A program made the position numbers and the translations under genes. A DNA stretch of 64,000 bases from Antedon mediterranea (Eukaryota; Echinodermata; Crinoidea; Comatulida; Antedonidae). How positions within the stretch are numbered: the first letter of the stretch is position 1; the number at the start of each line of letters is the position of its first letter. Location: contig NC_092678.1 in NCBI RefSeq assembly GCF_964355755.1, forward strand, positions 12,310,922 to 12,374,921. Direction: 5' to 3'. The notes below the pieces were generated by a model. The model was not told the origin of the DNA. It did not search any database and was given only the letters and a program-made list of their open reading frames with translations. Below are positions 1 through 64,000 of this stretch, piece after piece.

Positions 1-90
1 ATACTGTGAAAAATTGACTTAGCTAGATGATATCAAGACAAAGCCATATACACCGACATAGTGAAGTGTAGAGCGAAAAAAAGCGAAAAG
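1..90 (+). repeat. Fragment of the GACCGAC-repeat mobile element
   Basis: The first 45 bases match the internal part of the longer copy near 20,203-20,245 (a stretch containing AAAAATTGACTTAG). They are followed by a remnant of its right end (ACCGACATAGTGAA). The GACCGAC tract is almost deleted here. The fragment runs off the left edge, so its full extent is unknown. Confidence 0.45.
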
Positions 91-235
91 CTAAATCAAA
101 ATGATAAAGTGAAACAGCCAGAAAAGTTACCAGAGCTTTCGGGCAACACTAGCCCTTCATCAGTGCTGTTCCGCCGTACCACGCCGAGAATGTGAAAGAG
201 TCTCTATCCAATCGAGTTTGAACAATACCATGAAA

Positions 236-306
236 GCCACAGTGGTCTAATAGTTAGGACAGCTGCATATCAAGCAGACAGTCCGAGTTCGAGTCTCGGT
301 TGGGGC
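236..306 (+). repeat. tRNA-like sequence (tRNA pseudogene or SINE head)
   Basis: The sequence folds as a cloverleaf. It has a 7-bp acceptor stem with one mismatch, a 3-bp D stem around TAATAGTTAG, an anticodon stem with one mismatch and a 7-nt loop ATATCAA (nominal anticodon ATC), and a perfect 5-bp T stem (CCGAG/CTCGG) around TTCGAGT. The acceptor and anticodon mismatches and the unusual anticodon argue against a working tRNA. A tRNA-derived SINE head or a decayed gene is more likely. Confidence 0.4.
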
Positions 307-385
307 GATATTTTCTCATTCTCACAGATTTCCTCATCTTTATCGTTTCAAATTAATTAATTAAATTGTCTTTGCCTGTTCTGTT

Positions 386-408
386 TATATATATATATAT
401 ATATATAA
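386..408. repeat. (TA)n microsatellite
   Basis: This is an uninterrupted run of alternating T and A directly before a fragment of the Helitron-like element. Confidence 0.8.
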
Positions 409-409
409 T

Positions 410-558
410 ACAACTTAATTAGTAAACAGGGTTACATTAGGTGGTTAAAATCAATGTCGAACGTATAAACCAATTTTATCGAGTCGAGTAAAAATTATAG
501 AAGTAACGCTTGTTTTACCGAATGTTGCACTTACGTAAATTTATAATTATAATATAGA
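410..558 (-). mobile_element. 5' fragment of Helitron-like element (family A)
   Basis: The reverse strand starts with TC after a host A at 559 and reads TCTATATTATAA, then the same AAATTTACGTAAG motif and downstream block (TAACCACCTAATGTAACC) as the intact copies at 4447-6466 and 35,672-38,222. Only about 150 bp of the 5' end remains. Confidence 0.6.
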
Positions 559-559
559 T

Positions 560-1690
560 GAGTATTAAACAAGATCGTACACACTCGTGAGATTGTACAG
601 TTTTTTTATTTTCAATTCCTATACATAGCAAGGTCACATACATGAGTGCAGTCGCGTGCTCCAATTTGAGTTAATGTTTACCCACCGACCGACCAACCAA
701 CCGACTGACCAACCGACCGACCAACTAACCGACCGACATAGTAAGCTGTAGAGTCACGTTTGCATGCAACTAAAAAGGATCCTAGAACTCACCCGGAATG
801 TGTTTGAGAGGGGAAATGGAATTTAAGGGGTCTGACATAAACCTTTCTGGTCAGATGTTTTGTTGTTGTTATGCATTGACATACTATGTTCAATTACTAA
901 CTTTGATCCATGGATAAGATTGGGCAATATTAAAGTGTTAGGAAAGGGATAACTTTAAATTGGTCTGACATGACCTTTCCGATCGGATATATTGTCAGCT
1001 TTTGTTTTTTATGTTTTGACACTACAATATTTGTACAAATTTTGTGCGAGATGGAGTGAAATTAACTTGTTTGGGAGGGGCTAACTTATTAGTTATTATA
1101 CAATGTATTTATATACAAGAAAACACCTGCAACTGCTATCACAATATATCCTTTTCTGATAATCGTACCAAATTAGAAATATATTAGCATAATAGTATTT
1201 CTTAAAGCTACCCATTTTTCTATACTTGTTTCTTTATTGTTATATGTTTCACATTCAATGTTATACAGCATATTGCTTTTAAATGAATTCCATAAAGATT
1301 TACCCACTGGCTTATTTAATGCTGATAATATTTTTATTCTATAAATATTGAAAGCTGCAAATGTGTATATCAAATCTACTATGTTATCTCCCGTTCCTAG
1401 TATTAATTGCTTAAATGATATATTATTGTGGTTTATACATAATAATAATAATCGTGAAGAACCTTGTTAACATAAACAATATGCTAATACAAAATTTACA
1501 GAGGAGCAAAAACAAAAGATTTAATGTTTGGAAGAATAACACACTAAACAGATTCGCAAAGACCCCTGATGTCATAAACCAAACTTGGACTGACACATTC
1601 TTTTAATTTGGGACTCACTGAATTAAGAACATTGCCTCATCGAATGATGATCTAATTATTCACCCGCTAGAGGGTGTCAGTAGTATCTAA
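560..1690. other. Intergenic sequence without a recognisable gene
   Basis: Apart from the short mobile element at 626-770, I see only AT-rich unique-looking sequence. The short open frames at 1173-1373 and 1415-1606 show no domain, no splice logic and no similarity to other parts of the window. Confidence 0.5.
626..770 (+). mobile_element. Short, diverged copy of the GACCGAC-repeat element
   Basis: It begins GCAAGGTCACA, contains CAGTCGCGTGCTCCAAT, has a degenerate GACCGACC/CCAACCAACC tract, and ends CATAGTAAGCTGTAGAG followed by a damaged terminal hairpin and ACTAAAAA. The order of blocks equals that of the copies at 10,508-10,655 and at 19,566-20,383, but with more substitutions, so this is an older copy. 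Confidence 0.55.
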
Positions 1691-1696
1691 ACAAAG

Positions 1697-1982
1697 ATGT
1701 CACAAAAGTCTGCGGAACAAACGACCTGACCACGAACAAAACTGTCGAAAACATCGCAAATGTATTTAAACATGCTATATTGAATTCTGAGTATTCGCGT
1801 CGAACTAAACAAACTAGAAAGTCTGAATGAAATATTAAAAACTATTGTAGAAGAGCAGGACATCATATTTGTAGATAACGAAAATAATTTTTGTTACAAG
1901 GATGATTTACCAGATGAATCTCTCCTTTGTGCTGATGGTCTCCATTTGTCGGAATCTGGTATAAACCGTAATTTTCAAAAAA
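1697..1982 (+). pseudogene. SGNH-hydrolase (esterase) segment of LINE ORF1
   Basis: The translation shows VCGTNDL, the G-x-N-D block (block III) of SGNH/GDSL hydrolases, then after about 75 residues ADGLHLSESG, which carries the block V Asp-x-x-His of the catalytic dyad. Esterase domains of this kind are known in ORF1 of CR1/L2-clade retrotransposons. One frame change is needed between the two blocks (near 1795), and blocks I and II are not recognisable upstream. This is a remnant. Confidence 0.6.
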
Positions 1983-2207
1983 AAAAAACGTATTTGAGCG
2001 AAACAGCCTCCAAAACAACTATCAACCCGAAGGCCATATAACCAACACGGTAGCAGCAATAGTAATCAAGTAGCAAGTAATCGACGATTAGTCACACGTT
2101 ACAACCGCGGACAACTTGGTCACAAACAGTAATACTGTAGGACAAGGTACGAGCAACAACCAAGTGACTGGTACAGCGGCTACGATGAATCATATTATAA
2201 TTTTGAA

Positions 2208-4220
2208 TTGTATATGAAACAAAAATCTGAAGAGTGGATGACACCGGAAATATTAAATGCCATAAAAGAAACAGACTCACTATTAAATAAGTTCAAGAAT
2301 AACCCAAATAGGCCAGACCTTTATGTTGCATTTCGTAAGTTGCGTAATCGCATACAAAATGACATAAATAAAGCAAAATCTGAATGTTTTTTAAATAAGA
2401 TAGAAGTTAACAAAAATAATCCCAATAAACTCTGGAAATGCCTCAATGATTTGGGATATAAAAATAAGCCACAAAATGGTAGCACTATTTCGTTAGATGT
2501 TAATGGGAATCTTGGCCATAATGAAAGCGAACTTTCAAATTATTTTAATACATACTTCGCAAATATTGCTTCCGATTTAATGAAAAATTGCCTTCTCCCA
2601 GTAACCTTTTTAGTGTAGGTTCGAATGCCTTTAAAAATTACTATAATAGCAAAATCAAACATGTTTCTGGTTTCTCTCTCGAAGAAATTGACGAGAGCCT
2701 TATCGAAGAGGAATTGAGAAATCTCAACCCATCTAAAAGTGTAGGCCTTGATCAGATTCCTGCAAAATTTCTTAGAGACGGAGCTCCTAATATTAAAATA
2801 CCAATAACACATATAATTAACCTTTCCATTAAATACGAACGTATTCCCTCGGATTTTAAACTCGCAAAAGTCACGCCCCTTCATAAAAGAATTCTAGAAC
2901 TGAGGCTAAAAATTACAGACCTATAAGCATTCTCTCCTCAGTTTCGAAAATTCTGGAGAAGGTGTATATATACAAGTTTCCGATTACCTTGAAATGAATC
3001 ATTACGATCATCAATCCGGTTTTCGTAGACTATTTACTACCGACACATGTCTTATTCATCTTAGAGATCACCTTAGAGTTCAAATGTAAAATGGTTTATT
3101 TACGGGTATGGTTTTACTCGATGTCCAAAAGGCCTTTGACTCGGTCAATCATGATATTTTGTGTAAAAAACATAAGTATCTAGGATGCCGGTCTATCGGT
3201 TGGTTTCAAGCGTATCTGTCTGGGCGAAATCAGATTGTCGATATTAAAGGTACCAAATCGAACTCTATTGAGATTGGATGTGGAGTCCACCAGGGTAGCC
3301 TTTTGGGTCTTCTCTAGTTTCTTATTTACGTGAACGACCTACCATCTAGTATCGAAAGTGATTGTAAAGTTGTTTTGTATACTGACGATTGTGTAATTTT
3401 TTACTCCCATAAAGATCCAATCTCAATCCAATCTAAACTCCAAACCAATCTCGTATCATGTAATAATTGGCTGATCGACAATCAACTTTCGCTTTATATG
3501 GGTAAGACCGAATGCATCTTGTTTGGTTCTAAACGTATATTAAGCAAAGTAAACGAATTCAATATAGATTGCTTTGGAACGACTATAAATGGATCAAAGT
3601 CTATCAAATATCTAGGTATTGAGATTGACCAAAATGTATCAGGTGACATCATTGCCCGCTCTGTTATAAACAAAGCAAACGGCAGACTGAAATTTCTGTA
3701 CCGCCAATCATCATTTCTTAATTCACATTGTCGCAAAATTCTTAGTTTTGCTTTAATCCAACCGATGTTCGATTATTTGGTTTGCTCATGGTCTTCTACG
3801 GTAAATAAAAAATTGCAAACGACTCAAAACAAAATGGTTCGTTTTATAAAAAAGTTAGGTCCCCAATCACATATAGGTAAATCTCAGCTAAAAGACGTTT
3901 GTATGTTAAAAGTCCAAGACCGTGTCGAATTTCTTAGAGTCTGTCATGCTTTTAAAATATATAATCATTGTTGTCCACCTTATTTATGCAATCGTTTTAT
4001 TAGAATTTCTGACAGTCATAATTACAATACTAGGGGATGCAATTTTAATTTTAGATTTCCAACTATCAAGCCAATGGCACATGTGGCCTTTTTTTACAAT
4101 GCTATTAAAGAATGGAATAATTTACCAATTAACATTAAGGAATCACAAACTGTTTGTTGTTTTAAAAGTAAAGTTAAAAAGTATCTACAGGAACGTACAT
4201 TAGCATTAGAAACTATTTAA
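2208..4220 (+). pseudogene. LINE reverse transcriptase (ORF2 C-terminal part), broken
   Basis: The order matches a CR1/L2-type RT: the pre-RT linker (EEWMTPEILNAIKETD), the fingers motif around LNPSKSVGLDQIPAKFL, the palm motif LLDVQKAFDSVNHDIL (about 3110), the HQGSLLG block, then FLIYVNDL and the catalytic box YTDD at 3378-3389 (the usual form is YADD or FADD). The thumb and C-terminal region end at the stop at 4218-4220. Lesions are a frameshift near 2600, another between 2880 and 3108, and an in-frame TAG at 3315-3317. It is not expected to be functional. Confidence 0.85.
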
Positions 4221-4484
4221 TAAGCGCTACTTCTATTTTTGATAGTCCTATTGTTTGTTTTTTTATTAATTATTATATGTTTCATTGTATGTCTTTTTGC
4301 TGTTCTTTCAAAGGACTTTTATGAGTTATCCTTGGCATCCTTTCTTGTTTTATTCATGGTTTTTTATATATGCTATTTTTAATTGTATGAATGTGATTTT
4401 GTATGTACTGATGCCAAAATAAATAAAATCAAATCAAATCATATAACTAGATGGTTCTCGAATACATAATAATTTCAGCGTAAA

Positions 4485-4640
4485 AAAACTGGCGATTTTA
4501 AATGTACGTACCGCATGAATATAAAACATTGTCGTTTACAGAAACAAATAAATAGACACAATGATTTATGTAGTCAACCAAAATTAGCACCATGGGAATT
4601 ACTTCCGAAAGAGAAACTTGTCATAAAAGTCTAAATTTTT
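4485..4640 (+). other. Conserved Cys-containing peptide block inside Helitron family A
   Basis: An AATTTCAG acceptor-like site is followed by an open stretch translating to GDFKCTYRMNIKHCRLQ and then DLCSQPKLAPWELLPKEK, then a stop. The same block occurs in the other two copies (minus strand, 36,673-36,927 and about 38,030-38,190), with the core SAPWELLP/LAPWELLP kept. It may be a captured exon or simply shared repeat sequence. No known domain is recognised. Confidence 0.3.
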
Positions 4641-5338
4641 GATTTGAACTCATTTAAACAAACCCAATTTGTATTTTGTATCTAACATTAGGGTTGAGGG
4701 TTGGGGATGAAGATAGATACAAAGAGGAACAATGTTTTAATATATTCTTTATATTAAAGTATTCTTTATATTTCTTTATTATCTACTCAGTAAAAAAATA
4801 TTTTTTTTATAGGCCAATAAATAATATACCACTAAATAGAGTAAAACATTTTCGATTTAATAACTTTGCTAAAATTGTCACTGTCATAGTCGTTTGAATT
4901 GAAATAGTAAAGTACATGTAACGATACTACTACGACGTTTATATTTTTTGTAATTATTAATTAATACAAACGTTGAGAAGCAACTGTCAGTAATAAAATA
5001 TTATATTATTATGTGTTTATAATCTAAAAGTATGGGTTACCCACACTCACAGTAATACAGTTTATTAGTATATTTGTTTATATTATATCTAACAGTACCA
5101 ACACACACAAAAAGAAATTTGCGATTCAAATGGCGATAAAAAGTGGTTAATACCTATATACAGTATTGTATAGCATTACAATACTATTTATGCTTTTTCT
5201 CCAAGGGCCCATAAATTTACCTACTGGTGTTAAACCATGGAGATTTGCAAACATGGTTAAACCAAATAATTTGGAATGTTCCATTCATCGCAAATCAATA
5301 CATTTTGTTTAAACGTATGTTAAATCTATCAAAATAGT

Positions 5339-6082
5339 ATTTTTAGTCGCGTGGAAGCAACTCTATAGTTCACTATGTCGGTCGGTCGGTCTGTCTGTCG
5401 GTCTGTCGGTCTGTCTGTCTGTCGTTCCGGTATCACTATGCGTTTTATCGCTTTATGACCTTATCTTGATATCAGTTTAATCTAGCTAAGTCAATTTTTC
5501 ACAGAATATTCCTTATGGCCAAGAATCGATGTGGTTATGTTTTCACGGTGCGCAATAGAAAATTATGCGGTCTACGCACGATTTAACGAAATCACGTTTG
5601 TAATCATATCTTAACAACCATGAATCACAATTAAATAAAATTTGGTACTCATAAATTTCAGGGCATAAATCATCATATGGCAATACAATTACGTGCGTAA
5701 CGCATGTAACGCATGCGTACGCGCGCTTAAAATTTTCAAAATTTATTTTCGATGAAATAAGAGTACGTTTCAGGCAATTTTAAGCGTTTACAAAAATCGT
5801 TTTGCTCGATTTCTGTTTTCTTGACTTACTTTTCAACTTGAAATTACGTTATACGAGCACGTCAAAAGTGACAGGCTACGCACGTGTAAATTAAGAAAAT
5901 ATAAATATTTTTAAACATTTCAACATTTTTAAACATGTTCAGTAATTTCGGTCAGTATAGTTCACTATGTCGGTCGGTCCGTCTGTCTGTCGGTCTGTCT
6001 GTCTGTCGGTCTGTTTGTCTGTCGGTCCGGTATCACTATGCATTGTAGCACGCGACTTAATGGCTGTTGGCCTTGTTTAAAG
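5339..6082 (-). mobile_element. GACCGAC-repeat element (long form) inserted in Helitron copy 3
   Basis: On the minus strand it starts ACAAGGCCAACAGCC and ends ACGCGACTA, with two GACCGAC/GACAGAC tracts (about 5376-5436 and 5965-6030) flanking about 530 bp of unique-looking core. Helitron copies at about 36,065-36,080 and 37,345-37,365 show the empty site: TTTTCTTTAAAAAA is continuous there and is split here. The right end carries a perfect 8-bp hairpin (AGTCGCGT/ACGCGACT class). No coding capacity is seen. Confidence 0.7.
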
Positions 6083-6181
6083 AAAATCTGCTAGTCTCCA
6101 ACATTATGATGCTGTACTCGAGCTGTTCAACCGGTTTTCAGCCATTAAACACAATTATCGTAGGACGGAGGAGATAGGAAA

Positions 6182-6289
6182 ATGCGAATCATCCTCGTAT
6201 TATTGTGTGCGGGTATTTTTCAAGATGGACATGCATTAGACAGTGTATACCACGACCCGAAAACAACAATGTTTGGGGCAAATCTTTAA
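6182..6289 (+). CDS. 35-residue ORF with signal-peptide-like start, inside Helitron copy 3
   Basis: A 36-codon frame (ATG to TAA) begins MRIILVLLCAGIFQDGHA, which looks like a short signal peptide, followed by LDSVYHD and ending FGANL. Helitron copy 1 keeps a frame of exactly the same length at 35,858-35,965 (minus strand). In copy 2 the frame is broken. Many of the differences between the two open copies change amino acids, so I see no sign of selection on the protein. It could be chance, or the first exon of a captured gene. Confidence 0.2.
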   Translation: MRIILVLLCAGIFQDGHALDSVYHDPKTTMFGANL

Positions 6290-6469
6290 ACTTAAATTAG
6301 TTTTAATTGTCAATAACTAATTATCGAACTCAATTTAATTAGTGTTACATCAGGTGGTTAAAATTAGTATCGAAAGTACGAACCAACTTTATATACCATC
6401 GAGTAAACATTCTAGAAATAACGCACGATTTACCAAATTTTGCCCTTACTTAAATTTATATATAGATAC

Positions 6470-6560
6470 CGGTAATTTTTTGTATTTGTATTGAAATGTG
6501 TTATTTTGATCAAATAAATGAATGAATGAATGAATGAATGAATACCAGTAACATTTTCAC
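6470..6560 (+). repeat. LINE-type 3' tail with (AATG)n
   Basis: TATTTGTATTGAAATGTG is followed by ATCAAATAAATGAATGAATG repeats (about 6507-6545), the tail style of L2-like LINEs such as the fragment at 59,825-61,243. The Helitron-like element lies immediately upstream, so the body of this LINE is not visible. Confidence 0.45.
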
Positions 6561-7020
6561 AAATGTCGATATTTGTTCCAGAATGCAGGTAAAATATTAT
6601 AATTATTATGCCAATTAAAATTTAATTCTATGTATTGTTATTTATATTTATTTTGTGTTGTTATTTTTTTATCATTATTAATGGCTGGGCTGATTTTAAT
6701 CTTTAGTTAGTTATAACATAATGAAATCTAAACATTTTTTTATCGTGCGACAGCAGTTCCTATAAAGGGCTGACATCTTTAAATTGGTTAAAAAGTGTGA
6801 AAGACAGTTATTACAAAGTACGACAGAGCATATGTCCAGAACCTAGACTAGTGCCTGTAGATATAATCTATGACAACTAGATTTAATAATAAAGACATAC
6901 ATTAATTTTTATCTAGATTTCATTATAAATCATGCGTATAATATATACACTAAGAAATAAAATTGAACAAAACGGATATTTAATGAGGGTGATCCATTCA
7001 GCAATTGCTGATTATTTGGG
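6561..7020. other. Intergenic, nothing recognised
   Basis: AT-rich sequence without ORFs, exon-like blocks or matches to other repeats in the window. Confidence 0.5.
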
Positions 7021-7266
7021 ACCCTCAGGTAGGGCAATGAGAGTAAAGCATCTTGCCTAATGATGCAATAAGTATGGAACAGATAACCTCGAATCTATGC
7101 CTATCACATGTTAGTCCCATATTATCATTACACCATCATTCTCCGGTAAATACAGCACCCGCCGCTACATCTAGACGGTATCCTATCCTGAATGCAACCT
7201 GGCCCAACGTTGCTTAACTTCGGTGATCTGACGAGAACCAGTGTTTCAACGCAGTTTGGCCGTATT
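7020..7266 (-). mobile_element. 5S-rRNA-derived SINE (SINE3-like), possibly with tRNA-like segment
   Basis: On the minus strand the sequence from 7266 starts ACGGCCAAACTGCGTTG and continues through GATCACCGAAGTTAAGCAA and GGGCCAGGTTGCATTC. These correspond in order to the start, internal promoter and middle of animal 5S rRNA, ending near GGGTGCTGTA at about 7155. Downstream is a tRNA-like stretch (TGGTGTAATGATAAT with AGATTCGAGGTT) and then GGCAAGATGCTTTACTC, a block I recognise from other deuterostome SINE bodies. The 5S part is too diverged for a working rRNA gene. Confidence 0.6.
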
Positions 7267-7283
7267 AATTACAAACGTGATTT

Positions 7284-7480
7284 AGTTAATCTTCATGATG
7301 GACATACATAAAATTATGTACGTCCATTATATATACGCGTAGACCGCATAATTTTGATTGTGCACCGTGAAAACAAAACCATATCGATTCCTAGCCATAA
7401 GAAATATACTTTGACAAAATTGACTTAACTAGATGAAGCTGATATCAAGATAATTTGACTGACCAAATAGTGCCAAGTAA
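7284..7480 (+). repeat. Diverged fragment of the GACCGAC-element core
   Basis: It matches 20,090-20,245 in order: AAACGTGATTT, the CGTAGACCGCATAATTTT block, CACCGTGAAAACA, TTGACTTAACTAGATGA and TGATATCAAGATAA. Neither the ends nor the GACCGAC tracts are present. Confidence 0.5.
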
Positions 7481-7983
7481 AAGAATAAATAAATAAACTA
7501 GATTTAATTCATCACTACGACGAGTTATAGGTTATATGCATTGATCTAAATAAATATAATTGATTTTTAAAAGATATAGTAATTGATTAATTTTCTCAGA
7601 ATCTTTAATTATATTTAATATTGTATGATAGGATCTTGCTAACGCAAGTACAATAACCGATATCACAACCCGATAACAGATCCCTCTGCGTATGATGTCA
7701 TAAACCATATTTGTTACATAATAATAAAGACATAAGTTAATTTTTATCTAAATTTCATTATAAATTATGTGTATAATCTATATACTAAGAAATAAAAAAC
7801 AAACAATACGGATAATAAAAAAACCCATCTTATTTCGTTTCGTTTCCCAAGATGAGACCCGATCCCGGTACATTGAATGCCATAGACACGTACGAGCACA
7901 GACCACCGAGTCATACCTAACTGACTAAAAGCTTGCATAATAATATAACCTAATTAACTGACTAAATTGTAAGGAATACTTAC

Positions 7984-8962
7984 TCCACCGCCTGAAGAAG
8001 TTATTTCTGTAAAATTAGATCCATCTGTACTGTATTTAACATTGTATTTCGTTACTCTTGACCCTCTTCCTGCAGCTCCTTGAGTGGCCACTTGAGTTAC
8101 TTGTGTTATGTTACCAAGATCGACTTGGATCCAATGTTTACGAGGATTGCCAGTTTTAGCTGCCCAACTACTACTTCCATGAAGTCTTCCTCTAAATGGA
8201 GCATAATGAGCATAGTGATCATTTGCCGTCATCTGATTATTAGGAATTGCACCACTCTCAATTCCAAGATCATTGTTGCAAGATTCTGTAAGTAGGTAAA
8301 ATATTTACTCTTTTTAGTCTTAAGGCTAGACAAAACTAGCAAACTTCAAATTTTCCACCGTTCGGAAAGTTTGTTTCATAATGTCTATTTGAGGATAACA
8401 TATCTTTATCCTTAGATGGGATCACATGACGCTATCTAAATAAATACATTCTTTAATATTTTAAAAAAGGGTATCTTACTTTTGCACAATCAATTTCAAA
8501 ATGTCTTCGTTACAGCTGATTACAACATTGTGTTAAAATAACATTAGTACTAAAATCTAGATTTGATAGAATATTTGAATAGAACTTTCTCCAATATAAA
8601 TAAGTATGTTATAGTGAACTTAGTGTTACGTGGCATGTATCTTTTTTATATGTTGATGTAAAATTTACTCCTGGCCATACAAACACCAGAGCTGACCGTC
8701 ACTTTAGTAACGACTGGCACGAATGTTTTTTATGGAAATTTTACTACATCCAAATAGAAAAGAAAAAGTGCTATGATGGGAAAAAATATAGGAGAAAGTG
8801 GTATGAGAAATTAACGAGTACAGTACAGAAGAAAAAATACAAAAAAATGTTAATTTCAATTCAGCATACATTATGATTGAATACTAAATTATAACAGATC
8901 ATACCTTTACTTATATGCAGGGATATCCAAATAAAAACACAGACGAGTTTCCAACCATCCAT
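7984..8962 (-). CDS. Secreted F5/8 type C (discoidin) domain protein, partial
   Basis: Exon 1 is 8905-8962: ATG, then a signal peptide (MDGWKLVCVFIWISLHISK), ending in phase 1 at GTATGA. Exon 2 is 7984-8285, after a TTACAG acceptor. It encodes 100 residues with the discoidin hallmarks CNNDLGIESGAIPNNQMTA, GRLHG, W, HWIQVDLG, VTQVATQGAAG and YNVKYSTDG, and ends at GTAAGT in phase 0. The phases fit. A full domain is about 150 residues, so the last third (normally ending in a Cys) lies in an exon I could not find downstream, where repeats begin. Such domains bind phospholipids or carbohydrates at the cell surface. Exon 1 is a prediction from phase and signal peptide only. Confidence 0.75.
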
Positions 8963-10500
8963 TATTGATAAGAACTATTTACCGCCGCAACATTGTCCAA
9001 CCCGACGAAAATAAAAAAACACAAATGCATTATAACAATTTGTTAACAGGCATCAAATATCACTTAATGATCTTAAATAAGGAATATCACATTGCTAATT
9101 AATTATAATTATTATTCAAGGCTAAAAGTAGAATTTTTTTTTGAATTAATTAAATAAATACATAATTTATTTTGGGTCACTAAAAAAAGAAGGAAAAAAG
9201 CACATAATTTTCAAGTAAAATGTCATATATTTATTAACTTACGGGAAACAGAATGATACTTATATTGTAAAAGGTTTAATAATGAGATTATTTTGTTTTG
9301 ATATTAGATAATTATACTTTCATGAGAGCGGCATTAAACTTGCTCATAAAACCAAAACGTGCAAAGTAATACAGAATTGTGTATTATCCATTGTCACGGG
9401 TAAATTGGATGGCAACCCTTTTATTCTAATACGAATAATGACAATACTGTATTGCTAAAGCTTGGTTTTCACTAGAGACGCAAGACAAGGACGTACGTAT
9501 AAGTAACGAAAGCGAGTTGACCAATAACAAGCGGTAGATCGAATATAACCCACCGATTGTGATTGGTCAAATCACTTACTTTGCGTTACGTCATTAAGTT
9601 GTATCTCTATGTTTAAGCTTGATGTTCACGTGTGTCGTTAGTTCAAAGGGTTCATACTAATTGAAAATTACCACGAATAGAAAATAAAAACCTGGTTTCT
9701 ACAGTGCTTTACATGTGAATAATTTTGAAATGCTCAAAATGTTCTCTAAATTAATTTTCTGAATTTGTTATTTTTGAAACCTATTTTCCTAGTTTCTATA
9801 CTTTTGTTAAATTTCATCGAAGAATATAGTTTATGATCAATTCTTATTATGATCAATACTGAAAATTAATTATCTTTTAATTATATTTTTTTCTAGTAAA
9901 ATAACATACATAATATTGGTGAATACAATATAGCTTAGTGGTTTCAGTGATTGACGTGGCTTATTACTAGGCAGTTTGGGCAACTTCCAAATTCTTATTT
10001 TTAAAACTTGTGCATTTTGTGTAGTGTGACATCAATACTGCATTATAAAACCGATTTTGATGCATTTCGTCATGCTAGGTCTACAGCTAGTGTACGATGT
10101 TCGTACGTTACGCTATTTACCAGCTAGGTTTACTAAACTAGGCCTAAGAACGTTCACGAGAGGACATTCTACGCGAGAAACTTTCTCTCTTTTTAACATA
10201 ATTTACCATAAAACGTACATTTAAGACAAGGAATGACCTGGTTTAATTTTTTTAAAGTAAATGCATTATTTTTACAAAACGTAACAAATTGTAGGTCTAG
10301 TGTCTCTGAACGCGGCACAGATCATATTTTGTAAGCAAAACAAAGTTTGATTATGTTTTATTATTCACCTTATTTATTCAATCAAAAATGTATTACAAGT
10401 AGTGGCTCAAAGTACCAAATAGCTTGTAATATTACAGTTAAAAAGAATAATGTATAAACATACAAAATATCCAAAACAACATAACAAAATATAGCAAAAA
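8963..10500. other. Intergenic, nothing recognised
   Basis: AT-rich DNA upstream of the discoidin gene. I found no ORF, exon with splice sites, tRNA or clear repeat. A stretch near 9455-9670 (starting GCTTGGTTTTCACTAGAG) may be an old MITE, but I could not pair its ends. Confidence 0.5.
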
Positions 10501-10507
10501 TCCCAAA

Positions 10508-10655
10508 ACAGGCCAACAGCCATAAGTCGCGTGCTAAAACGCATAGTGATACCGGACCGACAGACATACCGACAGACCGACAGACCGACAGACCGACCGA
10601 CCGACCGACCGACCGACATAGTGAACTATAGAGTCGCGTCCACGCGTCTAAAAAC
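10508..10655 (+). mobile_element. GACCGAC-repeat element, short form
   Basis: It begins ACAGGCCAACAGCC, passes ATAAGTCGCGTGC and GATACCGGACCGAC, has one tract of GACCGACC repeats (about 10,555-10,616), and ends CATAGTGAACTATAGAG followed by the hairpin CGCGTCCACGCG and TCTA. The ends equal those of the long forms, but the 500-bp core and the second tract are absent. It lies next to the 5' end of the LINE at 10,657. Confidence 0.7.
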
Positions 10656-11014
10656 AAGATTGTAGCAGAATCATCAGAGAGAAGGGTGTCACAAAGGTCA
10701 CTTTCGTCCGGCGGGCCACCGGGTAGGCTCCCCATACTTCATCGGCTTCGCCACCGAAGCCCTGGAGAAGGTTACAGGGAAGGAGGCCAGTGAGGAGGCC
10801 AATTAATTGACTGTCCTTCGTCGAGTGCAGACGTGTTTGAGCGGAGCTCTCACACGTATACGTTTTTAGATACAGTACTCGCTTACCTGTGATAGCATGT
10901 TGCAAGGATAAGCTACTAACTGCATGAGACCTGTATACCTACCTGGATAGTGAACGTATCGGTTGCATTAAATATAGGTACACTTTTGTTATTTATTCTA
11001 ACTAAACATCTACA

Positions 11015-11863
11015 ATGGCCAACGTGGAAAACAAAGAGCCAAATATTTCTAATTTAAATATTAGCGCCGCTGAACCGAACACCTGGCTGTCGACTCTCAT
11101 CAAGTCAATCATGGGCTGCAAAACCATTGCTGATATTAAATCTACATTATGCGATGCAGTCACCAAGATTGTCTCCTTGGAAAAAGACATTACCATCCTC
11201 AATCTTGAAATCACCGGTTTACAAAAAGAACTGAGGAATTTGCACGCCGATATGCAGAAAAATTCTGATTTCATAGATGTTAAGCTGAAGGATATTGCCG
11301 AGGATACGCAGCAATCCACTACGGAATGCATAGAAGAGATACGCGACAAAATCGACAACCTAGAAGGACGTCAACGCCGTAACAATCTGAGGTTTACTGG
11401 CATACCCGAACAAGCGGAGGATAGTGAAGGTACTGTTAATTTCCTTTCCTCATTTATTTCCAATACCACCGGCATCAAAATCGCTAATGATGATATACAA
11501 CGAGCCCATCGAGTTGGACCACGTAATACCACCAGGGATAAACCGAGACCACTTGTTGCATACTTTCTCAGATATTCCACTAAAGAAAGAGTACGCAAGG
11601 CAGCTCCAAAGGTGAGACCTAAATTTAAAGATAATAACATCTACGTAAATAATGATTTTACCAGCAGAGTGATAAGTAGAAGAAAGGCATTATACTCATC
11701 GATGAAATACCTGCATTCCAACAAAGTAAAGGCCTGGCTCCACCTTGACAAATTGCGTTACATAGATGCAAATGGTTATGTTCGCACATTCATCGACATG
11801 GATCATCTTGCCAAATACTACCCGAACCTCAAGGAAGCACATGCCCCCGTAGCTACTGAGTAA
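11015..11863 (+). CDS. LINE ORF1 protein (coiled coil plus RRM-like, Transposase_22 type)
   Basis: This is an intact 282-residue frame starting at ATG 11,015. Residues about 50-118 form a heptad-rich coiled coil (KIVSLEKDITILNLEITGLQ). This is followed by RRNNLRFTGIPE and IQRAHRVGP, the signature of L1-type ORF1 RNA-binding domains, and a basic C-terminal part around STKERVRKAAPKV. Such proteins trimerise and coat the element's RNA. The ORF2 endonuclease begins about 190 bp downstream. It is the only apparently unbroken transposon protein in the window. Confidence 0.85.
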   Translation: MANVENKEPNISNLNISAAEPNTWLSTLIKSIMGCKTIADIKSTLCDAVTKIVSLEKDITILNLEITGLQKELRNLHADMQKNSDFIDVKLKDIAEDTQQSTTECIEEIRDKIDNLEGRQRRNNLRFTGIPEQAEDSEGTVNFLSSFISNTTGIKIANDDIQRAHRVGPRNTTRDKPRPLVAYFLRYSTKERVRKAAPKVRPKFKDNNIYVNNDFTSRVISRRKALYSSMKYLHSNKVKAWLHLDKLRYIDANGYVRTFIDMDHLAKYYPNLKEAHAPVATE

Positions 11864-12053
11864 TTCTAGTCGTCGCAATAATTTAACTTTACTTTGACTC
11901 TACTTACCGTCAACCGAAATATTACCTATAATATATTTTTATTTCAAGAATTGTTTATTTTGCTTCTCATTAATTATGTATTAATGTATACAGTCTCATG
12001 CATGCTTATTGCTGTATTTCTTTTTTAGATAACGCTATACGCAGCTATTGTTA

Positions 12054-15000
12054 ATGAATGTTAATTATCTTCACTTACTTCCTTTTTATGACTTTAATGT
12101 GAACTCTGAACTTACTAACAACAATGATATTTCTAACATAACCTTTAATCCAGTTAATTACAATGAAAATGACAAATATGATGAATCTTTTGATCAACTA
12201 ATTAATAATCTCAATTCACAGTCAGTTACCCTAGATGAATGCAGCTTTTATGATTATTCACAATTTAATTCTAAGTTTAATACATCCTTTAATACTAAAC
12301 TATCTCTCCTGCATCTTAATATTAGAAGTATTACGCATAAAGTTAATGATCTCGAATGCCTTTTGAATTCAATTAATAACAAATTTTCCATAATCGGTAT
12401 CAGTGAAACATGGCTTAATGAAAACTCCCCTATTCCTTTCATTAATAACTACTCCTTCTTTGCAAGCAATAGAAGCAATAATCAAATTGGCGGAGGAGTT
12501 GCATTTTTTATACGTAATGATATTAGCATTACAATTCGATATGACTTAAAATTACCAGACGACCTTTCCGAATCACTTTTTGTTGAGATTGAAAATTCAA
12601 AGACAAAAAATGATATTATAGGCATTATTTACAGAGCCCCCTGTGGAGGGCTAGATTCTTTTACTAAATCCGTCGATAATGTATTAACCCAAATTAACAA
12701 TGAAAACAAAAATTGTAATCTCATGGGCGACTTCAATATTGATTTATTAAAATTCCATAACCATAAATTAACAAACAACTATTTCAAAACCAACTAGGAT
12801 TACCTCAACTTCGGCCACCTTGATTGATTTTATTTTATTTTATTTTATGTCTTTTGGCACTGTGGCCAAGGATTACCAATAGTGAATTAATCACTGTCCT
12901 ATCAGATAGGTGGTAATCCCCCTGATACAGAGGCTATTGTGTGAACCAGTTCACCGGGGTAACCCCCTACTCTTTTTCGAATAATGAACTGGGTTCTTTA
13001 AAGTACACACAGGTTATAACTGTGTACACTGGACCTACGGTTTATAGTCCTTATCCGAGAAGACTTGTTCCACCACCAGAACTAGGAGCGAGTCGGCCTC
13101 GAACCCTTGCCGATGTTGTTGTTGGCTCTTTAGGTACGATAAACGGCGCCCCTGCCTTAACCGCTCGGCCATATGACTCGCTCATGACATGACTGATCAT
13201 TTTTATTCCAAACAATCTAACTATAAAATAGTTGCTGGTGTTTTACTTAATGATATCTCCGACCACCTTCCTATATTTCAGTTCATTGATCAAGAAATTA
13301 ATGATCAAAACCTTGATGATAATAGCGCCAACTATTCATTTCGTATAAACGACCTAAATGCCTTATCGATTGATTTAGAAGGTGAAGACTGGTCTATGAT
13401 ATTTGATTGTGACCCAAGATTGAGTTTTGATATATTTATTGAAAAATTTACAAATATCCACTCCAGACACTTGGTTAAAAGTAGTATAAAATCAAATAAA
13501 ACGTTTAAACAACCATGGATGTCATCTGCTCTCTTAAAATGTAGTTCTCGGAAACATAAACTTTATAACAAATATATGCACACACGTAGTAATAATGACA
13601 AATTAAACTATACAAAATATAATAATATTTTCACTAATCTTTGTCGCACTGCTAAAAAGAATTATTATACTTCCCAGTTTGATAGATATAAAGGTAATCT
13701 GAAGAACACATGGCTTGTAATAAATTCTGTTTTAAATAAAGGTAATAATAATAACAAGCACCCGAATCTAATTAAAGACGGTGATAATATTTACAAAACT
13801 CAAAAAGAGATATGTGAATCGTTTAACAACTATTTTTCTACAATTGGTCCTAATCTTATTAATAGTATGCCAACTAATATAACTGATCCATTATCTTATC
13901 TTCATTCTGCGTTTGCCAACTCATTTTATATTAGCCCAGTTTCAATTGATGATGTTAACCTAACTATATACAATCTAAATTCTAATAAAGGGTCTGGATC
14001 TGACGGTATTACTGCTCGTGTCTTAAAATCTGTATCTCCCTTAATCATCCACCAACTTACCCATTGTATAAATTCATCTTTTTTATCTGGCACTTTTCCA
14101 ACACACTTAAAACTAGCTAAAGTTGTGCCCATTTTCAAGAAAGGTGAACGAAGTCAATTATCTAATTACCGGCCAATATCACTACTTTCAGTGTTTTCCA
14201 AAATTATTGAAAAACTCATGTATTCTAAACTTTCTGATTATCTCACAAAATTTGATATACTTAATAAACGCCAATATGGTTTTCGAAAAAATCACTCTAC
14301 ATCCCATGCCGTTTTAGATCTTATTAATAATATTACAAATTCATTTGAATCAAAAGAAAATTTATTAAGTTTATTTATTGATCTTTCAAAGGCCTTCGAT
14401 GTTATTAATCACGATAATTTAATTAAAAAACTTGAGTGCTATGGAATTAGAGGTATTTCATTGAATTGGTTTAATAGTTATTTGAAAGATAGAAAACAAT
14501 ATGTTGCATTAGGATCTTGTACATCGTCGACGATGGATATTACTTGCGGAGTGCCACAGGGATCTGTGCTTGGGCCATTGCTCTTCCTTATTTATGTTAA
14601 TGATCTGGCTAATGTCAGTAACAAATTGCAAGTAATATCCTTCGCCGACGACACCACCTTATTTTACTCTAATTCCAATATTGATTTATTATTTACTACA
14701 TTCAATGATGAATTAACAAAATTTTGTGACTGGTTTATTTCAAACAAATTACTTATTAATACTCTTAAAACAAATTATTTAATTTTTCACAATTCTCAAC
14801 GTAAACTAAAAGTTGATGACCTAAATATACTTCTTGGCGGAATTCAAATTGAACGCAAAACTGAAACACTTTTTTTAGGTGTATATATTCATGAAAACCT
14901 CAAATGGACCAGTCATCAAAATTACGTTTCGAAAAAAATATCAAGATCTATTAGTATTATTAACAGACTTAAGCACTTCTTCCCTCTAAATATTTTAATT

Positions 15001-15477
15001 TCTCTTTATAACACACTTGTACTTCCTTATTTCCAGTATTGTAACATTATTTGGGCTGCAGATTACTCTTCTAATATTGCTAGATTAACTAAATTACAAA
15101 AACGTGCAGCTAGAATTATTACTTTTTCACCATATAGAACCTCATCTGAACCCCTTTTTAAACGTCTTGGTATATTAAAATTAACGGATATCCACAATGT
15201 TCAAGTTGCCAGTTTTATGTTTAATTATTTTAAAAACCAACTTCCTATTTCTATGATTGATATGCTCTGTAAACGTACCAAATTTCACAATTACAATTTA
15301 AGAACTTCTCATTTAAACATTCCTTTTGCTAGACTTACATAAACTAAATTTTTTATAACTATATCAGGTCCTAATTTGTGGAATCATATCCCACCAAATA
15401 TCAAAACGTCAATATCATTATTTACTTTTCGAAAAAAGTTAAAGAATCATTATATATCTAAATATTATACTGCTTAG
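12054..15477 (+). pseudogene. LINE ORF2 (APE endonuclease and reverse transcriptase), three lesions
   Basis: The endonuclease shows HLNIRSI, the catalytic Glu in ISETWLNE, GGGVAFFIRND, GIIYRAP and GDFNID, then STSATLID, with SDHLPI after the inserted SINE. The RT (in 13,195-15,342) has IDLSKAFDVINHDNL (about 14,371), GVPQGSVLGPLLFLIYVND and the catalytic FADD at 14,641-14,652. Lesions: a deletion with frameshift near 12,790, the SINE at 12,829-13,193, and a TAA at 15,340-15,342 that cuts off a C-terminal tail still open to the TAG at 15,475-15,477 (GPNLWNHIPPNIK, a typical end motif). ATG 12,054 is the first in-frame ATG. Confidence 0.85.
12829..13193 (-). mobile_element. tRNA-derived SINE inserted into LINE ORF2
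   Basis: The minus strand begins near 13,187 with a tRNA-Ser/Leu-like head: A box TGGCCGAGCGGTTAAGGC and B box GGTTCGAGGCC, separated by a long variable region. A body follows, and the element ends in TAAAATAAAATAAAATAAAA (12,829-12,847). It is flanked by TGAT on both sides (12,825-12,828 and 13,194-13,197), a short target-site duplication. Removing the SINE and one TGAT gives the expected endonuclease reading TLIDHFYSKQ. Confidence 0.85.
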
Positions 15478-16009
15478 TTAATATGCTTATTATCATTATT
15501 TATACTCATATACTATTTATGTCTTACACAAAATATTAGTTGTTGTTTATTATTGCAATCTTTAATCTATACTATATATAATGTATATATAGTATATACT
15601 ATATATATACTGGAATTATAATTTATGTATACATATTTTTTTTTTCATTTACCAATATCGGTAGTTATTTCATTTATAATTATCATGAAACTATTGAAAT
15701 ATAATTTAAATAATTTTTATAAAGAAGATGTTAGTTATGTTATTATACTGTAATTTTTTATCCTAAATTATATAATTATATATTCTAGGTTATTTTTATT
15801 TTTTTAGTAATGTGTTTTGTTATGGGTCCCTACGAGACAAGGTTTTAACTTCTAGAAGGGATCCATGATAATAATGACTACCAATTACTGCTTTATCTAT
15901 GTTCACTTTAATATCTTTTTTCTATTTTGTATATATTCATTCATTATTATCTAAATAAATATTATCTGAATCTGAATCTATTATCTGAATCTGAATCTGA
16001 GGTCCTGGA

Positions 16010-16290
16010 CCTCACCTGGAAGTATGGCCGGGATCTGATTCCGGAATAGTCTTGCTCCGCCAAGGAGCCCAGAAGTGTTTTTGTTGTCTTATTAATCAAA
16101 TTAAAGAAGAGTACAGTTATTTTAGTTCAGTTAACAAAAGATTGTTTAGTTGCAATTTGCACCAGGCCCACGGCCGGGTGCTACGTTTCGGATCACCAGT
16201 TAGCGATTTATGGAACCCAGTCTCAGGGACTGGGAAGCAACGCTGGCCAGGTGACCCCGAAAGACTACCTCTTTTTCAAAAACCGGGGGG
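16010..16290. other. GC-richer segment of unknown origin
   Basis: The base composition differs from the surrounding AT-rich DNA. It ends in a purine-rich run (AAAAACCGGGGGGAG at 16,278-16,292) that would suit a polypurine tract. The open frame at 16,052-16,297 gives no recognisable protein. Confidence 0.35.
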
Positions 16291-16292
16291 AG

Positions 16293-16611
16293 TGTAGTAT
16301 CGACCGTAAGGGGCATGGCCACTGAATGAATTGCCCGAACCTACCAACCGTATGCGGGCACCTGGTTCTAGTACTCGTGACGTATGGACGTCTGGGCGTC
16401 ATGCGCAGACGGTTGGAGCAGACGAGAAATCGGGGCAGTTAGCCATGGAGTTTGCCGTGGCTAGACGGATATTATACGGCTATTAGCAGTAGAATATTGT
16501 TTACCATAGGATTATAATTCTTACATTGGATTTGCCCCAAGTGTGAAGAAGTTCCCAGATAGGTGAGTAGATCTGGTCACTTTTATAAGCGGGGTGAATA
16601 AAATACTACCA
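16293..16611 (+). mobile_element. Possible LTR remnant
   Basis: After the purine run, TGTAGTAT opens a 319-bp stretch that closes with ATACTACCA, near-inverted termini of the TG...CA type. A poly-A signal (AATAAA) lies just before the end. No second LTR, primer-binding site or pol sequence was found. This could equally be the 5' region of the following LINE. Confidence 0.3.
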
Positions 16612-16899
16612 TCACGGACAGCGTCAAATGAAACTGAACTCACTGGGCCTAAAATATTGGAAATTGAGCCTAAGGATTACCAGAAATTTATCAATTTATA
16701 ACTGGTGAGTTTATCTACAGAACAATACACTAGCGGTTTTGGATTTCTCTAATAATGTGAGATTTTAAAAGGCAAAATTTCTTTTTTTGCGCCAAACCAT
16801 AATAATAGAGTTGCGGCATCACAATAGAGTTCGACATCAAAATAGAGTTACGTAATAGCCACAACGTACGTACGTTTGGTTTGTTTAAAAACTTTGGCG

Positions 16900-17737
16900 A
16901 TGACAGTCAACGGAATTTTGACAGTTATTTGCATCTATTTGACGATCTTACGTTACACAATAAACGTAACGAATGGAATTACGAATGATATCCCAGGTCC
17001 AACTTTTGCTATATTGTTCAACAATGATAAGAAATGTGTGATATCCTATAATGAAGGTTCAGCTTTCCTTGCTATGGCACCATCAAAATTCCACCGACAT
17101 AGGAACATTTCGAAAAACATAATTTTTCAGAACATTCATCATCTGTATGCTTCGATGAGGAGATGTTGAAGTTAATCCTGGACCAACTGGAAAGTCACGA
17201 GCTCGCACACCAAAATGCTCATGTCAAGGATGTGGAAGAGGTGTCATTTCACGAAGTAAAGCAGTAGATTGTGGTGGCTGTGGAAAGTGGACACATATCA
17301 AATGTACACATGGATTCATATCGGACGAGAAATACAAACGGCTTGTAGATGGTCAACATTCGTTCTCGTATATCTGCGACGAATGTTCTATTGCAGCATT
17401 GCCTTTTGCAGCGGAAGATGTTCCAGACGACACTCCATCAGATGATGTTGTAAATGACGGTAGCGCAGATTCCAACGATGAAATTAGCTCATTTTCAAAA
17501 TGGAGGACTTTTAAAAAGAAAGTCCTACATTTCATCCATGCAAATGTCAGATCTCTACCACCTAAAATCTCCGAAATACGAAAAATAATACATCAAACAA
17601 ACGTTGCTGTGTTTTCTATAAGTGAATCCTGGCTTGACAATTCTGTTCCACACGACGAAATAAAAGTAGATAACTACATATTGCTAAGAAAGGACAGAGC
17701 TAGAGATGGTGGCGGAGTGTGTTTACGTGCGGAGTGA
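16900..17737 (+). pseudogene. N-terminal region of 2A LINE: hydrophobic leader, 2A-like motif, PHD-like finger, start of endonuclease
   Basis: The leader frame (ATG 16,900) encodes a hydrophobic stretch (ILTVICIYLTILRYTINV) and ends at 17,169. In the other frame, open from 17,159 to 17,737, GDVEVNPGP fits the 2A consensus D-V/I-E-x-N-P-G-P, at which ribosomes skip a peptide bond. A TGA stands directly before it (17,156-17,158), so leader and 2A are now out of frame. Then come CSCQGC, CGGCGKWTHIKC and YICDEC (PHD-type C4HC3), an acidic linker, and the endonuclease start HANVRSLPPK with SISESWLDN. Confidence 0.75.
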
Positions 17738-18269
17738 TCTAGCATTCAACGAAAAACAAGATTTGCAAAATGATAACGAGGAAAGCATATGGTTGGAAAT
17801 ATTACTCCCAAAAACGAAACCTATTGTATTCGGGGTATGCTATCGTCCACCATGGGACAAAGATTTTTGAGAACAATTAGAGGTTCCCCTTTCTGAGATT
17901 AACATTAGTTCTGAAATAATTTTAATGGGAGATTTAAATATAGACTTTAAGAACAAGAAAACGTCTCTGTATAGAAAATTAAATAATGTTTTATCAATGT
18001 TTAATTGTAAACAAATTATAGATAAACCAACACGAATTACGACTACAACTAGTACTATAATCGATCATGTTATATGTAACCAAATGTCAACCATCTCAGA
18101 TCACGGTGTAATAGAAACATGGCTCAGTGACCATTATATTGTATTTTGTACACGAAAAATTAACAGAGAGCCCTCAAATATGCATAACACGATTAAAATT
18201 AGATCGTTAAAAAATTACAATATAAACGAATTCAAATCAAAACTGTTGACATTTATTGGTCAAACGTAA
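17738..18269 (+). pseudogene. APE endonuclease of the 2A LINE, second half
   Basis: After a frame change near 17,720 the reading continues with FGVCYRPPWDKDF, a TGA at about 17,868, then ILMGDLNIDFKNK, STIIDHVICNQ and WLSDHYIVFC, the conserved catalytic blocks (GDxN and SDH) of LINE AP-endonucleases. It ends at 18,269 after another lesion. The protein cuts target DNA to prime reverse transcription in active elements. This copy cannot. Confidence 0.75.
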
Positions 18270-18369
18270 CTTCTTCAATCGATGTTAATACTACTTGGAC
18301 TGATTTTAAGGATACCTTGCTTAAAGTAATAAACGATGTAGCCCCCACTTAAATAAGTACGAATCAAAG

Positions 18370-21066
18370 CAAGAAATGAACCGTGGATGAATAATTATAT
18401 TGTAGAAAACATAAAAAATCCTTCTACATCAGAAATTTAAAACAGATAGATCGGAAATTACTTACCAGAGGTATTGTAAATTAAACTAAGGCAAAAGCCG
18501 AATACATCAATAAAAAAAAATATGGAAGCATCTCAAATCATTAGGTTACGGTATTAAGTCTCTCACAATTGTCTTTAAGACAAACGATACCATATACTTT
18601 GATACATTAAGTGTTACCACAACTGTTTTAATACATTTTTTACTACTGTTGCTGCTAAACTAGCTAGCAACTTGAAATCAGTTTGGTTTTGAATTGATTT
18701 GGTATTGAATCACATACGTTTAAGGAGTTTTACAGCAAAAAGGGAATCGCACATGGTGCATTCAAACTTAAGGAAGTAACTGAAGAATTTGTAAACAATG
18801 AGCTCAACAAACTTAATACTTCTAAAGGCACATGATTGGATGGCATCATCCCTGCCAAATTTTTGAAAGATGGGGCCGATATCATACGAGCTCCTGCTAC
18901 ATTTATTATTAATTTATCTATATCAACTGGTATTTTACCTTATGAACTAAAGGAGGTCAGATGTTTCAAACTATAGGCCAATAAGTGTTCTTAATTTTTT
19001 TTCTAAGGTACTTGAGCTTTCAATATATATTGTCAACTTGAGGATTATCTAAATGAAAATAATGTACTGTATCAATACTAGACTGGGTTCCGTAAAGGCT
19101 ATTCAACAGATACAAGCTTAATTCATATGACTGATTATTATAAGAAGGAAATTATCAAATGACTCTTTTGTATGTATGATTACTCTAGACTTACAAAAAG
19201 CATTCGATACAGTGGACCATGATATAATGTGTAGTAAATTAGAAGCTATGGAGGTGGAAAGTGTTAACTGGTTCCGATCATATTCAGGTAATAGACAGCA
19301 AGTAGTAAATATTAATAAAGTAATGTCAACACCTCGTCATTTACCATGAGGTGTGCCCCAGGGCAGTATACTAGGTCCTCTATTATTTATTTGCTATGTA
19401 AATGACATTTCGATTAGTTTAAGTTCCAAACCATTTATGTACGGTGATGATACTGTTATAATTGTTGACGACAAAGATCTGAATACAATCTCCTTAATTT
19501 TAAGTAATGAATTACAATCTTGTAATCACTGGCTTATAGAGAACAAATTGTCGCTTCATTTAGGAACAAGGCCAACAGCCATTAAGTCGCGTGCTACAAT
19601 GCATAGTGATACCGGACCGACAGACAGACCGACAGACCGACAGACCGACAGACAGACAGACAGAGAGACCGACCGACCGACATAGTGAACTATACTGACC
19701 GATATTACTGAACATGTTTAAAAATTTTGAAATGTTTAAAAACATTTATTTTTTTTTTATTTACACGTGCGTAGCCTGTCACTTTCGACGTGCTCGTATA
19801 ACGTAATTTCGAGTTGAAAAGTAAGTCAAGAAAACAGAAATCGGGCAAAAAGAGTGCGCAATAACATTTAACGCGCAGTGCGCGCGCAAAAATATGCGCA
19901 CTCATGGCAATTTTGTAAACGCTTAAAATTGCCTGAAATGTACTCTTATTTCATCGAAAATAAATTTTGAAAATGTTAAGCGCGCGTACGCATGCGTTAC
20001 ATGCGCTACGCATGTAATTGTATTGCCATATGATGATTTATGCCCTGAAATTTATGAGTACCAAATTTTATTTAATTGTGATTCATGGTTGTGAAGATAT
20101 GATTACAAACGTGATTTCGTTAAATCGTGCGTAGACCACGTAATTTTTTATTGCGCACCGTGAAAACATAACCACATTGATTCCTGTCCATAAGGAATAT
20201 ACTGTGAAAAATTGACTTAGATAGATTAAACTGATATCAAGATAAGGTCAGAAAGCGATAAAACGCATAGTGATACCGGACCGACAGACAGACAGACAGA
20301 CCGACAGACAGACCGACAGACAGACAGACAGACAGACCGACCGACCGACATAGTGAACTATAGAGTCGCTTCCACGCGACTAAAAACTGAAGCTATATTG
20401 TTTGGTACTAAAAATAAACTCAAAAGAGCTACCGAATTAAGTGTTTTATGTAACGGAAAACAGATAAGAAATGTAGAATCAGTTAAATACTTGGGTGTTG
20501 AACTTGATAGAAAACTTTCAGAAGAATTAATTGCAAAATCAATTGTTAAGAAAAGTGCAGATAGACAACGATTTATGTATAGACAGGCAAAAGCTGTAAA
20601 CGTAAACTCAAAGAAAATACTTTGCTCTGCATTAATCCAATGTCACTACGATTACGTTTGCTCATCATGGTATTCAGCTCTTCCAATTTACATAAAAAAT
20701 AAATTACAGGTTATGCAAAATAAAGTAGTTCGTTTCATTAGCAATAAGGGACCACGCAGTCATGTTGGCCAGCGTGAATTAGATGAGCTTGGTATGTTAA
20801 ACGTTGCAGATCGTGTTATTCAATTAAAACTAAACCATGTATACAAAATATCAAAGTCTACCGGAGCAGAATATCTTTATCAGCATTTTATTAACATTTC
20901 GGAAATACATAACTACAATACTAGACAAAGTAAAATGAATTATGTTAAAACAAGAGTAACCAGCCAAAATTGTAATACATTTTATGTTATTGCTATACAA
21001 GAATGGAATAAACTACCAAATACTATTAAGTCTTCAACTAGTCTACATAAATTCAAGTTAAATTAG
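18370..21066 (+). pseudogene. Reverse transcriptase of the 2A LINE, broken and interrupted
   Basis: Degraded N-terminal RT blocks run from 18,370 to 19,340: the GIIPAKFLKDGADI block near 18,841, the RPISVL block near 18,975, and TLDLQKAFDTVDHDIM near 19,180. PQGSILGPLLFICYVNDI is at 19,355, and the catalytic box reads YGDD (19,439-19,450) rather than YADD. The frame is cut after NKLSLHLG at 19,564 and resumes at 20,384 with KTEAILFGTKNKL. The C-terminal part runs to 21,066 (VRFISNKGPRSHVGQRE, QEWNKLPNTIKSS). Removing the insertion joins the two halves in sense. Confidence 0.8.
19566..20383 (+). mobile_element. GACCGAC-repeat element, long form, inserted in the RT of the 2A LINE
   Basis: It starts ACAAGGCCAACAGCCATTAA and ends GCTTCCACGCGACTA. 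GACCGAC/GACAGAC tracts lie at about 19,612-19,680 and 20,276-20,346, each preceded by GATACCGGACCGAC and followed by CATAGTGAACTATA. The 560-bp core contains CGTACGCATGCG-rich stretches and ACCGTGAAAACATAACC. The opposite-strand copy at 5339-6082 is alike over its whole length. No protein is encoded. Confidence 0.8.
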
Positions 21067-21541
21067 GCTACACTAATCTAAGCGACCAAATCTAGTTTGC
21101 ATACTGGGGTTAAGTAAATTAGTATCGCTATTTTAATATTTTACCGTAAATATTTTACATATTTTAAAGTATTTAACTCAACTATAAAGATTTTAAAGCT
21201 GAAGTAGTTTTTAAAATATCTTATGTTCTAATGTTTCTGTTGATTTTAAATTGATTTTATTATAGGCCTATTTCTAGTTTTATAGTAATAGTGTATTTAA
21301 GTAAATTTTAAAAGTATTCATGTATTTATTTAAGGTAGTTTATTTTAATACATCATGTCTTAATGTATTTTAAATGTTATGGAGTGTACCGATAATTTTT
21401 TTGTCATAGGACCCCAACGGAAATAAACCGTAAGGTTTTATTGGGTCATCCTGAGCTTTGTTTTTTACTTTTAAGTTTATATTACAACCGTCCATTATTG
21501 TATTGTTAATTATGTGCTCGAATTAAAATTGAATTGAATTG

Positions 21542-22570
21542 AGTCTTTAGATTCTATACGCAACATGTAGTAAGGCCCAGACTACTGTCATAACCCATTC
21601 TCGGAGTCCTTTCCGCACCAGAAGCTTCACATGACTCCTCGCCGTACTGAGCACACCCAGACACATCCAACATCAGGCTACATTTACACGCATCTCAAAC
21701 CGTAAAGTACCTCTACCACACACGCACCAGAAACTACAGGTACATGATTACCTCTACATCATCCTTACCTTGGCAGAACCTATCACCGTAGCAATCATCA
21801 TATCAAACATTTCCCAAGATGTATTGCCATGAGGAGAAGTAAAACATGTAGAATTTCTCCACCTTAAAACAATGAAGCTAGGGCTCTGTCTACACTATCT
21901 ATTATACTATAAGTTTGACGAAAAAAGAGTTATGTGCCCAAATATGAAAGTGATATTCCCAAAATATGGTAGTCATATGACACATTTTTTGTCACAAAAA
22001 GTTTGGTTTACAAATGAAGAATCATTACGAACACCTGCCATAAGTAGATACAATTTAGCGAGAGACCCATTGCATTTAGAAACGCGGAATATTAGCCATG
22101 CTGTAGATGTGGTAAAATAAATATTGTTTTTATTGTGTTTGGTAAACAAAAACAATAATGTCCCCGTCATAGAGGTAATCAACCATTTGGCACACTTAAA
22201 TGTGTCCCCGTCTCCTTAATATATCCACTTGTTTCGTGGGAAAGTGTCCCCTGAATAGAGGAGGTGTCCTAAAGAACAAATTCTATTGTATGCGTTTTAG
22301 CTCTACATGCATAAATTCGAAAAAAAGTCAACCCATCAACTCCTGCTCTTCACCAGGGATTAAGGAATAGAAGGATATGTATCAGTTTGAGATCATCAAA
22401 GCTTCCATGACTCTAACCGACAGAACACAGTTTAAATAACAATCGCAATAACGAAACGGTCACGTTCCTAATATATTTTATTTTACCGCACATGCGCAAC
22501 AAACTTTAACCTCCTTGGCTATGCTTTCGCGCGCTCTTGGTGGCATGATTCATATTTCATATTTTTAGCG
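21542..22570. other. Intergenic with a MITE copy
   Basis: The segment 21,882-22,010 matches a dispersed short repeat (GCTCTGTCTACACTAT ... AAATATGGTAGTCATATGAC) also seen near 25,780, 26,330, 32,066 and 38,970. A GTGTCCCC-containing stretch at 22,155-22,270 is unexplained. No gene is seen. Confidence 0.5.
21882..22010 (+). mobile_element. MITE copy of the GCTCTGTCTACAC family
   Basis: It opens with GCTCTGTCTACACTAT and contains the internal block AAAATATGGTAGTCATATGA shared with the copies at 32,066-32,195 and 38,970-39,175. The far end is indistinct. Confidence 0.5.
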
Positions 22571-22579
22571 GAAGCTGCT

Positions 22580-24320
22580 ATGGCGACGAAAAAAACTGAA
22601 TGCGAACAAGCTATTAAAAAAATGAAGTTAAACAAGGCTCCGGGATGTGATGGATTGCGAGTGGAATTCTATAAATTATTTTGGAATGATATCAAACATA
22701 TTGCTTGTAATGCCATAAACGAATGTTATAATAAAAATGAAATGAGTCACACGCAGAAACGCAGAGTGACCAATTTACTTTATAAAAAAGGTGACAAACA
22801 ATTCTAGAAAACTGGCGGCCTATAACTCTATTAAACACTGATTATAAGATATTAACTCATATATTATGTACAAGATTAGAAAAGATTATTGCAAATATAA
22901 TTGACAATGATCAAAAAGGATATATTAAAGGGCGTTTTGCGGGTGAAAATATCAGATTAATTAATGACATTCTATTTTATACCAAAGATGAAGATATTGA
23001 TGGTGCAATGTTATCACTTGACTTTAGTAAAGCTTTTGATTCTGTGGATAGGGAATTCATGTTCAATGTATTAAAGAAGTTTAATTTTGGAGATTTTTTT
23101 CGTAACTGGGTATCAACAATTTATAATAATACCGAATGTGTAATTGTAAATAATGGATGGGTTTCAGAAAATTTTCAAATGAATAGTGGTATAAGACAGG
23201 GTTGTCCTTTGTCAGCGTTATTGTTTATTTTAACTGTAGAAATCATGGCCTGTAATATAAGAAATGATGTGAATTTTGTAGGCATATCTGTACCTGACCC
23301 GGTGCAAAATGAAGAAATACGTATCTCCCAATTAGCGGACGACACAGTTATCTTTACTGGGAATGAGGATAGTATTGAGATAGGTTTATATATTGTTACC
23401 AACTAAAGTATCAGGTATGTGCTATAACAAAAGAAAAACAAATGCCATGTGGATTGGTAGAAATATAAACAAAACCGAAAAACCATGTAACTTAAATTGG
23501 GTTAAAAAAACAAATTAAAATTTTAGGAATATATGTAGGTTACAAAAAGGATGAATGTCAAGAACTAAACTGGGCTAATAAATTGTTGTTAAGTTTAGAC
23601 AGACTACTCAAGACGTGGAAAGGTAGAAACCTTACATATTTTGGAAAAGTTACAATTTTAAAGAGTCTTGGTCTATCTAAACTAATTTATAACGCCTCTA
23701 TAATTGATGTACCAAAGTATGTTGTTTTACAGGTGAATAAACTGACATACGATTTCCTATGGAAAGGAAAAGGGGAAAAAAATAAAAGAAAGACATTCAT
23801 TGTCAAGCTAAAAGATGGAGGTATTAATATGCCGGATTTTGCATTACAGGTCAAAGCGCTCAAGGTTGCATGGGCGAGAAAATTAATATGTAGAAAGCAT
23901 GTGAGATGGAAGCTATTACCAACATATTATATAAATAAGTTTGGAAATGAAGGATTGATCTTTAGTATGTTAAATATTAACCTGGTAAATTGCATTACTT
24001 TGAAAAACATTCCTCCTTTTTATTTAAAAGTGATACAATGTTGTACTGAATTTAACGAAAACTGTTACCATGAAATTAATACTTATGAAGAAGTTGTTAA
24101 TCAAAGTTTGTGGGGAAACAAATATATTGTGTGCAAAAAAGGTCTTTGTTTTATAATAATAATAATAATAAACAGTATTTATATAGTGCCTAATGGATCA
24201 CTGACCCCTCTAGGTGCTTTACATAGGACCTTAACTAATATACAAATTGGTTTGATTCAGGATTTAAAAAAAATATTTGATATAATTAATTTTAACCGTT
24301 TGAAATTGTATTTTTTTTAA
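22580..24320 (+). pseudogene. Tx1/L1-like LINE reverse transcriptase, 5' truncated
   Basis: The RT shows LNKAPGCDGLRVEFYK, LLYKKGD, WRPITLLNTDYKIL (the Tx1-type block), FSKAFDSVDREFM (about 23,022), GIRQGCPLSALLFIL and ADDTVIFTGN (23,335). This is followed by the C-terminal region TWKGRNLTYFGKVTILKS (23,612) and FLWKGKGEKNKR. Lesions: a TAG at 22,805, a stop at 23,404, and a frameshift near 23,515. A TAA-microsatellite-rich insertion of about 75 bp at 24,156-24,230 stays in frame. The endonuclease is absent. The clade differs from the other LINEs here. Confidence 0.8.
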
Positions 24321-24400
24321 CGTTATTTTATATCTTTGTATATAATGTCTATGATATGTATATAAATGGGTATGAATTAACAGGGTATGAAACAATACGG

Positions 24401-24404
<4 letters not shown>

Positions 24405-24432
<28 letters not shown>
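24405..24432. repeat. (TA)n microsatellite
   Basis: A run of alternating T and A just downstream of the Tx1-like LINE. Open frames on the opposite strand here are artefacts of this repeat. Confidence 0.75.
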
Positions 24433-26960
24433 ATGTATTTGTGGGTGTCTGTGTACAATATGAATAAATATAAGAAAACCATAAAAACAGGAGGATAATA
24501 TTGGAAACAATATGTGAAAAACTAAAATTTACAAAAATTACTGATAAATGTTTGTTTTTGATTTTGAGCAGAAAAATATAGAATATTAACGGAAAACAAT
24601 ATAATAAAAGAAAGAACATATGAAGACAGATATTACTGATTTATTTTTAATGTATTTAATTATGATATGAAAGAATAAAGGTGGTGGTTCACGCCACAAA
24701 AGAAAAAAAAATCTTGTTTTCAATTAATCATCGATGCAGACATGTCAATAGAAAAACCAGACTTGGCATACATTTCTACATATGGCTACGTTTTTCGCTC
24801 AAAACAATGTGACAGTTGCTTCGCAGCGTCCTATAGAGGGCTGTGGTCAGAGACTACGGAGTTCAAATAGCGTGTTTGTTTGATTGGCAGCAGTGCTTTA
24901 GTATAGGCAAGCGTGTTAGAAAATCGTTTGATGTCACCGTCGATGCGTTTCCCTCTATTCCTTAATCCATGTATTTACTACTATTAATTGTATTGACCAT
25001 GGATACACTTTAAATGTATAGGCCTCAAGTTTATTACATTAGTATTACGAACTAGTGGAAATAACACATTTAATTTATTTTATGGTAAACAATTACAAAT
25101 CAAATTCGCTTTCTTGGACCCAATCTTCTTTCCTTTATGTTTATAATGGGCCAGATCGTCTAATTATGTTGGGCCCAAACGTTCACAAAGTTGGGCCCGA
25201 TCGTCTTGGAATAAGTCCGATCGTCTGTCCCCGAATGTCCATCAATCCTCTAGGCCCTATTATAACAAGTAACCACAAAAATAAAGTCCGATCCAATCGC
25301 TCCCTTTCTTTCCTTGATCTCAACAATCACGTTATGATGAATTGTAACGACATTTGGAATTAAAAAAAATGTGTTAAATAATATGATTTTTTTGCGCCAC
25401 AGAAGAGAGGCAAAAAAGCTTTATTATTGTAAATAGTTTGTTTTGGCTTATAATAGAGAACGCAGCATCATAAGTTTACCGATCTTCAGATGAAATAACA
25501 ACAATCCAGCTTTGATCCCATATGCTTTGCCAATTCAAAAAGTTTAAAAATCACATGAGCAAATATTTAGGCCTACGTATTTGTTTTTAATACCTTTTTA
25601 AAAATATAATTTATAATTTGTTTTATTCAATCTTAGATGACGAAGTTTATTAATTTCATAAGAGAAAAAGTATTGATTTGGAATATTTTATGCCTATCCT
25701 AAACTCATGTTTCACTTTTTAATAAGCACTAAGCAAATTTATTGATTCAAGCCATGTACCCTATCTTTCCATTTTAACATAAAGCTCTGCCTACACTATA
25801 AACTTAATATGACAACAAATGTGATGTGCCGTAGATGGAAAACATGTACAACATTTTCGATTTTTTTTATCACGTGATGGAATTCAGGCATATTATATAA
25901 TTATATATTCATTTTTCAGCATCTTTCTTCAAAATTATTAGAAAATATTTTTAGTCTTTTCTCATTTCAACACTAAAGCTTTAAAAATGTTAAATTTGGT
26001 AGCCAAGCATCATAACCACCAAGCCACAGCTCCACTCCTATAGCGTTAATTCACCTCATAATTGATACATGTTAATATTTTTTCTTATAAAGAAGTATTT
26101 TGGTTAATAACAATTAAATGGTAAATTCGGTTGGTTTTGCTCCGATGAGTTTATAAAAAAGGATTTGTAATAATCTACCAAGCGTATTTGCATTTTATTT
26201 CAATCGCCATGAACTGCAACTAACGTGTTTGTTTACATTTGACGTAAATACAACTCGTTTGCTGTCTCAATTGTGAGTATGCTTCCTCCATTTTGTATTA
26301 TATTGTATTGTATCTTTGTAATATATTTATCATATTTGGGCATATCACCCTCTTTTTGACAAACTAGTTTGATAGTGTAGTGTTAAGAGCAATAATATCG
26401 TGACAATACAACGATGTTGTGTTCTTTTTTCATTACGTCATTTTATTTGATTTTATTTGATATTATTGTTATAGAAATAAACAGACATAAATGGATACAA
26501 TTCTAGAATGAAATAAATTTCACTTGTTTTATTCAACAAGAAAACGAATGTTTATTTATTTGAGATTGTTACCAACCTAGTGTGTAGCAGCTTTATAGTA
26601 TTTCATGCTCATCAGATGAAAAAGGAAACTTCAAACTAGTAACATATTCATAAGTAAATTAAGTAATTTATGACCTTATTGAAGTGTTACAATATCCAAT
26701 ACAAATACAATGTTTGATAAGTAAAACTTGGTAGCCGTTCACCCTGCTTAGTGACCAACAGTACTACAAAAACAACATGATACATTGACCAGTTAATAAA
26801 GCAATGTATTTTGTCACATTCTCGACGCTACACAGGGCAAGCGAACAAAAGTTTAAGGCGGTTAATAATGCTAGTAAACAACGACAGTAGTATATTTTGT
26901 GATTATATTTTGTCAAGTGTAGAACTAACATGACTTATTCAACAATTTTTTCCTATTGTA
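24433..26960. other. Intergenic region upstream of plexin
   Basis: I see no gene. Two fragments of the GCTCTGTCTACAC MITE family lie at about 25,779-25,850 and 26,330-26,385. A patch at 25,140-25,270 repeats GGGCCCGATCGTC-like units about four times. The promoter of the plexin gene should lie near the right end, but I recognise no core elements. Confidence 0.5.
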
Positions 26961-26969
26961 TGCTCTATA

Positions 26970-27224
26970 ATGATTTTAAGGCAATGTCTAACATCTGCCA
27001 ACAACCTACATCATAAATTTAAACCGACCCAAAATAATGTAAATATGTATCACATCACAATCCAAGATACAACAGGAGACTTCTACATTGACAATCTACA
27101 CTGTTTTTTCCTTTTGTACTTCTTTGACGAAAAAAATGAAATGATAAATTTACAGCAAATATTTGGTAATATTATGCCATGCTCTTTGGACTCTATATCC
27201 AAAAACGAATTACAGGCTGTTTAA
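26970..27224 (+). pseudogene. Decayed partial copy of plexin exon 1 (sema N-terminus)
   Basis: The frame includes KFKPTQNNVNMYHITIQDTT followed by GDFYIDN. This aligns with residues around EFKPYGNEDLYHVKIHSTTG in the plexin exon that starts 400 bp downstream, and the DNA is alike too (both have ATACAACAGGA or TACAACAGGA at the same place). Similarity fades after about 30 residues. It may be a local duplication of the exon that has decayed, or an alternative exon of the same gene. I favour a relic because it lacks the rest of the sema sequence. Confidence 0.55.
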
Positions 27225-27366
27225 TAATATAACATGGATAGCATGCAGATAGCTAAAATAGGCATAAAGATTAATTGTAGGCCTATTTATTCTCATATTC
27301 TGTATTTTACAGTTGTTTTTTAAAATTTTCTTTCATAAGGTAATGATGTTCTTTCATATTTAAATA

Positions 27367-30300
27367 ATGAGTTTGTCAAAAATGTTAAGCATTTTTGCAT
27401 TTCTGCTATATTCTACAACAATTTTGCTAAGCATCCAAGCATCCGACAATGATGTGTTACTTGAATTTAAACCCTATGGAAATGAAGATCTATACCATGT
27501 CAAAATACATAGTACAACAGGAAATATCTACATAGGAGCTTACAACTCACTGTACAGACTGTCAGGAGATTTCAACATCATTGCTAATATTTCAACATGT
27601 TCATCAGATGATTGTGATAACATTAATAAAATATTAGAAATTGATTATGATCATGATAGATTGATTGTATGTGGAGGAGGAAACAATGGAAGATGTGAAG
27701 TAAGATCTCTTGTGGATTTAGTAACATTATACAAAAGTGATGTAGACAAGGAAATAGTGAGTGAACTATCAGCAGTTGGAATCATTGCACCTGGTGTGTT
27801 AGGTGATGGCACTAGAGATAGAGATGATTTTATTAAACGAAATGTTTTATATGTCTCTTCTGGACATACATCATTAAATCCAGTAGAGTATTCTTACAGG
27901 TACATTAATGCTAGAAGACGTCTTGATACTGATGTACTATTTGGACTCACCAGCCTTGCTTTCAATGCTATCACACCATCTTACAATAAACCCATACAAT
28001 TTAAAACAGTTTTTAATTACGGGGGATATACTTACTTTGTTGCATTTAGACCCAATGATACTTATTACTTTCATTCGCGACTGAGTCGTGTTTGTCAAGA
28101 CAACTCATTCGTCACATTTTCTGAGATCTACATTCGTTGTGTTGTTAACAATGTTGATTATAACTTGGTACAAGACATGTATGTCAGCCCTGTAGGCACT
28201 GAGTTGGGCACCTCACTAGGCCTACAAGCTGGAGATAATGTCCTGTATGGAGTGTTTGCTAAAGGTGATGGAAGTGGAGTTGCAACTGGACAATCTGCAA
28301 TGTGTATTTACAAGTGGAATGATATAGAAGATGCATTCTTCAAGGCCTTAAATGGATGTATAAATGCTAATAATGATGTTCATACTCTAGACTATGCTGA
28401 GGATGCTGATTGTTCACAAGTATGATATTATTTTCAAACTTACATTATAATAGTCTTGTTACTTATTTGGTGTGGGAACTTTATTTCAAACATGTGGACA
28501 GATGTTGTGTTTTCTAAATCGTATGGCAATACTAGTCAATAAGTCTAACCACTCATTCTGATTTGTTTTCAATTATAAGACATGTGAAAAAGTGGATTTA
28601 TTATAATTCTGAAATTTAATCAGTTTATTAACTGATACAAATTCAAGTTAAAAAATACTGTTTGTTTTTAATAATGAAGTCTTTCAGTTTTACTGCTGCT
28701 GATATTCAGTCATTGGTGTGTCCACAAAATCATGGTAGGCAACTATACAGACGTTATTCCCAAGGCACCTACACAGAAGCAGCAGTATCAGAAGCATTGC
28801 TAACAGTTAATGATAAAATACTAAAATCAGTTACTACAGCAATTGAAGAGGATCGTACAATAGCATTCATAGGCACAGATAATGGACAACTTATTAAGGT
28901 TAGTATAAAATTAGTACTGTACGCGACAATGTTTTAAATAAAACTATGAATTGTCAATTTAGAAATATCTAAAAGACTGGTGATAATGAGTGAGACATGC
29001 ATATTTGTCAGCAGCATTTATTCACAGGTTGTTCTACTTAACTAGCATTCTGCCAATTATTTTTGCTAGTTTTAACACTGCTTAAATGTAGAAATATGTT
29101 TTAATAAACTATGTCTTAAATTGATTAAATGTTATGTTTTCTTCCAATTTTTCAGGCCGAGTTAACCAACAAAACCTCATCTAGAATGTATGAGTCTGTC
29201 ACCATAGATACAGGTCAAGAGGTCAGGTCAGACACATTTATAGATGAAACATCTAATTATATAATAGCACTCACAGCAAAAAAGGTTAGTTTATTATAAT
29301 AATATGTTTATATTTCCTTTGATACCAGTCTTAACTCCCCAATTAAAGCCGGCTTTATCAGATAGACAGTCTTACTAAAGCCACCCCTGTTAGACCATTG
29401 TTATAAAACAGTCTTAGCTAAGACCGTGTAAAGTAACAAATTGAGGGCGTACTTTACACGTAGAGCACAGAGCCATATATATAAAGAGTTACGACATTGG
29501 ATTTAAGTCACGTGATATGCAGATCAATTTGTGTCAAACTTGTCTCCGTTAATGCATGTAAAGTATAGGAGCAAGAAATTACTTTAAACTTTTTCTTATA
29601 TCAAAAAAAATGTAATTACACATTTTACGGTGGAATATCGACGTGCACAGCGTACAGAACCACTTGCGCCAAAGAATATTTCGCGCGCGTACGCTAGTAC
29701 ATTATAACGTTCGATTGATTGATTTTGGAACAAAACATCCCATAACTACGTCCCATTAATAACAATTATGTAATATTTTCAATTCATAATGCATGCTTTG
29801 ATGACTAAATAAAATAATAAAGTGTCGTGGATATATTTGTTAATATATTGAATAGGTATGAACAATATTAAAATAATAAAGGCAAATTATTACAAATGAA
29901 TGATGAACGAGTCTCTGAAAGTTTGTGTCAAAAACACGGAGAGCATATACTGTATAAAAAGAGGGGTGAATTTGTATTGGTTCATGCTTTGATGTATCCT
30001 GACTTGCATGTAGGCCCTAGTATTTATTCTTTTGTTATTATAGACACAATATATATATGTTACAAAATTAATACCATTAATAAAATTAATTACTAAAATA
30101 AAAACGGAATATAAGCGTTATTTCATAGACAAAAAAATCTAAAAATAAAGCAACAACTACAGGAAAACGCTATACAAATAAGACGCGCGCGCCCTCAGCG
30201 TCCGAATTCTTTGACACAAACATGGCTTCTAATCTTCAATGTCGTAACTCTTTATATATATGGCTCTGGTAGAGCACCAAATAATGTAATGTTCGTCACG

Positions 30301-30938
30301 CTTGTTCAAATCGCAATAACAGTACGTACATTTCTACGCGAGAAAATCTATTCTAGGCCTATATAAGAATAATATCGCTGTTATTAATTGATTTAACACT
30401 TAAAACTCGTTCAATTTGTTTGTCTTTAATGATAACTAATACGTAAAAGCAACAAAAAGAGAGGTTTAAGGCTGTTTATAAGACTCCTTTGAGTAGGCTT
30501 TAATTTTAAAGATCGCTTAGAGGTTAAACCGCAGTATATCAATGTCTATAATAAAGACTCTTTGCTGCGTCACGAATTATAGCCGTCTAAACATTTATAG
30601 ACCGCTTTGAGCACTTTGTGGATATGTGCGCTTTATAAATCTTATTATCTTATCTTATAGCAATCCGCCCCTAATTTCAAATTAGTTTATAAAATATTTC
30701 TTACAAACTTTTACAAATACCATTCAATTGTATCCTAAGAAAATGTTAATGTTAAATTTGTGAACTGTTTAATTTGTAAATTGTGTCTTAATATTTCTTT
30801 TGTTTAAATACAATTATCGTATTAGTTGGTCAAGCTACAAGTAGCAAACTGCAGTCGGTTTATCACATGTGATGAGTGTATCAGACCACGTCAACTAGAT
30901 GCAGATCCTTATTGTGGATGGTGTACACTACACAAAAA
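27367..30938 (+). CDS. Plexin exons 1-4: signal peptide, sema domain, start of PSI 1
   Basis: Exon coordinates: 27,367-28,419; 28,710-28,898; 29,156-29,284; 30,826-30,938. Exon 1 (351 codons) starts with the leader MSLSKMLSIFAFLLYSTTIL and contains sema signatures such as YHVKIHSTTGNIYIGAYNSL, CGGGNNGRCEVRSL and YTYFVAFRPNDTYYFHSRL. Exon 2 has SLVCPQNHGRQLY and IAFIGTDNGQLIK, exon 3 the last propeller strands, exon 4 the first PSI cysteines (NCSRFITCDEC, DPYCGWC). Only exon 4 ends out of phase 0 (phase 2). Almost the whole seven-bladed ligand-binding propeller is in one exon. Confidence 0.9.
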
Positions 30939-33900
30939 GTAAATAGAGTTCTTTTTCTTTTTTTTTCAATTCCCAAATTATTATTTTGTCTTTTCCTGCA
31001 TTGACAAATTATTAGGAGATTTTTTTGTTTTTTAACTTTTTCAGATATTTTTGCAAAATAATAAACCATGAAAATAAATGTTAGAAATTATTTATTACTG
31101 TCTAAAGGCTAAATTATTTCAGGCTTAAATATTTCTTCAATATTTTTTTACAAACAGTTTAAAACAAATCTGAATTCAAATAAAGAATTTAAATGTTCTT
31201 TAGTGCAGTTAGCACTTACATTTGTCTTTTATTATGTTAGATGTACCAGATTTAAAGAATGCCAACAGTCTCCCTGGTTGCCAAGCAACAGTGCACAATG
31301 CATTGAGATTACAAATGTTGAACCACCTTTTATCCCTAAAACTTTTGAAAATATCAGCGTGAGTTGTGAAGAACAATTGATTAAATTTGTTTTCTAGGCT
31401 TTAATATTTAATAATAAAGAACATGCCATTGGCTGGAGAATGTTAGCACTACTAGTACAAACTATATCTATATTATCGGCACATCTATATTAGGTTCAAG
31501 CCTATCCTTAGCCATAGTAATTCTGGACTCAAACTGGCTGGAGATCCAGTGTACATCTGGCTTGTGATGCTTGTTCACAAAGGGAGTTATCCATTTATAT
31601 AATAACAAGTTTTAATATGTATGCAACTTCATAGCTTAAATGTGTTTATCCATAGATTTCTCTAACTGTTGAGCAACTTCCTTCTTTAAAAATCAGCCAA
31701 AATTATAATTGTAAATTTGGTGACTTTCAATCATCCGCAATAAAAGATGGAGAAACATTGACTTGTATTTCACCGCCTTTATCACATGTACCACAGATAC
31801 CAACCAGCCAAGGTGAGTTAAACATTATGCTAATAAGCTTTACTTTCTGTTTTATTGTTCTTTATTTAATAACTGTAGCAGTGGCTGTACTAGTATTTCA
31901 CATATGGTATGCATTCTTCCCAGTAGGAGGTGTATACTATTAATAGCTCATGAGGAAATAGGTTTTAGTACACACTATGGAGTACAGAAATCATGCACTC
32001 ACTACTCTACATTTGCAACAAGGGGGATTCCCTAAAGTGACCCTTGTTTTAACCTAGTGATATCTTAAGCTCTGTCTACACTACCAAACCAGATTAACAA
32101 AACAAATATGGTAGTGATATGCCCAAATATGGTAGTCATATCACATCATTGTCTCCATATATGGGCACATCACATTTTTTGGGAGTCATTTGCACCAACT
32201 ATTTAAACCTATCTACCTCTGGAAAAAAAAAAGAAATTAAATATTACATTCATGTTTTTTGTAGAGATTTTTGTATTTAATTTTCAATTATGTTGTTTTT
32301 ACCCATAAAATACATTTGAAATTAAGGCCTAGGCCTACACAGTAGCTAACCTTTAAATGATTTGTTTACAGCTTCTGTAGATGTTATTTTATCAGTTCAT
32401 TCATCCGTAACTGATGTTGATTTTGTTTCCACTGACTTCACATTCTTTAACTGCAGTGCCATTACTTCGTAAGTATTGATTAACTCATTTTTTATAAGAG
32501 TGTGGAATAAATAAAAATGTAAAAATATTTCACTACTTTAACTATTAAATTGTAAACACACATTTTCTAAAGATAACTAAAATAAAAGGATCTGAAATTC
32601 AAGTGACACATTATTTTTAAGGAAATGAATGTTTATTTAGTTTCTACTGTAGCAGGTTGCAATGTACATAATTTGTTATAATCTCACTGTCATCTTTACC
32701 AGGTTGCAATGTACATAATTTGTTATAATCTCACTGTCATCTTTACCAGGTTGCAATGTACATAATTTGTTATAATCTCACTGTCATCTTTACCAGGTTG
32801 CAATGTACATAATTTGTTATAATCTCACTGTCATCTTTACCAGGTTGCAATGTACATAATTTGTTATAATCTCACTGTCATCTTTACCAGGTTGCAATGT
32901 ACATAATTTGTTATAATCTCACTGTCATCTTTACCAGGTTGCAATGTACATAATTTGTTATAATCTCACTGTCATCTTTACCAGGTTGCAATGTACATAA
33001 TTTGTTATAATCTCACTGTCATCTTTACCAGGTTGCAATGTACATAATTTGTTATAATCTCACTGTCATCTTTACCAGGTTGCAATGTACATAATTTGTT
33101 ATAATCTCACTGTCATCTTTACCAGGTTGCAATGTACATAAGTTGTTATAATCTCACTGTCATCTTTACCAGGTTGCAATGTACATAATTTGTTATAATC
33201 TCACTGTCATCTTTACCAGGTTGCAATGTACTTAAGTTGTTATAATCTCACAGTCATCGTTAAATACTTAAGGAAATCAAATACAATATATTGATAATAT
33301 TGTTGTAATGGGACAGTTGTAATTGTGTAATATGGTACTGTACAAAGCATACGAGATGTGTTCTTTAAATTTCAAATATATTTTGAATTCTGAACATAAC
33401 AAATATTAATATAGCTGTGACGGAATTAATAAACAGAGTCAAATATTTAAAACTATAACGTGTCAACATTTAATTATTATTGTTTTATTCTTCTGTATTT
33501 TGAAATCAGATATACAATATTTCATTAGATAACCAATACTTAGTTTTAAGACATTTTGCAACAAGGAACTATCAACTCGTCAGTTCTGTGTTGTGTTTAA
33601 TTCATTTGCATTACATTATTTATAATCAAATAAAAGAAAGGTACCCTTAATCGACTTGAGTTTGTAAGGCAATGACATACTATTTTAAATCATCTTTATT
33701 CTTATAATTTGTAATTATGTTTTGAAAGTTAAAATACTAACATCCAACATTTCTAGAAAATCTAGAAAATTCTTAGTTAAACTTGTCAGCTTCTCTTATT
33801 TGTGTTTGCTGTCACTGAAACTAGAACTGTAAACCTTCTATATTATTTGTTTGTTTGTTTGTTTGTTTCTCCTTATAAGAAAAACAAATATGTGAAAATG

Positions 33901-36900
33901 TATGAATTGGACTCTTGAAATTGAGAAAAATATAAACTTCATCAAGATACGTTTGTGCTCAGAATTGTTAAAAAAATACAATAGATCATTATGTTAATTT
34001 ATGCCGTATGTGTACCTTAAAGGGTGTTAAACCATAATGCCCCTCGTTTTGCGTTTTATGTCCTCTGAGGAGTGGAAAATGATTGAAGTATACGATATAA
34101 TTATTCTCTTTATTAGAATAACAACATCTTTATATCGGTGGCATGCGTGTCAAACGGTTATATTACATAATATAATAATGATTGGCACACTTGTAGTGTA
34201 AAATAAATACATGGTGTTTTACTTTTAACAATATTGTTTTGATTTTATTCTCAATACTGTAGTTGTTCTGAATGTGTTTCAAATTTTACTTGTGATTGGT
34301 GTGTCTACGACAACAAATGTACCCATAATGCATCAACATTGTGCACAGCAGACGACAAAATTATTTTGAATGGAAATGTAAGTAATTATGACTTTTTTTT
34401 TTGGTGCTGTATAATCAAATGGAAGCTGAACTTGTATTGCTCAAATAAACACTTTTCGAGACAACATGTTTTAGGCTAATTGTTTTTGGAAGGGCTTGGT
34501 AAGGTGCAAATTGTTGTAGTAATGTTTGCTACCACGGTTCGTAGAGTAACAGTTTACATTTGATCTTCTACTGTTATCAGTGTGAAGAAAAAAACAGAAA
34601 ATTATCTATTTTTGTAATTATTGCATTCAAAATGTTTAATGGCATTATTGTTGAAATATCACTGATAAGCTATTGTTTAAATATGTAGGCAGCATCATCA
34701 CCAAATGGTTTTCAAGGTCAAGGGTCATGTCCACAAATTTATCAACCAAATGGGGAACTTATTCATGCAAATATACGGAAAGAAGTCAGAATACCAATTA
34801 AGAATTTACCAAATGCTACAAAGGTAAACATTTAAAGTTAATAATTTATTTTCTCCATGATACTGAAATAAACTGACCTTTATATTCATTCATGTTGATT
34901 GAGAGTTAATTCACTCTCCACAAATAGACTTTTTTAACTCTTTGAGTTTTACTGGGTGGAGTTGTGGCATGGTGGCTATGATGCTTGGCTATCAATCCAA
35001 GGTTCCTGACATATTTCAGACCTCTACTACCACTACTTGTACTCTTTGTTTATGTAGAGCATCTTGTGTATGTTTGTCTTGTGAACGGGATTGCCACCTT
35101 TAAAAGGATTGTGAATGAATTATGGTTTATGCTTATGGTTATCCTTGGCAATTTACCTAAATTTATAAAAACAAAACAAACACTACAGTCATGGTAAGAC
35201 TTGCAGTACATGATTTAAACGGACCCATAATGTTATTCCATTCAAAATGTTAATGGAAAAGAAGTTTACCCAGTGAAAGACTAGGTCATTGAAACAATCT
35301 TCCTGTGTGTGTTCTTTTATAAAAACATAAGTGGTTTATAAAAAACATTCAAGAAACCTGAAGCGTAGTAGTGAGATATGTGTGTGAGATTTCAGTCTAC
35401 TGTAATCAATCAATTCCCACAAGAGATGGCATAGAGTATTAATATAGAATTTTGTGAAGTGATGAATTAGGCAGGATAATTCAATTCAAAACCTCTATCA
35501 ATGTAGGAAAACATCAACAACCTAAAATTAGAAGTTTTTATTTGTTTGTCTCTGTTTATTAGGTAAACAACTATGAATGTGAGTTGGAAATTGAAGCACA
35601 AGTCGGCAGGATTCCAGCAACAGTTGATGAATCAAACTCAAATATCACATGTTCACAATACACTGTAAGCATCTATATATAAATTTACGTAAGGGCAAAA
35701 TTCGGTAAATCGCGCGTTATTTCTAGAATGTTTACTCGATGGTATGTAAAGTTGGTTCGTACTTTCGGTACTGATTTTAACCACCTGATGTAACCATGTT
35801 TACTAATTAAATTGAATTCGATAATTAGTTATTGACGAATAAAACGAGTTTTTAGGTTCAACGATTTGCTCCAAATAGGGGTGTTTTCCGATCGTGGTAT
35901 ACACTGTCTAATGGATGTCCAATTTGAAAAATACACGCACACAATAATACGAGGACACTTCGCATTTTCCTATCTCCTCCTACGATAATTGTTTTTAATA
36001 GCTGAAAACCGGTTGAACAGTTCGAGTACAGCATCATAATCTTGAAGACAGGCCGATTTTCTTTAAAAAATGCTATTTTGATAGATTTAATATACGTTTT
36101 TACAAATGTATTGATTTGTGATGAATGGAACATTCCAAATTATTTGGTTTAACCATAGAGGCATAGATTTAGATTTATGGGCTCCCTTGGAGAATAAACA
36201 TAAATAGTATTGCAATGATGTACAATACTGTTAAGGTATTAACCACTTTTGATCGCAATTTGAATCGCAAATTTCTTACTGTGAGTGTTGGTACTGTTAG
36301 ATATATATAAGCAAAAATATACAAATAAACTTTATTACTGTGAGTGTGGGTAGGCCCTACTGTTAGATTATAAACATATAATATACAAATAAATAAACGT
36401 TATTACTGACAGTTGCTTCTCAACATTTGTATTAATTAATAATTTAAAAATATATAAACGTCGTAGTGGTGTATCGTTACATGTACTTTACTATTTCAAT
36501 CGACTATGACAGTGAGAGTTTTAACAAAGTACTAAATCGTAAATGTTTTACTGTCTTTAGTGGTATATTATTTATAGGCCTATAAAACATTAAAAACAAT
36601 ATTTCGTTACTAAGTAGATAAGAATATATTTTAAAATGTTTCCTCTTTGTACCTATCTTCTTCCCCCATCCCTCAACCCTTAATGTTACATACAAAACAC
36701 AAATTGGGTTTGTTTAAATGAGTCCAAATAAAAAAATTTGACTCATTTTGTTTCTCTCTCGGAAGTAATTCCCAGGGTGCTAATTTTGGTTGACTACATA
36801 AATCATCGTGTATATTTATTCGTTTCTGTAAACGACAATGTATTATAGTCCTGCAGTACGTACATTTGAAATCTCCATTTTTTTCTCGCTGGAAAATACT

Positions 36901-39900
36901 GTGTATTCGAGAACCATCTGTGGGCACGACCTAGATGGTACGCGAGCGAAGCGAGCGTGCCATCTAGTCTATAATAAATTTACGTTAGGGCAAAATTCGG
37001 TAAATCGCGCCTTACTTCTAGTATTTTTACTCGATGGTATATAAAGTTGGTTCTTACTTTCGGTACTGATTTTAACCACCTGATGTAACCCTGTTTACTA
37101 ATTAAATTAAGTTAGATAATTAGTTATTGACGATTAAAACGAATTAGGTTAAACGATTTGCCCCAAATAGGGGTGTTTTCCGTGGTATACACTGTCTAAT
37201 GGATGTCCATCTTGAAAAATACTCGCCACAAAAATGCGAGGAGGCTTCGCATTTTCCTATCTCCTCCTACGATAATTGTTTTTAATAGCTGAAAACCGGT
37301 TGAACAGCTAGAGTACAGCATCATAATGTCGAAGACAGGCCGATTTTCTTTTAAAAAAAAACTATTTTGATAGACTTAAGATACGATTATACAAATGTAT
37401 TGATTTGCGATGAATAGAACATCCCGATCTCTCAGTCTGCCAGAGTTTTGTTTAACACAAGTAGGTAAATGTATGAGCCCTTGGTTTAACACATACGGTA
37501 GGTAAATATGGGCCCTTTGAGAATAAACTTGTAATACTTTGACAATACTGTAAATACCTATTAACTATTTTTGGTCCTCATTTGAATCGAGCATTTCTTA
37601 CTGTGAATGTTCGTACTGTTAATGTAATATAAAAATATATACAAAAAAACTTTATTACTGAGATTGTGGATAGGCTTCACTGTTAGATATACAAATAAAC
37701 TTTATACTGACAGTTCCTTCTCAACGTTTGTATTAATTAATAATTACCAATAATATAAACGTCGTAGTGGTGTATCGTGACATGTACTTTAATATTTCAA
37801 TCGATTATGACAGTGACAGTTTTAACAAAGTATTAAATCGCAAATGTTTTACTGTATTTAGAGGTATATTATTTATAGGCCTATAAAACATGGAAAAAAT
37901 ATTTCGTTACTGAGTGGATAAAGAATATATTTAAAAATTGTTCCTCTTTGTACCTATCCGCTTTCCCATCCCTCAACCCTAATGTTACATACAAAACACA
38001 AATTCAAAAATTTGGATTTTTGTGGTAAGTTTCTCCTTCGGAAGTAATTCCCAGGGTGCTGATTTTAGTTGACTACATAAATCATCGTGTCTATTTATTC
38101 GTTTCTGTAAACGACAATGTATTATAGTCCTGCGGTACGTACATTTGAAATCGCCAGTTTTATTACGCTGAAATTACTGTGTATTCGAGAACCATCTGTG
38201 GGCACGACATAGATGGTTCTAGTTTTAGCAATTTTTTTAGTCACTAAATGTGAATAGTAACACATTTTATTTAGATGAATTAAAAAATCCAACGTCAATG
38301 AGATTTTAACAAGTTTATTAGATTTACGTCGATTCCATCCATATGATGATGTTGATCTAAATCAAAGCTAATTTTAAACGGACATTTTTATAAAATTGAC
38401 ATAACAAATGCATTAGTTTGCTTAGCCATCAAAATTTAAAAAAAAGTTTGTTATAAATGGTTTCCATTCATAATAATATCAATAAATGTCATGCTATTGC
38501 ATACATAGTGCCATAGATGGTTTATTAAATTTTAGAAATTAGATTTAGTAAAAATATAGATTAATGGTTTATGTCCTAGATTACGGTTCTGATCATATGT
38601 CCAAATGTTTCACTACAGCATTACCGTATAGTTTTCTAAATAGATATTAGAGTATCTTGTGTTAATATTTTTCCAGTAAACCTGAAACATAAGCGTGTCA
38701 GTTTTCTGTAATTGCAATGTGCCTAAAATTTAATTGTAAAAAGCGTAACGTGTATTTCATTTTAGTATGACTACGCATCTAAGGACAAAAAGGAAGTAAA
38801 TGTATATATTAGAGTATTTTGGAATGAGAATGTAATTGAAAACACTTATCAAGGTTGGTTTCAATTGATTGTTTATATTGATAAGAGTTACAATGCAGCT
38901 ATACAAATGCCTGGTTCCTTTTTTAACATATACCAGTTTTAGTATAAATCAACATACTTCTATTATAGGCCTAAAGCTCTATCTACAATATCAAATTAGT
39001 TTGATAAAAATGTGTGATTTGCCAAAATATGGTAGTAATAATGGCATCATCATGTCCATAATGGACACATGAAATTGTTATGTCACATACAGTTTGATAG
39101 TGTAGACAAACTAGCTTGACAAAAAAGTTTATGTGTCCAAATATGGTAGTGACTATCATGTCCATAGGCACATCAATTGCCAATTGCATGGAACTCCATT
39201 GCCACCTGGGATTTATGCATTTTATGCGAACTCATGTTTTACATTATCTTGCCATTTAGCATTAATACTGTATATCCTTTGGTAAGCTTCAACATTTATA
39301 TGACAGGTGAGATAAAACTTATTGTTAATATTTCTTGCATTGTATATCTATTTACCAGTTACATTGTACAAATGTAGTGTTCAACGTCCAGACTGCAGTC
39401 GATGTTATTCAATGAACACCACTAGGTCAGCACTTGATTGTGTCTGGTGTACTGGAGACCAATGTTCCTACAGTCCATTCTGTTCATCAATAGTGAATGA
39501 ATGTCCATCACCTGTTATTATTCAGGTAATTGGAATTATTTTTCTTCTACTTCTATTCTATTTTAATCTTGTTTCAGGGAATAAATTTGATTGAAAACGC
39601 GAATCTGAAACTGAAGAACAAATATTTTACTACAAGTCTAAATCATTTCTTAAGTAGGCTTTTATGTTTGTCATTTTTTTTTCAGATTCTTCCCATCTCT
39701 GTTGCTACAGTAACTACTCAACCAGAACCTGATTTCACAGAGGTCATTGAACTATTCGGAACTGATTTTGGACAGATGATGTCAGACATTTACAGCATTA
39801 CGATAGATAACAAAGAATGTGTAATAGTCGCTGATGGATTTAACATACATTTACAAAGGTATTTATTGAGAAAAACTTAAATAATATTAAACAATAAAAT

Positions 39901-42900
39901 ATAGGTACATTCTTTGGTTATTAAATTACATTTTTATTCTTAATAATAGTATACTGTAGTAAATTTTAGGGGAAATAATTGAAATATAATTCCTTAAGAA
40001 TATAATATAGAACAACAACAAATAGGAAATATACTGACAATTATTGTTAGTTTATTTCCTTTTGTTGCTGTGCAGTTTAGAGGTTACCATTTCCAAGTTG
40101 CTAAATTATTATACTATTTATTGATATAATTCGCCTAGTTTATATCCCTCGTTGAAATAACCTTTATCAACGCAATTAAAATTGTTACATTTTAAAATTT
40201 ACTATACCTACACAGTGTGAAATGTAAAGCTCCTGTGTTTGATAGTTTCTCTCAACATGACGTCATCATAACTGCCCAAGGAAAGACAAGTGCACCTATA
40301 GTCTTACTCTATCAGGTATATATTTTTTAAATAATGTAAAAAAATATTGTTTGTATGAATGGCAGAAAGTCAAACTAGTTACATTTTAATTAACATTAAA
40401 CACTAAAATATATTTTACAAAACTATTGTAGTACGAAAAGTTATTTATACGATTTGTTTGAATATAATGAAATCAGTGTTTGTCTTTAAAATATTAAAAA
40501 TAAACATAACTTGTATTAAATGTAATACTGTAGATGTTGTATTGTGTAGAAAGATAACGTGTTTTTATTTTAGAATCCAATTATATCTGAGTTGAGTCCA
40601 AGGTTTGGCATAAAAGCTGGTGGAACTACACTAACATTCAGTGCATCTAATCTGAACACTGGGAATGACTTAATGGTATCTATTGATGGAAGTGAATGTT
40701 TTGTTACAGAGTAAGAAACACAAACTCAAAGTAATGTATTGATAAGAAAAGGCTAATCTATTAAATGAAATTATAATAAAGTGTTTTTCGTCGCTGCAGT
40801 AATGTTACATTTATTTCATCTGCTTCTCTGCCAATTATTCTATAATAATCTCAAAACTGTATAAATGATTATGTTGGTTATTTTATTTTGTGTCAATTTT
40901 TGTGTCAGTATCAATGAAAACCAGATAATGTGTACGACATCAAACTATACAACATCTGGAGCTAAAGTTGCAGTAACAGTTACATTTGGAAATGCTGTTA
41001 GAGATGGTCCTACCTTCACTTACACTACAAATCCCACAGTGACTGACTTCCAACCTAATAAAGGCATTCAAGCGTAAGAAGACATACATTGTGTTCTCAA
41101 TTATAATATATGTATTCGTTCATTGAATAGACGATGGAGTACTGCAAAGTATTTTTCTATTACTACGCACAGCTTCAGTAACAATCAGTAATTGATTGAT
41201 CAATACATTTATTGAATTGGTTGCATACCTATCTAAATTGTTAGGATATTTTTTTTCTAAACATTCTCCTAAAATGTATGATACTGTAGTATATAAATAT
41301 TTAAAATTAAACAAGACAATGTATATATTTTAAAATAATTTAAATTTATTGAAATTAAAAATAACGTTTTTATTGCAGAGGTGGTCAAAACATCATAGTG
41401 ACAGGAACAAATTTTCAATATGTACAGAAAGCACAGATGTTTTTAAATAGTATATTAACTGAAAATGTAAGATTTAAATTACGATTGGATAAATTTCAAT
41501 TGAAAGAAAGAACACTTAACTACTAATATTAGGGCATACTTACATATACCCACCATTAAGTACTTGGTAATGCCAATTTATTTAAAACTTTCTTCTTCAA
41601 AATGATTCTATAATTTTGTAGAAATACATATTATATCGAAGAATATTATATGAAATAATTGGGCATGAAACAAAATAATTTTTTTTTCTTCCCAGAACTG
41701 TATAATTCTGTCAAATGAGAATATGGATTGTAAAAGTCCACCAGCTGATCTCTCCACATCAGGTAGCAGACGACAGGCAGACCAGGAAGTTTTACCTTTG
41801 ACATTTTCATTTGATGATTTTGTTCCAACATTGAACGGTGATTTCGGATTTTCCGTTTACTCTAATCCAGTTTATTATCTCTTTGATAATAAGTCTTCTT
41901 ACGGAGAGAAAACGGAAGATGGTGACTATAAATATGACAACAAAATTGACGAGTTCATGATTCTGATGGTAATTATAATATGTGACATTTTTTTATTTGG
42001 TTTTGATTTAAGAGTTAGAATTCATCATTGTAAACCATTTAAAGCTGTTCGACATAGTCAGTTTTTGTGGATATGATGCCGATTGGGCTTCTTTCCAGCC
42101 ACTTGATGGTTTTGATTTTTAGTGTCAGGAAAAGAGTCCTATATTTCTTCTTGTTTAATTTGTAATAACAATTGATAATATTATTCTGATTGCCTGTAAA
42201 TATTTACAAGGTTTACAATTAAATCTTGCAAAATTGGACCACCAGAAACACTACATCAATAACATCTTAATTGTCATAAACTTATTCAGTTTCAAATTTC
42301 ATATATGAAATTCTTATTGGTCAGATGTTTTGCCCAATTCTGACGTAACTGTAAATTATTCTCATTACAAGTGCGAGAGAACATAACTGACCAATAAATT
42401 CAATACATTGCTACATTGGTTCATATAAAAATGCAATGGCGTTTTAAACTTGATTATAGTTTTGAGAATCAGTATTTTATTTATACCCAACATTAAAAAA
42501 AAGCCTGTATTTACATAATAGGGGTCTGACATCAACCTTGCTAGTAATGTTGAGGATTTTTAAGTGTTCATTGGAAGTGTTAAATGCACTGTAAATTCAA
42601 TAACACGTACAGTAGTTCTTGTTGAAATACCAGATAAGGAACCTAATCCAGTAGATGGTGAAGATCATCCTATTGTTAAGGTAGATCGTGAGCTCACTAG
42701 ATAATACTTTTAATATTATATATAATATTTTTATAATATTCAATAGTCCGTAACCAATAATGTCAAAATCACAAATTGTTTTTAAACGAACTCATCAACA
42801 TTGTAATATTAATTTATTTTAATTTTTAAGATGAACTACGTTATTTATGTTGTTCTGTTTTAGTGGCTGTTTAGACTTAGGTTGAATAAGTAAAACAACG

Positions 42901-45900
42901 TACAGAACTTAGAGACAAAAAAAGTGTTTGTCAAAATCCTATTTTACGAAATTCTAATTTTAGACTTTGATAGGCCTACTTAAACATTTTTTAATATATT
43001 CATACATTATTACTACTAGATTGTTTTTAACAAAAAATGTACTACAGAATGTAACCAATGTTAGTGTTTTAATATTGATTGTCTCCAAATAACTTTAGAT
43101 CCGTCATGGAAATCTAAAGTTCACTTTCGGTGCAATAAGATATGTAGGCATTGGATTGTCTACCACCGTCATAATTATTATAATTACGGTTGTTGTGATT
43201 GTGGCTATCACCATTACAATCATACTTGTCTACTGGCGTAGATCAAGAATACTCGACAGACAATTGGAAGAAACAACAGTGAGATTTTTTAGAAAAAGTA
43301 AGCTAAAAAGCATTATAGATAAACTCAAACTATTGATATCATAAGGGGCTTGAAAAGTAAAAGCTAAATTTGGATATATGAGTGATGTAAAATATAACTG
43401 ATTATTTCTACAAAAATGTCCCATAAACTAAGAGTAGTGATTTACTTTTTGAAATTAGACGCATTTTGAATTACTATCGCAAGTCTTCTAGAAACGAGTT
43501 TTAACAAGTTTTTGTAATAAAACAAGATAATTAGAGTGCCTATAGGAATACGCTACTGGAAAACTAATATGCACAATTAATCCAAATGTTTTGCAATTTG
43601 TAGCGCCGAGTTTAGTGTTTATGTACTGTATATAGATGATGAGGATAGCATACCGGCATTATAATGAAACAATCGATTACACATAAAGCTACATTCAGTA
43701 TATACGAAAGTCAATAACTACAATCTAAGTAATTGTTAATAAATTCATTCATATTTAGAAGAAGAAAAAGAAAAGGAGTTTCTAGGAATAGATGACGATA
43801 ATTCAGAAGTAAGGTATATGGGCATAGTACATGACAGCATAATAGCAAGAGAATTTAGTCAGAGTAAAGAGCATTATGTACAATGTATGCTGTTTCTTGG
43901 ATGTGAGATGACTCCAGTAATGCAAGAAAGTGGATATGTAAGATATTGCTACTTGCTTGTGATTACACAACGTTACAAAACATTCAATTAACGCGGGGTG
44001 TTACCTCAATGATTAATTGTATTTTGTAAGGATTTTGCAGTATTTACACCATGTCATCCGAAAGGAAGAAAGGAAGTAGGCAAATTGTTTACATTTAAAA
44101 ATTCTCAACTTTACATAATCTTTTTTTAGAAAATTATAGTTTTACATTTATTTACAAATACGTACGAGAATACGATATAATATTATAATATTATTACTTT
44201 CATATGTTATGTGGTATTGTTTTATTATTTTATAGACTGAACTGTTGGAAGATCATCGAGGTTTACCTGAACTGGATTTGTTTTTGGACGAGAAGTTTCT
44301 AATGAAAATAATTAACATTTTAGACAATGACTCATCGTTTACATCTGTACAAAGGTATATTAAAAAAAATTGTAATGATTTTAGATTTAGATTTGGATAA
44401 TAAGTCTATGGTTATGATACAATATCGGTACAAACGGTGCAAGGAAGCTGCAATCAGTGTCACTTTTAAGTTACAATGGTTCACGTCTAACTTTGTCTAT
44501 TATATGGTTCTGGTGGCAGAACACGTAAGAAAAACCGTTACAGTCTATTGGTTACTATATAATACTATAATTACGCCTACAATTAATACAAACTTTTATC
44601 TGTTTTACTTTAGGCAAAACTTTTCCGCTTTGTTCTTAATGGCTATGGTTGGTGATGATAAAACAGAATATCTATTTCAGTGAGTAATACTCAGTATATA
44701 CCTTATTAATTTACAATTCTTGTGTATGACGTATGCAAGAATGAACGCTAGAATTGGCAGCACTGACTGACTTAAGCGACAAGATGTAGTTGGAAAGTAA
44801 ATTATCTAAGTCCACAGTAGCAATGATCGTTATACAATTTAAGTTATTATTAAGTAATTCTATGGTTACGCTTAATTCTAATATGTTGTGTGATTAAATA
44901 TTTTAGTATTATGGATATGCTTCTAAGCAAACATATTGCTAACAAAGTGAAGGCCAAAAATGTCAAGTTAGCTTTAAGCAAGTGGGTACAGTTATTTTGT
45001 GTTTTTAATAATTAATTATTAAAACCTAATTTGCAAACGTGTGTTTATCAAGTTATGACATATTACTTTAGTGACTGTGAATGTGAAATATACTTCAATA
45101 TGTACTTATATACTTCTTATATACTTCATATACTTTTTATCTATTGCTATATTAATCAAATGTAATATAGCAATTACCTTCAATTACAGAAACGGTGAAA
45201 CTGTTATCGAACATATGATATCTCACGTGATGGCATTATGCATGTATAAATACACAATGGTATGTAAATTATTTTATACATTAATAATTATACCTACATA
45301 TCATTATTCTTAATAATTAAACTAATGATGTCCTAAATCAAGTCGGTTTATTATATTAGTAAGTAATATTATGTGATTTGGTTTACGTAATGTAAAATTA
45401 GCTTGGTTTGGGTTATTTTCTTAACAAAAGATTTTCTTTCTAAATAATATAAGTCTCTTTTTTATTTGTAACAAATTTGACTCTTTAATAGGAATATCAA
45501 ATAAAGTCCATCAATCATCAATTAATCAATCAATCAAATAAGATCAGATCTAAAATAACGTACTGTATATAAATATATTATGTGTGTTGTATACTACTTT
45601 CACTTCAATTTTGCAGAAGTATGTATCAGGGCCTCTTTTGCAACTTGTAGATGCTATAACTACGAGAATAGATAGTGGTGCGGTAGACGCTGTTCATCAT
45701 CATTGTCAATATTCTTTAGACGAGAACTGCCTTCTGCCAATTGATGTTACTGGAGAGAATATAGTAAGATATCTGCAAATGTTTTGGAAACATTTGAGTA
45801 TATAACATATAACACTGAAGCATAATGCTACTTGCAAACAATTATTTTAATACATTTTTAGAGCCCATGACAAGTAAATGTGTATATAATAAAAATGTTA

Positions 45901-47845
45901 AAGAAGGTCAGATAATCCCGCAAATATTTAATTATTAGCCAATCCGATAAATACTGAATTTCCACACAAATTCAATGGCATTTTTTTTTCAATTTAGAAT
46001 TTGAGTTTGGTAGTTGATGAGGAAAAACAAGAGATTGTGAAAGTAAACAGTTGTGATACGCTATTTCAAGTAAAACAAAAACTGTTAAATGTTATGTTTA
46101 AGGAACAACCTTTTTCAAAAAGACCCAACGTTTCATACGTTCAGTTAGGTGAGTACACCAACAAACAAGCAATTTAATTGTATCTTGCTCCTTTATTCTG
46201 TAGATTTCAATTATATAAATACTGTAATAACCTAATTTTTTTTTCTAAATCTAGAATGGAGAGTGAATGTAGATCAACGAATTATTTTACAAGATACCGA
46301 TTTACAGACAGAAAGAAAACTAAAAACAATTGCAGATTTTGGAGTAATATTACTATAGTATTTTTTGTTTTGTAATATAAATTAACTGTTAGAAAAATGT
46401 ATTAAGCCTATAATAATAGGCTTACTAGGTTGTGTACAGGCCGGACGTCAGTGGACACAAGCTTAACATGACGCATGCACCTTAATTAATTAAAAAAAAA
46501 TACTTTTCTATACCAGCAGGTTAGCAAACAAATAAATCAATCACTACTCGGATCGTAAATTTGAAGAATTACTTTTTTTTCAGATTCAAAATAAAGCAGT
46601 GGTAGCGTTTGTAGACGTTTGGAAGGAAGATATCAACGCGTCAGACCAGTATGATACAATTAAGCAACCAATAGTTGCTAGACATGGTAATAATGATAAT
46701 ATGTATTGGTATACATACTACATTCCAATTGAACCTTACTAATATATATATAAATCAATGATGTTGCGTAGCACTGTGTAAATTATATATAAATCATACT
46801 GTAAATTATAGAAACAGTGCTCATATTCGGAACATGATCTCATAATCGCGTCGAGCATAGCTCATTGGCGAAAGTTCCATATTTTTTAGTTGTATGAAAA
46901 AATGTTTCTGGCTGGATTCGAACCTGCAACCTCTCGCTTACAGGGCGAGTATCATACCACTAGACCACAGAGCCATGTATGGTATTATCACAGATTTTCA
47001 CCCACCAGATACATTCTCTCATACAACAAACGCCCTCACAATCAGTGGAGGCTTAACAAGTCAGAATAAATTCCAACTTTAATTCGCAACGGTTTTTTAA
47101 ATAATATTGTGTATATGTAAATCAATGATGTTGCGTAGCACTGTGTAAATTATATATAAATCATACTGTAAATTATAGAAACAGTGCTCATATTCGGAAC
47201 ATGATCTCATAATCGCGTCGAGCATAGCTCATTGGCGAAAGTTCCATATTTTTTAGTTGTATGAAAAAATGTTTCTGGCTGGATTCGAACCTGCAACCTC
47301 TCGCTTACAGGGCGAGTATCATACCACTAGACCACAGAGCCATGTATGGTATTATCACAGATTTTCACCCACCAGATACATTCTCTCATACAACAAACGC
47401 CCTCACAATCAGTGGAGGCTTAACAAGTCAGAATAAATTCCAACTTTAATTCGCAACGGTTTTTAAAATAATATTGTGTATATGTAAATCAATGATGTTG
47501 CGTAGCAACATCATTGATTTACATATACACAATATTATTTAAAAAACCGTTGCGAATTAAAGTTGGAATTTATTCTGACTTGTTAAGCCTCCACTGATTG
47601 TGAGGGCGTTTGTTGTATGAGAGAATGTATCTGGTGGGTGAAAATCTGTGATAATACCATACATGGCTCTGTGGTCTAGTGGTATGATACTCGCCCTGTA
47701 AGCGAGAGGTTGCAGGTTCGAATCCAGCCAGAAACATTTTTTCATACAACTAAAAAATATGGAACTTTCGCCAATGAGCTATGCTCGACGCGATTATGAG
47801 ATCATGTTCCGAATATGAGCACTGTTTCTATAATTTACAGTATGA

Positions 47846-47899
<54 letters not shown>

Positions 47900-50800
47900 T
47901 TAATATATTTCAACTTTAAAAAAAATCAGTTTCTCCTTATTTTATGTAATTATAATTGTTCAATAATAAATTAATAATATAAAAAAACAAACAATACTGT
48001 TTATAAAGTCACGGTCATTTATACTGAAGATTTCTTATTGGTATTACAACAACAAACAGCTTTATTCAGCCAATGAGTGGCAGAATAAACCAATTTATTT
48101 GTTGTTGTTGTTGTTTGTGCTATTGTTTTATTATTGTTTATGATGTAACTTTACTTTTTAAGAAACTAACATCTACCAAACATCAATCAATGCAGATGGC
48201 ACTTTCCACATTGTGAGTGATTTTAGTTCAAATACTTTCAAACATTTACAGTCACCATTAATTGAATAAACAACAAACAATTGATATAAATAAATCTTAT
48301 TGCTTATTGGACATCTGGTAATGAACTGTGAACTAAATATTCATTAAAGTAGCTTTACGCTAGTCGATAATTTGACTACACATCAGTTACTGTTGGTCGT
48401 TTAGTAGGCGTTCTAGTTAAAAAAAATATATTTAGCATACATTGCTTGTCATAACTAGAGACTTGGCAAGTGTAGTTGGTCAGTTTTGATTATTTTGAAA
48501 TGAACTTTTTTTTTAGTTGGAAGGAAATGTGTACACGGGTGCGTATGATGCAATGGACGGCGAGAAGCCAAATATTGATGAATCCATCTTTGAAAGGTTA
48601 ACTGAAACTAAGGTAGGAATAAATAAAAACAACATTTTTTGATTTAAACTATTTGAAACAGTTGGTTTTTAATAGGATGCAACTTGACATGCATATGAGA
48701 CGTATCACTCTAATGTATCTTGTTGTTGGTCAAACTTGTATTGTCCGTCCATTGTGTCCTCGAAACTTTTTGTATGGGAGTAAACCCGCTTTTATTGTTG
48801 TTCTGCATATATCGAACATCATTGGTTTGGTTTTCCTTAATATTTTACAGTAATAAGTATATTATTATCTCTCATGTCCACAGCATATTTACCAACAGCA
48901 TGTTGACTCCATAATGAATAATGTATTCAGCTCATCATCGAACAAAATCCATCTACCGCTATTTGTTAAATATCTTTTTGATTTTCTGGATAACATGGCG
49001 ACTAAGCATGGTGTTAGTATCAATGAATTGAAGATATGGAAAAACAACAGGTATTGAAATTGCAATACATTGTTAGATAATGATATATTTAGGTTTTACT
49101 CAAAGCTCACAATGGTGTATCTACGATTTACATCGAAGAATTGGCTCCTAAGAGGTCTGATTATTTAACATTAAAAGAAACAAGGTTAAGAAATTTAAAT
49201 TATAAATATTCAAAATTCAAATTAAAAGTGTAGGCCTAATAATTTATGTTTATATATGAGCGTCTATTTCTTCTTTTATAATGAGCATTTTCCAAATTAT
49301 TTGTCTTACAATTTCAATATCAGCACGTATTTTTTCCATTTTCATACAATGTAATCAAAATAGCAAGAAAAATCAGAAGTGGACTAGATCAATAATCATA
49401 TTTTTATCCTTTTTTAGTTTAGCTGAAATGTTTTGGTTAAGAATACTGAGAAACCCTGCTTATGTCTGTGACATTCAACAAACGCCCCCTATTGATATTA
49501 CTCTCGGTATCATCTCTACTGTTTTCCGAGAATCTTGGTCAATTGAGCTGTTTGGTTTTAAAAAGGTAAAACGCAAAAGTCAATGTATTTATTTTTGTAT
49601 TGTATGGCTGCGTATTTTAATGTGCGACGACATCTTACCGAGACCGTTTAATGAATATCAGTTTACTACTTTAGCTTCTGTTCAGAATCATATTTGTTCA
49701 TATTATTGTTTTAGTTTTATATTTGCACGATTTTGTTGAAATTAAGAACTAACTGTAGACCTACAGTTTGTCCAAATCTGAAATATCATAAATACACTTT
49801 CTTTTGATTATTTGGATTCTAAACCGTCACATTCGCTTCACTGTTTATTCATGTAGACCACCCTACAGTTTCAAAATTATAATTAGGTGATCATTTAGAA
49901 TAAAATGATCACCTATTGTTATTGTATGAAATCTTTATTAGGTGATCATTTAGAATAAAATGATCACCTATTGTTATTGTATGAAATCTTTATTCTTCTT
50001 CTTATTCTTATTATTTATTTCTCTCTGTACAAATTTGTGTAACAATTATCTCAAAAAGTTTAATGTAAATGATTACCAAAATTTTACAATGTCGTTCAAA
50101 TACTGTAACTTAGTCCTAATAAGCTTTTCAGCGTGATCACTCATCCATGACGTCGCGTATACGCCATTTTGTGAAATCACATTGTCAATCATATCTCCAT
50201 AATTCATTATCACATATTAATGAAATTTACTACACGTAAACTTCAGGTCAAAGGTAAAAGTATTAGCAAATAAAAAATTGCGTGTTTCAAGGTCATGCGC
50301 GTGAAATCGCGCATTAAAATTTTAAAAAGCTCAAAATTAAGTTTTGATCAATTTAGAGCATGAAATAGGCCATTTGCGTGTTTCAAAAAATTACTGCGCA
50401 AAAACATATTTTTGGCTACGCGAGTTTTAAAAAGCGTCAAAAATAAAATTTGATGTATACATCACATTCTACTCACAAACCTTAGTACATTCTCCAACTT
50501 TGAGTCCATTCCGACTTAAAATAACGCTATACGAGCACGTTAAACATGACAAAATGCGCACATTAAATGTACAAAAGTGCTAAAAATGGTAAAAAGTAGG
50601 GCCTTTTTAAAATGAATATAACTTTTCAGAATGAAAGGTGACCCCAATTTTTTTAACTTATTATGGAAGCCAATGAGTTGTATAAATAAAATGTATATAC
50701 ACAGTAGACGTACAAAATGGTATGACGTCATCATTTGGCCACATGAATTTTGAAAATAGGGGTTTTTCCCCTTTTGTCATAGACCACCATATTCAACAGA

Positions 50801-53800
50801 GCGCAACTCGCTTATCTGTTATCGATTTTCTTTTAATTTTTAACACATTCTACCTCAACCAATTATGTTACTTATAAGTTGCCAATATTTTCTTTTGGAT
50901 AACGTTATCATGTCTTAAAATTTAAATAACGGTGGTTACGTAATTTTACCTACAACGTATATTTGAATACCTTACAGCTCTTCTGAATTAAAGTTGACCT
51001 CGATGTTTATAATTTAGTATGATAGCTGGTGAAATGTAGATATGAATTCATACAAAAATTAAGCCTATCAGATGTTGTGACGTTATCATATGGCCAGTTG
51101 AAGTTAAAAAGTAGTTTTTTCATCTCTTTCGTAAAAGTTATACAATTTTTAAAGAGCGCGCACAGCCCTTCTACGTGCCAAATTTTCTTCCAATTGTTAT
51201 ATTTTATTGCTAAATTCATTATTTTTCAATATTGTTGTCCACAAGTTTTTTTTGATAATGTCATCAGTGCCAAAAACTTAGAACATGATGTGTGTCCGTA
51301 ATTTCACCTATGCTACACTGTATATAGATATACACAGTACAGTATATACTGTACATATTGTATTATGGCATATAATAGGCACAACTCAGCACTATAAGCG
51401 TATAATAGGATGGCATACATCAACATTTTCCGATTGTATGTTAACATACGTGCATGTTTCAAAAATATGAATGTCAATAAAATGATAAAAATGATCACCT
51501 ATAATTCGTCAAAGTGACGAATTAAATTCTAGTTATTATTATTTTTTTTTCTTTTTATTGTTTCTGTACACTATTTTGTGTAACAATTATCTCAAAAAGT
51601 TTAATGTCAATGATTACCAAAATTTCAGAATATCTTTCAAATAATATAACTTAATCCTAATCAGCTTTCCAGCGTGATCCTTCATCCGTGACGTCATTTA
51701 TACGCCATTTTGTGAAATCACATTATCAATCATATCTCCATAATTCATTATGACATATTAATGAAATTCACTACAGGTAAACTTCAGGTCAAGGGTAACA
51801 ATATTAGCAAATAAAAAGTTGCGCGTTTCAAGGTCATGCACGTGAAATCGCGCGTTAAAAATTTAAAACGCGCAAAATTAGGTTTTGATCAATTTAGAGC
51901 ATGAATTAGGCCATTTGCGCGTTTCAAAAAATTACTGCGCAAAAATGCGTTTTTGTGCGCACGATTCTTAAAATGCGTAAAAAATAAAATTTGATGTATA
52001 AATCACATTCTACTCACAATCCTTAGTACATTCACCAATTTTGAGTCCATTCCGACTTAAAATAACGCTATACAAGCACGTTAAAAATGACAAAATGCGC
52101 ACACTAATTGTACAAAAGTGCTAAAAATGGTAAAAAATAAGGACTTTTAAAAATGAATATAACTCTTCAGAATGGCAGATGACCCCCAATTTTTTTAACT
52201 TATTATGGAAGCCAATAAGTTGTAGATACAAATGTATATACACATTAGACATACAAAATGGTATGACGTCATCAAATGGCCACTTGAAATTAAAAATTAG
52301 GAATTTTTTTCTTTTTGTGTGGGTTATCACATTCAATAGAGCGCATCTCCGTTATTTGAGCCCAATTTTCGCACAACTTTTAGTATGTGCTTGCTCAATT
52401 AATTATTCTTGTAATGAGTTGTCAACATTTTTATTTTGATGAAGTCATCACGCATAAAAACTTGAATAACCTAGGTCGTGTAATTTCAGCTACACCATAC
52501 ATTTGAATATCTTATAGCTCTTCAGAATTAAAGGTGACCTTAAAGATTATAAGTTATTATGAAAGCTGATGAAATGTTAGATATGAATTCATATTAAAAT
52601 TAAGCCTATCAGATGTTGTGATGTTATCATATGGCCAGTTGAAGTTAAAAAGTAGTTTTTTAATTTCTTTAGTCAAGGTTATACAAATTTCAAAGACCGC
52701 GCATTGCGCTTCTACGTGTCAAATTTTCTTCCAATCCTTATATTTATTTGCTCAATTCATTATCTTTCGAAATTGTCATCTTCGAGTTTATTTTGAAAAT
52801 TCCATCATACCAAAAAATTAGAACACGATATGAGTCCCGTAATTTCACCTATGCTACACTGTATATAGATATACAGTATATACTGTACATATTGTATGAC
52901 ACATAGGTAGAACTTAGCACTATAGTGTATATGCAATCATGTCATAGGATGGCGTACATCAACTTTTAACGATCGTATGTTAACGTACATGCATGTTTAA
53001 AAAATGTTAATTTTATTAAAATGATAAAAATGATCACCTATAATTCGTCAAAGTGACGAATTAAATTCTAGTTAATATTTATATCTTTATACATATTATT
53101 ATATCATGCAAGCAGTTAAAAGCTACCGTACTGAGTTTAATAATTATTTTGTAATATTTCATCAGCCATTTAATTTAAAAGTCTATTTTTGGTGAAAGTC
53201 ATGCCAAGTTTGTTCTTTAGTGCTTTTTTAACTTTCATTCTTTATTTCAAAGAGTTCGCCAAGTCATCGACAGATGTATGTAAAAGAGATTCCACGATAC
53301 CGCCAACTTGTTACTAAGTTCTATAGTGACATCAAGCATACCCCAACTTGTGATCGCATGAACGTTATCGATGAAGTAAATTCTCTTATACAGGTATGTA
53401 CAAAGACTATCAATATTGCTATTTCTCAAAGAAATTAATAGGCATAGGTTGAGGCATATGTCAATATACAAACATTGAAAGAAATATGGTAAAATAATAT
53501 ACTAATACTAATGCTTTTTATTCTCAGCCATTTAGCACATTGTTTAAGAAGTCGAGTGTGTTAGTGAATCTTCATTCATTTACAGATAAATATTTAAGAG
53601 AGGTAAATATAAATAAATTATATACAGATATTTTGATAGTGTACCAGAAGAAAAAGATTTACTGATCTATACACGTCGGCTTTACTATACTGTACTAAAC
53701 AGTTGAACTAATAGTGAACAATTAGAGTACTTCAATCAACACTTTTTCATGTATTAAAATTAAAAGAAGGCTTTCCATTATTTTTATTATCCAATTTACA

Positions 53801-54140
53801 TACCAAATAAAATTAATTATTACATGTATCTTAGTAAAACAATGTGCATTTCCCGTGCAAACATCATTCTGCCTCTAACATTTATCATTTGAGTAAACGT
53901 TGTTAATATTTTAATATTTTAATTAAATATCAGGTTAAAGACGCATTCCTTAAAGGTACAAATAGAAATGAAAGTACTGTTGAAGTTTTTACAACAAAAG
54001 TAAGTAAGTCGTCGTCGTCGTCGAAAGAACAAGCAGCGTATGTCAACTCAGGAATCCAGCAAAGTCGTCGACACAATCAGAAAAGAAGAGAGGACACAGG
54101 TGTGATCATACTTTCTGATGATACAAACGCTGGTTGCTAA
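27367..54140 (+). CDS. Plexin-family receptor, 36 coding exons
   Basis: Plexins are single-pass receptors for semaphorins that steer cell and axon migration through a cytoplasmic Ras/Rap GAP. I assembled 36 exons by hand; all introns are GT-AG, all junction phases agree, and the sum is 5640 nt (1879 codons plus stop), close to the usual 1900-2000. Order: signal peptide (residues 1-26), sema (about 30-470), PSI repeats and IPT domains (about 470-1180), transmembrane segment (about 1202-1232), GAP halves with the RBD between them. ATG 27,367 begins a clear signal peptide. Exon 19 contains an in-frame TAA (42,561-42,563, codon 1147), which as it stands would give a secreted ectodomain. Arginine motifs of the GAP are lost. 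A poly-A signal AATAAA lies at 54,353. The subfamily is uncertain because the sequence is divergent. Confidence 0.92.
29468..30268. mobile_element. Non-autonomous element with 32-bp perfect terminal inverted repeats, plexin intron 3
   Basis: Positions 29,468-29,499 and 30,237-30,268 are perfect inverted repeats of each other (outer end CAGAGCCATATATATAAAG). The 737-bp interior has no conserved protein. Target-site duplications are not obvious. A SINE-like tail (GCGCTTTATAAATCTTATTA) lies further downstream at about 30,630-30,656. Confidence 0.65.
31241..42680 (+). CDS. Plexin exons 5-19: PSI repeats and IPT domains
   Basis: Exons: 31,241-31,358; 31,656-31,812; 32,372-32,468; 34,263-34,377; 34,689-34,823; 35,563-35,664; 38,766-38,853; 39,359-39,525; 39,686-39,858; 40,216-40,315; 40,574-40,710; 40,909-41,073; 41,379-41,466; 41,696-41,968; 42,522-42,680. 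PSI 1 ends in exon 5. PSI 2 is exon 8 (CSECVSNFTCDWCVYDNKC) and PSI 3 is exon 12 (CSRCYSMNT, CVWCTGDQC). IPT domains follow from exon 13 (ATVTTQPEPDFTEVIELFGT). Exon 19 reads GSDINLASNVEDF, stop TAA, VFIGSVKC, a normal IPT strand apart from the stop. Confidence 0.88.
32066..32195 (+). mobile_element. MITE copy (GCTCTGTCTACAC family), plexin intron 6
   Basis: It starts AAGCTCTGTCTACACTACCA and contains two AATATGGTAGT blocks and ATGGGCACATCACA, shared with the copies at 21,882, 25,779 and 38,970. Confidence 0.55.
32653..33263. repeat. 47-bp minisatellite, 13 copies, plexin intron 7
   Basis: The unit begins CAGGTTGCAATGTACATAAT and recurs every 47 bases at 32,653, 32,700, 32,747 and so on to 33,217. 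Eleven or so units are identical or nearly so; the 11th has one change and the last is the most diverged. Each unit ends in a pyrimidine-rich stretch CTCACTGTCATCTTTAC directly before the next CAG, which resembles a 3' splice site. There are no variable spacers, so it is not a CRISPR-like array. Confidence 0.95.
33845..33868. repeat. (TTTG)n microsatellite
   Basis: Five to six TTTG units in plexin intron 7. Confidence 0.7.
35672..36967 (+). mobile_element. Helitron-like element (family A), copy 1 of a tandem dimer
   Basis: It begins TCTATATATAAATTTACG immediately after host A (35,671), only seven bases into plexin intron 10, and ends in CTAG at 36,964-36,967. Just before the end is a long hairpin: GATGGTACGCGAGCGAAG and its near-complement CGAGCGTGCCATC. 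This fits the Helitron rules (TC start, hairpin near the 3' end, CTRR end). No Rep/helicase is present. A 35-residue ORF (minus strand, 35,858-35,965) and a Cys-containing block (minus strand, 36,673-36,927) are shared with copy 3. Confidence 0.7.
36968..38222 (+). mobile_element. Helitron-like element (family A), copy 2 of a tandem dimer
   Basis: It starts TCTATAATAAATTTACG directly after the CTAG of copy 1 with no base between, and ends CTAG at 38,219-38,222 followed by host T. The 3' hairpin is shorter (ACCATCT ... AGATGGT). The two copies differ by many substitutions and small indels, so the dimer is old or formed from two different parents. Head-to-tail dimers are a known product of rolling-circle transposition. 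Confidence 0.7.
38970..39175 (+). mobile_element. MITE copies (GCTCTGTCTACAC family), plexin intron 11
   Basis: It opens AAAGCTCTATCTACAATATC, has AAATATGGTAGTAAT, and includes the inverted end TTTGATAGTGTAGACAAAC, followed by a second partial copy up to about 39,175. Confidence 0.5.
42561..42563 (+). other. In-frame TAA stop within plexin exon 19
   Basis: The codon lies between GAT TTT and GTG TTC ATT GGA in a fully conserved IPT context, where plexins usually have a charged or polar residue before V-F-I-G. The sequence around it is a T5-A2 run. A single base difference would give a lysine codon. Downstream exons keep open frames and consensus splice sites. Confidence 0.75.
43099..43297 (+). 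CDS. Plexin exon 20: juxtamembrane and transmembrane segment
   Basis: The exon begins IRHGNLKFTFGAIRYVG, matching the conserved G-N-L-x-F motif found just outside the plexin membrane segment. Then about 30 residues rich in I, V and T follow (VIIIIITVVVIVAITITIIL), ending with the stop-transfer VYWRRSR and a coiled-coil-like LDRQLEETTVRFF. It starts in phase 0 and ends in phase 1 at GTAAGC (43,298). A frame extending past the donor to 43,344 is intron. Confidence 0.9.
43759..54140 (+). CDS. Plexin exons 21-36: cytoplasmic GAP halves and Rho-binding domain
   Basis: Exons: 43,759-43,937; 44,236-44,354; 44,614-44,679; 44,907-44,981; 45,190-45,259; 45,617-45,763; 45,998-46,148; 46,255-46,343; 46,584-46,686; 48,163-48,212; 48,517-48,612; 48,884-49,050; 49,418-49,565; 53,253-53,393; 53,528-53,602; 53,934-54,140. 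GAP half 1 runs to exon 26. The RBD is exons 26-29 (SCDTLFQVKQKLLNVMF, LEWRVNVDQRIILQDTD). GAP half 2 includes LPLFVKYLFDFLDNMATKHG (exon 32), FWLRILRNPAYVCDI (exon 33) and YVKEIPRYRQLV (exon 34). Canonical LLLRRTES is LALSKNGE here, and LPLRFW is LAEMFW. The last exon has a (TCG)5 serine run and a basic tail not seen in typical plexins. Confidence 0.9.
46904..46974 (-). repeat. tRNA-like sequence in repeat copy 1
   Basis: The reverse strand begins GGCTCTGTGGTCTAGTGG and contains CTCGC-CCTGTAA-GCGAG (perfect anticodon stem, nominal anticodon TGT for Thr) and GGTTCGAATCC (B box). A T run (TTTTTT), usable as a pol III terminator, follows. The acceptor stem has only 5 of 7 pairs and base 33 is C instead of T. 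It is probably a tRNA-derived SINE or pseudogene. Confidence 0.55.
47271..47341 (-). repeat. tRNA-like sequence in repeat copy 2
   Basis: Identical to the tRNA-like segment at 46,904-46,974 in the direct repeat 367 bases upstream. It forms one arm of the palindrome. Confidence 0.55.
47665..47735 (+). repeat. tRNA-like sequence in inverted copy 3
   Basis: The plus-strand mirror of 47,271-47,341, with the same boxes and the same following T run. The three open frames of 62 codons in these repeats are tRNA-like sequence read backwards and are not proteins. Confidence 0.55.
47850..47893. repeat. (TA)n microsatellite
   Basis: About 20 TA units directly next to the palindrome. Confidence 0.85.
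49882..51532 (+). mobile_element. Family B repeat, copy 1 (Helitron/Helentron-like), plexin intron 33
   Basis: It opens with two 55-bp direct repeats, each containing a palindrome (TTAGGTGATCATTT and AAATGATCACCTA). It ends with TGATCACCTAT, the hairpin AATTCGTC-AAAGT-GACGAATT, and AAATTCTAG followed by T. The CTAG end plus hairpin suggests a rolling-circle element. The 5' end lacks a clear TC start, so the class is uncertain. No conserved protein is encoded. Confidence 0.5.
51533..53071 (+). mobile_element. Family B repeat, copy 2, head-to-tail with copy 1
   Basis: It is collinear with copy 1 from TGTGTAACAATTATCTC (near 51,575) through blocks such as GGTATGACGTCATC and ends in the same hairpin and CTAG (53,068-53,071) followed by T. 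It lacks the 5' GGTGATCA palindrome. An inverted, more diverged relative lies at 62,240-63,110. Confidence 0.55.
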
Positions 54141-55990
54141 TAGCAGTAACTACGCTTTTGTTTATATTTGCAAATACGTACGTTTGTCTGATTAACTATT
54201 TTAACTATAATTTAGTTCACTAAAGATTTATAGCTACTTAAATAGGCCTATTATAAGTACCAGTACAGATAAAAACGTTCACTGACCATATAAGAAAATA
54301 TGTATAATAAGCTTTTGACCAATACTAATTAACATTAAATTACATTTATTAAAATAAATATCAATATTTAATCAAATGGTATAAATAAATATATATTAAA
54401 ATACGCAGAAATCCAGTTTCAATATGCATAATGTAATGTAATACATTTATTTCTTTTAAATATTACCATATATTAATAATAATTATATAAGTGCTTCTAA
54501 GGTTTATAAAATGAAAGTTAGTGTATGTGTCATCCACACGCATGCGCAATTTAGGTAGACTGCAAGACACATCTTATTCTCCCACATTTATATTTACTGA
54601 TGCACAAAATATTAGCCATCTCTGTAAATATTTAAACAATAAGTATTTTGAATTTGAGTAATATCGATATTTTTTGCGTGGCTATAAATATACTAGCCTA
54701 CTATCATTCATTTAATCACGTGACAACACATTCATTGGATATATAATTTAAAGATCACGATTTAAAATGCTTGTTGTTGAATATGCCATGTAACATAATA
54801 GGTATTCACTTTGACTAAAAATTGGATAAAAAATTATTACATGAAAAAAAAATTGTAGGCCTAATTTAAAGCAAAACAAAAATTGGCTGCCAGCCAGTCG
54901 GTTTCGGTTACATTTAACCGTTTAATTCGTCTCTTTTTAGTAGAACTGTTTTGTTTGTTCGTAAGTGAATAACTTGATTAAAACTTCAAAATGGCCTATT
55001 CAAAGTCTGAGTTCATGTTTTTTGGGGTTAGGGTTAATAAACAAGATTTATTATCAATTTTGAATCATATATATTACCAAATATTTTGTTATTGACTAAT
55101 ATTGCTTTGCATTTATAAAATACTGTACATCTAAATACAAATATTGCTGAAAAATACCTGCTACATATCAAAAAAAGAAAGTGCCAAATATTTTAATAAT
55201 AGTTATTAGTAATAAAATATATATTTTCGTTTAACAAGGTGATACATTTCCAAAATATGTTCTAGTTTCAATATTTAAATACGCAAAATGCAAATATCAT
55301 AAATACTACATTAAAATACAAAAATGAAATTGTAAACATTGTTAAATTTTGAAAATACAACAATGGACAAATCGTAATAATTGCGACGCAATTTGAGACG
55401 CTAACTTTTAGCAGCAGTCTGTTTTCATTTTTACAACGTTGTTATACTTTAGGCCGCTGTCATCATCTGTTAAAGAGATATAAATTACAATTGTTATTAT
55501 TACATAATACCATAACTTATTATATTATATGGAATTATAATTATATTATTATGTTTATGAAAATGAAAGAAGTTTTTAATATTAGTATTTTTATATATTT
55601 TCTTATCATGCTAAGGATGAACATATTGCACACAACGTCTCACACTGTACGAATCATTACAACTCGAGATGCTTTGACCAAAATTAAATATTACGCAGTA
55701 CTTAAAATAATATAGTATTTTTAGTGTATTTCCACATGGATATACTGGCAACGCATTCACAAGCATTTAAAATGAGCTAGCACTTTTGATTTGTCAAATT
55801 ACTTGCGTTGTGCGTAAGTCTTTGCATTGCGCACCAACCATAATAGCATTCTTAACCTGTCGTAAGCTTCATACACACTTGAACGGAACGAAGGTCTGCG
55901 TCGTTTGATTGAATAATGGAAACATTAAACAAAGAATTGACAGGACTTTGTCCGTAAAATTAAAAAAATGTAGCTGTATACGGGAACTAT
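54141..55990. other. Plexin 3' flank and intergenic DNA
   Basis: A poly-A signal AATAAA at 54,353-54,358 could end the plexin transcript. Beyond it I see AT-rich sequence without a supported gene. The frame at 55,491-55,715 is low complexity. Confidence 0.45.
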
Positions 55991-56027
55991 GATTTTAGTG
56001 ATAATTAAGGTAATAATAATAACTCAC

Positions 56028-58110
56028 ATAGCCAGTTCCCCTCATTAGATCCTGCGGTCTTGAAGTCTGGCAACTCTTTTGATGAGTCCCACTTGTCCTT
56101 ACTGACAAACTGCCATGTTGCTCCATTATCTTTACTGCGCATGTAACTGCGCATATCCTTGTGAATTCCATAGATATGCCCTTTGGATTGGTCCGAACCA
56201 ATAACGTTGTGGAGGTACATTGGCAGTGCTATTGACGAAAAATGTGAATTATGTGTATTTTTAGGTTCACGGAGAATGATTTAAACGCAATTTATCAAAT
56301 TCATTTCACTATTCACCATCAGAACTAAAGTTGCCGATTAAACAAAATGGATATGATTTAAGGCGCTTCTACTTTAACCCCCTCTGCTACTTGATTCGAC
56401 ATAGGGTAGTGGTTTGTGGCAGCTGAAAGTGTTTAAGTTTGTAGAAGTCCATGGGTCAGTGCTACCATTGGAGTAAAGATACAAAAAATAATAAATCATT
56501 AAACTCACCTTTCCATCTCCCATTTGGTGGATCATCTTGTACATAACAGGACGGAACAAACTTCTGGGATAGACGTCCATATGAAGGATTACAAGCAAAA
56601 ATGATGTAATTAGCTGGATCGTTCAATTTCTTAGTTATTACAAAACCCCGATCATAATAATCTGTCAACATAAAAGCAACACAAATAAAATGCAATGTGG
56701 GCAATGTACGAGTTATTCGTTTGTTCTTGAAATTAATCTAAATATTAATACAGCGTGCTAAAAATCGCAGTAATAACTGAGTTGCATGGTATTTAAAAAA
56801 AATAATGTTCACACAGCATTGTATAAAAGAGCATTAAAACATATTGATAACATAGTATATTAAAGCTGTTTGTATTAGTGGTGAGTGAGTATGGCATTTC
56901 TAAAGATCGCACTTGCAGACGTCTACACTAAATACCCAGACTTGGAACGTAGTGTTTTGGATGTTATCAATTATGGCCTACGTAAAAGAAGGTTTTTTCT
57001 TCAAAATATTAAAATGATTTTGTTTACTAAGCATTGTTAAGAAAGTACCTGGAACTGGACAGTTACTAGAATCTCTGACACACACAGTGTGCTTTCCGTC
57101 TTCACATTTATGGGCACCAGCTACACAACAATCACACTGGTTAGATCCCAAGTCGTAATGGCAGACACATGTCTGAGTATTAGCCCACTTGCTGTATCTC
57201 ATCACAGTTTCTTTAGCATAGTTTTGTACACGTATCTCTGACGAATAATTATGTACTCTCTTTTATTTTGTGTTTAGAGTTCAATTTGGTTCCATTTTAT
57301 TCGAATACACTATTAAGAACGTGGTGCTGGTTTGTAGACTTAAAAACTGTTTTACTAAACATTGAATTGATTAAACTAAGAATACTCAAATAAATCAATG
57401 GATAAATTATTATTTTTTATATAACATCTTGATTTGACTTTGAAACGACCAAATTTGGCGCTTTTCTAATTCGTTCAATACAGTAGCTATGTAATCTTTA
57501 TACTACCTTGAGACATATAATATTCACAAATGGCTGGTAAGATATCGGTACACTCCATAATGTCCCAGTCTCCAAGATCAGTACTGATGTCGTCTCTTGT
57601 GTCGTAGATCTCTATATAAGCCGCAGTTCCACAGTCTTTATTCGAGCTTGTCCCGGGTCTGTTAGGTAGCCATTTTGTATATGACGCTGATGAACCGTCT
57701 GTCCACTTGAACTCAGCATCCTAGTAGTATGAAACGTGTAATAATTTCTATATAAATTCACGTCATTCGATTAGCCATGATATATCTTCAACCTTACTTC
57801 TTTTATTACATCGTTTTGTTCATGGTATCGTTTAAAAAAAATTATTATCCTTTAAAAGTAATAAATATAAAAATATAATAATATAATATAATACTTACTC
57901 CAAAGTCTTTCAAACCAATCCAATATCTGTAAGGCGATTGTATAGAAACAAGGCCCCAAAGAAATTGTTGTTCAAAAGCATCTTTGATCGTGACTAATTG
58001 CGCATTGTCTGCTTCACAGGCGGCCTTTGCTGCATCCCAAGTTTCTAGCGTGTTGTTGAACACTCGGTAACACGTTTTCTTGTAAGGTGTATAACCAGGT
58101 CGACATAAAT
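56028..58110 (-). CDS. C-type lectin domain protein, five consecutive exons (partial)
   Basis: Exons in transcript order: 57,899-58,110; 57,507-57,720; 57,049-57,237; 56,509-56,661; 56,028-56,228. All junctions are GT-AG and phase-consistent (0, then 1 throughout). The first two form a long-form CTLD: CRPGYTPYKKTCYRVF, WDAAKAACEADNAQLVTI, YRYWIGLKDFG, FKWTDGSS, then GDWDIMECTDILPAICEYY. The EPN/QPD sugar-specificity motif is absent (WLPNRPG), so calcium-dependent sugar binding is doubtful. Exon 3 is Cys-rich (CVCHYDLGSNQCDCC). Exons 4 and 5 encode an unfamiliar domain with YGIHKDM and SKDNGATWQFVS, whose D-x-G-x-x-W pattern resembles propeller repeats. A possible terminal exon follows near 55,925-55,990. 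It is likely extracellular. The first exon needs upstream exons that are damaged. Confidence 0.75.
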
Positions 58111-58673
58111 CTTAGATTTTAAAGTTAATAGTATATTAATTCACGCAGAATGATCGGTATTTTTTCTAAAAATGGCATTATTACTATAACATAATGGGCA
58201 AATTCCAAGATTTTAGCGTCACATATTATGTATCACATGTGACGCCTTTTAGTGCGATTCGGTTTAACATTGCTAAAAGATAAACATTTTGGCATATATG
58301 GCGTGCCATAGGTATACATGAGCTGGAATCAATGTTGTTGAGCTCGTAAAAGAATACATAAAATAAACAGACGACTAAGGGCTATGTTAAGACATTTGTG
58401 TCATGTATTCGTGATACTAGAAAAGATGTAGATACAGTACGAAAAATGTGTACTGTATAATTACATTGATTGTAAACGAACAAACAGAAATCAAATGTAA
58501 TGAAACTAGAAAAGAAACTATATTAAACAATGTATGCACACATCTAGTTCCAGAATTATTTAAGCATAGACGAAATATTACCAATCTTTGGATGAATTTA
58601 TAGCCAATAACAAACCTTTACGTTTACTCATTTTAAAACGATTTTGCTATAGGTTGTGAAATGTAACGCTTAC
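58111..58673. other. Intron between lectin exon and the damaged upstream exon
   Basis: No exon-like block or repeat was recognised. Its ends are the GTAAGC donor at 58,673 and the CTAAG acceptor at 58,111 (minus strand). Confidence 0.45.
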
Positions 58674-58875
58674 CACCACATGCAACATTTGGTCTGTCCA
58701 AATACTCAAATTAAAAAAGATTGGTAGAACCTAGAACTTTTGAGCTAACGGTTGAGTACCACAACAAATCAGCCAACCCGACAAAACGTCGAGTTCCTGG
58801 AGCACTTTTACCATTTTTGTCGATTCCTATGCGTACACCGAAAGTTGGCTATCCGGCAATCTGAATGGTTCCAAG
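58674..58875 (-). pseudogene. Exon upstream of the lectin domain, two in-frame stops
   Basis: After a TTTTACAG acceptor the reading is LGTIQIAG, TAG (58,849-58,851), PTFGVRIGIDKNGKSAPG, then RRFVGLADLLWYSTVSSK, TAA (58,711-58,713), FEYLDRPNVACG, and a GTAAGC donor. The phase-1 end joins the lectin exon as CGDLCRPGY. The pattern (G-T-I start, V-x-I-x-I-D, L-x-Y-S-T) looks like one end of an extracellular beta-sandwich repeat (DUF11-like). Splice sites and phase are intact but two stops are present. Confidence 0.55.
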
Positions 58876-59175
58876 CTGTAAAATAAATAAAGCATTACTG
58901 AATTTTCCATCGTCCTAGTATTTTCTTTCTTTTGGAAAACTGAAAATGAAAAAAAAAACACCCACGCCAATCGTGTTGAAATAAAGTAAGTTATGTAGGC
59001 CGAAAGAACATCTGTCAAGCCTTACTTATTATTATTATCATTCTGAGGATGCTCGAAATATTCTTTCTCATTATTCAAAACTTGAAGTAGGTTTCCCCGC
59101 ATTTTTAACAAGCTTGCTTTGTGGAACCGGACATAAATGAATGATATACGGTAACTTTCTTGCAGAATAACTTAC

Positions 59176-59365
59176 ATTAAATCGAACAGGAGTTGGACCA
59201 GGCATACTTGCGTTTACCACTGTCGGCTGCAACAGCTGATCCAATGCTAATATACTGGACGTTTTTTTACGTCATTATTGTGAAAGTTACGTCTACCGCT
59301 TTTCCTGTTGAGTTCCCCTCATGCCATATTTTAATCAATAGTATTACATCTTTACTAGAAACATA
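59176..59365 (-). pseudogene. Further upstream exon of the same gene, frameshifted
   Basis: The reading VILLIKIWHEGNSTGKAVDV (and TFTIMT) stops at an A7 run near 59,265. In the next frame LALDQLLQPTVVNASMPGPT and PVRFN run into a GTAAGT donor in phase 0, as the exon at 58,674-58,875 needs. Together they look like the first half of the same repeat domain. One base gained or lost in the A run would explain the break. Confidence 0.45.
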
Positions 59366-59469
59366 GACCAGAATACAATATTAATTTGTGATGATAAACA
59401 TTAAATGATTGTATATATCTGTCAATTAAATAATGTACATCAACCAAAATTAATGTTTAGAGACCATCG

Positions 59470-59828
59470 GTATTTTACATTCAGCAGCAATATTTATAAC
59501 AGACGTTACCATATCAGCTACAGTATCATCGTATTGATGGAGATTAGTAAATGTTCCGATGATTGTGAATTTGAAATTATTTAGAATCAATAGGTTTTCC
59601 ATATTTTCAACCTTGGCTAAAAATCCAGTTTCTACATTTTGGTCTAGTCTACTTTTATTATATTAAAATTAACAGTTTTATCGAAGAAAGACGCATACCG
59701 TTTTACTCACCCTTTATAAACTGAATTAGTTTCATATAAAATCTTAAATGACATCTTCGGTTCTAGGACTTTGTTAATCAATGTATGGACAGGTACTTCT
59801 CCTACCCAGATGTGAGTACATTCATTCA
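59470..59828 (-). pseudogene. Two exon-like blocks of the same decayed gene
   Basis: At 59,712-59,828 the frame CTHIWVGEVPVHTLINKVLE and KMSFKILYETNSVYKG leads to a GTGAGT donor. At 59,470-59,650 ETGFLAKVENMENLLILNNF continues through FTIIGTFTNLHQYDD to a stop. The phases across the short gap do not agree, so at least one lesion exists. No domain is recognised. An L2-like LINE abuts the upstream block at 59,825. Confidence 0.35.
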
Positions 59829-61243
59829 TTCAATTCATTCAACTTTATTTCGTCCACATACGAAAATATTTTTGAGTGCTTTTTCACCATATAGTACAAA
59901 AATATATAAAACGTTTCATATAAAAATAATTAATTACAATATTTAAAAACACTATATATTATTTAACAATGTACTAAGTGTGAACATAAAACTACTTTTG
60001 ACTATATATATAGAATAAAATAAAAAAACTGCAATACATCAAACATTACAAATTATGCAATATCATTTAACAGTCTAATGGAATACGGAACAAAAGAATT
60101 AAAATATCGCATTACACTACTATTGCACGATCTCAGCACATTTAGTCTTTTTGATCTCATTTTAACATAATATTTATTTAAAGGGTGGTTTGAGTCGTCG
60201 CATATTTTTATAGCCTCATTTCTTATGATTTTGTTGCAAAGGTCATCCAAATTATGTCTAGATCATGTGATCCGATCCTACCTACTTTATTTAATATTCG
60301 TTGTAATCTGTTTTTTTCTTCTGTTCTACATCCACAGAACCAGGCAACACAACAGAAAGTGAGCACACTCTCAACTATCGAAGAGTAAAAGAAATTTATT
60401 ACAGTTCTATCTACCTCATAATTTCTCAGTTTTCTGAGAAAGAACAGTCGTGTATTTCCTTTTTTTATAGTATTTTTACAGTGTTTCTCCAAGCTAAATT
60501 TGTTATCAACAGTCACACCTAGGTATTTGTAGCTTTCAACAGATTCAATTTCCTGATTATTAATGTTTAGGGGAGCCAGAGGAGTACATTTTTTTCGGAA
60601 GTCAATTATTACTTCTTTGGTTTTCTTTTCGTTTAGTAAGAGGCAATTTGCCTTACACCAATTTGAAAAAGCAACGATTTCATCATGATATTCAGTTTCG
60701 ATAGCTCTGTTTTTTAATAGGCCAACAATGGCGGTGTCATCCGCGTATTTTAAATAATGTATGCTACTTGAAGTTGACTTACAGTCATTGGTATATAAAA
60801 TAAATAAGAGGGGGCTAACACACATCCTAGGGGTTATCCTATATTCGTGTTGATCCCACTCGATTTATAGGCCTAGTTACCAAGAGATACCTTCTGTGTT
60901 CGATTATATAAGAAACTTTCAATCCATTTAATTATGGATGGGTTAACCTCAGACTAACTCAATCAACTTATCTATTAAAATGGCAGGATTAAGGGTATTA
61001 AATGCTGAGGAGAAGTCAGCAAAGGTTACTCTCGCATAACAACTTAAGTTATTTGTATGCTGGTTTAACAGTTGGGTAAGAGTTAGGATCGCATCATCGA
61101 CAGATCTGCATGATTGTTATGCAAACTGATATGGATCAATTAAATGGGATAAGGGAGTAATAATTAAGTTACACATACATTTTTAAAACATTTCATCACC
61201 GTCGAGGTTAAGGCTATTGGGCGCCAATCTGCATTCCTATTCC
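59825..61243 (-). mobile_element. L2-like LINE fragment, 5' truncated
   Basis: The intact part (60,223-60,825) encodes SPLLFILYTND, YADDTAIVGLLKN, FSNWCKANCLLLNEKKTKEV, ESYKYLGVTVDNKFS and LRNYEVDRTVINFFYSS, all typical of L2/Rex1-type RT. Upstream remnants include the palm block FADFSSAFN-like near 61,000 and NADWRPIALTS near 61,230. A C-terminal block follows to 60,053 after a frameshift. The 3' tail is (TTGAATGAATG)n at about 59,820-59,845. It lies inside the decayed lectin-type gene. Confidence 0.75.
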
Positions 61244-61253
61244 TAACCAGTGC

Positions 61254-61645
61254 TCAACAGAACCATTGACTACTTTGTCTGTATCGTTTAGAACAACTTA
61301 CAACGTTATTGGAAGCATCTTGGTCGGTCACCTCGATAAATCCGTCAATCCGCGTCTTTAAGAATACCATAGACATCATCGGTGGAAATGTGCTGCGTCT
61401 GAAGAGCATAATAACAGAACTCTGTCGAGTATGTACAGCATAAAGAGTCACTAACAAATGAAACCGACACTTTGTTAATGCTCCTCTGGTTACTTGTCTT
61501 GTTTGTGTTGAATGGCAGCGTGACTTCAATTATGGGATCGACGGTTCCTTTTGGAAACTCAACAACAATGTTTATATGCACCGTTTGACCAACGTTAACA
61601 TAGACGTTACCATCTTCAGACTGCTCGGTAATGTTCATCAAGAAA
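61254..61645 (-). pseudogene. Exon(s) of an extracellular beta-sandwich protein, probably the same decayed gene
   Basis: The reading FPPFLMNITEQSEDGNVYVN, then VGQTVHINIVVEFPKGTVD and IIEVTLPFNTNK, has the regular alternation of an extracellular sandwich domain (V-G-x-x-V-x-I-x-I-V then P-x-G-T). It stops at 61,345. In the next frame MSMVFLKTRIDGFIEVTDQD continues and ends at NNV before GTAAGT (61,286 region). The simplest explanation is one frameshift between them. No acceptor is visible because a long triplet minisatellite begins directly upstream. Confidence 0.45.
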
Positions 61646-61659
61646 GGCGGAAACAAATG

Positions 61660-61700
61660 ACAATGACGTTGACGTTGACGTTGACGTTGACGTTGGTGTT
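61660..61700. repeat. (GTTGAC)n hexamer repeat
   Basis: Six or so tandem GTTGAC units directly next to the CAG/AAG minisatellite. Confidence 0.85.
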
Positions 61701-61707
61701 TGACGTT

Positions 61708-62071
61708 TGACAAGAACAAGAAGAAGAAGAACAAGAAGAACAAGAAGAACAAGAAGAACAAGAACAGCAAGAAGAACAAGAACAGCAAGAAGAACAAGAA
61801 CAGCAAGAAGAACAGCAGAGCAGCAAGAAGAGCAGCAAGAAGAGCAGTAAGAAGAGCAGCAAGAAGAGCAGTAAGAAGAGCAGCAAGAAGAGCAGTAAGA
61901 AGAGCAGCAAGAAGAGCAGCAAGAAGAGCAGCAAGAAGAGCAGCAAGAAGAGCAGTAAGAAGAGCAGCAAGAAGAGCAGTAAGAAGAGCAGCAAGAAGAG
62001 CAGTAAGAAGAGCAGTAAGAAGAGCAGCAAGAAGATCAGCAAGAAGATCAGCAAGAAGAGCAGCAAGAAGA

Positions 62072-62128
<57 letters not shown>

Positions 62129-62140
62129 GCAACAATAACC
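61708..62140. repeat. CAG/AAG/CAA compound minisatellite
   Basis: It consists of (AAC AAG AAG)-type units, then about 25 units built from AGCAGCAAGAAG and AGCAGTAAGAAG, then (CAG)n and (CAA)n. All three codon frames stay open for long distances, giving poly-Leu, poly-Lys/Ser/Arg or poly-Ala readings that are not real proteins. It directly abuts an exon of the decayed gene. Confidence 0.95.
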
Positions 62141-62239
62141 ATAACAATAATAATACGAATATGTAATGGGCCAATTCCAGCAGTACGGTAAGTGATCAAA
62201 GGCGCAGTGTATGAGAGAGCTCAATTTGAAAGAAAAGAG

Positions 62240-63110
62240 TTTACAAGGCAGATTAAAAGACGAATGTGAATGAATGTGAATGTGTCATACTATGTGAACG
62301 ATGTACACAAACTCATATCTACAACTAATTGACTTCCATAATTAGTTAAATAATAAATCGGGTCTCTGTGCATTCTAAAGAGCTATAAGAGATTCAAAAT
62401 AGGTATGACGTCATACCATGTGTACGTCTAATATTTACACAAATTCATATCTACAACTAATTGACTTCCATAATTAGTTAAAAAATAAATCGGGTCTCTG
62501 TGCATTCTAAGGAGCCATAAGAGATTCAAAATAGGTATAATTTTACACAGATTTTGCTTTCGTTATTTTACAGTTCATGGAAATGAAAACAATTTATCAA
62601 CAAAGAACAATTATCAACAATCAGCGGTACCTACGTGCTGTGCACACACAAATGCGCGCTTGACACGAAATATTGTTAAATTTTGGAAACGCTCAAAATG
62701 TCCTGAACAACGTTCTAATTTGATTAGAAATTGATTTTAGGCATTTTAAAATTTTGACGCGCAAATTTCGTGCAAAATATCTGCGTCCATGTGAATTTTG
62801 CTTATATATGTTGACCCTTGGCCTGACGTTTTTTGTAACAAGCTTTTGTGAAACAAACAGATATAAACTATTATGGATAATATTAATTCACAAAATGGCT
62901 CCTCAACGACGACACGGCTGTATAACCTCGCTGAAAAGCTTATTATGTCTAGGTTTAATAATTAAAGAGAAAGATTTTGTGAATTTTTTATGTTTACGAA
63001 CATTGAACTTTTGAAATAGTTGCTACAGGAAAAAGTTTACAGAAAGAAACAAAGAAGAAGATTAAATACCTTATACAATAACATTTTATTCTAAATGATC
63101 ACCTTTTTAC
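62240..63110 (-). mobile_element. Diverged inverted copy of family B repeat
   Basis: Read on the minus strand it begins AGGTGATCATTTAGAATAAA (63,107 downwards), as copy 1 at 49,884 does, and contains GGTATGACGTCATACC, GGAAGTCAATTAGTTGTAG and other blocks in the same order. A segment of about 110 bp (AATCGGGTCTCTGTGCATTC) is duplicated at 62,355 and 62,487. Confidence 0.55.
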
Positions 63111-63307
63111 TCAGTTTGTATATCGGCAAAGTAACTATTACATAACGAATATCTAATCCTAACCATGATAACTATATATGGGGAAATTGAGTAGTCCATT
63201 CACAAAATAAGCAATAATAAGAAAAGGGGCGTGATTTTATGAAATATTAAATACTGTAGGTTATCCCGGGTTTAACAAAATACCCATTATAATAGCCATG
63301 TTAGTAC

Positions 63308-63714
63308 TTAACGACATTTCTCTGTTGATTTAGGAAGTGTTCCCTCATTGAAAACGGAATCACATTTTGCCATCAACTTTGAACATTCAATCTTGTCAGG
63401 CTCATTGTACTTTGACTGAGTTAATCTCAATTTTTTTCTTATTTTTGCGCGATTATTCTGAAACCAGTGTTTTACTTCTTCTGGCTTCAATTCAAGTAAG
63501 ATTGCAAAATGGTTTATTTCTCTTACAGATAAATATTGCTTCTGAGCGAATTTCCGTTGTAGTTTATAAACCTGTTCTCGTGTAAAAATCACGCGTCGTT
63601 TACGCGCTGTTTTTCCTTCTTGGTGCTGTGCGACGGTTTCTGTTTTAAAAAGTGAATTACTTTCACTTTTCATGTAATTCTTGTTTCTTGGTTGGTCAGA
63701 TTTTTTAATTATCA
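63308..63714 (-). CDS. Homeobox gene, terminal exon (divergent homeodomain)
   Basis: The exon starts after the acceptor CTTATGTCTTTTAG and runs 134 codons to a stop at 63,308-63,310. The homeodomain (63,428-63,607) begins ARKRRVIFTREQVYKLQRKF and has F8, L16, F20, W48, F49, Q50, N51 and R53, so DNA contact residues are kept. The recognition helix reads VKHWFQNNRAKIRKK. Helix 1 resembles NK-type domains, but tyrosine 54 of the NK2 class is alanine here. A Lys/Ser-rich part precedes the domain and a 40-residue tail follows. Upstream exon(s) lie beyond 63,714 and probably outside the window. The exact class is unresolved. Confidence 0.8.
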
Positions 63715-64000
63715 CTAAAAGACATAAGCGTAAAAAGCAATACAAGTTAGAAACGATAGCAATAGACACACATACAGATTGAAATGGACTCAAGTTAACA
63801 GTTTGGGTAAATTACAATTAATAACTTAATCCAAGTAGTAATGTGCTTCTTTGAATGTCACGTTTATGAAAATAGCACTTAATATAGATCCTTTAAGCAT
63901 TACTAACGAAATTATCAATGTGGTCAAAATTGTAGGTCTACAAATTAGTTCTGCTCATAAATGGAACCAATAATGGGAACACTAACGTTACCTCTGTTAA
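63715..64000. other. Intron or upstream sequence of the homeobox gene
   Basis: It has no further exon I can support. The open frame continuing past the acceptor to 63,793 is intron readthrough. Confidence 0.4.

Follow-up and report, generated by a model that had tools for sequence, protein, structure and literature searches.

What is a plexin kept for once the catalytic arginines of its GAP domain are gone? PMC6597256 describes each of them as indispensable, and the set as conserved in different species and subfamilies. The gene that raises the question lies in a 64-kb window (the whole stretch of DNA analysed) of an animal genome of 354 Mb. The window holds a complete plexin gene at about 27364-54140 on the + strand, with the following features; the borders of its ectodomain exons are approximate.

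27364..28422, + strand: first coding exon; covers the larger part of the Sema domain, after a signal peptide identified by eye; open frame; Pfam Sema 30 bits, cut-off 23.7
28695..29290, + strand: remainder of the Sema domain in roughly two exons with approximate borders; open frames and paralogue matches
30826..36300, + strand: PSI-IPT-PSI-IPT exons, borders approximate, repeats in between; joined pieces match PSI (36 bits), TIG_plexin (61) and TIG_2 (29), all above cut-off
39361..42690, + strand: third PSI, then IPT exons, borders approximate; paralogue matches; TIG 72 bits
43099..43297, + strand: transmembrane exon; AG/GT borders
43759..44679, + strand: cytoplasmic exons eA-eC, juxtamembrane part and start of the GAP domain; AG/GT borders, open frame
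44907..44981, + strand: exon eD; AGC (Ser) at 44977-44979 in place of the first Arg; the final AA opens the next codon
45190..45259, + strand: exon eE; opens with the last base of AAA, giving Lys where the RR motif has its second Arg; NGET follows
45617..46686, + strand: exons eF-eI, carrying a GAP segment plus the Rho-GTPase-binding domain; Pfam Plexin_RBD 72 bits
46745..47855, no strand: intronic, non-protein repeats bearing tRNA-Thr; three copies 99.5-99.7% alike, two in direct and one in inverted orientation
48163..49050, + strand: exons eJ-eL, second half of the GAP domain, with KYLFDFLD
49418..49565, + strand: exon eM; ATG (Met) at 49428-49430 in place of the second catalytic Arg
49440-49442, + strand: equivalent of Asn1005 in exon eM; AGA (Arg) instead
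49452-49454, + strand: equivalent of Asn1009 in exon eM; AAC, Asn kept
53253..54140, + strand: exons eN-eP, coding for the C-terminal helices of the GAP domain and the tail; stop codon 54138-54140

The predicted protein has the make-up of a plexin, with a Sema, PSI and IPT ectodomain, one transmembrane (TM) segment (identified by eye) and a cytoplasmic GAP domain into which a Rho-GTPase-binding domain (RBD) is inserted (PF20170, 72 bits, cut-off 27). The Plexin_cytopl profile still matches (PF08337, 249 bits, cut-off 25), in agreement with the initial annotation, which took the GAP fold to be preserved, and the cytoplasmic part reads without interruption for 626 residues to a TAA. Scores below cut-off were obtained for Sema on 28695..29290 alone (22.3 bits, cut-off 23.7), for PSI_PlexinA-B on the joined pieces of 30826..36300 (22.4 bits, cut-off 25) and, slightly, for PSI_Plexin-B at 39361..42690 (26.5 bits, cut-off 27). 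A decayed Sema fragment lies at 26982-27191 on the + strand.

Active plexins read LLLRR/TES and LPLRFW in the GAP domain, and the window gene reads LALSK/NGET and SLAEMFW (slashes mark the intron). The first arginine motif had been reported lost, and S-K does stand opposite RR, both in a phmmer alignment to plexin-B1 and by intron register. A phase-2 intron splits the codon of the second Arg of this motif in the canonical plexin of this genome (LLMR R/NES), as it does in three other plexins, the (-) copies described below and the window gene (LALS K/NGE); because the same codon is split in the genes read, the register is S-K. An ungapped alignment to plexin-A1 places K-N opposite RR, a register rejected since intron phase and plexin-B1 alignment both point to S-K. 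The second arginine, likewise reported missing, is Met, SLAEMFW aligning with SLPLRFW from an identical exon start. Exons eD (44907-44981) and eM (49418-49565) are both present with AG/GT borders. Neither the plexin-A1 nor the plexin-B1 alignment supplies another arginine opposite RR, an outcome that the initial annotation had named as telling against its claim.

Catalysis by an active plexin RapGAP involves an arginine finger, a second catalytic Arg and two Switch II asparagines, Asn1005 and Asn1009 in zebrafish PlexinC1 (residue roles, PMC3787391). S-K and M replace the arginines in all six copies of the class to which the window gene belongs, here called (+), so that a sequencing error or an accident of one copy is unlikely. 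The Asn1005 position, four residues past the lost second Arg, is Arg in five of these copies and Ser in the sixth, and the Asn1009 position is Asn in 6/6. Since the two arginine sites and the first Switch II asparagine are lost, we strongly infer that this is a pseudo-GAP, as first proposed, which would have lost the ability to stimulate GTP hydrolysis by Rap.

The GAP domain is very improbably active by some other route, whether through the Arg that stands in for Asn1005 or towards a GTPase other than Rap. That Arg lies close to the lost one, and the profile score is still high; however, it is the residue that one copy replaces with Ser, mutation of Asn1005 strongly lowers the GAP activity of zebrafish PlexinC1 (PMC3787391), and the arginines nearest the finger position by sequence are 46 residues before it and 41 after. 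For fly PlexB with three arginines mutated, PMC6597256 leaves open that some GAP activity persists. The RBD of the window gene scores 72 bits versus 97 for a joined (-) core and has one loop five residues shorter than in plexin-A1 and -B1; signalling through this domain, as the initial annotation suggested, is possible but weakly indicated.

The window gene belongs to an array. The six (+) copies, itself included, share the SK/M changes, retain open frames and show constraint in their evolution; the losses in five (-) copies are different, AR and K (AR in 5/5, SKFW in 5/5, plus one fragment); and a single canonical plexin, located on this chromosome too, retains every catalytic residue tested. 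Five (-)/(+) pairs lie head to head, and the window gene is the sixth, unpaired (+) copy. Because a tblastn search with (-) Sema exons, core and TM found no (-) partner inside the 64-kb window, a pair model suits the other five (+) genes better. The initial annotation described a single pseudo-GAP receptor; its substitutions hold, and in six copies, and the array with its head-to-head pairs of similar ectodomains lay beyond its view, as did the gradation of losses among the plexins of this genome. Twelve more copies of the first coding exon occur in the array (one without its 5' part), with fragments at 13.9-15.2 Mb. A gene at 5.985-5.999 Mb was counted as one from two separate stretches, and a stray profile match lies at C9:1.966 Mb.

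Neutral evolution of the gene, named at the outset, together with orthologues that keep the arginines, as an outcome that would undo the pseudo-GAP claim, is not what we observe. Because the copies share their changes and pooled pN/pS is 0.29 over 15 (+) pairs, the window gene is not decaying neutrally; a binomial test on (+) tails gives p 1.3e-4 for three contrasts picked by the analyst (site numbers 912 and 243, computed elsewhere as 914-917 and 244-247). Tails of the (-) class give a pooled pN/pS of 0.16 (range 0.09-0.25; five copies, eight exon pieces, ten pairs). By these ratios both tails are under purifying selection, and for this reason they are not merely degenerating.

All cytoplasmic frames that were read are intact. 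The splice borders read are all consensus, from eA to eP in the window gene and from eC to eP, plus eA and eB, in the five other copies, and the TM exon borders are consensus in the three (+) copies read of six. Together with a substitution pattern far from neutral, this makes it hardly credible that the copies are non-functional or are haplotypes placed side by side by the assembly. Marine invertebrates are often highly heterozygous, and the tails of some copy pairs differ at only 2% of silent sites, both of which speak for an assembly artefact; yet the Sema exons of those copies differ, with dS of 0.23-0.37 in 14 of 15 pairs of exons assigned to (+) copies. For this comparison p12.576 and p12.682, and not the second Sema exons, were assigned to their genes; p12.5815x is the closer of the two to its gene's exon 2, but with a dS of 0.28-0.37 to other assigned (+) copies it leaves the conclusion unchanged. 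Some array copies could still be unmerged haplotypes.

The constrained tail also bears on the suggestion, made in the initial annotation, that the receptor is a decoy. A ligand sink that binds a semaphorin-like ligand and passes on no signal would fit the missing catalytic residues and the presence of an ectodomain. However, a pure decoy has no need of a constrained cytoplasmic tail and is unlikely for that reason, and this tail is complete to a class-specific C-terminus common to all six copies; we regard a decoy as improbable and do not favor it.

Ectodomains and tails tell different histories. Cytoplasmic dS between the window gene and four (-) copies is at saturation (2.4-3.2), and tails are nearly identical within each class. 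Median dS of the Sema exon, in contrast, is 0.30 between classes (range 0.19-0.42, 40 pairs), 0.32 in 28 (+)/(+) pairs and 0.26 in ten (-)/(-) pairs, in a codon comparison confined to exons of the array (three Sema exons outside it set aside). As read in one (-) gene, the change is abrupt: a 39-residue stretch of the IPT exon before the TM exon is identical at 38 of 39 positions, and the TM exon, the first to differ sharply, is 28% identical. Closely similar ectodomains joined to different cytoplasmic parts, a feature of paired receptors, are thus found here, with the boundary at the TM exon in that (-) gene. Each tail class has 100/100 support in the cytoplasmic tree (three rows per class), in which uniting (+) and (-) tails as one clade gives an AU p of 0.417; for the Sema exon, the AU test rejects a single (-) clade (p 1.7e-5). 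Gene-wide positive selection was not found on the Sema exon, where dN/dS is below 1 in 78/78 pairs and a single 30-codon window gets up to 1.00.

Similarity is greatest between neighbouring partners: depending on the exon, 1, 2, 2 or 6 of 120 assignments do as well. Among the (-) copies only m12.777 falls firmly inside the (+) genes in the Sema DNA tree, in which bootstrap support is not settled. Tracts of exchange, tested among copies other than p12.684x (5' part of its Sema exon missing), are globally significant in only one adjacent cross-class pair, and the strongest tract joins two (+) genes. The ectodomains could be alike because a single ancient capture was multiplied by duplication and little was exchanged afterwards.

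Ordinary lineage-specific tandem duplication, with a dispensable GAP domain, ectodomains alike through old capture or routine gene conversion, and no paired role, is a serious account, if one we consider unlikely. Losses are graded across the plexins of this genome (RR/R, RW/R, IR/R, AR/K, SK/M); exchange also occurs between copies of the same class; class labels still cluster in the Sema DNA tree (2 changes versus a shuffled mean of 4.2; as low in 9-12 of 500 shuffles); and a starfish plexin expansion including eight Plexin-B genes is reported in the accessible portion of PMC6374515. Against it stand the purifying selection on both tails and the contrast between Sema dS without class structure and tails that, although nearly identical inside a class, have reached saturation across the two.

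With the losses, their sharing by the copies, the purifying selection, the array and the conflict between ectodomain and tail established from the DNA, we think it somewhat probable that the window gene is a full-length plexin with a dead GAP in an array of two-class, mostly head-to-head plexins, whose closely similar ectodomains would have exchanged sequence and whose tails have been kept apart, and that the pairs work together. In the most likely mechanism, a shared ligand would engage both members of a pair, and the (+) receptor would then work non-catalytically, either scaffolding or, as a partner, blocking or titrating active plexin dimers; the pair would thereby set the sign or threshold of the response. 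By analogy with known receptor pairs, the two members might signal in opposition.

A layout of similar outer and different inner parts is best known in immune recognition receptors. The array might by the same analogy be a recognition locus of a non-vertebrate animal, in which each head-to-head unit would show one variable ectodomain through two non-catalytic GAP tails, and self/non-self, gamete or pathogen cues would be read as tail balance, a plexin counterpart of activating and inhibitory receptors; we hold this to be doubtful. Under the paired reading that we prefer, similar ectodomains with separate tails in head-to-head pairs would extend the paired-receptor principle to plexins, testable in an invertebrate. 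A constrained natural plexin family without catalytic arginines would, moreover, be a natural experiment on GAP-independent plexin function.

Among known systems, canonical plexins (A, B, C and D, active as RapGAPs) share with the window gene the Sema-PSI-IPT-TM-GAP order, the RBD insert, the fold profile and, as compared within this genome to its canonical gene and further plexins, the intron in the second Arg codon. They differ from it at the finger Arg, the neighbouring Arg, the second Arg and the first Switch II Asn, where the window gene has S, K, M and R. Pseudo-GAP domains such as that of p190RhoGAP also retain the fold without catalytic residues, although p190RhoGAP is no transmembrane receptor. 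Among the matches listed from the open-licence literature, where absence says little, neither a natural plexin without catalytic arginines nor a paired-receptor array of plexins appears.

The echinoderm Plexin-B/Met-LP system likewise combines expanded plexins in one genome: in the part of PMC6374515 available, starfish Plexin-B adjoins Met-LP, which has a full plexin ectodomain, and repeated segment duplication is proposed. The starfish pair has one kinase, whereas array pairs here have plexin GAP tails on both members; the window tail matches Plexin_cytopl and Plexin_RBD only, with no tyrosine kinase. The word "arginine" is absent from the main text of PMC6374515. An echinoderm source would suit this published expansion; searches of the genome gave no COX1 match and none to cellulose synthase, the latter speaking only weakly against a tunicate, and 92 Cys-loop receptor matches speak against a sponge, a group not known to have that family. 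Vertebrate paired immune receptors (CEACAM1/CEACAM3, SIGLEC11/SIGLEC16, CD300A/C), as described in excerpted sources, also have similar ectodomains and different cytoplasmic parts, and the same sources attribute the ectodomain similarity of SIGLEC11 and SIGLEC16 to gene conversion. Those receptors are of immunoglobulin type with opposed tails; the array here consists of plexins with two GAP-type tails. Read from its sequence, the layout is one of paired receptors whose GAP tails are degenerate in two different ways, a new version of a known principle.

A single + strand plexin gene lies in the window (C9:12310922-12374921; the animal genome spans 354 Mb in 18 contigs). Its exons, and the domains flanking the gene, are arranged as follows.

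7957-8304, - strand: F5/8 type C domain exon (68 bits), flanking the plexin gene
27364-28422, + strand: first coding exon, an open frame with most of the Sema domain (Pfam Sema)
After the first exon to about 42690, + strand: PSI and IPT exons, borders approximate
43099-43297, + strand: transmembrane exon
43759-54140, + strand: sixteen cytoplasmic exons (eA to eP), with AG/GT borders except at the stop end of the last
63311-63811, - strand: homeodomain (56 bits), flanking the plexin gene on the other side

Joined, the cytoplasmic exons form an open frame of 626 amino acids that matches the Pfam profiles Plexin_RBD at 72 bits and Plexin_cytopl at 249 bits; the latter score bears out the earlier view that the GAP fold is kept despite the loss of its arginines. 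Just upstream of the gene lies a decayed Sema fragment of 34% identity (26982-27191, + strand), and open frames at 2133-4220, 11006-15342, 17159-21066, 22472-24320 and 60223-60864 (-) resemble, by eye, remains of LINE-type retroelements. The plexin intron eI-eJ (46745-47855) contains three tRNA-Thr(TGT)-bearing repeats, 99.5-99.7% alike, two direct and one inverted, that could fold into a large pre-mRNA hairpin.

We take the arginine finger to be the first arginine of the plexin RR pair, following the FLR motif of p120GAP. The window gene has S-K at this pair (exons eD/eE), and the register is fixed because a phase-2 intron splits the second arginine codon in every plexin gene whose junction was read.

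Residues around the phase-2 intron (slash, junction)
Canonical plexin (C9:5.82 Mb, outside the array): LLMR R/NES
Three other plexins: QVLR R/NEG; QVLI R/NET; QLFR W/TES
(-) array copies: QVLA R/TDS
Window gene: LALS K/NGE

The residues of zebrafish PlexinC1 reported to act on the GTPase are Arg711 (the finger), Arg1001, Asn1005 and Asn1009 (PMC3787391). At the equivalents of the last three, the window gene carries methionine (exon eM), arginine and a conserved asparagine, respectively. Both losses proposed in the initial annotation, that of the first arginine motif and that of the second catalytic arginine, are thus confirmed. Across the plexins compared, these residues are lost by degrees.

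Residues at the RR pair and the Arg1001, Asn1005 and Asn1009 equivalents
C9:5.82 Mb (canonical): RR, R, N, N; all five tested residues kept
C9:3.44 Mb: RR, R, T, N
C9:5.99 Mb: RW, R, T, H; two stretches taken as one gene
C9:2.46 Mb: IR, R, Q, H
(-) array copies: AR, K, Q, H
(+) array copies, including the window gene: SK, M, R, N; Ser instead of R in one copy

The plexins at 2.46 and 5.99 Mb, outside the array, have each lost one arginine of the RR pair and retained the second catalytic arginine, and are possible intermediates in GAP loss. The plexin profile search of the genome yielded 57 matches from 86 candidates scored, on C9 alone, a scope that does not imply absence elsewhere.

Cytoplasmic and Sema-exon searches located (+) genes having a cytoplasmic part at six positions: 12.285, 12.356 (the window gene), 12.599, 12.713, 12.817 and 12.963 Mb. 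They located (-) genes at five: 12.20, 12.50, 12.63, 12.74 and 12.86 Mb; the profile search added plexin fragments at 13.85-14.05 Mb. Assembled from Sema exons and tails by order and strand, the genes form five head-to-head pairs, with 14-40 kb from (-) start to (+) start. That leaves the window gene as the sixth (+) gene, with no (-) partner found within the 64-kb window. In two (+) genes the Sema exon is doubled (12.5757/12.5815 Mb and 12.682/12.684 Mb); the extra exons have their own open frames, one without its 5' part, and the doubled exons might be alternative first exons. Some array copies might be unmerged haplotypes. Cys-loop receptor exon matches also occur in dense arrays in this genome (C3:6.80-6.95 Mb and C3:37.07-37.60 Mb).

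Between the two classes, ectodomains and tails differ sharply in divergence. Median Sema-exon dS is 0.30 across classes (40 pairs), 0.32 within (+) (28 pairs) and 0.26 within (-) (10 pairs), whereas the cytoplasmic core of the window gene differs from four (-) copies at a saturated dS of 2.4-3.2, with 37-38% identity. For one (-) gene compared with the window gene, an IPT exon is 80% identical and a stretch of the last IPT exon matches at 38 of 39 residues; identity is 28% in the following exon, which carries the transmembrane segment. Within the (+) class, median dS is 0.32 for the Sema exon versus 0.055 for the tail, an excess of at least 3.9-fold in 14 of 15 pairs, the exception being the window gene with the copy at 12.798 Mb.

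The cytoplasmic tree supports each class at 100/100 (three rows per class). On the Sema-exon tree a single (-) clade is rejected (AU p 1.7e-5). Class labels still cluster on the Sema DNA tree (2 changes, shuffled mean 4.2; bootstrap not settled), which speaks against full mixing; on that tree, with its unsettled bootstrap, the (-) Sema exon at 12.777 Mb is the sole (-) copy placed firmly among (+) genes. The Sema protein tree has 4 class changes, and in three units the adjacent partners group together on it (supports 99/98, 82/98, the third weak). Adjacent partners are also more alike than reassigned ones, with 1, 2, 2 and 6 of 120 permutations reaching the observed sum under the four duplicated-exon choices, and a run test on 12 rows gave two globally significant tracts: window gene/(+) 12.249 Mb, of the same class, and (+) 12.682 Mb/adjacent (-) 12.663 Mb. 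Together, the Sema dS values, trees, permutations and run test indicate that the ectodomains are one close set, with some exchange and some neighbour preference, carried on two conserved, unlike tails. The exchange may be continuing; alternatively, a single old capture with later duplication may account for most of it.

All (+) cytoplasmic splice borders and frames read are intact (eC-eP in five copies besides the window gene, with eA and eB located in all of them); one copy lacks the aligned stop codon and terminates one codon later. The (+) core exons give dN/dS of 0.16-0.49 over 15 pairs and a pooled pN/pS of 0.29, values that contradict neutral decay of the GAP exons; a binomial p of 1.3e-4, from three hand-chosen (+) contrasts sharing inner branches, serves as a guide value. 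Five (-) copies give a pooled pN/pS of 0.16 (0.09-0.25) over eight exon pieces. Because pN/pS is low in both classes and (+) borders and frames are intact, both tails are being maintained, not decaying. The class-specific C-terminal stretch of the (+) tail (exon eP, 53934-54140) has a YVNS motif, kept in 6/6 copies, that we presume resembles a Grb2 SH2 site.

The residues lost in the window gene are lost in common by (+) copies under constraint, which upholds the proposed pseudo-GAP: from its sequence, the (+) receptor would lack GAP catalysis. The plexin arginines have been called indispensable, but fly PlexB carrying a triple mutation may keep activity, and catalysis is described as not the sole plexin output (PMC6597256). 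The (+) receptor may be a scaffold without catalysis or a partner blocking active dimers. Constraint on the tail makes a pure decoy that binds ligand without signalling, also raised initially, less likely.

By architecture and fold, the window protein is placed in the plexin family. It is excluded from the active RapGAP plexins because the defining catalytic residues, when tested, proved to be replaced. The adjacent Plexin-B and Met-LP kinase of a starfish are together the nearest published plexin precedent that we found (PMC6374515). The array layout is alike in structure to that of vertebrate paired receptors, as far as these are described in the sources consulted, and by analogy the (+) and (-) tails may be used as a pair that carries opposed signals.
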